Assembly (NCBI GenBank): GCA_012934845.2
Contig: WNNJ02000202.1
Coordinates: 1 to 64,000, forward strand
Reading direction: 5' to 3'
DNA: 64,000 nt
DNA from: Pomphorhynchus laevis
Lineage: Eukaryota; Acanthocephala; Palaeacanthocephala; Echinorhynchida; Pomphorhynchidae
Numbering within the stretch: position 1 is the stretch's first letter; every line of letters begins with the position of its first letter. Positions 1 to 64,000 of the stretch are shown piece by piece. The notes under the pieces were generated by a model. That model was not told where the DNA came from. It saw nothing but the letters and a program-made list of their open reading frames with translations, and made no database searches. The translations under genes were made by a program, and so were the position numbers.

Positions 1-118
1 ATTGTATATTATATATAATATTATATATTATTATATCTTTAATAATTGCCTATTATTTTATATTAATAAAAATCGAATTATGCTTTTTTACCAATATATA
101 CAATCACTTGTGTTTTAG

Positions 119-204
119 GCTGTTTATATAGCACCATTGAAGGCGCTTGTTCGTGAAAGAGTTGATGAATGGAAGCCAAAATTCAGGACTCTTTTAAACA
201 AATC
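119..204 (+). CDS. ASCC3: ASCC3 exon a (motif Ia)
   Basis: Begins after an AG acceptor at 117-118 and reads [18 protein letters not shown], the conserved motif Ia. It ends in phase 2 before GTATGT at 205. Earlier exons are outside the window. Confidence 0.9.
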
Positions 205-3200
205 GTATGTTATTTTTATTGATCTCTATAATACAAGCTAAGCAACAGAAAAATTTATAAAGATGAATTTTAAATGGGAATTTAATCTTTAATTAAACTT
301 AAATTTTAATTAAAATTTAAATTAATTTACCTTAATTACATATATTTCTATGATTCATATTTTTAAAAATTTCTTTAGAACATTTTTTGTAATCGAACAT
401 ATAAAATCTGAACTTTACACTTTAATTTTCTTTATCCTGATCTAATTTTAAAATATTCAGAAACGATCAGGTAAAATTGAAAGACAATTATTTTGATATT
501 TCGCTAGTAACTATTAGCATCTTCAGATATTAGGTTTCTAATGAATCCACACCTCTCTTGGTGTGGATTATTCTCAAGAAAACAAAACTGTACTTGACTT
601 AAAATAAGTCAAATTAAATAAATCACAATTTAACATTTAACTTAACCTTTGTGTTCACAGCTTCTTGATTAGCTACCCGACGTGAACTATCAGACTAAAC
701 GAAGCTATCAATTGGACAGTCATGTGCTAATCTCAAACAATGGCATTTAACTTAGCATATATACAGTTAAAATAAAAAATTGAAATTTAAAATAAAAGTC
801 AATTTTGATGAATTGACTAATAAATGACAGTCCTTGTATCAGAATTCGCATTAGAGGTTATCAAGATAAACTGCTATGCTATCAGGTTTCGACTTTTATT
901 CCTGGACCCAACATAGCAGCGGACCAAATACATGCTAATGACGTATTATTATTGATGCTATTTGATTATCTGGTGTAACATACATTTTAATACAATGTAT
1001 GTTATTTATTATCACCTTTTCACTTATTGAATAAAAATTATTAGAGGTAAATACACATATATAATCAATGTATTGAAACATATATTTCATACCGTTATAC
1101 AATTTAGATTTATTTTTGAACATTTATTTATTTTTTAATATGAACATATTCATATTCTATATTGTTGAATTTATGTTAGATAGACGTTATAGCTTATATA
1201 AAGTTAGGTAATTTTTCTAATGGATCTTTAATATCTGCTAAACCTAGATTTGTATAAATAGTACTAAAATCGTATGTATTTATATTTTAAAAATTTATTC
1301 CTTTTTTGTTTTCTAAATATTCTTTTGCTTAATTAATACTAAAATAGTGTTTTATACTAGTATTAATATTGATTACCCTACGATATTTTGATTACCTTGC
1401 AATATTTTTTAAAGTGTGCTTTAATTACTAAGTATTTTACTCATATTTTTTGAAATATACACAAAGTATATTATTTATTATCCATCCATAAAAATTTGCC
1501 ACTTAAGAGTTTAAATTTATTCTTTATATTATTGTGTTGATTTATATATTTTACTATTTTCTGCTTGATGATATTTTTATAGTAACCCAGTTTAAAATAT
1601 GTATCTATTAAATTATTTAAATGATTTTGAAGAAAGCCAACATCCTTACAAATTGTTGCAATTCTTAAAATTTCATTATTTAATGTATTATATTTTATAT
1701 TATATGGTATGCATGAATGCTCATGCAAAAATATGTTTCTTGTAAATTTAAATATGTCATCTTTACGATATAAATTAATAGTAGTTTTAGTTCATGTTAA
1801 TGTAATGTTCATATCTAGATATACACCTTCTTTATCATCAATATTGGTATGGTTAAGAACAAGGCTTTCTGGATAAATTTGTTCAAATATTAAATATGTC
1901 ATCTTTACGATATAAATTAAAAAAAGTTTTAATTGATGTTAATTTAATGCTCATATCAAGATTATAACTTTCTTTATCAGTAATATTAATTTTATTAAGA
2001 ATGAGGCTTTCTGGATAAATGTGCTCACTAATTGAATAAAAATTATTAGAATTAAATACACATACATCATCAATGTATCGAAACATGTATTTCATATATT
2101 TATATTGTTTAGATTTAGTTTTTACACAGTTATGAACAAATTCATATTCTATAAAGCTTAAAAATAAGTCAGCTATAGTTGGGCTACTATTACCTCCCAT
2201 TAGAAGGAATGTTTTAATAAATTTAAAAGTTTCACTGTTATTCTTACTGGTTATATTGTCTTTACGAAATGTCAGGCTTAACTTTATTTTAGTGATGTTT
2301 TTTAAACATCACTAAATAAAGATCACTAATTAAAACAATAAAGTAATAAATTAAAAAATATTTCATTATATTATTCGAAATATAAGAATTCGAATGTTTA
2401 AAAAAGATTTTAATTGTTTTCATTAATGTTCTAATGTTTCATTTTTGTGAATAAAATATATTTTTTTATATTCATCAAAGCTGTCGTTTTTTGACGACTA
2501 AAATACTTTATTGAGATAAAATACTTTATTATCAAATTGCTTTGTAGCAAAATGCTTTAAAATTTTGCATTTCATAAAAAGCAATCATTAGTGGATATAT
2601 ATCTGACGAATCTCCTACAGATCTCTGATTAGAATTTGTAAATTTCAAATTTGAATGTTTTTTATTTCAACGATTTTATTTTTAAAAATATAATATGTTA
2701 TTTTTAATTGTTTATTATTAAAAACAATATTTTCAATATTTTTCGAATTATTTTTAATTATTTCAACAAATGAGAATGAGATGTTGAATATACATTTTTG
2801 AATATACATATATTCAAAAAATATATTCATAGGTACAATAATATACATTGTTTAGTATACATATATTATATATATTTGTATATTATAATATAACATGGAA
2901 TATAACCTTGTATGCTTTATTCGTTTAGTTTTTACTTTATTTTAAGAAACTTTTGAGGTTGTCGTTATTTTAGCGACTAATATTTTTTAATTAATATAAT
3001 AAATTGTAACCAGTACACTAATTACAATTCTATCATATTGCTGTTTTAGAGTGGTCGAGCTTACTGGAGATTACACTCCTGATATTCGCACTTTACAAAG
3101 ATCTGACCTTATAGTAACCACACCCGAGAAATGGGATGGAATCAGTCGATCATGGCAGACTCGGTCGTACGTTCAAACCATCGAACTTATTATAATTGAC

Positions 3201-6200
3201 GAAATTCATTTGTTAGGTACATCTAATTCACAAATCTAAATCAACACTTGTTTATATTGAACTTAATATATAAAGTTCCTATATAAAGTTACTATAAAGA
3301 GTATCACTTTATAGTAATTTTATATTTATTTTATATATTACTTCCTATTATGCAAATTAAGACTTATTTTGAATTTATTATAATAATGGTATACGTACAA
3401 ATACTTAATATTTTAGATTAATCGTTTCAGATTTTTTGTCGTATCTTTTGTAATTGATTAAGCCCACAGAAACTACGACTTTATTAAATTTTTACATTTT
3501 TATTTTCTTTCATTTAAATATATGTTATATTTATTTGATTATTTAGACGGATAATTATAAATTTGATAGGCGAAGAAGATCAAATTTCATAAAACAAATT
3601 GGCAATCCATTATTTGCCTCTTGCATTTTAAAATGTGTAGTTCACGACATGTAAAATGAATAATGTTGATCATTTAGGAGGTATTGAGCAACGGTTATTT
3701 TGATATATGAACGATATTGTAATATTTCTAGTTATCTTTATGTATCTTCTCTCTACGCAGTTGATACCGTATCTCAATAACCGCTAATTTGACGAAAGCG
3801 CTTATTGGAATAATAACCGCTTATTACATATGCGGTTATCTATACATATGAGCCCAAATCTCAATAACTGCTCTTTGGAAGAAAGGAATAAAGACTTGTT
3901 TATTTATTGTTTCTGTTAATATGCACTGCTTAGTGGATTCATGATGAGGTGTGTTGATGTGATTAACTCGGAAATATTTTATAATTCCTCATGAATGGGA
4001 GAGTAGTTTGTATTTTTATCCTGTATGCCCCATTTATATTTTGTAAACAGAATTTATGCTGATAAATATATAACTGTATATCATTTTCAGTGTTTGTTAT
4101 TGAAACTTTCTGCTGTATTGAAAAATGTATTAAGTAATCAAGCAATTTTATGTCCAAAATCAGCAGCCACTAAACATAAATACAAAAAAAAACAATTAAA
4201 ATATATTTTAGAATTTAACTTTCTTGTAGTTGAAAATGTTAGCGTTTTAACTTAGTTTTCTTAATATTGATATTTAAATAATAATTGTATCAGTTTATTT
4301 CTTTAATTTCGCCTCATTAAAAAACCTGTTATGTTTTTAATGATAGTCAAATTTGACTCAAGATAACAATCTTTTTACTTTTATCCATTCGTACAAATAT
4401 CAAATACAAATAAATTATTTCAGGAGAAGATCGTGGTCCTGTTCTTGAAGTTATTGTTACTAGGGCAAATTTTATAGCTAACAAAACGAATAAATGCACC
4501 AGAGTTATTGGACTTAGCACTGCAATTGCCAACGCTGTAGATCTAGCAAATTGGTTGGGCATTAAGAAGGTAATTTGTGTTTTAGATGTTTTTTATTTGG
4601 CATTTTAGGTATTGGTGTTTTAGGTCGGCATGTACAATTTTAGACCTTCAGTTCGTCCTGTACCTCTTCAAGCACATATTTCTGGATTCCACGGTGAACA
4701 CTATTGTCCAAGAATGGCTTCGATGAATAAGCCTTGTTACCAAGGTAAATTTTTAAACTTTCGTTTATCAACATACTTTAATATTAAATATTTTATATTT
4801 TATATACTATTTTAAATATCTAATACTACGTTAAAATTAAAAATTTCTGATATATTTAATGTATCTAATATTCATATCTAATTGTAAAAGAAGATATTTA
4901 TATTAATATCTAATATTTATCAGATCAACTAACTAAGTCTACGAATTTTATATTATTTATAAATCAAAAATAATTATTAATAAAAATAAAATAATTAAAA
5001 AATATATTAAATAATTAATAATCACGTAAGAAACTTTTAAGAGAAAATATGCACAATGAAAGCAATTTTACAGACAAGTCCACTAAGTAGATAAGACCGA
5101 AAACAGAGAAATTTTATAATCCGTTAGAACATAAGGTGTTGATAGGATTTAATACATATGGTCAATGACACCACATATCTTGTGTTGGCCTTACCAATAA
5201 ACAGGTCGCTATAGTCCCCAGGTGGGCTTGACCAACGTGTTTGGCTTCAAATGAAGGCAAACACGTTTTATATGGTGTACTCATATATCACTATGTTTTT
5301 TAACATAGTGATGCCTGGTGTTTGGAGACAAACACCAGGCATCATTCTATATATTCTCATCAGACCAATTATTCCCGCAATATTCAAAGTCGCTACGTAT
5401 GCCCAGTTATCCTATGTGTGACGACAAACTTCAACAACGGTATACGCGTTTCGTTCTAACGGAGCTCATCAGTACCGTGACTTTTATATACATCCATATG
5501 CACCTTAACACACGCTTAAACAATGTTTAAAGCTCGAAAAACAGAACTACTCTTAATCTGAATCATCAGAGGAAATTTAGCATAAGCTCTGTGCATGACA
5601 GTGCGTATTGCGGTTTAACCATGCATCAGGCACTAAATTCTTTTTATTAGAAATGCTGTTTAACAGAAACACTTTAAAGTGTGCAAATATATAAAATATA
5701 ATTTGTTGTTACACCTCCCCTGGGACACACAATGGTGTACTCGTAAATAAATAACTATGTTTTCCTCAAAAAAAGGCATAAACACCATGCCGCATTCTAT
5801 ATATCCTCATTAGACCAAGAAATAGAAACAAATTATTCTCGTAATATTCAAAGTCGCTACGTATGCCCAGTCATCCTATCTGTGGCATAGGATGTTTATT
5901 CTTGTACACTTGAATGTGTCTCTGTACTCTTATTGGGTGTACTCGTTGTTTACGAGTACACCCAATGGTGTACTCGTAAATAAATCACTATGTTTTTCTC
6001 TTTAATACATTCAATAATCAAAAAAATACATTCATATTTGTGAATGGGGAAATACTTATAATAAGATACAATTGTGAATTAAAAAATACAAATGTTGTAA
6101 TTTTGTTAATTGGCTGCTTAAATTTAAGCGATAGATTATCGAGATTAACGTTTGAGATTTGGCTAAAGACAAGTGAGAGTGATAATTGAATGTTGAATAA

Positions 6201-9200
6201 TAAAGTACATCACACTGTATTCGGGGACATCGTTGAACGCATCTGAGCGGATTTCAGTTATATAACTTGCATCAATGCTTTTTATGAAATTCATTATAAT
6301 TTATAGTATCATATCATTCACTTACTTGTATTTCTTATCGTCGCTCTTACATTCTCTAAACAAAATAAAAATGCAATCATTTTATATATTTATAAATTGT
6401 ATCCAAAATATCCATTTAACTTTGCCAATAAATTTATTAATTTACAGAAACGAAGAAGTCAGTTTTATTGCAAAAATTATGAAAAGTAAATCAAAAAATA
6501 ATTAAAAATAAAAATTAATTTTAACTTAAAAAAATTATAAAAAATGAATGAACGCAGTAATAAAAAAGAAATAGGGAAATTGACAAATAAAATATAAATC
6601 TAAGTAAAAATAAAATATATATTTAGTATGTTCTGTTAACATGTAATGTTGTGATTAAAGGAAAGTATTTTTAGCATAAGAAATAAGGTAAAAATGTTAT
6701 AAATTTACGGGAACAAAAAATAAATTTATTTTAATACTTCCAATATTTCGATAGATCCTGTCATCATCTTCAGGAGAATTACAAATAATCTATTTACTGT
6801 TTGACTGTTTTACACTTTTGAATATGTAATTATGTTTACATCAACAAATATCAGAATACAGAATTGCTATGTACTTGTTTAGCGATTAGAACGTTTTCAC
6901 CCGAAAAGCCTGTTCTCGTATTTGTTTCAAGTCGACGACAAACAAGACTAACTGCATTTGATTTGATATCGCATTTGGCGATGGATGGAAATCCTAAACA
7001 ATGGCTTCATATGCCTGAAGACCAGGTAATTATATTTTTTGAACATTTACAAATGTAACTGCAAGAACATTTTAAATTTTGTACGATTATACAATATTTA
7101 ATAGCAATATTACATCAATATTAAAACGATTAAGACTTATCAAATGTTAAATAAATTTGCACATATATTTTCTTTTATATTAATTAATTTATAATTTCAT
7201 ATTATAATTACCAAATTTAAAAAACCCTATTACCAGTTGGTGAAATTATTTAATTAAATTATAATAATTTTAAATTAAAAATATCAATTTATTTCTTTTT
7301 ATATTTTTATATGTTTACACGAACGAAACAGTTTTATTCTAAAAATTTTAATATTTAGTAAGCTCCTGGTATCATCTTTAGTTAAATTACAAACAGTTTA
7401 TTTACAATTTGTATGTTTTACACCTTTGAATATGTAAGTTTATTAAGCACAAAAGCCTCAAGTTTGCCAAAACTTGTATTTTGATACAAAATATTCAAAA
7501 TTTGTATCGAAAGAAAAGACATCAAATTGTGTTTTACACTATTGTAAAATAAATAGCAAACAGTTTATTAAAGAAAATAATGAAAATAGCAAACAGTTTA
7601 TTAAACACAAAAGCATTTGGTCTGCTATAGGTTTACTCAAAATTATTTCTGACAAATCAGATCAGTTACTTGATCTGATTTGTAGGAAAAATACATAAAA
7701 GAAAAACAAAAAATATTACAAAAATATCATTATAAAGAAAAATGTCAGAATATTAATTAGGCACAACCAAAAACAAAACAAAGAAAACCAAACAAAATCT
7801 TAAATGAGAATTAGTAGAAGAATAAAAGTAAATAAAGGAGATTGTTAAATTGTAATTGAAAAACAAAGCAAATTAAATTTAAAAACATTAAGAAACATAA
7901 AATTTAAAATATTCGAAAAACGTGTCAAAACAATAAATAACTAGGAATTCAAATGAATAGAGCTTAAAATAAAATTAAAATTACACAACTTATTATGAAT
8001 AAATAAACGAAAAGTGATATTTTTAAATTGAAATCAACTTTATTATTGGGCATAATATTATCTACTTTTATAAAAAGAGGCCTACTGTATAACACGTGAC
8101 ATGTAATCACGTTCATAAGATATAATGGAAGCTTTAACAAAATTAACTTTATTATCTAAATTAAGTATATTGTGTGATATAGCTATCAATATATTATATT
8201 ATATGTTGTGGTATAAGCTTTTTCAATCCTTGTCTGTCTGACCAATGAGCAATTACAACTATCTCAAAGATTTTTATATACTTCAGAACAATCATTAAAT
8301 TTAGGTTTTAGCTTGAAAATATAATGTAATTTACTAAACATTTTATTATAAATTAAAACATCGGTTTTTCCTGTTTTAAGGATCCAATAAATTTTCTTTT
8401 AGCATTATTACTTTTGTGTATAAAACTTATAATCAATTCGGGAAAACCACATCTCTCTCCTGAAAATATAATGTAAATCTTACAACATTTTGAGAAATTC
8501 TGCTATTATCTTTAGGAAAATTACAAACAGTTTATCAAATACAAATGCATCAAGTTGGCCGTTTATACTAATAAACGGTTAACTATACTCAAATTATACT
8601 CAAATTTGCAACAAAGAAAAAATACAAAAGAAATCATATTTTAAGGTGATTAAATATAATAACAAAGGAAATACCATTATATTAGTACTTAACCCAGTTC
8701 TGCATAAAAAAATGTAGAAAATAAAATTAAACAGTAATTTGCTTCGTTTTAAAAATAAATACTATTTTATTAAAATATGTTTTTAATAAAATATGTTAAT
8801 TAAAATAAATCAGAAATTAATCAAATTTTAAATGTCGTTTTTGACTTAGGTTTTAATCGCGAGTCGAAAACAAGGTTGTAAACTAACTTTGTTTTATGAA
8901 TTTTTGTATATTTTATTAAGATGGATACACTAGCACTTACTACGCAAGATTCCAATTTACAACTAACCTTAACATTTGGAATAGGAATGCATCACGCTGG
9001 TCTTTGCGATAAGGACAGAAAACTTGTCGAAGAATTGTTCGTAAATTTGCGTATTCAGGTAATAAGTCATTTTCCCTTTTACATTTTTTACTAAAAAGAT
9101 AAACTAAAGGTTCTTATCGCTACATCAACTCTTGCATGGGGAGTTAACTTTCCTGCTCACCTTGTTGTCATCAAAGGAACAGAATATTTCGATGGAAAAC

Positions 9201-12200
9201 TTAAAAAATACGTTGATTTTCCTATTACGGGTACGACTTACTAGCGATGTTTCGTTAATCGTGTAAGTTAAGATGTTTTACAGATGATGGGGCGTGCTGG
9301 ACGTCCACAATTTGACAGCGAAGGTGTTGCAGTTATTATGGTACAAGATATAAAGAAGGACTTTTACAAAAAGTTTCTTTACGAACCATTTCCAGTAGAA
9401 TCTAGGTATAAGTAATTTGATACGTAAATACACTTATTAATTTCGATATTTTCTATCGGTTTAATAATGTTCTGCACGCAACCCTGACGCTTTCGAGCAC
9501 TTTCGTTTCATATAAACATGAAAGTAAATAATAAGCATTTTAGTAAAAGTAGATAATCAGATCAGGTCACTAATTCTAGTGATTCATTAACCGATTAATT
9601 TTTAAAGGTAACAATGTAAATATTTTAGTTTTTAAAATTAAAATATTTCTAACTTAAATATTAAAATATTGAAATGTTAATATTAAAATATTAAATTTTA
9701 TATAAAATTAATATATATCATATATTAAAATATTATAATAGAAATATGTCCATTAATTGTGGCCATATTTTAGATCGCTGGTCATATGAAAGAGTTGCGA
9801 TGTTTTCAGATTTTGTCCTAATTTATCATCCTAACAATTCAGATAACTGTAATTAAAAAATATAATTATAAATTATAAATTTTATTATGCATTTCATAAC
9901 GCCATTTAATTATTTCTACAACTTACTTTCAGCCTACTTCAAGTATTACCCGATCATATTAATGCCGAAATTGTTTCCGGTACAATACGTTCTAAACAGG
10001 AAGCCATTGATTATCTTACTTGGACTTATTTCTTCCGGCGATTGCTAGAGAATCCAAGGTTAATTACTAATCTCAAATTTATTTTATGAATTTAGTGATG
10101 TTTAGCTACTATGGCCTTTCCGAAGTAAACTCGACTGAACTTAGTCTTTTTCTAAGTAAAATTGTTGAAGATGCTCTCAGTAAATTGAATCAGTCAAGAT
10201 GCGTTGTTATAGAAGAAGTAAGTAGATAATATTTTGTATAATTTAAAAAATAAGGATGTACGGTTTTAGTCATATTCAGAATTATCGTTTTAAGTTAGTA
10301 GAGTATTATATTCAAAACGAATTAAATTTTACGATATCATACAATTGATCTCAGTAAACATCTCGTCTATTAATAAAATAAAAAATATTCTTAACGTTTG
10401 TACATTTAGAGTTGCGTTTTTGAGCTTTGAATTTACTTTAAAAATTGCCTAATTTTTGAAATGAATATCTTTATAAATAAAGAAAGAGTCCTTTATTTAG
10501 GCCGAAAAGGATGGACTGTTGCGTTAAGTCCTTTGGCCTTAGCACAACCTGATCCAAACAGGATTTTGTAAAGCCTGAGAATTATAATGGCATACAGATC
10601 ACTTAAATTGCAAAGTCACTGCTATCAAATGATCAGCAACAAAATTTAAGTAAAAAATCAAAACTTCAAATCGAAGTCCAAAGTCAACACATGCCTCCAT
10701 AGTGCTAAATGAAATCGTCTGTTAAGCATTAAGTAACAAATGTTGAAGTAGAATTTAAACATGTTAAATATTTATAGTGTTAATTAAAATTCAAATGTTT
10801 TAACTTAAAGGCAAACCATCATAATGTAGAATATCGGCAAATCCACTGTTGACCTGATCGCTGATACGACTTCCCGATAAATCTAGGATCAGCAACTTAG
10901 AACTGTCGGTATCAAGGGAGTTAACGGCTTTAGTCCACATTTCCATAATCAAGTAGTTACGATTTGTTTAAATAACTTTGTTTCTGCTTTCGTATTTATA
11001 TATAAGCCTTTCTGATTCAGTTATCCGTTTGCCGTTTTATATTAAATTGATCTCAGTAAACATCTCGTCTATTAATAAAATAAAAAATATTCTTAACGTT
11101 TGTACATTTAGAGTTGCGTTTTTTAGGTATATAAGATTTGTTAAAAATTTGTATAAACATTTAGTTTGTTTTCTAACTTTAGGACGAACGTTCATTGTTT
11201 CCAACAATTTATGGCCGCATTGCATCATTTTATTATGTGTCCTATAAGACAATTCGGATATTCAACGAAAATATTACTCCACATATGGATCTACAAAGCA
11301 TTTTGAAGCTGGTTTCTGTATGTAAATTGCCCTTGTTTTTTAAAAAAATAACGTGGCAAATGAAAGCAGCCTTAAAAATGTTTAAATACTGAATGAAAAT
11401 GAATAAAAAGTTTAGAATTTAAAACAATAAGAACACAATTTAATAAATTTGAACATAACTTCAAACATAACGTTAAGGAAGATTGCACAAATCTGTAATC
11501 TGTTGATAATCATAATCCAATACTAATTTTTAATTTATTATAATTAATTATTTTGATTTAATTATAATTAAAACAACATACTCATCATATGATGATGAGT
11601 ATTGGTAATAACAAATGCATTGATATGGCCATTCATCCATTAAGATGTTTAGGATGCCACACTTCTAGAATGTATCCGCAACAAAGTCATCAACAAGAGA
11701 TTATTAAAATTATTATTATTATCACAGATAGATACTATCGGTCACTGAATAAAAGGCTCTGATTATAAAGTTGATAATCATCTGCTAAATGACGCACACA
11801 TTATTTAAGAACATATATGTTTATGAGATGATGAGTTTCATACATTTGAGTTTTAAATTTAATTGATTCGTTGATACTGTAAATAAATTCATTTATTACA
11901 TTTGAAATAATGAAATAATTTAGACATCTATAATTAGTGTCTAACCTTATTTAATAAAAATTTAATTTGCAAAATTAATATTATAAATTTTAATAATTGG
12001 TATTAATTAATTTTAATAATTGGTATTAATTATATAATTAATATTATAATGCTACTATAATATGAGAAAGAGATCAAATCAAGTTGTTCGATATGCTAAA
12101 CGCTGCAAAATGTGGTTGGTCATTTCAAATTGTAATACAATAAAAAGCAGTGTTACTGTTCTTATAAAAGCGCAATGTAATTGCAAAACTAGGGTTATAC

Positions 12201-15200
12201 TAGGGCATGCTGTGCTACAAGCAATACGTGGGCCAATCGAGTTTAACTTTAGCCCAAAGATTTTACGTTAGACGCTCACGTTTTTGAGCAGGAAATCTTA
12301 GTGACGGTGCAGTATGACATACACTAGAACACAATGAGATAGACTACATGCACCATAGTCCACAGTAATGATAATGATGTGCGTAATCGATTTTTGATTA
12401 CGAACAGAAATTCTGATTAATAATCAGATTTAGGTTTCATTTATTTCATTATATTCTTATAGTTCACAACATTAATAAAAGCTGATATCCAGGCGATACT
12501 ATTATGTTGTTAGATTGATAAAGCTTAATAAAGGAGCGAAACGTCTTATAATCCTGTGATATAATCTTGTGAGAGCACAATAAAGTTAACAAATAATAGA
12601 ACAATCTCAGTAATTATTTAAGGTAGAATTATGTAATATCGACATCTCATTTGTAAATGAGATGTTGATACATCTCATTTAACACATGATTATCATCTGT
12701 TAATAGTTGACCTACAATTCTCTGCTCTTTTATTCTTCTTTCATTAGTGTCGTTAATACCATCCTTTATTATGATATAGTCAAGAATATCCGAATTTTTT
12801 GAATTTTGTTTTTCAAAAAATTCGAATATTTTCGCAGCTTAAGAGACAAGCAGCTTCCAGAGATCTATTTCAAGACGCTATTCATTATTGAACATTATTA
12901 GACGCTATTTAATGATTAATTAACTGTTTAATTATCAGTTAATTAATCCAGAAAACAAAAACTTCTAATTTATCGAGACAACGCGTTTCGAAAAATTTCT
13001 TCTTCAGGCGAAACGCGTTGTTTCAATAAATTAGAAATTTTTGTTTTCTGAATTAATTTACTGATAATTACACAAATATTATATATAATTAGAGCGAGAG
13101 TGTAACTGACTATTACGCATGAATGCTTCCATACAAGTATGTATTGAAAATAAAAACCGGAATAGCTTTTTATCCCAGTTTAAGAATAAAAACCTATTTC
13201 GGTTTTTATTTTCGATACTTACTTATATATAAGTAATTGAACTTGGTCTTTATTTCCTGTTTTTTTCTACTTACGACAATTATTACTCATGTATCATTCA
13301 ATGGATGATACGGAGTTGAGATTCACATACAATGGAGAGAATGTTCATAATCAGATTAATTTTCTTGACGTATTGATATCAAGATCTAATGATTGGTCTT
13401 GCGAAACATCCCTTCATCCCAAATTTGAAGAGACACGTTCGCTAATATACGCGAGCAGCGCTCATCACCCTAAGATAAAACTACTCCTAATTCGCAACAA
13501 GGCTATTCTGATAAAGAATATATGATCTAACTCCTATAATTTCGAGAAATGGCTGCAACATTTGCATGAAGAGCTATCTTAACGTGGATAAAATAATATA
13601 TTATATATAAGTTATATATATTAATATATGTTATATATTATATTAATATAAATTTTATATTAATATATAATGTATTATATATAAGTAGTATTAGCATCAC
13701 AAGTAATTCCGCTTCTTAAACAATATAACAGTATTATATTGTTATATTGATAACAATATAGATAACAATATAAGTTGATTATATTATATTCGTGTGTTAC
13801 TGACTCCGGGATTTACGCATGAATGATTCCAGTATGTGTTGAAAATAAAAACCGTGATATGTTTTATGCCGGTTTAGGAATAAAAACCTTTTCCGTTTTT
13901 TTTAATACTTACTTATATAAGGTGTTGAAAATAAAAACCGGAATATGTTTTTATGCCGGTTTAGGAATAAAAACCTTTTCCGGTTTTTATTCCCAAACCG
14001 GCATAAAAACATATTCCGGTTTTTATTTTCAACACATACTGGAATCATTCATGCGTAAATCCGGAGTCAGTTACACACTAATATAATATAATCAACTTAT
14101 ATTGTTATCTATATTGTTAAAGTGTTAAAAATGAAAATCGATGAAAATCAATATTAAAGTGTTACAAGATTAGATCTGTATAATTTTATTAAAATTGATT
14201 TGATGTTAGAAAGTTTTGATGATTATTTAGAAAGCTCATGAGTATGCCGAACTACCGGTTAGACACAATGAGGATCTGATGTGTGCGTAAGTTTTAATTT
14301 ATATCAGGACTTATATTGTGACTCGTGCTTTATCTAGGGAATTCGCAAAATTACTTCCAATGCCAACGGATAGCACGGATCTATTTGACAGCCCACACAC
14401 GAAAGCATTTTTGCTTTTGCAGGCGTATTTTGAAAGAACCGAATTACCAATATCAGACTTTCGAACTGATACAAAATCTCTACTTGATCAAATTCAACGT
14501 ATTTTACAGGTATAATTTTTATTTGGATGATTAATTTTAAATTAGTTTCTTTTAATTAGATTCATTGTCTTAATTAGATTCTTATGTATTTAATAAAAAT
14601 ATTTTTAATAATTTATAATTTATAATTTATTTTAAGTAATAAATTATTATTAAATTTATTATAAAGTTTCTTTATAATAAAAATTTTTATTATAAAATTT
14701 TTTCTTTCCAAAATTGACAATAATTTTATTAAATAATAAGATTAATATATCTATAATCAATAATTATAATTATTCTATAATTATTCTATAATCTTATTGG
14801 ATAATATTACTATTATATTGACAGTTGCATCAACTATTACGGATGTGATCTTGTTGGTGGTTGTGGCACGACATTATCCTCACAGCTATGATTCCTATTC
14901 TCGATACAACCGGACGCTACTAATCAGCCGGGTCTCATCATCTGCTGACCTAGAATTACATTTCACGTTTTTACCCTTATTATCTGATTACTTCGTTCGC
15001 TGGTACTGATTTGATTTGAACTGAGAACGTATGTATCGCGATGTAGCGTTACATCCACTGGCTGATTCAGTGGTGTAGATATACATATATATTGTTTTTG
15101 GTAGGGGATCGTATTCTAACGATATATTAGAAACATACCTTAAGTGTGTGATCTGCTAGAGGGATCACTGTTTTACATGTTGCCACTTGTAATAAAGGTT

Positions 15201-18200
15201 TTTGGTTTAACTTGATTGTATCTGTAAGCAAAAATTCATCTGGTAGTAGCACGACATTATCTTCACATTGATTGTTCCATTTATGATACATCAGGACGTA
15301 CCCGGGTGGGTTTCATCAGCTGTGACCTTAACCTGCATTCCACTTTTTGACCCTTATTATCTACTTACTATGAACACTTGATCGAATTCGAATTCAGGAC
15401 TTCTGTATCAAGCTTCTAACATTACATCAACTATGCTATCTGATCCAGTGGTGTAGAGATTTCTAAAAATTATATACAAAAATGGATATCTACACCACTG
15501 GAGCAGCCAGCCTAGTGGATGTAACGCTGGAAGCGTGATACAGACGATTGCGAGTGGATGCTTGTAATCGAGACTCCGATCGATTACGTGACAACATGAA
15601 TACAATACAGAAAATGCAGGTAGAAGTATTCATTATCAAGTTCTGTAATAAATATGTGTTGATACAAATTGATGTCTTAACTAATTGATATTAAAATATT
15701 GTTGTATTTTATTCAACTTATCATTTCGACGTCAGAATAAGTTTGAATATTTAAATAAAAATCAATCCATTTTGATTTGTTACACGTAATATTTTATGGT
15801 TTTAAAATAAAGTTTTCGTATATTTTGTTATTATTAATGAACTTCAACTACCAAGATCTTGTCCGTTTTTTTAAATCAATAAACAATTTATAAGTTGCCT
15901 AACGTTCAAAAATCTATGCTTTTTATTTTGTAGTAATTTAAAATTCTATTCCTAAAATATGCAATCAAAACACGCAAATCATAGTCTGCAATATTTACTA
16001 AACAGATCTTGTATTTCACTGTTCCTGATAGGTTTTGTTGGATTTATGTGCTGAACATGGATGGATCATGAACACAATACGAATTATTCATATAATGCAG
16101 ATGACGTCAAGCAGGCAATGGATTTATCAGTCCAGTTTACTTCAACTTCCAGGTTTTCAACTAAAGCATATCGATAGCATTAAAAAGTAGGCCTATCAAA
16201 TGGAATTTATTGCTTATACAGCAAAATAATATTACATAAGCAATTAGCATAAACAATCTCTGCAAATTAGAGAAAATATTCGATGCCGTTGAATTAAAAG
16301 TGTACAGTTGTACACTTATATACGTGTGCAAAAGTATTTATTATAAGTTTAGTTATAAATTTAATAACGGCATGTTCATAACTTTTTATCAATGGAGATT
16401 TGATAGAATTACATTCGTGTGTCAGCTTATGTTAGTTTGAAAGGTCATTGTTTATCCACATGAAAACTGTAATAATTTATTCGACGTTTCGGTCAATCTC
16501 GGTAACCCTTTTTATGAAAAAAATCACAATTGAGTCCAATTGTTGGTCGAGCTACTTCTGCCAAATATAAAATATCTGCAACTACAGCGATCTTATTAAG
16601 ACCGTTGCAAATATTATCTGAATGATATGTTTGTTGCGTATCTTTGCACATCTTTGCAAAATAGAGTAAGATATTTGATACCTTTAAATTAAAAGTGTGC
16701 ACTTGTACACTTATACACGTGTACAAGACAGTTATAGATTTAATAACGAAATAACTTTATATTATTGAAAATATTAATTTTATTTGATTAAATGTTAATG
16801 TTCGATAAACTAATACAATATTATGTCCGAAATACATAATTTTAAAAATTATTGGTTTAAATTATAAACCGAGCATAAATCTTAAACATAAATTTATAAT
16901 TAAATAATTATTTTTATACTCATTGCATAAAATTAATTTTATGCGATCAGTGTTTCTTAAACTGGTTGGTAACTCGGTCCTGGAAGAGTTTAGAAAGTGC
17001 TAAAGTGCGATAGGCGTTCTGTCTTGAATGGATCCATTAAAAACAGAACGAGTGGTCAATAGTTTTATGAAATTTTACATTTCATGCTTGTAGGTACAGA
17101 TTAATTAATGATTAGCAATAAATTGATTATTTATGGTTAAAAAATTTTAATTGATATTTAACACAATTTATTTGGTAATTTATAATTACGCTTGCGATTT
17201 TACACAATTTTAGTAAACATTATAATTTCTAGGCTACGTAAACATGGATTTTTTCCCAATATTAGAAGTTTGCCGGAAATGATCGAGCATTACGGAGGCG
17301 ATGAATTACTTTTAAAAGAACTGTTTGCTCAACCGGATCTCTTTGGTTTAAATGCTAATCATGTAAGGCATTATAAGCCACTGTTATTTTACTTAATTTG
17401 ATACTTAGATACACGAAAAACTGCTAACATATCCACTAATAGAATTGTCATTCGCAATTAAGGACGAGAACAATGTTTCTGTGGGAAACTTTCAAAAATG
17501 TACGGTTTTTTAAAATAATCTGTATTATAATTAACCATGACTATAGTTTAATAGAAAATATTATAATAATACATTGGGCTTAATGTTAAATCCAATTAAA
17601 ATTGATAATTAACTAAAAAATCAATTAATAATTTGTTTAATAACACATTTTCAGCGCATTTCGGAAGTTTGTGTCTTCCTGCACCACGGACCTGTAAAAT
17701 GTTGCGATGATATCAACAATCTAAACATCGAGGGAGATGTTCAACAATCTGAACATCGAGGAAGTATGATGAAATTGGGTCTCCATTGTATGACTGCTTG
17801 AGAGTAATTGAACGTACTGTTGACCGGAGCATTCAGATCGTGCGCAGCAAACCCGTCGAGCTGGTGCCCTGCTAAAGATAACGGAGTCCTGATAAAGATA
17901 GTAGGACAATAGGCGACTGAATTCGGATCATTGACTATCGAGGAAAAATCCGCGACGTTGCTTCTACGAGCGCAGCCAGGGGCGGCACATGTGGTACATA
18001 GATAGTTCGATTTCGCACATCTGCAGCCCCTGCACTTAACGTTAGGACCGTTGCAGACACATCATTTGATAGTGGAAGAAGGCTTACCACGTAGCATAAT
18101 GAATAATACCAAATTGTGTATAGACTAATTGCTTGTAGCTTCGTACGTCAACTGTATTTGCTTGGGTTATACTAAATAATATTAAATAATATAATACTTA

Positions 18201-21200
18201 AGTGAGCTCTTTGGCGGTTTCGTGCGCGTTTATGCTGTTTCGTGCGCTCTTAGGTGGTTTTGTGCTTTCTCGGACGGTTTTGTGCGCTCTCAGGCGGTGT
18301 GTATAATATTGTAAATACTATTTTATGTGTTGAAGCTGTTTAATTTGTCGCGCTGAATAATAAATTTAAAATTAAATTACTGCATAATTTAATTTTACAT
18401 AATACTGCCATAAAATAATACTAATAAAATAATACTAAATAATACTAATAATATAATACTAAAGTGCGCTATTGGACGATTTCGCGCGCTCTCAGGCAGC
18501 TACGTGCGCTCTCAGGCAGCTACTTGCGCTATCAGACGGTTTCGTGCATTCTAGGGCGATTATTGCGCTTAGGCGGATTATTGCGCTCTCAGGCTGCTTC
18601 GTGCGTTCTCGGACGATTAAGTGCGTTTAGGCGGCTTCAAATTCTCGGATAAAATGATATGTAGATAATAAAAATTGGGGATATGTTCATTCCCAATGGT
18701 TGACCACGTTGATTTTCTCTTTGTAAGTGTCTGTTGTGAAAACGTTTTATCAACAAGTTCTGCATGTATATTTGTAAATTGAATTGTTTCCGTAAAGAGT
18801 TTTGTGTTTAAAAATTATTGGAGCTGGATCACAGAAAAGAGGAGATTATTTTTGATATTTCGCTAACTTCTGTTAGCATCTTCAGAAAATTAATGAAGAT
18901 TTTCTGAAGCTCCAATAATTATTTATCAATAATTGATCATTATCAATTATCCAAATTGTAATTAAGCAACAGTCAATAAGTGCAGTTTATACTCGTTCAG
19001 TGGTTTTCTGAAGATACCAACAGAGGTTAGCGAATCAAATCAGCTAACTGAGTCTACGTATTTAATATAATTAAACTAAACTAAACATAATAATGCTAAA
19101 TCAAAATTTAATAATTAAATAATAAAATAAATAATTGTTATAAGATTTTCTTTAATTTAAATCAAGTTAAAATAATAAATTGAAATTTAAAATAAACTTC
19201 ATTTTTATGAATTGACTAATAAATAACAGACGTTTTATCAGAATAAGGATTAGAGGTCATCAGGAGGAACTGCTATGCTATCAGGTTTCGGCTCCTAACT
19301 CCTCTACCCAACATAGCAGCGGGGCCAAATACATGCTAATGATGTATTTCCTCTGATAAAACTATCTAGTATCTTATTCTAATGCAAAGTATATTATTTA
19401 TTATCCATCCATAAAAATTTACCACTTAAGAGTTTAAATTTATTCTTTATATTATTGTGTTGATTTATATATTTTACTATTTTCTGCTCGATGTTATTTT
19501 TATAGTAACCTAGTTTAAAATATGTATCTATTAAATTATTTAAATGATTTTGAAGAAAGCCAATATCATTACATATTGTTGCAATTCTTAAAATTTCATT
19601 ATTTAATGTATTATATTTTATATTATATGGTATGCATGAATGCTTACGCAAAAATATGTTTCTTGTAAATTTAAATATGTCATCTTTACGATATAAATTA
19701 ATAGTAGTTTTAGTTAATGTTAATTTAGTTAATTTACTTTCTATCTTCGAAAGTGGAAATTTACACTTTGATAAATAACTCCAATTTATATTTACATTTG
19801 GCTAGAGATACATGTTTGATGATTGCAATGTATTGTAAATTTAATGCTTATATCAAGATATATACTTTATATACTTGAATGAGGCTACCTGGATAAATTT
19901 GTTCGCTTAGTGAATAAAAATTGTCAGAGTTAAATACACATATATCTTTATATTATAATATATATTATATATTATATATATTTCATATATATTTATATAT
20001 ATGATTTATATATATTCATATCTTTATATAATTTAGATAAGTTTTTTGAACAGTTATTATAAATTAGTTTTTTGAACAGATATAAATTAATATTAGTTTT
20101 AGTTAATGTTAATTTAATGTTCATATCTAGATATATACCTTCTTTAACATTAATATTGGTTTTGCTAAGAATAAGGCTTTCTGGATAAATTTGTTCGATT
20201 ATTGAATAAAAATTGCTAGAATGAAATACACATATATCATCAATGTATCAAAACATATATTTCATATATTTATATTGTTGAGATTTAGTTTTTACACAGT
20301 TATGAACAAATATATATTCTATAAAGTTTAAAAATAAGTCAGCTATAATTAAGCTACTATTACCACCCATTGGAACAACTTTTACTTGTCTAAATACAGA
20401 TGTCTCTCCCTTTAATAATTTTGATTTATCAAAATATGTAAGGATTCTAATAATTCAATTCTATCCATATATTTATATTTACTTGATGGTTTAATTTTTG
20501 TTAGATAGGCGTTATAATTATTATAACATATATATGTATATATAAGATTGTATATATATGTATATCTTTTTCCGAATATAAGATTAATTAATTTTTGTAA
20601 TGCATCTTTAATATCTGCTAAATCTAGATTTGTATAAAGCGTACTAAAATCGTACGTATTAATATTTCGAGAATTTATTCCATTTTCGGAGATACCCGGC
20701 ACTGACGAAACGGTACAAGTTATCGTTGAGTCATTTTTTCCGTGGCTGCCATACTGATGATAAACCTCTTCCCACTGAAAATGGAATTTTCAGTGGGAAT
20801 TCTATTTTGTCTATTTTAAAATTTTATTCTAAAATCGTACGTATTTATATTTTTGAAATTTATTCCTTTTGTATGTTCTAAAAATTCTTTTGTTTTATTC
20901 ACTGTGAGAGGTTTATACTTTAATAATTGCGATTACCCTACAATATTTTTTAAACGTGTTTTAATTTGCACATTTACTCAAAATCTTAAAGTGAGTTGCT
21001 AAATTTGTAAAGTATCTCAAACAGAAAATAAAAAATTGTAAGTTTTTTGAAAATCTGACCGATAATTCCGTAACACGTAATTCGCCTAATTTTTAATTGT
21101 TAACTGTAAAACGTTACGGTTTATTTACGAAGTAGTACAGTTTCTAATCAGTTTCTTTCTTTTTATAATTTTTAAGTTTATATCTTATCACGCTGGCTTG

Positions 21201-24200
21201 GTTGAATCAAAAATATTATTATGTTCTGTAGTAAACTGAACGCATCATTAAAATCGATTGACATCATCAAAAAGTCGTTTGCAAAAATAAAAGAATGCCA
21301 CGATGTTTGTGTTCATTTTTTGAAAGAATGCTTAAATAATAGCTTATTAATAATATATTATTATATTTTGTATTTTATATAATTACTATTAATATTTCAA
21401 ATCAACAATATGTGAATTTTCATCTAAATTTAGAATCTAAAAAAATAGTAAAATTAAAAAAACGTTTTCCGAAGTAAAATAATCTAGTTTGTAGAATCTT
21501 TATTGATTTACTATTAATCTTTACCAAATTAATAGTTTTAATCTTCGTTAACTCACATTCAAAACTCCCATTTTGTTATAACGAAGGTGTACGCAATCAT
21601 TCAGTGATATGTAAATTATTTGTTATTTTCAATTTAAGGCTTGCATTTAACCCTTCATACCTATAATTGTCGATCGAATCAATTGATAACAATTCGATTT
21701 GACGTGTATATGACGTGTCACATATACACGTCATTTTGTGTATTGAATTTTGATCTCAAAATTTAATACATTTTTTGCTTATGCAAACAAAACTCTAATA
21801 AAATTAATCTTTCAACGTGCCTTTTTCTTAAAATAATTGGTTTTGATTTATTTTCTCTTTTTCAGCGTGCCTTACAAAGAAATCATGTGACATGTCGACC
21901 TCAATTGAATTGAAAATTAATATGAATTATGTTTTTGAAATAAGTGCTATTCGACTTAATCAGGTATTTTTGTTTCAATAAAATATGCTTTTATCATAAC
22001 GCAATTAGATTTTATTAATTTTATTAATTGTATTTTATTTTACAATAATATTAAAGTATGAGTTAGTGATATTAAATTATCAGCATTAATATTTAGCTTC
22101 TCAACATTAAAGTATACAAAAAGATTATTCAATTTGTTTTGTCAATGTGGATAGTCTTTAACGATAATTAAAAATTATCTTTATTAGTTTTGTCGTTGAT
22201 ATCAAAATATATTTCAAATATATTAGTTCAGGGGACTCAACCAATTCCGTTTTCATAGATTTTATATCACCATCGATAATCATCATTTATTATTAAAAAT
22301 AGTCATATTTGTTGTAAATTTAATGTTGTCGAATTTAAATTTGCAGCCTCCATGTATCAGACCATTTAGTATGCATATTTTCTTTGAAATGTCATCCTTA
22401 TAAATGTTCTCATAATTTTAGTAAATTTCACTGTAGCTGGGTAAACTCCTATTCAAAATTGTCGTCGTTCTGATCAAATAAAGAACGAAACAAAAAAATG
22501 AAAAAATTTTCCCAACTACCAAGAAGTTAATTATAAGATTATAATTAACTTCGATAATCATTAATTTATTATTGGCATACTTGTTGTAAATTTAATGTTG
22601 TCGAATTGATTACAATTGATTTGCTAAAGAAGCCTGCAAGAATTAGATGCCATCTTACATATTATATATACATCTTATATATAAGACGGCATATGCGAGT
22701 AAAAAATACTTAAAGAAGCCTGCAAGAATTAGATACCATCTTACATATTATATATACATCTTATATATAAGACGGCATATGCGAGTAAAAATACTTAAAG
22801 AAGCCTGCAAGAATTAGATACCATCTTACATATTATATATACATCTTATATATAAGACGGCATATGCGAGTAAAAATACTTAAAGGAGCCTGCAAGAATT
22901 AGATACCATCTTACATATTATATATACATCTTATATATAAGATGGCATATGCGAGTAAAAATACTTAAAGGAGCCTGCAAGAATTAGATATTATCTTACA
23001 TATTATATATACATCTTATATATAAGATGGCATATGCGAGTAAAAATACTTAAAGGAGCCTGCAAGAATTAGAAATTATCTTACATATTATATATACATC
23101 TTATATATAAGATGGCATATGCGAGTAAAAATACTTAAAGGAGCCTGCAAGAATTAGATACCATCTTACATATTATATATACATCTTATATATAAGATGG
23201 CATATGCGAGTAAAAATACTTAAAGAAGCCTGCAAGAATTAGATACCATCTTACATATTATATATACATCTTATATATAAGATGGCATATGCGAGTAAAA
23301 ATACTTAAAGGAGCCTGCAAGAATTAGATATTATCTTACATATTATATATACATCTTATATATAAGATGGCATATGCGAGTAAAAATACTTAAAGAAGCC
23401 TGCAAGAACTAGATACCATCTTACATATTATATATACATCTTATATATAAGATGGCATATGCGAGTAAAAATACTTAAAGAAGCCTGCAAGAATTAGATA
23501 CCATATTACATATTATATATACATCTTATATATAAGATGGCATATGCGAGTAAAAATACTCAAAGGAGCCTGCAAGAATTAGATATTATCTTACATATTA
23601 TATATACATCTTATATATAAGATGGCATATGCGAGTAAAAATACTTAAAGGAGCCTGCAAGAATTAGAAATTATCTTACATATTATATATACATCTTATA
23701 TATAAGATGGCATATGCGAGTAAAAATACTTAAAGAAGCCTGCAAGAATTAGATACCATCTTACATATTATATATACATCTTATATATAAGATGGCATAT
23801 GCGAGTAAAAATACTTAAAGAAGCCTGCAAGAATTAGATACCATCTTACATATTATATATACATCTTATATATAAGATGGCATATGCGAGTAAAAATACT
23901 TAAAGGAGCCTGCAAGAATTAGATATTATCTTACATATTATATATACATCTTATATATAAGATGGCATATGCGAGTAAAAATACTTAAAGAAGCCTGCAA
24001 GAATTAGATACCATCTTACATATTATATATACATCTTATATATAAGATGGCATATGCGAGTAAAAATACTTAAAGAAGCCTGCAAGAATTAGATACCATA
24101 TTACATATTATATATACATCTTATATATAAGACGGCATATGCGAGTAAAAATACTTAAAGGAGCCTGCAAGAATTAGATACCATCTTACATATTATATAT

Positions 24201-25604
24201 ACATCTTATATATAAGATGGCATATGCGAGTAAAAATACTTAAAGGAGCCTGCAAGAATTAGATATTATCTTACATATTATATATACATCTTATATATAA
24301 GATGGCATATGCGAGTAAAAATACTTAAAGGAGCCTGCAAGAATTAGATATTATCTTACATATTATATATACATCTTATATATAAGATGGCATATGCGAG
24401 TAAAAATACTTAAAGAAGCCTGCAAGAATTAGATACCATCTTACATATTATATATACATCTTATATATAAGACGGCATATGCGAGTAAAAATACTTAAAG
24501 GAGCCTGCAAGAATTAGATACCATCTTACATATTATATATACATCTTATATATAAGATGGCATATGCGAGTAAAAATATTTAAAGGAGCCTGCAAGAATT
24601 AGATATTATCTTACATATTATATATACATCTTATATATAAGATGGCATATGCGAGTAAAAATACTTAAAGAAGCCTGCAAGAATTAGATACCATCTTACA
24701 TATTATATATACATCTAATATATAAGATGGCATATGCGAGTAAAAAATACTTAAAGAAGCCTGCAAGAATTAGATACCATCTTACATATTATATATACAT
24801 CTTATATATAAGACGGCATATGCGAGTAAAAATACTTAAAGAAGCCTGCAAGAATTAGATACCATCTTACATATTATATATACATCTTATATATAAGATG
24901 GTATATGCGAGTAAAAATACTTAAAGGAGCCTGCAAGAATTAGATATTATCTTACATATTATATATACATCTTATATATAAGATGGCATATGCGAGTAAA
25001 AATACTTAAAGGAGCCTGCAAGAATTAGATATTATCTTACATATTATATATACATCTTATATATAAGATGGCATATGCGAGTAAAAATACTTAAAGAAGC
25101 CTGCAAGAATTAGATACCATCTTACATATTATATATACATCTTATATATAAGACGGCATATGCGAGTAAAAATACTTAAAGGAGCCTGCAAGAATTAGAT
25201 ACCGTCATATGCCATCATATAAGATGGCATATACGAGTAAAAATACTGAATACGAAACAAATTATTGTTTCATTTTCATTGTTACACATCATATTACTTT
25301 TGTGTCTTTTTTTATTTCAGTTGACTTCATTCTAAATTTATATTTCTTTTCATTAAAGCCGCCAGCTCACCAAACATTTAAGGGTGGATCTATGGATAAT
25401 TGGATATCTATTTTGGTATTAAATGATGAGCTTCTTGCCTTAAAACGTGTCAATGGTCCTAGAAGAAAGCAGAAAATTTCCACTCGTCTTTGTTTTAAAA
25501 TTAGTAACACATCGGAACGTGAATGTGATTTGCGCTTTTTCTGGTTTAACAGCAGAGTTATTGGACTAGATCAACAGTTTGAAGCAGCTATAAAAATAAA
25601 ATAA
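119..25604 (+). CDS. ASCC3: ASCC3-type helicase gene, 3' half, 18 exons (partial)
   Basis: This is the C-terminal part of activating signal cointegrator complex subunit 3, a Ski2-like superfamily 2 helicase. In animals it works in alkylation repair with ALKBH3 and in splitting collided ribosomes. Eighteen exons join with matching splice phases into 2376 nt, 791 codons plus TAA, with no internal stop. Visible in order: motif Ia ([11 protein letters not shown]), motif Ib ([13 protein letters not shown]), Walker B/DExH box as DEIH, motif III as [17 protein letters not shown] (IV), [14 protein letters not shown] (V), [12 protein letters not shown] (VI), then winged-helix, ratchet and Sec63-type regions ending in an immunoglobulin-like C-terminus ([12 protein letters not shown]). 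It is the second helicase cassette, since it runs on to the stop; Walker A and the first cassette lie upstream of the window. BRR2 is the nearest alternative, but the [10 protein letters not shown] and MASMNKP stretches favour ASCC3. Introns vary from about 43 bp to 4.4 kb, the large ones filled with repeats. Confidence 0.93.
485..535 (-). ncRNA. Hammerhead-like repeat, family B
   Basis: On the minus strand CTGAAGA lies at 526-520 and GAAA at 502-499. They are separated by a GCTA/TAGC stem II with a weak loop, followed by TATC, which gives AUC as a possible cleavage triplet. Stem I is poor, so this is probably a decayed copy of the family seen intact at 18847-18896. Confidence 0.5.
780..1440 (-). 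mobile_element. Penelope-like element fragment, 3' terminus plus RT remnants
   Basis: Plus-strand 780-960 matches, in reverse, the conserved tail shared with copies near 19.2, 35.2, 48.1 and 51.4 kb (CTGCTATG, CGAAACC, CATAGCAG). From 935 to 1400 the minus strand encodes decayed reverse transcriptase pieces such as YMFQYIDY, where the catalytic YIDD has become YIDY. An internal deletion removes the C-terminal part of the reading frame. Confidence 0.75.
1465..2300 (-). mobile_element. Penelope-like element fragment, RT C-terminal half
   Basis: The minus strand encodes the RT tail [19 protein letters not shown] and [12 protein letters not shown] (1471-1728), and the palm region [20 protein letters not shown] with the catalytic [10 protein letters not shown] (1883-2200). 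A ~50-bp stretch (about 1740-1795) is repeated at 1890-1945, so this copy has an internal duplication that breaks the frame. It is nested next to another copy of the same family. Confidence 0.8.
3050..3216 (+). CDS. ASCC3: ASCC3 exon b (DEIH box)
   Basis: Acceptor TTTTAG ends at 3049. Translation [24 protein letters not shown] and [10 protein letters not shown] carries motif Ib and the DExH box that binds Mg-ATP. It ends in phase 1 before GTACAT at 3217. Confidence 0.93.
3217..4423 (+). other. ASCC3 intron, AT-rich
   Basis: About 1.2 kb between exons b and c. It has short repeated phrases such as AATAACCGCT near 3780-3870 but no coding, RNA or element signature I can support. Confidence 0.5.
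4424..4569 (+). CDS. ASCC3: ASCC3 exon c (motif III)
   Basis: Acceptor TTTCAG ends at 4423. It reads [17 protein letters not shown] and then [20 protein letters not shown], the motif III region. It ends in phase 0 before GTAATT. Confidence 0.93.
4624..4744 (+). CDS. ASCC3: ASCC3 exon d
   Basis: Starts 54 bp after the previous exon. It reads [20 protein letters not shown] and [12 protein letters not shown], a stretch diagnostic for ASCC3 relatives. It ends in phase 1 before GTAAAT. Confidence 0.93.
5285..5960 (-). mobile_element. Family A hammerhead-bearing repeat, one copy plus a partial copy
   Basis: 5285-5720 shares long stretches with 36925-37260 (same orientation) and 37395-37812 (opposite orientation). 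Shared phrases include CAAAGTCGCTACGTATGCCC, ACACACGCTTAAACA and CATAAGCTCTGTGCATGACA. A shorter second copy follows at about 5735-5960. Two strong hairpins sit at the left edge: 5289-5310, and 5309-5342 with a 15-bp stem. It has no coding capacity and lies in an ASCC3 intron. Confidence 0.75.
5437..5478 (-). ncRNA. Hammerhead ribozyme-like motif, family A, near intact
   Basis: Minus strand, in order: ACGGTA (stem I), CTGATGA, GCTC-CGTTA-GAAC (stem II, one C-A mismatch), GAAA, the palindromic ACGCGT as minimal stem III ending GUA, then TACCGT, perfectly complementary to the first stem strand. Length is 42 nt, the same in all three copies. This fits a type I hammerhead with a short stem III that would work best as a dimer. 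Cleavage would follow the GUA. Confidence 0.75.
6735..6850 (-). ncRNA. Hammerhead-like repeat, family C (decayed)
   Basis: Minus strand CTGAAGA at 6773-6767 and GAAA at 6749-6746, followed by TATT. Stem II (GATGAC against TCTATC) keeps only its outer pairs. The flank GAATTACAAA and TTTACACTTTTGAATATGTA recurs near 7375-7440, so this is a dispersed repeat. Confidence 0.5.
6883..7025 (+). CDS. ASCC3: ASCC3 exon e (motif IV)
   Basis: Acceptor TTTAG ends at 6882. It reads [20 protein letters not shown] and then [13 protein letters not shown], the start of RecA domain 2. It ends in phase 0 before GTAATT. Confidence 0.93.
7026..8920 (+). other. ASCC3 intron with decayed family C repeats
   Basis: Copies of the family C repeat lie near 7345-7450 and 8485-8640, both with the core changed (CTAAAGA). 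Each is followed by AAATTACAAACAGTTTAT. The remainder is AT-rich with no gene seen. Confidence 0.5.
8921..9058 (+). CDS. ASCC3: ASCC3 exon f
   Basis: Acceptor ATTAAG ends at 8920. It encodes 46 codons including [20 protein letters not shown] and [11 protein letters not shown]. Phase 0 at both ends. Confidence 0.92.
9110..9230 (+). CDS. ASCC3: ASCC3 exon g (motif V)
   Basis: Starts after a 51-bp intron. It reads [20 protein letters not shown] then KGTEYFDGK and YVDFPIT. It ends in phase 1 before GTACGA at 9231. Confidence 0.93.
9273..9405 (+). CDS. ASCC3: ASCC3 exon h (motif VI)
   Basis: The AG at 9271-9272 is chosen over the AG at 9282-9283 because only it keeps frame and restores [15 protein letters not shown]. 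It carries the arginine-finger motif VI and [17 protein letters not shown]. It ends in phase 2. Confidence 0.9.
9933..10058 (+). CDS. ASCC3: ASCC3 exon i (winged helix)
   Basis: Acceptor TTTCAG ends at 9932. It reads [20 protein letters not shown] and then [15 protein letters not shown], the winged-helix region after RecA2. It ends in phase 2 before GTTAAT. Confidence 0.92.
10106..10217 (+). CDS. ASCC3: ASCC3 exon j
   Basis: Acceptor TTTAG ends at 10105. It reads [20 protein letters not shown] and continues to CVVIEE. It ends in phase 0 before GTAAGT. Confidence 0.9.
10349..11121. repeat. ~73-bp direct repeat within one ASCC3 intron
   Basis: The stretch at 10349-10421 (GATCTCAGTAAACATCTCGT and onward to GAGTTGCGTTTTT) is repeated almost exactly at 11049-11121, 700 bp downstream and just before exon k. 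It looks like a local duplication. Confidence 0.8.
11183..11317 (+). CDS. ASCC3: ASCC3 exon k
   Basis: Acceptor TTTAG ends at 11182. It reads [19 protein letters not shown] and [20 protein letters not shown], matching the ratchet-domain entry of ASCC3. Phase 0 at both ends. Confidence 0.9.
12940..13065. repeat. Inverted repeat around hammerhead-like core (family D)
   Basis: Arms of roughly 50 bp (plus-strand 12945-12990 and 13008-13060) are near-perfect reverse complements, joined by about 17 bp. The minus strand reads CTGAAGA (13007-13001), a short GAAA/TTTC stem and then GAAACGCGTT (from 12989), a hammerhead-like order. No stem I is seen. The second CGAAACGCGTTG on the plus strand lacks its own CTGANGA. 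Confidence 0.6.
13280..13530 (+). pseudogene. Penelope-like element RT fragment, second clade
   Basis: An open stretch at 13289-13525 encodes [20 protein letters not shown] and [20 protein letters not shown]. This resembles the region after the RT palm in endonuclease-bearing PLEs, where a variable strand, a conserved FLDV and a histidine-rich HP motif precede the thumb. Nothing else of the element is recognisable here, so it is a relic inside an ASCC3 intron. Confidence 0.6.
13750..14115. repeat. Long imperfect inverted repeat (fold-back)
   Basis: Outer arms starting CAATATAAGTTGATTATATT (about 13767) and ending with its reverse complement (about 14107) enclose TTACGCATGAATGATTCCAG and its complement. 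Inside, the phrase AATAAAAACCGGAATATG and its complement alternate several times. A related half copy lies at 13085-13235. There is no coding capacity; it forms a strong hairpin directly upstream of exon l. Confidence 0.75.
14231..14286 (+). CDS. ASCC3: ASCC3 exon l (56 bp)
   Basis: A very short exon between AG at 14229-14230 and GTAAGT at 14287. It reads [18 protein letters not shown] and ends in phase 2. Confidence 0.9.
14338..14509 (+). CDS. ASCC3: ASCC3 exon m
   Basis: Follows a 51-bp intron. It reads [29 protein letters not shown] and [10 protein letters not shown]. Phase 0 at the end, before GTATAA. Confidence 0.92.
14800..15545. repeat. Duplicated element with terminal inverted segment
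   Basis: Two related units run about 14850-15080 and 15235-15470. Both contain CACGACATTATC, a CATCAGC/CATCTGC segment, TTACCC-TTATTATCT and a TCAGTGGTGTAGA-type end. The plus-strand end GCGTTACATCCACTGGCTGA (about 15047) recurs as its complement at 15495-15530. A minus-strand fragment appears near 32925-32970. It may be a decayed ribozyme repeat, since the minus strand shows CTGATGA plus a CCC/GGG stem but no GAAA. Confidence 0.55.
16032..16186 (+). CDS. ASCC3: ASCC3 exon n
   Basis: Acceptor GATAG ends at 16031. It reads [20 protein letters not shown] then [17 protein letters not shown], the helical (ratchet) domain. It ends in phase 2 before GTAGGC. Confidence 0.9.
16255..16735. repeat. 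Short dispersed repeat pair with GAAACGTC relic
   Basis: AATTAAAAGTGT-ACTTGTACACTTATA occurs near 16285-16325 and again at 16687-16725. On the minus strand near 16485-16510 a GGT/ACC stem is followed by GAAACGTCG, the right half of a hammerhead-like core, but CTGANGA is absent. Probably a fossil of another ribozyme repeat. Confidence 0.4.
17233..17362 (+). CDS. ASCC3: ASCC3 exon o
   Basis: Acceptor TTCTAG ends at 17232. It reads [20 protein letters not shown] and continues with [11 protein letters not shown]. It ends in phase 0 before GTAAGG. Confidence 0.9.
17409..17499 (+). CDS. ASCC3: ASCC3 exon p
   Basis: Follows a 46-bp intron. It reads [20 protein letters not shown] and ends in phase 1 before GTACGG. 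Sequence is less conserved here; frame and phase support it. Confidence 0.82.
18195..18650. repeat. Degenerate ~20-bp minisatellite (two blocks)
   Basis: Variants of GTGCGCTCTCAGGCGGTTTC repeat about five times at 18195-18300 and about nine times at 18465-18650, separated by AT-rich DNA. The array is markedly more GC-rich than its surroundings. It lies in the 4.4-kb ASCC3 intron. Confidence 0.75.
18815..19050. mobile_element. Family B repeat with inverted ends
   Basis: TTATTGGAGCTGGATC at the left and GAAGCTCCAATAATT at about 18916-18932 form inverted ends around the 18847-18896 ribozyme. To the right, a plus-strand partial copy has CTGAAGA at 19008-19014 but GAAT instead of GAAA. It abuts CAGCTAACTGAGTCTACG, the sequence that ends several PLE tails in this window, so the PLE copy on its right may have inserted here. 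Confidence 0.55.
18847..18896 (-). ncRNA. Hammerhead ribozyme-like motif, family B, intact core
   Basis: Minus strand, in order: ATTAATTTT (stem I, 18896-18888), CTGAAGA (18887-18881), U, GCTAAC-AGAA-GTTAGC (perfect 6-bp stem II), GAAA (18863-18860), UAUC (one-pair stem III with AUC cleavage triplet), then AAAAATAAT, which pairs with the first strand with one mismatch. Every core residue of the hammerhead consensus is present. Downstream in the same RNA sense is GATCCAGCTCCAATAATT, the conserved flank of this repeat family. Confidence 0.75.
19080..20910 (-). mobile_element. Penelope-like element, rearranged 5'-truncated copy
   Basis: The 3' tail (about 19170-19380) is nearly identical to the tails at 35.15 and 48.1 kb. 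The minus strand then encodes the RT end [20 protein letters not shown] and [10 protein letters not shown] (19394-19651), a decayed palm region (20060-20370), and the finger region [20 protein letters not shown] (20412-20702). Insertions and stops break the frame. A perfect hairpin with TTCCCACTGAAAAT arms sits at its upstream edge near 20767-20800. Confidence 0.8.
21866..21963 (+). CDS. ASCC3: ASCC3 exon q
   Basis: Acceptor TTTTTCAG ends at 21865. It reads [20 protein letters not shown], a beta-strand pattern like the C-terminal immunoglobulin-like domain. It joins the previous exon across a 4.4-kb intron and ends in phase 0 before GTATTT. Confidence 0.85.
22626..25250. repeat. 85-bp tandem satellite array, about 31 units
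   Basis: About 30 full units plus one truncated unit, spaced 85 bp (86 where an extra A occurs). Each contains AGCCTGCAAGAATTAGA, a TATATA-rich middle and GGCATATGCGAGTAAAAATA. Units differ at a few diagnostic sites: AAAGA or AAAGG at the start, ACCATC, ATTATC or AATTATC after AGAT, and GACGG or GATGG near the end. CCATCTTA and TAAGATGG form an internal dyad in most units. The array fills most of the last ASCC3 intron, ending about 110 bp before the terminal exon. Confidence 0.97.
25359..25604 (+). CDS. ASCC3: ASCC3 terminal exon r
   Basis: Acceptor TTAAAG ends at 25358, just downstream of the 85-bp repeat array. It encodes 81 residues including [19 protein letters not shown] and [19 protein letters not shown], the expected C-terminus, then TAA. 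The reading frame is open upstream to 25209 but that part lacks homology and includes repeat sequence. Confidence 0.92.
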   Translation, partial: PPAHQTFKGGSMDNWISILVLNDELLALKRVNGPRRKQKISTRLCFKISNTSERECDLRFFWFNSRVIGLDQQFEAAIKIK

Positions 25605-25639
25605 TTTATGTTGTTAATATGGCTTTATTGGTGATTGTA

Positions 25640-26486
25640 GCCCATCGCTGCTATATATATCCTTTATTTATCATTAATATTATTTTGTAATAAAAGGGCT
25701 ATCTGGATAAATTTGTTCGCTTATTGAATAAAAATTATTAGAGTTAAATACACATATATCATCAATGTATCGAAACATATATTTTATATATTTATATTGT
25801 TTAGATTTAGTTTTTACACAGTTATGAACAAATTCATATTCTATAAAGCTTAAAAACAAGTCAGCTATAATTGGGCTACTATTACCTCCCATTGGAACAC
25901 CTTTTACTTGTCTAAATATAGATGTCCCTACTTTTAAATAATTTTGATTTATCAAAATATTTAAGGATTCTATTAATTCAATTTTATCCATATATTTATA
26001 TTTACTTGATGGTTTAATTTTTGTTAGATATGCGTTATAGTTATTATAACATATATATGTATATCTTTTTCCGAATATAAGATTAATTAATTTTACTAAC
26101 GCTTCTTTAATATCTTCTAAATCTAGATTTGTATAAAGCGTATTAAAATCGTACGTATTTATATTCTGAAAATTTATTATTTTTGTATGTTCTAAAATTT
26201 CTTTTGTAGAATTAATACTGAAATAGTGTTTTATACCAGTATTAATTTCGATTACCTTGCAATATTTTTTAAAATGTGCTTTAATTACTTTAAGTATTTT
26301 ATTCATATAGACAGAAAGTGGTTTTAATGTACATTGAATATTTAACAATATTTTTTGAAAATTAAAATTAATTATAATCTTGTTTACATTAAATAATGAA
26401 ATTTCAAGAATTACATTCTTGAAATTATTATGATATAATATATATAATATTATTATTATATTTTTATATTCAATAAGTGAGCACAT
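25640..26486 (-). mobile_element. Penelope-like element RT fragment with 268-codon open frame
   Basis: The longest uninterrupted PLE frame in the window (25680-26486). It encodes the RT fingers and palm: [40 protein letters not shown] and the catalytic [10 protein letters not shown]. The frame stops within the palm-thumb connection, and its 5' end meets an oppositely oriented copy at about 26470-26490. Reverse transcriptase of this type primes at exposed DNA ends or nicks. The fragment lacks any endonuclease. It lies about 75 bp beyond the ASCC3 stop, in opposite orientation. Confidence 0.88.
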
Positions 26487-27060
26487 TTATTTAGAAAGCC
26501 TTATTCTTAACAAAACCAATATTAATGATAAAGAAAGTGTATATCTAGATATGAACATTAAATTAAAATCAATTAAAACTACTTTTAATTTATATTGTAA
26601 AGATGGCATATTTAAATTTACAAGAAACATATTTTTGCGTGAGAATTCATGCATACCATATAATATAAAATATAATACATTAAATAAAGCAAATTCAAGA
26701 ATTGCCATAGTGCGCAATGATATGGCTTTATTCAAAATCATTTAAATAATTTAATAGATACATATTTTAAACTAGGTTACTATAAAAATAACATCAAGCA
26801 GAAAATAGTAAATTAAATTAAAAATCATTAGCTAAAAATTTTGATGGATGGATAATAATATAATCAAATTATTAATTTGACTAATAATCAAATTTCATCA
26901 GTGGAAATACGTCATTTGCATGTATATGGTGGCCTCCGCTGCTATGTTGAGTGGGAGAATAAATGACTAGCATAGCAGTTCTTCCTGATGACCCCTAATT
27001 AATATTTTATTCGTTTATTAATTTATAAATGCGTAGACTCAGTTATTTGATTTGATTACT
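26470..27060 (+). mobile_element. Penelope-like element 3' part, head to head with the previous copy
   Basis: Starts within the [16 protein letters not shown] region of the RT and continues through DMNIKLKSIKTTFNLY and [12 protein letters not shown] with frameshifts to about 26850. It then ends in the conserved tail with CTGCTATG (about 26938) and CATAGCAG (about 26972) and the CGTAGACTCAGTTA end near 27033. The tail has lost the CGAAAC box. Confidence 0.8.
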
Positions 27061-30000
27061 TAATTTACATTGCTTTTTGATGAAATATAAAAATAAAATA
27101 AATAAATAATTTCAATTTGTAATACTTAGAATGACATGTGAAGATGCAACATACTGAATTACGTTTTTTAAAATAATCGAATGTTCTTAACATTCTACCT
27201 TCGTATTTATGCATTCGACTTTGTTTCTGATGCCATATTTGCAGCTGTTGCCAAGAAACAGCAGCTACTATAGTGGACATTTCCAGTTGGAAGGAAATGT
27301 GCGGCAGCGGATAGACAAGTAGAACAATGTGGTTAGGAAGGGTGAGATAGATGATCGGATATTTTCAAGTAACTGAGTTAAAATTGGGTCAGAAGAAGAG
27401 GTTTTATTAGGTAATGAATGACAGCATAACCGAAGAAACTTCATCAGATGGAGCGGGAAGAAGTTGGAATAGCTCTGGAAGGGAAGTATTTAAAGAGAAG
27501 ATACAAGAGACATATGGTTAGAAGGGAAAGTAAATTGTAGATAAGAAGAAAATTTATCAGGATTTATGTTACAAGGGGTAGATGATCATGAAATAATTGA
27601 GTTTAAGATTTTCCAATAAGATTTAGAGTTGGAAGATGACTCGTGTTGAGTTCGCCAAAAGAAATTACGTTTAGTACGCATTAGAATGAGGTAGGAACGG
27701 CGATGAAAACGTCAAAGAACGTTTGAACAGATAATATCATATCATCTTTATAAATTTAATTAAAAGTAAATAAATGTCGAATGTATTGCTTTTTGATAAA
27801 TATTATATAAAATATAATAAAAAATACAATAAAAGATAAAATAAAGTAGAAAAATGGGGCTACTACATTTAAAATAGATAAAGACGGTCATGAATATCCA
27901 ATCGACATGATATAAGTATAATGATATAAGTACATATATATAAGTATAAGTATATATAGCAATCTGCATATATTGCTTCTACGATTTTCTCATAGCAAGA
28001 TATTTATAAGTATATATACCTATTTATAGCTATATATATCTATATATACTTCTCTTTAGAGAAGTTAAAAACATTTCTTCTCTTTTAAAAAGAAAAAACA
28101 TTTCTTAGAAAACATGAAATTCTTTTCATAGAATTTCATGTTTCTCCACTGCAGTATATATGTATATCAGAAACATATATTTAGAAATATATGTGAAAAG
28201 AACATTCGTAAGTGATACAAAATTAAATTGCTGATATACAGCGAATATATGTTTACGTATAAAAGTTTACGTTTTGCAATAATTAAGGTTCATATGATCA
28301 ATATTGAATAAATATTTTATAAATAAATCAAAATCGAATCGGATTTATTTTAAATTTGGCTTGGTGTAATTTACTGTTCATGATCTATAAAATTCAAGAC
28401 TTATTTAAATTGTCTTCGCTTTGGGTATCGATGCATAAATCTTTCCATTTCGCTTGAATCCCTTCCATCTCTGTGTGTATGCACGTGCACGCTACCAAGC
28501 GGTCGCTGTTCGCTTTCTGCAGTTGAGTCTTAAATACAATTTGTAAAAGTTCTAGTATAAATTTGCAATATTTTACAATTTATTTAAGACAAGTAACGTT
28601 GGTTGCTATCGTACAAGTTGTAAACTTTAACTTGTAACTTGCTTTACAAGTTAAAGACTCATTATATAAAATTTTATTAAATGTTATATGTAATATATAA
28701 CAAATTATAATTATAACTCAATTTCCATATTAATTTTCCAAAATATGAAAAATTAAAATTTTACATATTTTCCATAAACTTACAGAAAAAAAAATTTTTG
28801 GTGTAACAGGAGAAGCAAAGGCAGATGCTAGCAGTTTGAATTGTGAATTTAAAGTTTAATAGAATTAACAATAAATATATTCACAATCATGCATGACTAA
28901 ATTTGGATGAAAATTTACCAACCTTAAGTAAAAAACTTTTAAAAAGCTCATAATGTGAATTTGATTTATATTGATTATATTTTTATGTATTAGCTAATTT
29001 TGTTCATCATTATTATCATCATCATTTGTTCGACAAATAGGCTATTGCTTACTAAATAAGGATAACTAAATAAAAAATAACCAAAAAATGGTAAATCGAA
29101 AAAGCGTGCAATAATTAAACGCGATTTTGTATGATATACAAAATGTTTTTTGTAGATAAATTAAAATGAAAGTATTTAAATCATTAAACAATTTTTTAAC
29201 TAAAAACATGAAACTATTTTTTATGTTACATGAAACATAAACAATTACAAATAAAAAATTGGAAATCAGTTAATCTTAAACTGAAATTAATGCAAATAAA
29301 ATAACTTGATTATGAAAAAGGGGAGAATCGATTTGAGATGGGAAATATTATTTAAAACAAAAATACTAAAATTTTAATAAAATAAAGCTAAATTGTGGGA
29401 GAATCGATTTGAGACGGGAAATATTATTTATTTAAAACAAAAATACTAAAATTTTAATAAAATAAAACTAAATTTTCAGCAATTACTTCATTCGCATTTA
29501 TTATATCAGTTTCGTAATCGCGAGGGCGATTTCAATGTGCGGATGGTCACAAATAATGGTTCATTGAGTTGAAAGATACATCAATGATAAATGTGAATGA
29601 AATTGACAACTTCTTTGATGGAATTGACGCATTCCATCAACTTCTTTGATAATATTTTAAGGAAATATAAGCATTTTGTTGGGGTTAGCAAAATCAACTG
29701 CTAAAGGAGGGTCCTTATAACATAGATTATTTCATTCGCATTAAAATACAATTGAAAATCAATTAAAAATAGTGTGAACTTATCACAACAGTAAAATAAT
29801 TTCGAAAACTTTAAAATTTTCTAAAAACACCGAGTACCTATATAATTGTTTAAATAATGGCGTCTTGGATTTCGAGCATGATAATTACGTCTATTATATT
29901 CATTCAAATTGTAACTGGAATCATCTTGTATGTTGCCTGTAACACAATATTTTTACAATTGAATATTCCAAACTTTTGCATATAGAGTTATTAAATATAG

Positions 30001-30744
30001 ACCGAAACACTACAAAGTTTCAAGTTCATGTCACTAATATCATGTTAGAATTGACATGTTTACAATTAAAGAGATCATTTACATCTTTAAAATCGTAGTT
30101 TTTAAAAAACGACGATTCAAATTCATTTAAAATATTTAAATGACTTTTAAAAAACCGATTTTATTACGTATTATACTACTGCGTAAAATTTCGCTATTTA
30201 TTGTATTGTAATATTGTCTGCTATACACCTATAATAATATACTTATTGTTATATTAAATATAATATAATATTACTAAAATATTAATAATATATTAATAAT
30301 ATTATTAAAGTAAAATTTATTTTATTAGCATTTTTGAAAACTATGTAAAGTAACTGAATTCCTGCCAATAATTGACAGCGCTTATTTTCTCATAATTGCA
30401 AAATTATCATTAGTTATCATTAATATCATTTATTTATTAATTATCATTAATTTTATTTTTTATTTAAAATTCACAATCGCAATTTTACATTTTCTAAAAA
30501 TGTCAACATTGAAACTGATTGTCAACAAGATTAAAATTGATTGTCATATTATGACAATATTATGCCATGTTGATGTTATATTATAATGAAAATGACAAAA
30601 TTTATAATGATAATATTAAATCAATACTATTATATGTAATATTTTATTTAACAATAAACTTTTTTAAGTTAATAGAAATGCTGTTTCTTATACAAAGTAT
30701 AATATAGAATATATTATAATATAGAATATATTATAAAGTAAAGA

Positions 30745-31105
30745 ATTATTGGAGCTGGATTAGAGGAAAGAGGATATTTTTTTATATTTCGCTAGCCTCT
30801 GTTAGCATCTTTAGAACATTACAATTATGCTGTAATTTTTTGATGTTAGCAGATGATAATAACAGATGTTAGCGAAATATCAAATAAAATGTTCCTTATT
30901 TTATTTGATCCAGCTCCAATAATTCTATATCAATAATGGATCATTATCAACTATTTATCATCTAATATTATTGTGGATTAGAAATGTGTAACAACCGAAG
31001 TTGTTTTTAAATTCAACCGAATTCGACTGTGCAATCTTATTAAGTGTTAACTTTAAAGTTGTATTGTGTTGCTTACTTAAATCCACTATTGAAATAAGCT
31101 TTGTG
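30745..31105. mobile_element. Family B hammerhead-bearing repeat, inverted pair
   Basis: Left end TTATTGGAGCTGGATTAGAG and right segment TTGATCCAGCTCCAATAATT enclose two facing ribozyme-like cores. The minus-strand one has CTAAAGA (30814-30808) and GAAA (30790-30787). The plus-strand one has GAAA at 30874-30877 with a scrambled CTGANGA. Both cores are damaged. The flank then continues with AATGGATCATTATCAACTA and CAACCGAAGTTGTTTTT, shared with the copy at 31500-31850. Confidence 0.65.
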
Positions 31106-31499
31106 ATACGGAAGAATTACATATCCTTCCGTATGTAAAGAAGATTACATAAATCTTCATATACGGAAGATTTACAGGTGTCGATAGATAAGAGCTATCA
31201 AAATAATTGTGATCAATAGATCAATATCTAAAATAAAGAAACAATCGATAGAAAACCAAAAAGTCATAGTCTTTATAAACTTGTATGTATCAATTTGTAA
31301 ATCTTTAAAAGTCTTTCCATTATTTGATGAACAGCCATTTTATTTATTTTAAATAAAATAAACTGTAGTTTAAATAAATATACTTTATAAGTAATTAATT
31401 AATTTAATTAATAAATAAAATTATAAAATTATTAAATTTATTAATTAATAAATTTAATATTATTATAATAATGGTGATAATGATCCATTATTGATAAAG

Positions 31500-31850
31500 A
31501 AGTATTAGAACTGAATAAAAAAATGGAAAATTTTGTTTGATATTTTGTAAACCTAAAAATTATAGAAAATAATCTAGAAAATTACAATATTCAGAAGATG
31601 CTAACAGAAGTTAGCGAAATATCAAATAAAATTATCCTCCTTTCTTTGATCCAGCTCCAATAATTCTTTATCAATAATGGATCATTATCAACTACTGATC
31701 ATTTAATATTATTGCTGATTAGAAATGTATAACAATCGAAGTTGTTTTTGTATTCAACCAAATTCGACTTTGCAATAAGTGTTAACTTTAAAGAAGTTGT
31801 ATTGTGTTGCTTACTTGAATCTACTATTGAAATTAGCTATGTGATAGGGT
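31500..31850 (+). mobile_element. Family B hammerhead-bearing repeat
   Basis: The plus strand has CAGAAGA (31592-31598, one change from CTGAAGA), GCTAAC-AGAA-GTTAGC as a perfect stem II, GAAA (31616-31619) and TATC. Then come TTTGATCCAGCTCCAATAAT and the same ~200-bp flank as the copy at 30.9-31.1 kb. A decayed inverted ribozyme half lies just upstream (about 31538-31565). Confidence 0.65.
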
Positions 31851-32404
31851 AGAAACTAGTGGCAAAATATTAATTTAATCGTGATTTTTAATGTAAATAA
31901 TATGCGCACATGCCGTTTAAGCCATGTTGGCCGTCATTAGTTTACATATACATAAATGTTCGATAATATTTTGTTTATTAGGATCGTAATCTTTTTTTAT
32001 AATTGAGCAATATCTATATGCAATTTCCATGGTTAGATCACTGTCTGGTACCAGTAGTTAACGATTTAAGTTTACTATTGATAACTATCAACATTTAACG
32101 AATATTTTTAACGATCCTTTTTTAATTTTTTTATACATTGGTAATATAGTGGAATGTAAATATTTGGATATCTAATCTGCTATGGTTCCCAGTCACTGAT
32201 AATAGATCATCCAAGGAATGATATCGTTGTTTTGTGAATCTTTAGTAACATATAAAAGCGACCGAATTAAAAACAAGCATATCGGCTTGCTTTTTGCTAT
32301 TAGCGTACTGTGAATATGAACATGAATAAATTATATCATCCTTTTATAGAATATCGAGCTGTTGCTAGGCTTAAACCACTAAAAGAATAATAAGAAAAAT
32401 AGTA

Positions 32405-32490
32405 AAGAATTATTGATGCTGGATCAAAGAAAGAAGGGAAATGTTATTTGATATTTCGCTAACTTCTGTTTCACTAACTTGGCATTTGTA
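32405..32490 (-). mobile_element. Family B repeat, truncated inside the ribozyme
   Basis: The minus strand shows AACAGAAGTTAGCGAAATAT followed by the GATCCAGC flank. The CTGAAGA half is missing because the match stops in the middle of stem II. Confidence 0.6.
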
Positions 32491-34439
32491 AATATTCTGC
32501 TTTCTGTCTGTGACACAGACAAAAATTTGAAAATAAAATGTCCTCATTTTGTCATTAAAATAATAAAAGAATTCTTATTCGTCGCTACATCAATACGACT
32601 TATTAAGCTAAAATATTGAACTAAAAATTAAATTTTTAATAAAATTTAATAATCATATTAAATTTTAATTAATTTATAATTAATAAAATACGATAATTTT
32701 TAAATAATTTAAAATATAATTTTAAATTATTTAGATTTAAAATAATTTTTATTTTAAAAACAAAATTATTTAAATAATTATTTTTATATTAAAAATTATT
32801 TTTTATTATCCTATTGGATAATAAATAATATAAAATAATATTATAAATATTAATTTTTTATGATAAATATCATAACTATTAAATAGTAGAGTCCTGCTGT
32901 ATTAAGAATAGAACAATACCTGTGACGATAATGTCGTGCCACAACCAGAATAATTTCAGCTAACAGATGCAATCAAGTTCAATCAAATATTTAATAATAT
33001 TAAATATTTATATTTAAGTTTATATTTAATATTCGTACATATTGTTTTACGATTATGCTTTAAATTTTTTATTTACCGTTCTTTCTAAGTTGGCTGTGTC
33101 GTCGACGTCTTGATTTAGAAAATTTTCTGATTGGGTACTGACTTGAATCATCATCTAAAAATAATCAAGAAAATAATCAAGAAACATATGACACATGCTG
33201 TTTTAATTATTTAATTATTTAAATAATTATTTAATTATTATTTTAATTGATAATTATTTTAATTTTTGTGTGATATAGTTTTATTTATTTTTAAAAAGTA
33301 TCAAAACATCGAATCATCTCTTTTTGATATTTCATATTTGTCTAGATATACGATGTAATTAATTCTTAAAAAGCCGGTTCTCCGCTAGAACCAGCAAATT
33401 GACCCTGCACGTAATAGGAAGCATTTAAAAAAACAGTCTTTATTACATTCGATAAGCGAAACTGGCATTCATCGAAGGTACAGACCATAATCAAAAAATG
33501 TCAACAAAATATTCAGTTAAATATTATTTTAAAGCAAAATGTTTAGATGGAAATACTTAGCTATTAATATAGAAAATAAAACACGTGGATCATCGAGAAA
33601 AAATTTATAAAAGTTTGATAATATACATAACGCAGGAAGTATCGAAAATACCGACCCATAACACAAATTTTATTTTACAATAACTTTTTATTCACGTGGT
33701 AAAAATGCAGAACATTTGCTATTTATAGTACGAAAAATGCAACTCATAAGTTCAATGTGATTTCACATGGAATTGAAACACAAATTTGTGTTCACTTTTT
33801 TTAGTTGTGGCTTTATATTTATCTAAATGTACTCTTTATTTATTCTAATATTGGCCAAAGCATGAAGGCTACTGTGTTTTATCTCGAGAATAATAAATAA
33901 AGCTACAATAATCTAAAATAACACTTCATTTAAAATCAACACTTTACAATTGCGTCTGGAAATAGTCGCGAGGAAAAGTGTATGTTCTTTGAAAATAAAG
34001 AGGATATATATCCTATATCTCCTTCATCCAGAGAAATAGAAAAACTTCGAGTTTATGGAAACATATTGATGTCAAGCTTTATAATTATGCATTTATATTA
34101 GAGTTCAATTGTTACGTAGCACGTTATATGCTTGATGAGGATAAATGCACTGCGCGACCGGCTTTCAGCCTCTCGTTTATTAATTATAGTTCAATTATCT
34201 ATTAAGCTTTGTCTAACTATGATTAAAGGCAATTAATATAATTGACCAAATTAGTCGCAAATTAATCTTTACTTAATTCTGTAAATGTTTCAAATATATA
34301 TGCAGTATAATAAGGTATAATCGCCTATGGGAAGATTTATCTTTATCAATAGAGGAAAGAAAGTATTTCGGATGTCTTTTAAATGCTCATCTTCCGACAC
34401 ATATGTGCTATCGCGTATCAATGAGTAATATTTATCATC

Positions 34440-35500
34440 GATTTATTTATCAAATAAATCGATAAATTTAAAAGTAGGGACATCTATATTTAGACAAGTA
34501 AAAGGTGTTCCAATGGGTGGTAATAGTAGCCCAATTATAGCTGACTTGTTTTTAAGCTTTATAGAATATGAATTTGTTCATAACTGTGTAAAAACTAAAT
34601 CTAAACAATATAAATATATGAAATATATGTTCCGATACATTGATGATATATGTGTCTTTCACTCTGATAATTTTTATTCTATTAGTGAGCACATTTATCC
34701 AGAAAGCCTTATTCTTAACAAAACCAATATTAATGATAAAGAATGTATATAAATTGATATGAACATTAAATTAAAATCAATTAAAACTACTATTAATTTA
34801 TATCGTAAAGATGACATATTTAAATTTACAAGGAACATATTTTTGCATGAAGATTCATGCATACCATATAATATAAAATATAATACATTAAATAATGAAA
34901 TTTTAAGAATTGCAACAATATGTAATGATATTGGCTTTCTTCAAAATCATTTAAATAATTTAATAGATACATATTTTAAACTAGGTTACTATAAAAATAA
35001 CCATCAAGCAGAAAATAGTAAAATATATAAATCAACACAATAATATAAAGAATAAATTTAAACTCTTAAGTGGCAAATTTTTATGGATGGATAATAAATA
35101 ATATACTTTGCATTAGAATAAGATACTAGATAGTTTTATCAGAGGAAATACATCATTAGCATGTATTTGGCCCCGCTGCTATGTTGGGTAGAGGAGTTAG
35201 GGGCCGAAACCTGATAGCATAGCAGTTCCTCCTGATGACCTCTAATTCTTATTCTGATACAACGTCTGTTATTTATTAGTCAATTCATAAAAATGACGTT
35301 TATTTTAAATTTCATTTTTTTAACTTGATTTAAATTATAGAAAATCTAAAAACAATTTTTAATTTTATTATTTAATTATTAAATTTTGATTTAGCATTAT
35401 TATGTTTTGTTTATTTTATAATTATATAACAATACGTAGACTCAGTTAGCTGATTTAATTATTTATTTTATAATTATATTAAATACGTAGACTCAGTTAG
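34440..35500 (+). mobile_element. Penelope-like element, best-preserved 3' half
   Basis: Reads RT palm [20 protein letters not shown] and [10 protein letters not shown] (34513 on), a TAA in place of a Tyr codon at about 34750, then DMNIKLKSIKTTINLY to the RT end (34759-35043, with a late frameshift). The untranslated tail follows, with GGCCCC, CTGCTATG, GGGGCC, GAAACC, CATAGCAG and CTGATGA between about 35168 and 35237. The element ends near two copies of CGTAGACTCAGTTAGCTGAT. No GIY-YIG endonuclease follows the RT. It is truncated at its 5' end within the RT. Confidence 0.88.
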
Positions 35501-36390
35501 CTGATTTAATCTTTGTTACTAATTTAGAATTAATTAAATTCACCTTAGACCGGAGATTTATTTAATCCCAGCCTGTATTCAATTAAATTGGCGCAATCAA
35601 CGTTACATTGTAAGGTTTAGAGACTATATCTTAAATGGTCACCATGCAAAATTTGACAGAATCTGAAAAAAAAATCGTGTCGTTCCAGGTTCTATGGACA
35701 ACCTGTAATGTCAACTTTACTATACGTTCTATTGTGCCCGCACCAATTGATTTTAATGATCAATTGCTCATTAAAATATCTTTTTATGATTACACACTTC
35801 ATTTTGCTGTATATTTGCAATTCTATTTTGCCCGAACCAAAAGGTGAATTTACCATTTCTTTTGTGATATTTATCTTTAAATTAATTAATCATCAACTAA
35901 TCAATTCAAATTAAAATTAAAGTCATCAATTATTTAAGTACATATTCTCAATGATAAAATTTTCTCTTTCTATAATTGAAACTCTTTCAATTTTTTATCT
36001 TTTAAATCTGCATGGCATTAAGAGGTTACAAAAGTGGTTCGATAATTTTGTAAAAATATTAATAGACATTGCTCAATTGTAAAAAATATTTACCATTTCT
36101 TTTGTGATATTGTCGATTTACTGGATATTTTCGGATATACATGGATTCGCTTGAAACATCGTTTACATCGTAACGATTGTTCCGACGCCCTAATAAATTA
36201 TCAGAGATTAAAAATATTGCAGATACAAAAATAAAATTTTAACCTTCGATTACAGTTGATGTTAACATATAAATATAAAATTTAAAAATACAAAAAATGA
36301 TTTTTTGATAATGGATAACAAAAACTTTTGATTGTATATCGACAATATTAAAATTGGATATCAAAAATATAAATATTTAATATTTTTGGC
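35501..36390. other. Intergenic, AT-rich
   Basis: Short open frames around 35635-35914 have no recognisable motif, and I treat them as chance. Nothing else supported. Confidence 0.4.
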
Positions 36391-36394
36391 AATT

Positions 36395-36840
36395 ATTACA
36401 CTGCAACTTCTACACTGAAATTCTCTATATATAGAGAAAAGCAGATAGGTGTAATAGACAGTCCTGGTTGAATCAAACCTCTAATTTATTTATTGGTCCT
36501 GCGAGGATCCCAGGCGGCGGTGCTGTTTCCTTTGTAATATATTATATTCGTCATTTAGTGATCCCGCTGATATCTATTACACTGAAAAGAATTCACTGCA
36601 TTGCACTGACTTCGGAAGCGCAAGCTACGTCATGCAATTAGCATTTGGTGAATTCTTTCTGCTTTAATCTATATATAGTATGTTTTTCATGTGTATACAC
36701 TGTATTGCTGCAACTGATGAGGCTTCTCAAAGCCGAAACGGTACGCCGTCTTGCAGTGTAGAAGCATGAAATTCTCTATATATAGAGAAAAGCAGATAGG
36801 TGTAATAGACAGTCTTGGCAGAATCAAACCTTTAGTAATT
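36395..36840 (+). mobile_element. Retrozyme-like tandem repeat, ~351-bp unit
   Basis: The phrase GAAATTCTCTATATATAGAG, followed by AAAAGCAGATAGGTGTAATA and GACAGTC, occurs at 36417 and again at 36768, a spacing of 351 bp. The joint between the two copies contains a complete hammerhead (36708-36756). The unit has no coding capacity. A third partial copy is at 38734-38840. Non-coding, hammerhead-bounded tandem units of this size match what is known as retrozymes. Confidence 0.78.
36708..36756 (+). ncRNA. Hammerhead ribozyme, type I, all parts intact
   Basis: Stem I: CTGCAA (36708-36713) with TTGCAG (36751-36756), 6 perfect pairs. Core CTGATGA (36714-36720). Stem II: GGCTT-CTCA-AAGCC, 5 perfect pairs. 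GAAA (36735-36738). Stem III: ACGG-TACG-CCGT, 4 perfect pairs. Cleavage triplet GUC ending at 36750. Every conserved hammerhead residue is present and in canonical order, so RNA copied from the plus strand here is predicted to cut itself between 36750 and 36751. Extended pairing outside stem I is not needed. Confidence 0.92.
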
Positions 36841-36924
36841 CTGTATTGTTGAATCAATTTGATTACTTTTAAAGTTATACTTAAAAGTTATTACTTTTAA
36901 AGTTATCATTATGTTTTCCTCACA

Positions 36925-37260
36925 AGGAGAAATCACACAAGGCAGCATTCTATATATCTTCATCAGATCAAGAAATAGAACCGAATTATTCTCCCAATAT
37001 TCAAAGACGCTACGTATGCCCAGGCATCCTATGTGGGACGACAATATTCCACAACGGTAGACGCGCTTCGCTCTGATGGCGCTCATCAATACCGTGACTT
37101 CTATAATCATCTATAGACACCTTAACACACGCTTAAACAGTGTTTAAAGTTCGAAAAGCAGAACTACCCTTAATCTAAATCATCAAAGGAATTTGGCATA
37201 AGCTCTGTGCATGACAGTACGTATTGAAAATTAGCGACTTTGAATATTGCGAGTATAATG
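36925..37260 (-). mobile_element. Family A hammerhead-bearing repeat
   Basis: Same orientation and content as 5285-5720. The ribozyme-like motif at 37054-37095 (minus) has ACGGTA/TACCGT stem I intact but TTGATGA for CTGATGA and GAAG for GAAA, so it should be inactive. The cleavage triplet is GUC. Confidence 0.8.
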
Positions 37261-37394
37261 CAGTTATATTTCTTTGTCTGGTGAATAAATATTTAACGCT
37301 GCCTGGTGTTTATGCCTCTTTGTAGGGACAACAGTGATATATTTATAAATAGACTATTGGGTGTCCCAGGGCAGGTGTAACAACAAATTATATA

Positions 37395-37812
37395 TTATAT
37401 ATTTGTATACTTGAAAGTGTCCCTGTAAAACAGCAATTCTATGGTTAAACTACAATACACACTGCCATGCACAGAGCTTATGCTAAATTTCCTATGATGA
37501 TCAGATTAAGGGTAGTTCTGCTTTTCGAGCTTTGAACACTGTTTAAGCGTGTGTTAAGGTGCTTATAAATTATTATTGAAGCCACGGTACTGATGGGCTC
37601 CGTAAGAGAGAAACGCGTCTACCGTTGTTAAAGTTTGTCGTCACACATAGGATGACTGGGCATCCGTAGCGACTTTGAATATTGCGAGAATAATTCGGTT
37701 CTATATCTTAGTCTGATGAAGATATATAGAATGCTGCTAGGTGTTTATGCCTCCTTATGGGGAAAACATAATGATTTATTTATAAATACACCATTGGGTT
37801 GTCCCAGGGCAG
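37395..37812 (+). mobile_element. Family A hammerhead-bearing repeat, opposite orientation
   Basis: Reverse-complement relative of 36925-37260, so the two form a large inverted pair. The ribozyme-like motif at 37584-37625 has ACGGTA/TACCGT, CTGATGG (last A changed), stem II mostly kept, GAAA and GCGUC. It runs directly into the long palindrome at 37812. Confidence 0.8.
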
Positions 37813-38444
37813 ATGTAACATCAAATTATATATAATAGTATTGCATGGATGTGCTGAGTATACAACGGTCCAGGATTTCTTACGAAATACGGCATTTATA
37901 CTATATGGTGTTGCTTGATAGACTGGACTTCGATTCACGACTTTCAGTCACCATGTCACTTCTAGACGACCAATGAGTACCCGGCAACACTCATCAGTAG
38001 AATGAAGTACTCACTGGCCGTTTCGGTTGCCTGTGTGACATTGTGAATAAAGACGTTTATACCTGCCGTATCCATTAAGGATCCAACGAGTGCAGCGACA
38101 ATTCAGCAACATCATCGGCCTAGTGTTTAAGGATGGTCCGCACAGCAATTCGATCTGGTTAAGAGCGTAAGCCTCAGCCAATTAAGCAAAGTGTCGGAAA
38201 CGCCTTTATTCACAATGTCACACAGGCAACCGAAACGGCCAGTGAGTACTTCATTCTACTGATGAGTGTTGCCGAGTACTCATTGGTCGTCTAGAAGTGA
38301 CATGGTGACTGAAAGTCGTGAATCGAAGTCCAGTCTATCAAGCAACACCATATAGTATAAATGCCGTATTTCGTAAGAAATCCTGGACCGTTGTATACTC
38401 AGCACATCCATGCAATACTATTATATATAATTTGATGTTACATC
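37812..38444. repeat. Near-perfect long palindrome, 247-bp arms, 139-bp loop
   Basis: Positions sum to a constant 76256 along the whole arm, so there are no indels between 37812-38058 and 38198-38444. I found only two mismatches (38053/38203, and one in GAGTACCC versus GAGTACTC). The central 139 bp are not repeated. No reading frame fills it. The arms contain CCGAAACGG and CTGATGAGTG, but in the reverse of hammerhead order. Confidence 0.95.
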
Positions 38445-38733
38445 AAATTATATGATTTTACTCGATTCTTGATTTGTTTAACGATTTATTTGAAAGCAGC
38501 CTCGATGGGCTATCGAGTACAATATATATACCAATATATACAATATATACTATATATAGTATATATACAAAATATATACGTGTACCATCATTATATATAT
38601 TCTGTACTTTACTAGTTTACTAATCACATATATTGTAAATTTGAATTTAAATAATGGATCCTAATCATCAATTTAACGAAAATTTAATTATATATAGTTT
38701 ACTCAGCACATCCGTGTACCACCATTATATATA

Positions 38734-38845
38734 TTGCAGTGTAGAAACATGAAATTCTCTTTATTTAGAGGAGCAAATAGTAAAATAGACAGTCCTGGTT
38801 GAATCAAACATCTAATTTATTGGTCTTCTGAGGATTCCAATCAGC
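38734..38845 (+). mobile_element. Retrozyme-like unit, third partial copy
   Basis: Starts TTGCAGTGTAGAAACATGAA and matches the 36.4/36.75-kb units through GACAGTCCTGGTTGAATCAA and TTATTGGTC. Its left edge coincides with the base after the predicted cleavage site of the 36708-36756 ribozyme. The sequence to its left (TATATA) is unrelated. Confidence 0.75.
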
Positions 38846-39980
38846 GGATTAGTATATGAAACATTATGCATTAATTTTGATATTTTTAAGGCATTCTTAC
38901 TTCAACATCTTATTGGAACACTTTTTAAGGTACAAATAAATCACAAAATATGAAATATAATTAGCTGAGAATATTATCGAAAACAAAAATTTATAAAGGC
39001 CATTAAAATCGCGAAAAGGTCTATGGTCATAAAATTTCACCTGAGTCCACAGCAGTAACTCAGCGAGTATCCACAAAAGATACATGAATTGTAAAATAAT
39101 ATTCAAGTACTTACAAATGTGCTAAGTAAATTTTTTAAAACAAAATTTAATGACAGTAATTACGTTTTCAGCGTTCACTTCATTTTAATTATTATTCAAC
39201 TGGCTAAGTAAACTTAATTCAAAAACTGATTGGTTATTGCAATCCCCGAATACCAGATCATTTCATGAAGTGTATAATAACTTTTTAATAAAAATTCTAA
39301 AAGTAATTTAGTTGTCATTAATTTTGTAACTCAAAGCTTTCGACGTTTTAGCATTTGAAGTATTTAGCATTTGAAGAACATTACCGAGTTTAGTCAAGTG
39401 TAGATTAAATTAAGTATTAGTTTTTAAATAAATAAAAATTGAATTGTTATTAGCAATTCAAAAAAGATTGTTATTCTAGGGAAATAAGCTCTATTTAGCT
39501 AAAAACCTTTAGATAAAAGATCGTGTCAAATGTACACAGTCCTTGTTGTTTTATCTAAACAATCTTTACTTGTTGTTCTCTTAAGAAATTGGCATGAATA
39601 TTGTAATATTTTCAGAGAATATTATGGAAATACAACAATCTTAACAATACATATAGCATTTGTTTTAATATATTAAAACAAATGCTATAACTTGAATGTA
39701 GAACAATATGATAAACTATATAATTAAGATGAATGACACAATTGTGTCATTCAACTATATTAAAGTTGTCGAAGCTGCTAAAGAACATAAGCCAACTTTT
39801 ATAACAAATTCTATGAAACCCGTTTTGCCATCATTATGGTTAGGCAGACTGCAAACCAAAATAAAAAACGCAAAAACTAAAATTAAAAAATAAAAATATG
39901 AGCATAAATACTAAACCCATAATCTTCTTCCATTTCAAATATATAGTTATTATAGGAACGAAGAAGAAAATATCCTTTAT
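38846..39980. other. Intergenic, AT-rich
   Basis: An open frame at 39708-39893 (61 codons, lysine-rich end) has no recognisable motif or splice context. Nothing else is supported before the inverted repeat at 39985. Confidence 0.4.
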
Positions 39981-39984
39981 TAGA

Positions 39985-40150
39985 TAAAAATTCTATATTT
40001 CGATAGCTCCTGCTATCATCATCAGGATTACAAAAAAAGTGTTTCACCTTTTATTACAAAAAATATGAAACATTTTCTTTTGTAATCGTGATGATAGCAA
40101 GAGCTATCGAAATATAGAATTTTTATCGAATAGAGGATATTTTCTTTTTC
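39985..40150. repeat. Inverted repeat with family C hammerhead on the minus strand
   Basis: Left arm (39985-40030) and right arm (40078-40145) are reverse complements around TCTATATTTCGATAGCTC. The minus-strand core is intact: CTGATGA (40025-40019), GATAGC-AGGA-GCTATC (perfect stem II), GAAA (40001-39998), UAUA giving an AUA triplet. The plus-strand partner has lost part of CTGATGA but keeps the stem and GAAA. Stem I is weak. Confidence 0.7.
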
Positions 40151-40362
40151 GTTCCTGTAATAACTATATAAAAATATGAGCTTTAAAATACAAAATGTGA
40201 AATATTTCAAAGACTTGTCATGGAATAAATGCCTTAGTAAATGGGAAACATAATAAGAATTAAATTCATAATGAAAAAAACACAACATATTGATCGCGGT
40301 TGCTGATCGATAAATCTTAAAAAATTCTAAACTGCAGAGTTAAAACATTATGAACGGAAAAA

Positions 40363-43300
40363 TCAGAAAACAATAATCCTACTTGCAACTGATCTTCGTT
40401 GGTTTCTATTTGGATGTAAATATTCAGGGGAATGTTTCAGATTTTGTACATCTCTGCTTACCATATTAAAATTATTTGCAACCAAGTGTGATGTTACAGG
40501 CAGCAAAGTTGATGAAAAGTTGCTAGCGTTTAAAAATGTTGATGATACAGGCATATATGTAGGCAACAAAGTTGAAAAATTGGTGGAATCATCCGAGGTG
40601 TTAATTGAATAATCTGATGAAGAAGACACATTGCTATCAAAATTAGAAGAGTAAACCGATCTGCTTGGTTCTTGGGATGAATATACAAGGTTTTGCGTTG
40701 CTGTTTGATCGCTAATAAGTGAAGACGATGAATATCCCTCAACATCTATTGATGAAGACGGATATCCATTGATCATTGGTGATATTGATTCTACGGCTTC
40801 AGTAGATATTTGTGATGGCATTCCATTTGTTTGAGCGACAGAATTCAATTGGATAGGTTCCTGTGATGCATATCCTGACCTTGTACTTGAAGATTGATCA
40901 CTACTAGAAAAATACGATTGATATCCATTATCCAGTGGTGATACCGATTGTCCTTCTTCAGTGAATATTTGAGATGAACTTGTATGTGATGACATCGATT
41001 GTCCGGTTTCAGTAGCTAATTGTGATGACGTTATAATTGTCTGAGAAGAAACAGATGGATCAAAACCACTTGATTCTTGTGGTGAAAATACGTCTTTTAC
41101 AGTTGATTGATCGCTTTGTATTGTGGATTCGTAATTGTCCGTTTTATAAATGGAAGGATTTTCAATTTTTTCTTTTATGGAGGATGGCACCATCTCAGTA
41201 GAAAAATGTGTTGTTTGATTATTTTTGTTAATTTTTATAAAAACAGCGTCAGTTGGTTCTACATGAAAAACATCAAATGTTTCAGTGGTTGGCATATCTG
41301 AACTAGCTTTCGTTGAGGAAAAATAATCGCTGACTAATCCTGGAGACGTCAAAGTTTTAAATAGTGTAAATGACATTCCTGACGTCTGTTGAAAAGTATT
41401 TTGCTCAGAAGTAAGAGGCTCCGATATTCTAATGCCTTGCGTTGCAGATTGATTAATGCCTTCCGTTGCAGATTGCCTGGCATCGGTAGATTCATGTGAT
41501 GACAGCTCAGTTGTTCCTAAATCAAAAGTATGAACGGATCCTTTTGGTTCATGAGACGAATAGACGGAGCTTTGAGTTGTGGATTGATCGGCACTGATTG
41601 AGGAAGATGAATATTCATGAGCAGTTGGTGATACTGATTGCCCAGCACTATTAGCTTTATGTGATGACAGATCAGTTGTCTCAAAATCAGAAGTATGAAC
41701 CGACCCGGTGTGTTCTTGGGATGAATATCCAGAGCTTTGCATTGTAGATTGATCGCTGGCAGTTGACGACGATGGATATACACTGACAGTTGGTGATACT
41801 GATTGCCTGGCATCAGTAGATTCATGTGATGACAGCTCAGTTGTCACTAAATCAGAAGTATGAATTAATCCTCTTGGTTCCTGCGACGAATATACGGGGC
41901 TTTGCATTGTGGATTGATCAGTATCGATTGAAGAAGATGAATATGCATAAGCAGTTGGCGGTACTGATTGTCCAGCATCAGTTGCTTTATGTGATGACAA
42001 ATCAGTTGTCTCAAAATCAGAAGTGTGAACCAATCCTCTTGGTTCTTGCGACGAATATACAGAGCTTTGCATTGTGGATTGATCGCTGGCAGTTGACGAC
42101 GATGGATATACACTGACAGCGAGTGATACTGATTGCCTGGCATCGGTAGATTCATGTGATGACAGCTCAGTTGTCTCTAAATCAGAAGTATGAACCGATC
42201 CTTTTGGTTCCTGAGACGAATAGACGAAGCTTTGACTTGTGGATTGATCGGCACCGATTGAAGAAGATGAATATTCATGAGATGTTGGTGATACTGATTG
42301 TCCAGCATCAGTAGCTTTATGTGATGACAGATCACTTGTCTCAAAATCAGAAGTATGAACCAATCCTCTTGGTTCTTGCGACGAATATACGGGGCTTTGC
42401 ATTGTGGATTGATCAGTATCGATTGAAGAAGATAAATATTCATGAGCAGTTGGCGGTACTGATTGTCCAGCATCAGTTGCTTTATGTGATGACAAATCAG
42501 TTGTCTCAAAATCAGAAGTGTGAACCGACCCGGTTTGTTCATGGGATGAATATCCATAGCTTTGCATTGTAGATTGATCGCTGGCAGTTGACGACGATGG
42601 ATATACACTGACAGTTAGTGATACTGATTGCCTGGCATCAGTAGATTCATGTGATGACAGCTCAGTTGTCCCTAAATCAGAAGTATGAACCAATCCTCTT
42701 GGTTCCTGCGACGAATAGACGGAGCTTTGACTTGTGGATTGATCGGCACCGATTGAAGAAGATAAATATTCATGAGATGTTGGTGATACTGATAATACAG
42801 CATCAGTAGCTTTATGTGATGACAGATCACTTGTCTCAAAATCAGAAGTGTGAACCAATCCTCTTGGTTCTTGCGACGAATATACGGAGCTTTGCATTGT
42901 GGATTGATCGCTGGCAGTTGACGACGATGGATATACACTGACAGCGAGTGATACTGATTGCCTGACATCGGTAGATTCATGTGATGACAGCTCAGTTGTC
43001 CCTAAATCAGAAGTATGAACCGATCCTTTTGGTTCCTGAGACGAATAGACGGAGCTTTGACTTGTGGATTGATCGGCACCGATTGAAGAAGATGAATATT
43101 CATGAGATGTTGGTGATACTGATTGTCCAGCATCAGTAGCTATATGTGATGACAGATCACTTGTCTCAAAATCAGAAGTATGAACCAATCCTCTTGGTTC
43201 CTGCGACGAATATACGGGGCTTTGCATTGTGGATTGATCAGTATCGATTGAAGAAGATAAATATTCATGAGCAGTTGGCGGTACTGATTGTCCAGCATCA

Positions 43301-44705
43301 GTTGCTTTATGTGATGACAGATCAGTTGTCTCAAAATCAGAAGTGTGAACCGACCCGGTTTGTTCTTGAGATGAATATTCAGAGCTTTGCATTGTAGATT
43401 GATCGCTGGCAGTTGACGACGATGGATATACACTGACAGCTAGTGATACTGATTGCCTGGCATCAGTAGATTCATGTGATGACAGCTCAGTTGTCCCTAA
43501 ATCAGAAGTATGAACCAATCCTCTTGGTTCCTGCGACGAATATACGGGGCTTTGCATTGTGGATTGATCAGTATCGATTGAAGAAGATAAATATTCATGA
43601 GCAGTTGGCGGTACTGATTGTCCAGCATCAGTTGCTTTATGTGATGACAAATCAGTTGTCTCAAAATCAGAAGTGTGAACCAACCCGGTTTGTTCTTGGG
43701 ATGAATATCCAGAGCTTTGCATTGTGGATTGATCGCTGACAGTTGACGACGATGGATATAGTGATACTGATTGACTGGCATCAGTAGATTCATGTGATGA
43801 CAGCTCAGTTGTCCCTAAATCAGAAGTATGAACCAATCCTCTTGGTTCCTGCGACGAATATACGGAGCTTGGACTTGTGAATTGTTCAGCACCGATTGAT
43901 GAAGATGAATATTCATGAGATGTTGGCGGTACTGATTGTCCAGCATCAGTAGCTTTATGTGATGACAGATCAGTTGTCTCAAAATCAGAAATGTGAGCTG
44001 ACCCGGTTTGTTCTTGGGATGAATATCCAGAGCTTTGCATTGTGGATTGATCGCTGGCAGTTGACGACGATGGATAAACACTGACAGTTGATGATACTAA
44101 TTGTCCAGCATCAGTAGATATATTTGAGGAAAGTTTAGTGGTTTGAAAATCAGATGTGTGAACTGATGTGTTGGGTTCCTGGATTGAATATACAGTTCTT
44201 CGCATTCTTAATTGATTTGTATCGGGTGAAGATGAATATTCATGAGATCTAAACGATACTGATTGTTCAATATCTGTAGAAATATGTGACGACAGTCCAG
44301 TTGTCTGTAAATTAGAAGTAGGAACCAATCTGCTGGGTATCTGTGTTGAATATACAGGGATTTGTATTGTGGTTTGATTGTTTGCAAACGTATACGATGG
44401 ATATTCATTGTCGTTTGATGATAGTGTTTGTATAGCATCCGTAGGTATATGTAATGACGATCCACTTGAATGTGAAACTGACCACTGAGCTGAACTGTTT
44501 GAATATTGAGTAGAATATTCAGAACTAAATGTCAAATGTTCTTTACTGCTTTGAATTGTATGTTGTTTGAGACCGCTCGGAACTGTTTCCGAAGTTGCCT
44601 GGATATCATCGGGAATCGCCGTTTTATTATTGTCTTGACTAAATGATGACGGAGCACCACTTTGTAAATTCGTTAAATTTTCACTTTCCTTGTTGATTAT
44701 TTGAT
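40363..44705 (-). CDS. Mucin-like Ser/Thr-rich repeat protein, large 3' exon
   Basis: A single exon of about 1446 codons. An acceptor AG at 44707-44706 precedes it, and the frame is open from there to the stop; the first in-frame ATG is not the likely start. The protein is built of about 17 repeats of 55 residues, of two main types that alternate: HTSDLGTTELSSHESTDA and HTSDFETTDLSSHKATDA. The superunit is therefore 110 residues, 330 bp. Each repeat carries a Ser cluster and YSSQEP. Ser, Thr, Gln and Pro dominate, and almost no Cys, as expected of an O-glycosylated extracellular mucin or cuticle/gut lining protein. The C-terminus (LHPNRNQRRSVASRIIVF) is basic. No domain identifies it, and the signal peptide must lie in an exon I did not find. 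Confidence 0.8.
41450..44160 (-). repeat. 165-bp / 330-bp coding tandem repeat
   Basis: DNA of the mucin-like exon repeats every 165 bp in two alternating subtypes, 330 bp together; for example GATGACAGATCAGTTGTC at 41663 and its relative at 41993. Similarity between same-type units is higher than between neighbours, so the 330-bp pair is the unit that has been duplicated. Two F-type units sit side by side in places, marking unequal exchange. Confidence 0.9.
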
Positions 44706-44972
44706 CTGTTTAAATATGATAAATTTAAATACATGATAATTGGTTAGTAATTGTTTGTTATTTATTATAATTGGTTTTATAAATTAGTCAGCTTAAATTA
44801 AAATTGTCAAATGTTCAATAGTAAAAATGTCAAATGTTCAATTCTATTAGTAGAATACTGTCAAATATTCTACTAATTCCGATATTATTTACTACTATTT
44901 CAGATAAATTAATTTCACGTTCTCTACCAATTCAAATTTAATTTGAAATCAGAAATGGTTTCGATCAAATTT

Positions 44973-45185
44973 TCAAATACAATAAAGTAACTTTAAATGT
45001 GCTCTGCATTGTGATCGATCGCTGCAGGCAAAAATAAGATTATTCATTGACGGATTACGGTACTGTTGAGTGTCTGAAGGCAGCATGCGTATATAATTAT
45101 CGTAAGCTAACGTTAAAAAGTCCGATAATGGATCAGCAGTTGGCAATGCTGCCAATACAGAATTAATGTTGCTAATTAGTGGTAT
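44973..45185 (-). CDS. Possible exon, unknown gene
   Basis: After an AG at 45187-45186 the minus strand reads LISNINSVLAALPTADPLSD, FLTLAYDNYIRMLPSDTQQY and NNLIFACSDRSQC, then a stop at 44975-44973. GC content and amino-acid pattern look coding. Its phase does not fit between the mucin-like exons at 48810 and 44705, so it may be an alternative last exon of that gene or part of another gene. Confidence 0.35.
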   Translation of the reverse strand: MPLISNINSVLAALPTADPLSDFLTLAYDNYIRMLPSDTQQYRNPSMNNLIFACSDRSQCRAHLKLLYCI

Positions 45186-45354
45186 CTAAAAAGTGCAAAA
45201 TTATATCATAAAAAAATTCTAAGAGTCAATTTTGTAGGTAATGAAATTTTTCATTTTCAAAAATTTCATTTATTGCGCAGGATATGAAACATAAAATTAT
45301 TATGAAAGTTTCTATTTATTATTAGATAGTTTAAAAAACGAAGAATAACATATT

Positions 45355-45415
45355 TCCATTCATTCAAAAGTACAATATTTCGATAGCTCCTGCTATCATC
45401 ATCAGGATTAGAATC
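45355..45415 (-). ncRNA. Hammerhead-like motif, family C, intact core
   Basis: Minus strand: CTGATGA (45405-45399), U, GATAGC-AGGA-GCTATC, GAAA (45381-45378), UAUU giving an AUU triplet. The core and stem II are perfect. Stem I is one closing pair plus a possible ATTC/GAAT helix. It sits in the intron of the mucin-like gene, in the same orientation as that gene. Confidence 0.65.
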
Positions 45416-46600
45416 TATTCATAATATTTTATGAAAGGAAATTTTTCGTTTCTTTAAAACGATTGAATCGAAAATGGAAGGATATTATGGAATTTGTCAT
45501 GCATTTTAGTTGATCAGTTCAACTTTGTGCTGAACAAAGATATTGCGTATGGGAAACTGTTCATTAATAACAAATTAAAACTTATTACTTATTTGTCGAG
45601 CTCTAACTACTATGGTGAAATATATTTTTCGGGAAATTAAGAAATAACAGCTGATGATGGGTCTATCTCTTTTCATTGAAAAATATTGAACATGATGATC
45701 ATATTGTAACGGCATTATTTGCAACCGTGCAAATTTTTTTTGTAATAAAACTGCAAATAAAATCACCTGATAGCTATCATCGATGTTTAGCTAATGAAGC
45801 AGACTTTGTTGGAAATTAAATAAAATTGAAAAAGTTCGAAATATGCAGATCTTTGGCTTGAAATATTCACAATGTATATTGTATTTTCCAAAGTATTAAT
45901 ATATACAGTATTGTATATCTATAGTTTTGTATACTGTATATATTGTATATATTGTATATAGCAGTATAGAGTATATATTGTTAGCACCATCAGAAATAAA
46001 ATATACAATTTATTCTATTGTTCAATTTTTTTCAAATAATACAATTTGTTCATTTTGTATGGTCAAATATACAATTTGTTCTAATACGAATTCTTTAATT
46101 GTTCAAATTGTTTATTTAATGAACAAATTATATTTAAAATGCTTTTTTGTTCAATCCGATTTCTATTTAATCTTTTATTTTTGTGTAGTATTTTCCATAA
46201 TTTCAAAGGGTATTCTAATGGTGTTGTAGATCTGCGATCTTGCGTGTTGTGTAGTCACCAGGCGGTTCCTTTGTAAGTTCCCGTCGTGGCAAATGTCGAA
46301 ACATTGGAGATTATCATTAATAGATATATGCATTTAGGACACGTAACCTGATGGTTCACTTCCCTTAGCTTATCTGGGGATAAGTTCCGGGCCGAAAGCT
46401 AGCAACAGGCTATGGTGGATGATTATGTTTTTTAATGATTGATTTTATTTTCCTTACAATTTTTAATGATTGATCGGTATTTAATCTAATAGCGTATGTT
46501 TGTGTAAAACATAAATGCAAGCAACAAATAACCGAATATTCTAAAAATGCTAAATAATAACATATATTAGTTTAATATTCTTAATTATAAAACGTATATA
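45416..46600. other. Intron/intergenic with no clear feature
   Basis: 45880-46000 is rich in GTATATTGTATA-type simple repeats. 46210-46420 is locally GC-richer (CACCAGGCGGTTCC, TCTGGGGATAAG hairpin with CTTATC, GGGCCGAAAGC) and may be an old repeat, but I cannot assign it. Confidence 0.4.
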
Positions 46601-46800
46601 ACATATGTTTCAAGGTTTATTCGGGGTATTTAGCCCTGCTGCTATGCTGGATCGAGAAATAGAGTATGATAACTTAGCAGTTCTTCATGATGACCTCTAA
46701 TCTCATTCCGATACCTCGTCTATTATTTATTAGTTAATTCATAAAAATTGACTTTTATTTTAAATTTCAATTTTTAATTTTAACTTGATATAAATATCAA
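46600..46800 (+). mobile_element. Solo Penelope-like element tail
   Basis: CTGCTGCTATGCTGG, a shortened middle, CTTAGCAG, CATGATGACCTCTAAT and the TTATTAGTTAATTCATAAAA end match the PLE tail. No coding part is left. Confidence 0.7.
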
Positions 46801-46899
46801 TTTGATAAATCTTATATTATTTATAGTATTCATAATTAGATGACTTCTTAAAAACGCTTTTATGTCTCAAAAAGCGGATTTACCTCTACACCTTATTTT

Positions 46900-47480
46900 T
46901 AAACATCGTCTGTAATTTATTAGTCAATTCATAAACATTGACTTTTATTTTAAATTTCAATTTTTAATTTTTACATAAAACATTTCTGTTTTAAAACGAA
47001 ATGCTTATATTTAGCGAAGTGCTTTAATCCGACATATCGATTAAAATTCAATTTCAATTGTTTACTTTTTATAAAATCTAATATACGATTATATAAGATT
47101 ATATATTTTAATTGTATAAATCTTATATCTTATAATCTTAAATATATAATTACATAGATTATAATTATAATATTATATAATAATATAATATTTAATATTA
47201 ATTAATATTATATAACTTATAATCTATATCTTATACTCAGTTATCTGATCTGATTATATTATATTATATTAGTTTAATATTCTTAATTATAAAACGTATA
47301 TAACATATGTTTCAAGGTTTCAAGGTTTCATGAATAGAGGCCGAAACCTGATAACAGCAGTTCATCACGATGACCAATATTCCTTATTTGAATACAACGT
47401 ATATTATTTATCAGTCAATTCATAAAAATTGACTTTTATTCTAAATTTCAATTTTTAATTTTAACTTGATATAAATAAAA
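46900..47480 (+). mobile_element. Penelope-like element tail fragments
   Basis: Fragments with TTATTAGTCAATTCATAAA near 46915 and again near 47405, and AGAGGCCGAAACCTGATAAC near 47336. A ~60-bp phrase (AGTTTAATATTCTTAATTAT and TATGTTTCAAGGTTT) is repeated before both tails (46568 and 47271), so the two tails may derive from a tandem or duplicated insertion. Confidence 0.65.
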
Positions 47481-48029
47481 ATTGTATAAAATCTTATATA
47501 ATTATTTAATATTTCTCTTAAATATTAAAATAATATTTAAGAGAAATATTATTTTATTTCTCTTTTTAATAAAGAGAAATAATATGCCTTTTTATATTTC
47601 TTAATATAAAAAATCAGGCTAGTTTGATTAAAAATCAGGCTAGTTACCTTATCTGTTTTGATAGTTTTAGTTATACTGAAATAGTATCAAATATAAATTG
47701 GTTCTATTATTTGTTTCAACATGTCGAAACAATAAATGAAAATTTATTAATTATCATTTAATAGATTTTATCAATTAACTTTGTAGTAGATTTTCATTTG
47801 ATTTCATCAACTTCAAATATAAACTATGGACTGACGGTATTTTGGAAGTATATTCTTGGTTTGATGATCACTCTCGAACATGGCGTATATCTTAAATTAT
47901 TCCGATAATCAAAGTTATATATTAATTTTATGAACAAATATTATGGTTCTTTCCTGCGAATGTATACGAAATATGTATATGATATGTACCGAAATATAAT
48001 AAAATAGTGACACTATCCAAAATTCCAAA

Positions 48030-48380
48030 ATTCAGTCAACTGCTAATAAAAGTCAATTGCTATGAATTGACTAATAAATAAGAGGCGTTGTATCAGAATA
48101 AGAATTAGAGGTCATCAGGAGGAACTGCTATGCTATCAGGTTTCGGCCCCTAACTCCTCTACCCAACATAGCAGCGGGGCCAAATACATGCTAATGATGT
48201 ATTTCCTCTGAAATAACTATCTAGTATCTTATTCTAATACAAAGTATATTATTTATTATCCATCCATAAAAATTTGCCACTTAAGAGTTTAAATTTATTC
48301 TTTATATTATTGTGTTGATTTATATATTTTACTATTTTCTGTTTGATGATATTTTTATAGTAACCTAGTTTAAAATATGC
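48030..48380 (-). mobile_element. Penelope-like element 3' end
   Basis: A near-exact relative of the tail at 35.1-35.3 kb in reverse orientation, followed by the last ~40 codons of the RT frame ([12 protein letters not shown]), then truncated near 48378. It lies inside the intron of the mucin-like gene, in the same orientation as that gene. Confidence 0.85.
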
Positions 48381-48790
48381 ATAATTATGATAATAATTAT
48401 ATTTATTATAATTATTATCTTTTAATTTAATAAATAATAAAAATAAATAAATAAAAATAAGAATTTGATTATCTAGTATTATATTCTAATGCATAAAAAA
48501 TTTTTGTTTAAATTTATTTTTTATTGTGTTGATTTATATATTTAATTATTCAATTATTTAATTATTTATTTAATTATAAAATTATTTTCCATTTGATTTT
48601 TATAAGTTTAAATTTAAGCTCTTATTCAAAGATTTTTGCTAAATATACAATAATTATTAAATATTTTTTTACTCTCCTAAAAAATTCAAGTTGTTTAAGA
48701 ATGTGAGATAAGAAAACAAGTTAATTTGATATATATCAATATTTGCGTGAAGATCATAATATTGGCATTGCGTGAAATTAGAAAATCACT
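48381..48790. other. AT-rich intron sequence
   Basis: Low-complexity ATAATTATTATA and AAATAAATAA tracts with no feature supported. Confidence 0.4.
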
Positions 48791-48809
48791 CGATAAAGTG
48801 TTTACTTAC

Positions 48810-48923
48810 AGCTAAGCTTTTTATTCGTTGAGTTAGGCTGATATCCAAGTGGATAAACGAATGCATTGTCCAAATTATGATCATATTTACTAACATTAGA
48901 TAAATTCGAATCGCTTATTTGAT
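48810..48923 (-). CDS. Upstream exon of the mucin-like gene
   Basis: Acceptor TTTTAG ends at 48924, donor GTAAGT begins at 48809. The 114-bp exon reads QISDSNLSNVSKYDHNLDNA and FVYPLGYQPNSTNKKLS, with three N-glycosylation-type sites. It ends with one leftover base that fits the phase of the exon starting at 44705 (joint codon TAT). Both exons begin ATCAAATA, hinting at exon duplication. Earlier exons not found. Confidence 0.65.
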
Positions 48924-50500
48924 CTAAAAAATTGAAGTTTAATTTTAGTATTTAATGTTAGCACCAATTCACATATTTAAAAAATCAAAAAGTTGATTTT
49001 AAAATAATTTTGTATTAATAATCATCAGAATTAAGTTTAAACAGAATTGAGAAGTAAATATCAATTGGTATATTTTAGTGCGCATGTTTAAAACTTGAAA
49101 ATTAAAATTAAATCAAACAAAATGAGGTGTAGAAATACATTAAATTACAAGATAATTTCAAAAATGACTAGCGTGAAACAACTTGATTACTTATTGTTAA
49201 GATATTACCTACTGGTGATAATTAAATAGTTTCATTAAGATTGAGTATGTACATATGGCTTAAAATATTCACTTTGAGATATAATAAAATAAATACTGAA
49301 AATGAACGCAATCTCGCATGCAAATCAGCATTTTTCATATCAACATTTTTAATCTTTCACAATTTAATCATTTTTTATATTATATATTTACTGTTTGATG
49401 TAATACTGTTTTTACAAATGTTTTGATACAAATGTATTTACGAATGTAATTACATTAAAATGCAAATACATTTGAAAAATATAATGTTTTTTATTCATGT
49501 TTTAAAATATTATTCATATTAAATGAATATATCTCTAGTCTACCCCGTTATAAATTTTGTGCATCCTATAAAACTCTCATATTTTTTGATTTCTGCGGTC
49601 AAATTCTTTCTGGGTAAATAAGTGAATAATAAGCACTTATACTTTCGATTTTAGTTGATAGCAACAACTATCGAAATATATAAACTAAAATCAGTTTTGT
49701 AATACATTATTGTTTTTCTTTATTTAATTAATATAAATACTTTGTTTGAATAATATGCTTAATAATTTTTTATATTGAGTGATGGCTAAAGATCAAAATA
49801 AAAATAATTAACTTTAAATTAATTACTTAACTTTAATATAAAAATAATTTTTAAAACAATTAAATTTAACTTTAATTTTAAAAATAATATTGTTATTTTA
49901 TTATCAACATTAATTTTGAAATTGAAGTAAGCAGCATAAGTGTTTTAAATCACAGTAACATGGTATTTATAACAGTTCATAACAGCTGCATTTGTAAGAA
50001 TCTATCAAAAGACTCATCACAAAGACAATAATGAAATGAATGCCTATTAGTATATAGATAACATGTTACAAAAATCTTAATATGGTAAGTCCTGAAAATT
50101 AATCGAATAACTGAAACAAATTAGAACATTGTCAAACTAGAAAAAGCATTGTTAATACGATAATTATTTTTATAAATTTACAAAATTGGAACATATTTAC
50201 CCGGATTGAAAAAATTTTTTATTGCCAGAAAAAATGCAATAAGACCTTTCGCATTCACTATTCCTGACATTTCATAGATAAAACGATGAATCAATTTTAC
50301 AGAAATTTATGTTGTTAGAAAAGGCGCAAATGGTTGTCATATAAAACTTTAACACAAAATCACTAATTTAGGTTATCAGCACCAGAAAATTTGAAGTTCT
50401 ATAATTCATTAATTTTTTTCTAAACTGCAGAAGGTATGCAAGAGTTTATTAGATGCTTGTATTGCCATAGTAATATGATAAAATTAACATTAGTAGTTTT
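48924..50500. other. AT-rich stretch upstream of the mucin-like exons
   Basis: No exon recognised, though the 5' end of the mucin-like gene should lie here or beyond. A broken family C stem (TTGATAGC, CTATCGAAATATA) is near 49655-49682. Confidence 0.4.
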
Positions 50501-50514
50501 AATTTTAATGGATA

Positions 50515-50640
50515 ATATGTCAAAATTGATTTCCTGCGATGTTGGGTCAAAGTATAGCGGCCGAAAACTGATAGCATAGCAATTTCGTATGAGGACCTCT
50601 AATTGTTATTCTAATATAATAAGTATCCGTTACTAAAAAA
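50515..50640 (+). mobile_element. Solo Penelope-like element tail
   Basis: GATGTTGGGTCAAAGTATAG, GCGGCCGAAAACTGATAGCA and TAGCAATTTCGTATGAGGAC match the PLE tail with its left part lost. Confidence 0.7.
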
Positions 50641-51600
50641 TTTAAGCTTCAAGCAAAATAAATATATGGATAAAATTGAATTTATAGAAGACTAAAATAT
50701 TTCGATAAATCAAAATTATTTAAAAGTAGGGACATCTATATTTAGACAAGTAAAAGGTGTTCCAATGGGTGGTAATAGTAGCCCAATTATAGCTGACTTG
50801 TTTTTAAGCTTTATAGAATATGAATTTGTTCATAACTGTGTAAAAACAAAATCTAAACAATATAAATATATGAAATATATGTTTCGATACATTGATGATA
50901 TACGTGTATTTCACTGATAATTTTTATTCAATAAGTAAACAAATTAATCCAGGTAGCCTCATTCTTAATAAAACCAATATTAATGATAAAGAATGTATAT
51001 AAATTGATATGAACATTAAATTAAAATCAATTAAAACTACTATTAATTTATATCGTAAAGATGACATATTTAAATTTACAAGAAACATATTTTTGCATGA
51101 GCATTCATGCATACCATATAATATAAAATATAATACATTAAATAATGAAATTTTAAGAATTGCAACAATATGTAATGATATTAGCTTTCTTCAAAATCAT
51201 TTAAATAATTTAATAGATACATATTTTAAACTAGGTTACTATAAAAATAACATCAAGCAGAAAATAGTAAAATATATAAATCAACACAATAATATAAAGA
51301 ATAAATTTAAACTCTTAAGTGGCAAATTTTTATGGATGGATAATAAATAATATACTTTGTATTAGAATAAGATACTATATAATCAAATTTCATAAGAGGA
51401 AATACGTCATTAGCGTGTATTTGGCCCCGCTGCTATGTTGGGTAGAGGAATTTGGGGTCGAAACCTGATAACATGTCAGTTCCTTTTTATAACCTCTAGT
51501 CTTTATTCTCATACATCGTATTTTATTTATTAGTCAATTGAATTTATTTGTCAATTTATTAGTCAATTGAATTTTATTCTAAAATTTTAATTATAAATTC
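50641..51600 (+). mobile_element. Penelope-like element, 3' half
   Basis: Palm [20 protein letters not shown], then FRYIDDIR with a frameshift. The same TAA replacing Tyr as in the 34.4-kb copy (near 51000) follows, then an open 113-codon stretch to the RT end (51009-51350). The tail contains GGCCCC and CTGCTATG, but CATAGCAG is mutated to CATGTCAG and CTGATGA is lost. Confidence 0.85.
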
Positions 51601-52079
51601 AATCGTTATATAAATATTAATTGTATAAAATATTATATAATCATTTATTATTTATAATTATGTATCTTTATTTTTAATAACTTATTTTATTAAAAATCTT
51701 AGGACAAGAGATCACAATTGATTTTCGTTCAGACAAGATTTTGTAATCGATTTTCAATGTATCGTCATCGATTTTTGAATACACTGTTATTTTGCAAATA
51801 GAACGAATAAATTATCCCGATTTATGACTCACGTATTTGAAATAAAGTTCAAATTAATACATGCACAAATAAATGGTATTCTATATAATACATATTTTGA
51901 GTAATTAAACTTAATTTCTTTTAAGCAATTTTATTATGCGTTTTTATTAAAAATCACTTCATACACAGAATCATATCAGAGTACGAATAGCTATCAGTCT
52001 AAAAGCTCAAGTGAAAGCAATTTTAATTGAGCAGAGAGTTCAATTTTAATTGAAACAATAAAAACATAATAATTTATTA

Positions 52080-52130
52080 TAAAACTGATTTTAGGTTCTA
52101 TATTTCAATAGTTGTTGCTTAAATCTACTA
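52080..52130 (-). repeat. Decayed family C repeat
   Basis: The minus strand keeps GATTTAAGCAACAACTATTGAAATATAG, i.e. a relic of the stem II/GAAA region with both core boxes damaged (GAAA kept, CTGANGA lost). Confidence 0.35.
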
Positions 52131-52429
52131 TAATTAAAAGTACAAGCGTTTGGTCTTCACATATTAATCCTGAAAGAATTTGGTCGCAGAGATCGAGAAG
52201 TATAAAACAATCTTTTTGCGGATGCACAAAATCTCCGACAGCTGTATTGGTAGCAGTGAATAAGTGGATATTGTTGTGTATGTGAATTGATAAAAATTCT
52301 AATCAACTGTGGCAACTATAAATGTTGATTTTTCAATATTTATAATGTGATTATAATTGAAATATATATTTATAATTTGATTACTTACAGAAAGTAAGTT
52401 CTGTGTTCCGTATGTTTTCTCGATGTTGC

Positions 52430-53290
52430 AGTACAGCAACATCACGAAAATATTGGCACTACACTCTACAGAAAACCGGGCATTTATTGGCTTCCACCTA
52501 ACTGGCCATCTTACGGCAGCTACGTCTACAATGTGTGGAGTACAAGAGCACTATTGTATCGACCTATGCTAATTTGTTATTCATATGCTGACGTAATTTT
52601 TGAACAGCAAAGGGTCATTAATGCACTTGTTCAAGTGGCTATCCATAATGTGCAATTAAAAGAGCCCTTCGACATACGGATAATTATACTGTTTACAGTA
52701 TTAATTGGAACAATTGCGAACAGTCATATGTAGGTCAGACGTCTGAAAAACTTTGTAATCGTATAAAATAACATAAATATTGTCTAAGAAGCGGAGACAC
52801 TAGTTCAGATATATGTAATCATATTATGGATATTGATCAAGATATTAATGGGGACAACGTGAAAAGTATTTGCTGTGAAAACGACTTATATCGGAGACTC
52901 ATTAAATAAGCTATCTGCATCGCTAACCAATATAATCTAATGAGTGGATACAAGTCGAACTGGCAGCTAAAACTTTCAGTAACTTGTCATATCAGATAAA
53001 ATTTTGTTCTTTGCACCGACGTTACATGATATATGACATATATTTCTTTCGTAGTCACAGGTATAAAACGTGGTATTTTTTGGTTTTACCGTTTGCTTGA
53101 AAGCACACTATGTTGAAAGCTTGCAATAATAAAGAAAACTTTTTTAATATCATGTTTAAAAAACCAGATTTTGCGCTTTTGAAATACTTTCCGAATCTGC
53201 AAAGGGCCGATGTTTCGATCGAGTTGATAATGCAATTGTAGTCAACTCGTCCGATGACCTGCTACCAAACACCTCTAAACGTCTACGAAA
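52430..53290 (+). pseudogene. Decayed endonuclease-bearing Penelope-like element, 3' end
   Basis: About 52690-52990 encodes a GIY-YIG nuclease domain. NCEQSYVGQTSEKLCNRIK carries the conserved YVGQT-R core and is followed by DICNHIMDIDQDINGDNVKS and LYRRLIK, with two in-frame stops. This domain nicks DNA to prime insertion in Penelope/Neptune-type elements. The region is distinct from the abundant endonuclease-less PLE family elsewhere here. A hammerhead-like relic (53185-53260, minus) lies just downstream. Confidence 0.75.
53185..53260 (-). ncRNA. Hammerhead-like relic at PLE end
   Basis: Minus strand: GGTCAT, CGGACGA (one change from CTGACGA), a long GAGTTGA/TCAACTC stem, CGAAACAUC, GGCC. 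Stem I is GGTC/GGCC with a G-U pair. PLE terminal repeats are known to hold hammerheads, which supports the reading; the changed core base suggests it is inactive. Confidence 0.4.
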
Positions 53291-53299
53291 CCAATCACT

Positions 53300-56000
53300 T
53301 TAACATAACCAGACAGTAACACTTGATTCTGCTAAAGATTTTACGTCAATGTCCGGATGCATTATTCACACAAACATCACAAAAAATACGGTTGGCTCGA
53401 TATACATGCTCATTCCACGTTTCAATCTGGCTCGAGTTGATCCAAGAATTAATAAGGTCTAATATGAATGCAATACGAGTAGCCTCACCCGGCTGCGTCA
53501 TCAAGATCAGTCTGCCTCATTGAAGGCAACTGACAAAATAGCGCATTGTGTTAGCTTTGCGAATGTCTCGGAATCTGGTTCGGCCTCCTCTAAATCTCGT
53601 GTTGATCATGATGTGCGATTAGTTCATGGAATAGTTTCTACAATGCTCGATGGCTCTAAAATGGAGGTAGCAGCTATTTTGAAGGTGTCATCCTTGCTTA
53701 GGATAGGTAAATTGACGGTCAATAGAGGCCCACGTTTATTGAAAACGTTCTTCGGTCTCCAAAATAGGTAGAATCATTGATTTCTAGGGGTTGTAGGTTA
53801 AAGGGTAAGGAAGTAAGGGTATTTAGTGGTCCATTTCATAAGCAGCGAATACTGCTACATAAATCACGGGTCGAGCTATTAAAGCGTTGTGAACAGAACT
53901 AGTATGACTTATGCATACGAAATTTTCGGGTGGTTCATTGCAAACCATTTTTCGATAGAATCCTGTTTGTATTTAAAACACGATACCTCGTATTTAGTGA
54001 TGGTTAATTTGCAAGATTGCCTGGGCTCATTAGTCGACTTTGAAGAAGTGTAGAAACAAATTGGATGGTAAAATGTTGCTAATAGATATTCTCATTTCCT
54101 CGTCGCCTACACCAATGCACGTAGTTTAGTCTGTAAATTTGGTGAATTCCGATACTGGGTAATGATTTACAAGCAGCATATATTCTTTATCTCTGAAACG
54201 TGGCTGCATATAGATATTGACGATTGCTCGATTCATATTCCTGGTTACTACTTGCTTAAGGTAGATAAAGATGGTAGTAGGCGCGGTGGAGGTATCTTGG
54301 TGTATGTCCGTGACCACATTACTCATAGAAATGCTATTAAACTTGCTGATGTTGGCGGATCACAATAAGGCTAGTTTGTAGAACTGTATGATGGTGCTTG
54401 TGGCTTAGTTGTATGCACGCTATATCGTTCTCTGAATTCAGTTTGTCTAAGTACATTGTTAAGTCAGCATATTGGCCAACAAAGTTCATGAACGATTGTT
54501 TTCTTGCTTGACCTTATATTTGATAAAAAAAAACTGATGTTCTTAACCTAGAATAAAAATAAACACCCAATCGGTTTTAAGCGATCGGTGTGTCCTAATA
54601 TTCGGCTTAGCCTCGGTTCATTTTACGTGCAGTAACTATGTTTAATTAACACTAATTAAACGCTTGTAGTATCTTGTAAACACTGAGGATTTGCAAAAAT
54701 ATGCTGAAAATCCAATTTGTCTGTGATAGTAGTGATGTTGATGATAAACAGCTTAAGCTGCGCAACACGCTAATCTTCATCTCGGATATGTTCGCTCCAA
54801 ATATCTTTATTCGTAAAAAAACCGTCATGTGGCTCCGTGGTTTGATGCAAAATTAAAAGCCTTGCTAAAGCGTAGGAGTATAATGTTTAAAATAACAACT
54901 AGCGATCGTTCTCATAAAGTTCGTTCACTAGGCTACACAATTAATTTAATCGAGCTAAACTTAGAAAGCGTATATCATACGAACTGCAAAAAGCTCTTTC
55001 TTTAAAATTCATTACGAAATAGTTCTGGTTTTACATCCGAAAAAGCGAATTGGTACCATGCTCAACATCACGTATGTGCTCTAATGGGAAACTTATAGAG
55101 TCACAAGCTCTTAAAACTGAAATATTTGCGAATGAATTCGAGCTTGGCAGTGATTCTCAGTCGGCCAACTTATCTCTGGAACCTGTATGAAGACATTCTA
55201 TCGATACTAATTCGATAGAAATTACTAGCCACGATGTTGATATGGAAATTTCCCGTTTATGCAAGTCTTCCTCTGCAGAATCTGATGACATTCATCCATT
55301 TGTGCTAAAAGCTCTCCACGCTGGTATAGCTATCCATTGTCTGAGTTATTTCAGTTATCGATAAATAGTAGTCAGTTGCCATAGGATTGGTTAACCGCTA
55401 GTGTTTTCACATTTTTTAGAAAAGGCGAAAATACCAGTGCTTCGAATTATCGTGGAATTAGTCAACAAGTATAGTATGTAAAATACTTAAGCGCATTATT
55501 CATCTCCACGTAACTAATCATCTTGATAGAAATATCATCATTCACCAAGCTCAACATTGCTCTAGAAATGGTCGATCATGCATAAATAATATTATTTGTT
55601 CTCCAGAGGAATGGGTGGCACAATTTCAGATGTTCTCGTCACTCATATCTTGTTTGCTGATTTTAGACATGCATTCGATCGAATTCCTCACTCTAGCTTG
55701 ATTCAATTAATGTTGGACTATGAGATCCACAGTGACTTGGTAACCTGGATTAAGTGCTTCTTATCTTCTCGTTGCTTTGAAGTACGTGTCGTCAATACCG
55801 TGCCAACCAATCGTCACTCAAATGTAGTGTTCCTCAAGGAACTGTTCTTGGACGATTGCTGTTTGATGTGTTTCTTAACACTCTGTTGACCAAGTTGGTC
55901 TGTCCGATCTTAGCATTCGCTGATGATCTGAATAAATGGCGATTTATCTGTAATGACTTAGATAGGAATAATCTTCAGCAGATATGTGTACAATACACTC
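53300..56000 (+). pseudogene. Decayed CR1/Jockey-like LINE
   Basis: Parts of a non-LTR retrotransposon in order. 54150-54370 encodes an AP-endonuclease-like piece (FFISETWLHIDIDD, PGYYLLKVDKDG, RRGGGILVYVRDHI). 55250-55340 has a pre-RT linker (ESDDIHPFVLKALH). 55596-55890 has the RT FADFRHAFDRIPHSSLIQ segment with DYEIHSDLVTWIKCFLSSR. 55905-55935 reads ILAFADDL, the catalytic FADD box. Many frameshifts and stops are present, so it is not active. 53320-53770 may be the remains of its first frame. Confidence 0.75.
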
Positions 56001-57340
56001 ATGGTGCGTGTTAACCGGATTGGTTGTAAAAATCTTTAAATGTGTTCACCTTTGAATATATAAGCACGTCGTATCGTCTGATTATTTTATTGTCCCGAAT
56101 AAAATTCCATATCACGATCATGTTCATAACCTGGGGATTATTAGTATCTTCCTCGCTTGAGACATTAATGCACACTAGTCACGTGTAGGTGGCAGCCCAG
56201 CCGTGCTCTATCCCTGATTCTAAATCGATACCTATCATCAACATTTACGATTATTTTTGAATCATTAGTTCAGTCATTGATTGAGTAGGTGCAGCGTCCT
56301 TTCCGTGTACTCGGATAGAGATATACGACCTTGAAAATATATTGAAATGGTTTTACAAATGGTGCTTGTGGATGTCTGATACACCGTACAAATCTCGTTT
56401 GCAATGTATCCGTTTGACTACTGTTAGATCTCAACTACTTCTTCTTGACCTCGTTAACATGTGGCACATGATTTCATAGGGTGATGGTTACCCTATTCAT
56501 GTAATTGAAGTTTATTTGAGGTGTGAATACATATGTCTTACTTTGGGTAAATTTTATGAGCGAACAAAACATCCTTCGTGGTTACAATTCGTTACAACAA
56601 TAACAATATTGCTCTTATTTCAACTGGTTGGTGTTTACGAATTATACTTATCAGATAATTCAAAGACGCCTTTTGACAAATTGTAACGATATTTAACAGA
56701 CCAAGTCGATCGTGTTATTACATGTTGCACAAAAATAGGTTGGTCCCTTAGTAGTATTAATACTGAGGCCAATATAACAATTAAAGCACAAAATTTAATA
56801 AATTTAAATTTAATAACATTTAATTTGAGAAAAGGTACTAATTATACATTTACGTAATCGACGATGTTAAATTGTCGTGGATAAACCATGTTAATTGCAT
56901 AGAGTATTATTAAAAACACTTGAAATAAATCTAAAACTGAATATTCCTATTGATGACTTATTTTTAAGACATTAAAAAAACTCAATTCTAAGTGTATTTG
57001 CAACAATATTGTTTGTTTTCATATATATCCTATCCAAAATATTATGTTAGAAATTAAATTAATAATAAATTATCCAAACGAGAAGAGTCCTTTTTATAAA
57101 TTTTACAAGTCCTTTCTATAAATACCTTTTTATATATTTTTTTAAATATCCATTTTCTTCTCCTTTTATAAATAAAATCTGTATGAAACGAAAAAAAATT
57201 TTTTTATACAACAAAACGTTTGTCCGATATTTCGATAACTACTGATATCATCGTCAAGAAACTACTGCTGTCATTTTAATATATATAAATATTTATAAAT
57301 ATATACAAATATTTTTTTTTCAAAAAAAATATCTACAGCT
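56000..57340. other. Repeat-derived and AT-rich intergenic
   Basis: 56000-56600 may continue the LINE but no frame is recognisable. 56700-57200 is AT-rich. 57220-57260 (minus) carries a family C-like core, listed separately. Confidence 0.4.
57219..57262 (-). ncRNA. Hammerhead-like motif, family C variant
   Basis: Minus strand: TTGACGA (57257-57251, first C of the core changed to T), GATA/TATC stem II, GAAA (57233-57230), UAUC with AUC triplet. N7 is C here, against A or T in other family C copies. Confidence 0.5.
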
Positions 57341-57352
57341 TAAACACACAAT

Positions 57353-57392
57353 TTGACTGAAGAAGCTCTAGTTAAAGAGCGAAACGTTTCAA
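57353..57392 (+). ncRNA. Hammerhead ribozyme-like motif, family D, intact core
   Basis: TTGA (stem I, 57353-57356), CTGAAGA (57357-57363), A, GCTCT-AGTTAA-AGAGC (perfect 5-bp stem II), GAAA (57381-57384), ACGU palindromic stem III with GUU triplet, then TCAA (57389-57392), perfectly complementary to the stem I strand. It sits 30 bp before a TA microsatellite. Confidence 0.7.
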
Positions 57393-57423
57393 CAAAAATT
57401 TGCGGGTTTTTTGGTTTATACAA

Positions 57424-57506
<83 letters not shown>
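57424..57506. repeat. (TA)n microsatellite
   Basis: About 40 uninterrupted TA dinucleotides. The open frames of alternating Ile-Tyr across it are artefacts of the repeat. Confidence 0.98.
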
Positions 57507-57511
<5 letters not shown>

Positions 57512-57554
57512 GAAAGTGTTAAACCAGAATTCAAAGCAAGAAAAACAGTTTTTT

Positions 57555-57589
57555 GCAAACGTTTCGGTCCCTTACTGGACCTTCCTCAG
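57555..57589 (-). ncRNA. Hammerhead-like motif, family D, minus-strand arm
   Basis: Mirror copy of 57608-57642 on the opposite strand: CTGAGGA at 57589-57583 and GAAA at 57565-57562. Identical sequence because the palindrome is perfect. Confidence 0.65.
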
Positions 57590-57607
57590 TGCTGTTGTAC
57601 AACAGCA

Positions 57608-57642
57608 CTGAGGAAGGTCCAGTAAGGGACCGAAACGTTTGC
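57608..57642 (+). ncRNA. Hammerhead-like motif, family D, plus-strand arm
   Basis: Core and stems as described for the palindrome. N7 of CTGANGA is G. The closing stem I helix is short (3 pairs) with a second 4-pair helix beyond an internal loop. Confidence 0.65.
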
Positions 57643-57746
57643 AAAAAACTGTTTTTCTTGCTTTGAATTCTGGTTTAACACTTTCATTGAAAATATTTGG
57701 TGAGTCTTCGAATGACCCCAGAGCGCGGTTCAACCACAATTTACAA

Positions 57747-57749
<3 letters not shown>

Positions 57750-57820
<71 letters not shown>
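57750..57820. repeat. (TA)n microsatellite
   Basis: About 35 TA dinucleotides, separated from the first TA tract by the 186-bp palindrome and about 60 bp of unique sequence. Confidence 0.97.
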
Positions 57821-57822
<2 letters not shown>

Positions 57823-58195
57823 TAAATTTAGTTTAAATTTGGTTTAAATTTCTTAAAACTAATATCAATCTGCATCTAATATGGATCCCAGGCGACAGTA
57901 TTCAAACAAAACATATATTATATATATTTAATTTTGCACTTTATAAGAAGTCCCAGCCGACGGTGTTAATTATATAGATCGTGGATGAACTGCGTTATAT
58001 CTTTGATTATATCATTGCTTTATATCTGGTTACAACATTTACCTTATATATATTGTAATGTAACATAGCATTTTAATATTATTAAATCAACAATCTATAA
58101 TTTGTGAATGTTCTTCCCAAAAATTAATATTCAAGTAACGCTTAATCCACAATTTACATATTAGTTTAAAAACATTGCATGAAAAATTGCTGAAA

Positions 58196-60226
58196 TTACT
58201 CTTCCATCTCGGAATCACTTTTTCCCAAAGATTTATCAGATTTGGAATCTTCAAATTTAGGTGCACCTAAATCTTTTGTCGTTGCCATTTTCAATTTATT
58301 TTCCTTATATTGCTGCAAAGCCACTGCCGCAGATTCTTGCCACTTTGATTTATCTTCCAATTTACGCCATTCTTCCCCAGCTGCAGTAGTTAGTTCAGTA
58401 ACGGATTTGCCTGGGTACTTCTCTTTTAATTTACTTCGATTTTCGTTTAACCAAAGCATATAAGCACTAAGGGGTCGTTTGGGCGCGTTTGCATCCTTAA
58501 GCTTACGCTTTGCTCGTTTCGTCTTCACTTTTGGTATATCTTCTTCCTTTCGTTTCTTTTTATCTTCTTGTTTAATTTCTTCGCTTCCTTTCTTCATTCT
58601 CTTCTTAACATTCTCGTTATCACTTTGTATATCTGATGACGATGAACTGCTCCCGCTGCTCTTAGAACTGTTTGAGTCATTGTCGACTGAGTTTGTTTCG
58701 CCTACAAAATCATCGTCCTCTTCATCGTCGTCATCATCGTCGTCATCGTAAGAGTCGCCAGCAGCTTCCCGTTCTTCGCCCTCTTTTTTCAATCGATTCA
58801 TGTAAGCATCGTGTATTGTCGTTGCGCTATTTACCGTGTCGTCAGCAGACACTTTCGTGGATGCTGTTTGTTCATCAGATACCTTAATTCGTATACCTTT
58901 ATTCCGAAGAAACTGAGCAAGTAACTGTTTTTCCTCTCTGTCTACGCTGCTAAAAGTGTAGTGACTACCGTTTCGCATCGTAATCTCAATGTCGAATGTC
59001 TTAAGGCTCTTACTTGCTGTTGTAGGCAAAAATTCAGTATCTGATGACCCCAGATCAATGTTCTGAACGTCTTCTAATCGTAAAAATATTGGCGGTTTGT
59101 GAATAAACATAAGACACCGCTCTAGAGGGTATAACAAGCCGCTACTAGCCTTAAATGAACAGCTGACACAGCGTGCTCCAGACTTGCTGGTATAAGTGCC
59201 GGGAACTGTGATCTTCCTGTCTGCAAGGACATGGAATAGTTTACAAACAACATCATATCTTGCTCCAGAAATCGTTCTTGTTAACTTGTCTTTACCGTAT
59301 TTTTCGGCAAGAGCTTCATCTGACAAGGAAAGTTCAACTTCCTCATCTTCCTCATTTGTATTAAATTGCAAAATCACGAACGGATACCTAGTTTGACCCT
59401 GTTTCAGCGGTTTATCCACACTGACGACGAAAAACATTTGACGACTATCTTTATGAGGCAGAAGAAAGGCACGAATTATCTGTGTATATGGAATTTTATA
59501 ATCAAATGATTTGCCGTGAAGATCCACGAATGTGGAGTACAAACGCATATCATACCTACCACGAGGTACAAGACAATTTACAGAAGATAGAACCGCAATG
59601 ACATCACTATCAGAGGCTGTTACAACACTTGCTCCTTTCATCACATCCATTTTAAATTGTTCAAGTCTATCTACTTCCTCATCGTTTTCATTACCGGGTG
59701 GAACGAAAAATCTGATTTCCATAAGAGAAATTTGATCATCGTGTTCTTGAGCCAATTCCAAAGCAGCCTCGTTTTTATTTGTATTGCATGCAGTTACATA
59801 CCTTAATGGTATCTCGAAATTTGTTTTTCTTTCAAACTGAAACATCATACTATCAGGCTGAAATGCGACATCACCCCAATTCCATCCTTTTAAACACTGC
59901 TCCATAACCTGTAACTGTATATTGTAATTCTGTGAAAGGAAATTTTTTAGACGAACTTCCTCGCGCTCTTGGAAGCCGTCAAACCAAAATGACTTTTCCC
60001 TGTTTTCGGTTGACGTTCCTTCGATTGTTATTTTCAAACAGTATCCTTTACATCGCCGAATCCAAAATGCAGATTTCAGATCGACAGTCTCAATAACTTG
60101 GTCAGGGACCATTGTATCGGAGCGTTTAAATACAATAACATCTTGTCTAAGACGTAACAATCCAGTTGAGAAATTCCCACACTGCTCAATGAGAATACCT
60201 GGATAATCAAGAGATGGAGAACTCAT
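58196..60226 (-). CDS. SSRP1: FACT complex subunit SSRP1, single exon
   Basis: 676 residues, close to the usual ~700 for SSRP1. SSRP1 pairs with SPT16 to form FACT, a nuclear histone chaperone that handles H2A-H2B during transcription and replication. Seen in order: N-terminal SSRP1/POB3 dimerisation domain (about 1-100, FWIRRCKGYCLKI), tandem PH-like middle domain (about 200-430, LYPLERCLMFIHKPP), an acidic tract of Asp/Glu at about 494-506, a Ser-rich and Lys-rich linker, and an HMG box at about 578-647 (APKRPLSAYMLWLNENRSKL). A short Ser/Asp/Glu tail ends EMEE. The ATG is supported by immediate alignment to the family N-terminus. There are no introns, in contrast to ASCC3 next door; the frame is intact, so this looks like the functional gene, though an intact retrocopy cannot be excluded. 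Confidence 0.96.
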   Translation of the reverse strand: MSSPSLDYPGILIEQCGNFSTGLLRLRQDVIVFKRSDTMVPDQVIETVDLKSAFWIRRCKGYCLKITIEGTSTENREKSFWFDGFQEREEVRLKNFLSQNYNIQLQVMEQCLKGWNWGDVAFQPDSMMFQFERKTNFEIPLRYVTACNTNKNEAALELAQEHDDQISLMEIRFFVPPGNENDEEVDRLEQFKMDVMKGASVVTASDSDVIAVLSSVNCLVPRGRYDMRLYSTFVDLHGKSFDYKIPYTQIIRAFLLPHKDSRQMFFVVSVDKPLKQGQTRYPFVILQFNTNEEDEEVELSLSDEALAEKYGKDKLTRTISGARYDVVCKLFHVLADRKITVPGTYTSKSGARCVSCSFKASSGLLYPLERCLMFIHKPPIFLRLEDVQNIDLGSSDTEFLPTTASKSLKTFDIEITMRNGSHYTFSSVDREEKQLLAQFLRNKGIRIKVSDEQTASTKVSADDTVNSATTIHDAYMNRLKKEGEEREAAGDSYDDDDDDDDEEDDDFVGETNSVDNDSNSSKSSGSSSSSSDIQSDNENVKKRMKKGSEEIKQEDKKKRKEEDIPKVKTKRAKRKLKDANAPKRPLSAYMLWLNENRSKLKEKYPGKSVTELTTAAGEEWRKLEDKSKWQESAAVALQQYKENKLKMATTKDLGAPKFEDSKSDKSLGKSDSEMEE

Positions 60227-61980
60227 CTGTAAAATATTAAATTGCTAAATTCACAAACTTTAAATCATCATAAGTACGAAATGCTCATGGAGTTATATTA
60301 CAAATCAAAATAAAACTTATAATAATGGAATTATTGTATTTATTATATAATATGCAACTTTTTAAACCAAGGGATCCTAAATTTAATTTTTGAATTAATT
60401 GATTTGACGTATACGCTTATATATCTTTAATTTATAACTGACATGGACCCAGAACTCAATCGTACAGCTGTTCGTGTACGCTATCCTGCAAGCCAACCGA
60501 GCGGGATAAAATTGAAACTTTTCGTCTTAACTGCTAAGGATCATTAAACATTTATTTTTATTTGAAAGACAATAAAGCTTTGAAAGTATATAGTGACTTT
60601 ACATATATTTATTAAGAATTTATTCGGAAAACTGTACGAAAAAAATCATTGTTATCAGTGAAATCATAAATAAAAACAAATCAAATCAGATATGTTAAAT
60701 TTAAGCTCTTCTATCAAGTTGAAAACTGAGTAAACAATCGATTTCTAAAATAACAAGGCTGTAATATGAAGATGCAAGTTTAAAGTTTCTAGAAAGTTTG
60801 ACTACAGTACAATAAAGTTATTAGTGAACAACATATTTAAAACAAATTACAAAATTTTACAAAATTTTAAAACAATTTAGAAATTGTTGAAAGTTCTTCG
60901 AATAAACGAATACGATTATTAAAGAAATAAACAAGTAATTAAGTCGAAAGAAAATACATTCATTACTTTATATAAAACAATTCTTCGTCATTTTACTAAA
61001 TCTTCAAGATCATTAATAATTTCAACACAGCAGTTGAGCAATAGCTCATAATGCTTGTTTATTATGGACTTTGCCCAGCTCATAATGCTGGGCAAAAGGT
61101 AAGCAAAAAATTTCAAGTAAACATTGTATAAAAAGACCAAAAAGCGTGAACTGAATAGACGTTGATTTACCATCGTAATATAAAATTCCAATAATTAATA
61201 TCGTAATGCAGGAATGATTTTAGAACAAGTGACCTTCGTACATGGTGTTGTTTAAACTTGTAAGCTGGCCCTTTATTCGTAAAGTTTTTGACCTCGTTTG
61301 TAGATAATGTCTGAATGACCCCCTGTTCGTAATTAGAATTGTGTGTGGTTGGTCGCTTAGTGTTAATTTATCCTATTAACCGAAATAAAAATTATCAGTC
61401 ATACTTATATTGTCAGTAGTTATTTGTAAAGATTAGTCTTGACAAAGTTTCGTAAATGGCAATAAAAAGCTGACTAGATTATATCAACCAGAGGGATAGT
61501 TCGCAAACGATATTGTTCATATTATTATGATTACCAAAACGATGATTACCAAAACACACTTAAAGCGTTACATCTCATTCATAATAGCCCGATCGGCATC
61601 CGTATGCCTCAGAAGCGCGCGACCACAATCAAAAATGAAACAATTCGCGAACCAAAGCGCCCGAACAGCCGTGTATACTTGTGGTGAACTCGGTAAAACA
61701 ATCAGATGGCGCGACGAAGGTGGCGAACTTTGCCAATTTCAACAATTATATATATAAACAAATGATCGCTCAATCGTCTAGTAGGCCCATTTGCGGGAAC
61801 CCCTTTTTTGTAAATTTATTAAATAAATTTATTATTAAAAAAACGATGAAATAATAAAAATTGATTAGTGAATGTCCAGCAAAGATCGAATATGAATTAT
61901 TATTATTATTAATGCGTCAACAGCACATAAAAGCATGGCTTAATTGGCTGGTTCACTGCAGAAAAAAAGAAAATATAATA
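60227..61980. other. Intergenic upstream of SSRP1
   Basis: The SSRP1 promoter should lie just right of 60226 but I recognise no motif. 61040-61090 has a short inverted repeat (AGCTCATAATGCT twice, 61043 and 61078). Open frames at 60988-61191 and 61527-61757 have no supporting motif. Confidence 0.4.
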
Positions 61981-62200
61981 AAAGTATCACAAATACGGAA
62001 AAGCAGCTTTCCCCATGGCATCCTCCATCCGTAATTTATTTTTGAATTCGTTGATATTGCTACTGCACACTGTTGACTCTCCAAGCCTATTCCACAGAGA
62101 TACAACTCGCCGATCAAATTGGACAGCTCGCGATTTTCTTATCCTTTCACGTCGCAGGGTTAAACCATGACATCGGAGGATATTGGATGAGCGCAAAAAA
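61980..62200 (-). pseudogene. LINE RT C-terminal fragment
   Basis: The minus-strand frame 61987-62196 reads DRRVVSLWNRLGESTVCSSN and INEFKNKLRMED. This is the typical end of CR1/Jockey-type LINE proteins (R-V-x-x-WN-L-P ... FK-L). Only this terminal piece is present. Confidence 0.65.
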
Positions 62201-62209
62201 AACGATTTA

Positions 62210-64000
62210 TTTTAACGTGGCAAATGCGTGCCAGCGCACGCTTACATGACCACAACAAAACAGGACTGTGAATCAGGTGTCGATAAGGTGTGAACGGAGG
62301 AGGTGTTTGAATGTGATAAAGAAGGGAGCGCGGCGGACGTCGAGAGGGAGTTGATTCCAGGCGAGTGAGGCGGCGACGAGGAAGGATCGGAGACCGTAGT
62401 TGTTGGAGTAATTAGGAACGTGGAGTAAGAGGGTATGTAAGGAACGAAGCGATAGCGAGGTGGGGCGAGTATCGTTAAGAAAGGAAGGTTGATGAACGAT
62501 GGGGAGCCGACAGCGATGAGACGAAAAGTAACGAGAAGAAGTCAGAGTTTGATGCGGATGTGGATGGTTGGCCAGGAGAGTTAGGCAAAATATGTGGATG
62601 TGTGGTCAAAGCGACGGAGACGAAGGAGCACTCGAACGGCGGTGTTGATTATTCGTTGTAGGGGTAGGATGATGGATTTTGGAGAATTGGCGAAAAGGCT
62701 AAGGCAGTAATCGATTTTAGGGAAAAGAAGCGATGAAAGAAGAGACATACAAGAACGGAAGTCGATAAGGAGGCGGATACGGCGGATGTCACGGAGAATT
62801 AAGTTAGATGAGCGGACCTTGTCACGGACGAAGGGTTTAAGGGAAAAGTGATCATCGAAATGGAAGCCTAAGAAAGTGAGATTCGACTATGGAGATGATC
62901 GATGAGGCAAAATATACAGTGGGAGGAGATATGTTCGGTTTACGGGGGAGGAGCCACATTATTTTGGACTTTTAGGGGTTTAGAACGAGATGGAGATTGG
63001 AGAGACGTTTGTAGATAGAAGAAAGACAGTTTGAGGCAGAAATGCCGATATCGTGTATGCGATGTGCGGGTAAATGAGCATAGATTAGAATGTCATCGGC
63101 GTATTGCATGATCTTAAAGGAGTAAGGATTGATAAACGGAGATAGATCGCCAAGCAGAAGAGAGAAAAGCAGGGGACCTAAGACTGAACCTTGTGGGACC
63201 CCGCAAAAATAGGGATGGGAGGGGAGGATGATGAATTAGAACAGACGCGAAAGGAACGGTCGGATAGATATGAGGCGAACCATGCTACGGAGGAGGAAGA
63301 AAAGCCGTAATCATAACGAAGGCGAGAAAGGAGGACGGAGTGGTTGACAATGTCGAATGCGGAGGAGAGGTCGAGGGAGATGAGAACACTATATAGAGCC
63401 TTGTCTCGAGAAATGAGTAAGTCGTTGTACACTTTTATGCATGCGATTTCTGTCGAGTGATTAGAGCGGAAATCGGATTGGAAAGGAGGGTAGAGATTAA
63501 ATGAGGAGAGTTAAGCGTTGATTTGTATTAAGATGAGGCGTTCTAAGAGCTTAGAGAGAGTAGGGAGTAGTGAAATTGGGCGATAGCTAGAAGGAAGGGA
63601 TGTGTCGAGTGATTGTTTCTTAAGGAGGGGACAAACGATTGTGGATTTCCAGTGTGAAGGGAGCATACGACTGCAGATGGACGAGTTAAACAAGGTTGTG
63701 AGAAATGGGGATATCGATGAGCATATAGATTTTAATATGTGGGTAGGCAGGGGATCGGCGGGTGAGGTTTTGTTGGGCAAGGAACATGAGGACAGATGAT
63801 ACTTCTGTAGGTGATACAGGGAGAAGATGAAAGAGTTCCGGAAGGATGAGACTAGGCGGGGCAGAGTAAGATAGGATGGAGACCGGAGTGTGAGAGAGCA
63901 GCGTGGATACTTTAGTCTTGAGAAATGACGAATAATCATTAGCATTGATGTTGCACGGCGTAGAGGAACGAGCTAGGATTGAGTTAAAAGTATGCCAGAG
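62210..64000 (-). mobile_element. LINE (CR1/Jockey-like), 3' part, running off the window
   Basis: The minus strand encodes RT segments. LLKKQSLDTSLPSSYRPISL and LPTLSKLLERLI lie at 63511-63945. Then come VLISLDLSSAFDIVNHSVLL and SYLSDRSFRV (63178-63432), and MQYADDILIYAH with the catalytic YADD at about 63085-63110. A frameshift near 63450 and stops downstream of YADD mark it as decayed. The segment is much richer in G (plus strand) than the rest of the window, so it is a recent or compositionally foreign insertion. It is a different LINE from that at 53-56 kb. Confidence 0.85.

Follow-up and report, generated by a model that had tools for sequence, protein, structure and literature searches.

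A type I hammerhead ribozyme in a 351-nt candidate retrozyme with fixed 3' ends suggestive of Penelope-like machinery, and a neighbouring type-GCS hammerhead family

The hammerhead ribozyme at 36708–36756 of the window (the whole stretch of DNA analysed here, 64,000 nucleotides) is intact and of type I, and it probably belongs to a non-autonomous animal retrozyme with a unit of 351 nt that is moved by a Penelope-like reverse transcriptase, a reading to which we assign a probability of about 0.7. Judged from its sequence, the repeat unit, termed family 1, belongs to a known kind of element, the animal retrozyme, and both self-cleavage and a circular RNA are predicted for it.

Results

The hammerhead at 36708–36756

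A preliminary description of this DNA had claimed a complete type I core, perfect stems of 6, 5 and 4 bp, and a predicted cut between 36750 and 36751, and direct reading of the sequence bore out all of these points. Stem I is formed by CTGCAA (36708–36713) and TTGCAG (36751–36756), stem II by GGCTT and AAGCC around a CTCA loop, and stem III by ACGG and CCGT around a TACG loop, while the core consists of CTGATGA (36714–36720), GAAA (36735–36738), and the cleavage-site triplet GTC (36748–36750). A chance origin had also been called improbable, and this view was supported by the finding that a type I core with perfect stems occurs at one site in the window and at none in 40 dinucleotide-preserving shuffles.

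The covariance-model check proposed in the same description gave a score below threshold, the outcome that the description itself had named as refuting. In a permissive search of 3 kb, the best Rfam match at this site was Hammerhead_HH9 with 28.7 bits (E = 2.2e-4) against a gathering score of 52, and no Rfam family matched at its gathering score in the whole window. Less weight was placed on the sub-gathering score, because the genome-wide family described below is stronger evidence for the hammerhead. In addition, when the 69 nt around the site were folded, the structure of lowest energy was not that of a hammerhead, and it was only slightly better than those of shuffled sequences (z = −1.6; 15 of 200 as good).

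Family 1 is a dispersed 351-nt unit with a conserved ribozyme core

The hammerhead had been placed at the junction of a 351-bp direct repeat. The spacing proved correct, whereas the tandem is partial, with a second unit of just 84 nt (Table 1). Family 1 has at least 135 DNA matches, mostly 92–98% identical, in the genome of the window (249 Mb, 3242 contigs), a count that is a lower bound, as 39 of 468 candidates were scored. Arrays were mapped with one real 351-nt monomer on 38 fetched regions and 8 kb of the window; they contain about 1 to 10 units each, and some contigs are possible duplicate assemblies, L061 and L063 having one junction in common. With its 351 bp, family 1 lies within the dispersed tandem repeats of 150–450 bp by which retrozymes are recognised. 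The retrozyme-type reading of the preliminary description was supported by a dispersed multi-copy family, a self-paired monomer, and a hammerhead core that is intact in 82 of 89 full monomers.

The monomer of locus L036 folds with −120.4 kcal/mol (z = −7.9), a value reached by none of 100 shuffles. GC content is 38.2% in the monomer and 39.1% in the window unit, the flanks of the arrays are AT-rich, so that target site duplications, which in retrozymes exceed 4 bp when present, would be ambiguous there, and no open reading frame of 110 aa or more was found in 36416–36834. The mean minor-allele frequency was 0.0048 in the hammerhead core versus 0.0206 in the unit (permutation p = 0.033); taken as a whole, the 43-nt hammerhead stretch varied as much as other segments of the unit (rank 0.35). 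Moreover, units diverge by 2.1% within an array versus 3.5% across arrays, and none of 1000 label permutations gave so low a value.

Table 1. Coordinates of the hammerhead-bearing repeats and of the Penelope-like fragment in the window.
Feature	Position	Strand	Remarks
Type I (CGS) hammerhead	36708..36756	+	Predicted cut 36750/36751; basis: sequence, sub-gathering Rfam HH9 match, 0 of 40 shuffles
Family 1, first unit (unit positions 17–351)	36416..36750	+	97% identical to a 351-nt monomer of another array; direct-repeat spacing 351; terminates at the predicted cut
Family 1, partial second unit (positions 1–84)	36751..36834	+	Stops inside the first 3' end zone
Family 1, diverged fragment (81%, positions 1–121)	38734..38847	+	Starts exactly at the predicted cut point
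Family 2 copy (unit of ~463 nt)	36892..37218	−	Degenerate minimal hammerhead
Family 2 copy, inverted relative to 36892..37218	37232..37842	+	Minimal hammerhead with CTGATGG, one core residue changed
Family 2 copy	5330..5884	−	Minimal hammerhead core intact; palindromic ACGCGT replaces stem III
Family 3 copy, type-GCS hammerhead	37831..38058	−	Predicted cut 37965/37964; arms 99% complementary; row 2 of alignment A1
Family 3 copy, type-GCS hammerhead (family match 38057–38425)	38198..38425	+	Predicted cut 38291/38292; basis: sequence, alignment A1, pair counts
Reverse transcriptase fragment, Penelope-like (our label), candidate helper family	25680..26486	−	RVT_1, 26.7 bits against a cut-off of 29.6, E = 5e-6

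Most 3' ends of the arrays fall in two zones

Counted from the predicted cut, 24 of 52 family 1 3' ends lie at unit positions 80–98 and 19 at 128–150, leaving 9 outside both zones; the 5' ends in these zones numbered 0 and 3 of 51, respectively. Array ends at contig ends were left out of these counts, as were matches below 83% or shorter than 28 nt outside the window, and alignment breaks account for some of the seven 5' ends assigned to position 1, of which two, at L059 and at window position 38734, look clean by eye. Both 3' end zones are AU-rich, and (AT)n often comes directly after them. Alternating AT runs of at least 10 were seen after 26 of 52 3' ends (L031–L068) and before 2 of 50 5' ends; as they sit mainly on the 3' side, these runs may be a product of insertion rather than a part of the target. 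Furthermore, neighbouring family 1 blocks are arranged head-to-head, with their 5' ends meeting, in 10 of 14 pairs. Fixed 3' ends in combination with scattered 5' ends are the signature of target-primed reverse transcription from a start within the RNA.

Ends were also collected for families 2 and 3, whose loci (all those of family 3 and most of family 2) were sampled because they lie near family 1. In family 3a, 17 of 20 3' ends fall at two places, 71–74 nt (8) and 134 nt (9) after the predicted cut of that family. Six of these 3' ends directly adjoin family 1 and may mark the places where family 1 entered; without them the counts are 4 and 8, together 12 of 14, two of these 14 ends being the window copies, which are themselves one inverted duplication. 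In family 3b, the 3' end lies at position 126 in 4 of 7 rows. The 3' ends of family 2 are looser (n = 17), with 3 at 117–127, 7 at 159–175, 3 at 218–221, and four elsewhere.

Penelope-like elements in the genome

The reverse transcriptase fragment at 25680–26486 has 143 scored genome matches, most of them 92–95% identical, with open frames of up to 908 aa; another copy of this family lies at L069 1348–4062 (minus strand). The label Penelope-like stands here for a reverse transcriptase with a GIY-YIG domain and was assigned in this analysis, no database match being so named. A Pfam search of the 904-aa open reading frame itself returned no domain, while two relatives carry GIY-YIG near the N-terminus, a layout that we take to be of the 'Naiad' type. 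This abundant family need not be the helper of family 1, because its 3' ends (matches of at least 80 nt) are mostly without an AT run; the genome also contains another, canonical Penelope-like element.

At L061 and L063, which have one common junction, the 5' side of a family 1 array is fused to a Penelope-like fragment in which a C-terminal GIY-YIG motif was recognised by eye. A continuation of this fragment beyond the array was looked for and not found, and the junction is as a template switch would leave it. From the resemblance of the two-zone 3' ends to the internal start sites of the Anolis element PAc, we infer that the helper of family 1 would be a Penelope-like reverse transcriptase.

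Downstream of the Penelope-like open reading frame, 35121–35270 (plus strand) and its copies carry hammerhead-like blocks in the order cut site, GAAA, CUGATGA (SGC-like). This candidate type-SGC hammerhead was kept as a lead only, as its stem II has two unpaired bases and breaks in variants (six copies and some diverged ones).

Two further hammerhead-bearing families adjoin family 1

In the window, family 1 has two more families with hammerheads as its neighbours, and the hammerhead of one of these is of type GCS. Both had been overlooked in the preliminary description, as had the fixed 3' ends of family 1.

The tandem unit of family 2 measures about 463 nt, and at least 45 genome matches to it were obtained from the 40 scored of 1985 candidates. 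It is retrozyme-like, occurs also at L070 and L071, and by prediction would be cut after GUA.

In family 3, the blocks follow the order GAAA, CUGANGA, cut site, which is type GCS. In the copy at 38198–38425, helix P0 is formed by 38215–38221 and 38297–38303, stem II by 38225–38230 and 38268–38273, and stem I by 38254–38258 and 38292–38296, with GAAA at 38232–38235, CTGATGA at 38259–38265, and GTC at 38289–38291. The two window copies represent one inverted duplication (arms 37812–38058 and 38198–38444), because at either side the inverted repeat continues past the limits of the family for about 19 nt. Tandem units measure 361–380 nt at the two loci measured. The GCS core pattern has 4142 matches in the genome, of which the first listed places were inspected, versus none for a reversed control pattern.

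The predicted GCS structure was evaluated in an alignment (A1) of 32 of 35 distinct GCS stretches; the other three, next to joins, were left out (L039 twice, L058 once). The structure is pseudoknotted and comprises helices P0, II, III, the III-extension, and I. Standard pairs occupy 96.6% of 766 cells, compared with 25.6–48.0% when the partners are slid by 1–3 columns, a control that favours the structure, which was written from the A1 sequences themselves. Of the 24 pairs, 7 had changes on both sides (3 of 500 shuffles had as many), and each of the five helices contained one or more such pairs. The both-side-change cells numbered 46, against a shuffle mean of 14.2, and the covariation score was 0.191 versus 0.092, neither value being reached in 500 shuffles; each such cell stands for a sequence rather than for an event, and most of the changes set a few subfamilies apart from one another. 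One of five covariation measures, the number of further pair types, was not raised (13 versus a shuffle mean of 13.9), and 9 of 32 copies do not form pair 49–107, which closes off stem I. In addition, the stem sequences of L136, L150, L151 and L152 are altered and still paired, L136 being without P0 and L150 having one stem I mismatch.

In a separate pairing test with 50 copies (43 distinct), the III-extension paired over 7.9 bp on average, compared with 5.2 when the partners were swapped between copies; the extension was not a selection criterion in this test, and at least one row (L147) was misparsed. Stems I–III paired over 4.5, 5.7 and 3.9 bp with their own partners versus 4.1, 5.2 and 3.7 with swapped ones, values that are biased upward, as copies were kept when these stems paired. 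Folding alone gave a long hairpin for the two family 3 sequences folded.

A GCS-like core was also met in viral contigs (67 matches in 64 stretches, 9 with a possible stem II partner), which were judged by eye to be chance occurrences in phage sequence and were discarded. A stricter pattern, based on the stem II of one subfamily, gave no match in viral contigs and none in bacterial and archaeal genomes.

Other features of the window

A single open frame at 58196–60226 (minus strand) encodes SSRP1, which is about 40% identical to its best listed relatives (molluscs, fishes, and other animals); because of this low identity, the host is taken to be a poorly sampled or fast-evolving animal. A satellite of 85 bp, with about 30 copies matching at 97%, occupies 22625–25203. 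A Ser/Thr-rich open frame of 1390 aa lies over a 165-bp repeat at 40363–44535 (minus strand); its Pfam match to the Shedu N-terminus was rejected as, in our view, an artefact of composition. The open frame at 63511–63945 (minus strand) resembles a LINE reverse transcriptase fragment by eye and had no Pfam match.

Discussion

How family 1 may move

We propose that transcripts of tandem family 1 units would cut themselves at 36750/36751 and at the equivalent sites, and that the monomer RNA so released would be closed into a circle. A Penelope-like reverse transcriptase would then start inside this RNA at an AU-rich zone, about 80–98 or 128–150 nt after the cut, with nicked TA-rich target DNA serving as the primer, and would proceed one or more times round the circle, stopping anywhere. 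Insertions made in this way would be tandem arrays whose 3' ends are fixed while their 5' ends are scattered, and some of them would lie head-to-head in pairs.

Both the tandem layout and the similarity of units within an array would equally fit ordinary satellite DNA spread by unequal crossing-over, in which the hammerhead would be a functionless passenger. We consider such an origin highly improbable, since family 1 is dispersed over the 38 fetched regions as well as the window, its 3' ends keep to two fixed zones while its 5' ends are scattered, AT runs sit mainly on the 3' side, and the hammerhead core varies less than the unit. A retrozyme might also be moved by a LINE or by some other reverse transcriptase, its 3' ends being set where TA-rich target DNA pairs with AU-rich spots in the RNA. 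Base pairing of this kind could place the 3' ends whatever the enzyme; in favour of it, (AT)n often comes after the two AU-rich zones, the 3' ends of family 2 lie at several AU-rich places, and PMC7229834 leaves both LINEs and PLEs open. However, the unrelated family 3a also shows two zones at similar distances from its cut, the published main start of PAc lies 85–92 nt after its cut (by arithmetic from PMC11167929), and one array is joined directly to Penelope-like sequence, with no continuation of that sequence found beyond the array. Movement by a LINE or another enzyme is therefore judged unlikely. Because both 3' end zones lie at fixed distances from the cut, a single in vitro assay could directly test which enzyme moves animal retrozymes.

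How the family 3 hammerhead may work

Helix P0 connects the outer ends of stems I and II, and the CUGANGA strand sits in the apical loop of stem III and its extension. By simple lengths, this strand should not be able to reach its own site once the extension has formed. Either the extension opens and the ribozyme folds in cis, or the CUGANGA strand is exchanged between two units; we speculate on the latter because stem III, whose apical loop contains the strand, is long and covaries. In a tandem family 3 RNA, the CUGANGA strand of one unit would combine with the other two blocks of the next unit into an ordinary nested hammerhead.

The GCS order might instead mark a decayed or rearranged hammerhead that is inactive, with pairing that reflects a few inherited subfamilies. 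The long hairpin obtained by folding alone for two sequences is in line with such decay, as are the seeming steric impossibility of a cis fold with the stem III extension formed (an argument from reasoning), the one covariation measure of five that was not raised, and the small number of independent events. Set against this are the 4142 core matches compared with none for the reversed pattern, the both-side changes that occur in each of the five helices and in 46 cells against a shuffle mean of 14.2, and the further variants with altered but paired stems, so that loss of activity appears rather doubtful. We lean, with some reserve, towards a working type-GCS hammerhead that would act by a strand swap between units, such that tandem or paired RNAs alone are cut, the monomer circle stays closed, and one Penelope-like machine serves this family and family 1.

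If true, one Penelope-like machine would move the circles of families 1 and 3 with their different ribozyme architectures, and a hammerhead formed solely between two units would explain how a self-cutting circle stays closed. Moreover, covariation together with cleavage in a GCS family would settle the biological reality of the sixth hammerhead order, and the genome offers thousands of natural variants.

Comparison with known systems

Animal non-LTR retrozymes are described as dispersed tandem copies of a 170–400-nt unit with a type I hammerhead, and Cervera and de la Pena considered LINEs and PLEs as possible helpers, with a preference for PLEs (PMC7229834). Family 1 has in common with them the type I hammerhead, a unit of 170–400 nt in dispersed tandems, a GC content below 50%, a non-coding and self-paired monomer, and Penelope-like elements in the genome; it differs in having its own sequence and in its defined 3' end zones. 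In the accessible part of PMC7229834, end zones are not described, and the word 'microsatellite' is absent from its main text.

Frangieh and colleagues reported that Anolis PAc starts reverse transcription at two adjacent internal sites, with the main start 111–118 nt into the ORF and the hammerhead cut at +26, which by our arithmetic places this start 85–92 nt after the cut (PMC11167929). PAc prefers AT-rich DNA, extends both strands, and inserts in vitro without need of its hammerhead (PMC11167929). Like PAc, family 1 has a hammerhead followed by two putative internal start zones (deduced from the 3' ends alone) at a similar distance; AT-rich targets and extension of both strands would be further points in common. 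In contrast, PAc encodes its own enzyme while family 1 encodes nothing, and PAc begins within a stem-loop that is AC-rich and has no homology to its target (PMC11167929), whereas the family 1 zones are AU-rich.

The minimal stem III of family 2 and its palindrome resemble the dimer-acting hammerheads of salamander satellites (PMC7229834) and the minimal hammerheads of PLEs (PMC7761336), from which family 2 differs in its unit of about 463 nt and its predicted cut after GUA.

Type GCS is the last of the six hammerhead block orders. It was named by Eckert and colleagues on one sequence, GCS-1 of Caballeronia peredens, which cuts in vitro, is without covariation, and is described as of unclear significance (PMC10085705). 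The block order of family 3 (G, C, S) is that of GCS-1, and its helix P0 matches the helix described for other permuted hammerheads (PMC10085705). Whereas GCS-1 is known from one bacterial sequence, family 3 is an animal repeat in high copy number that covaries, has a long stem III extension, and has predicted cleavage. Beyond PMC10085705, no report of a GCS hammerhead family was found in the literature searched, which excluded most subscription papers and bioRxiv preprints. The stronger novelty of the present analysis, beyond membership among the retrozymes, lies in the two-zone 3' ends, which suggest Penelope-like machinery, and in the covarying type-GCS family.
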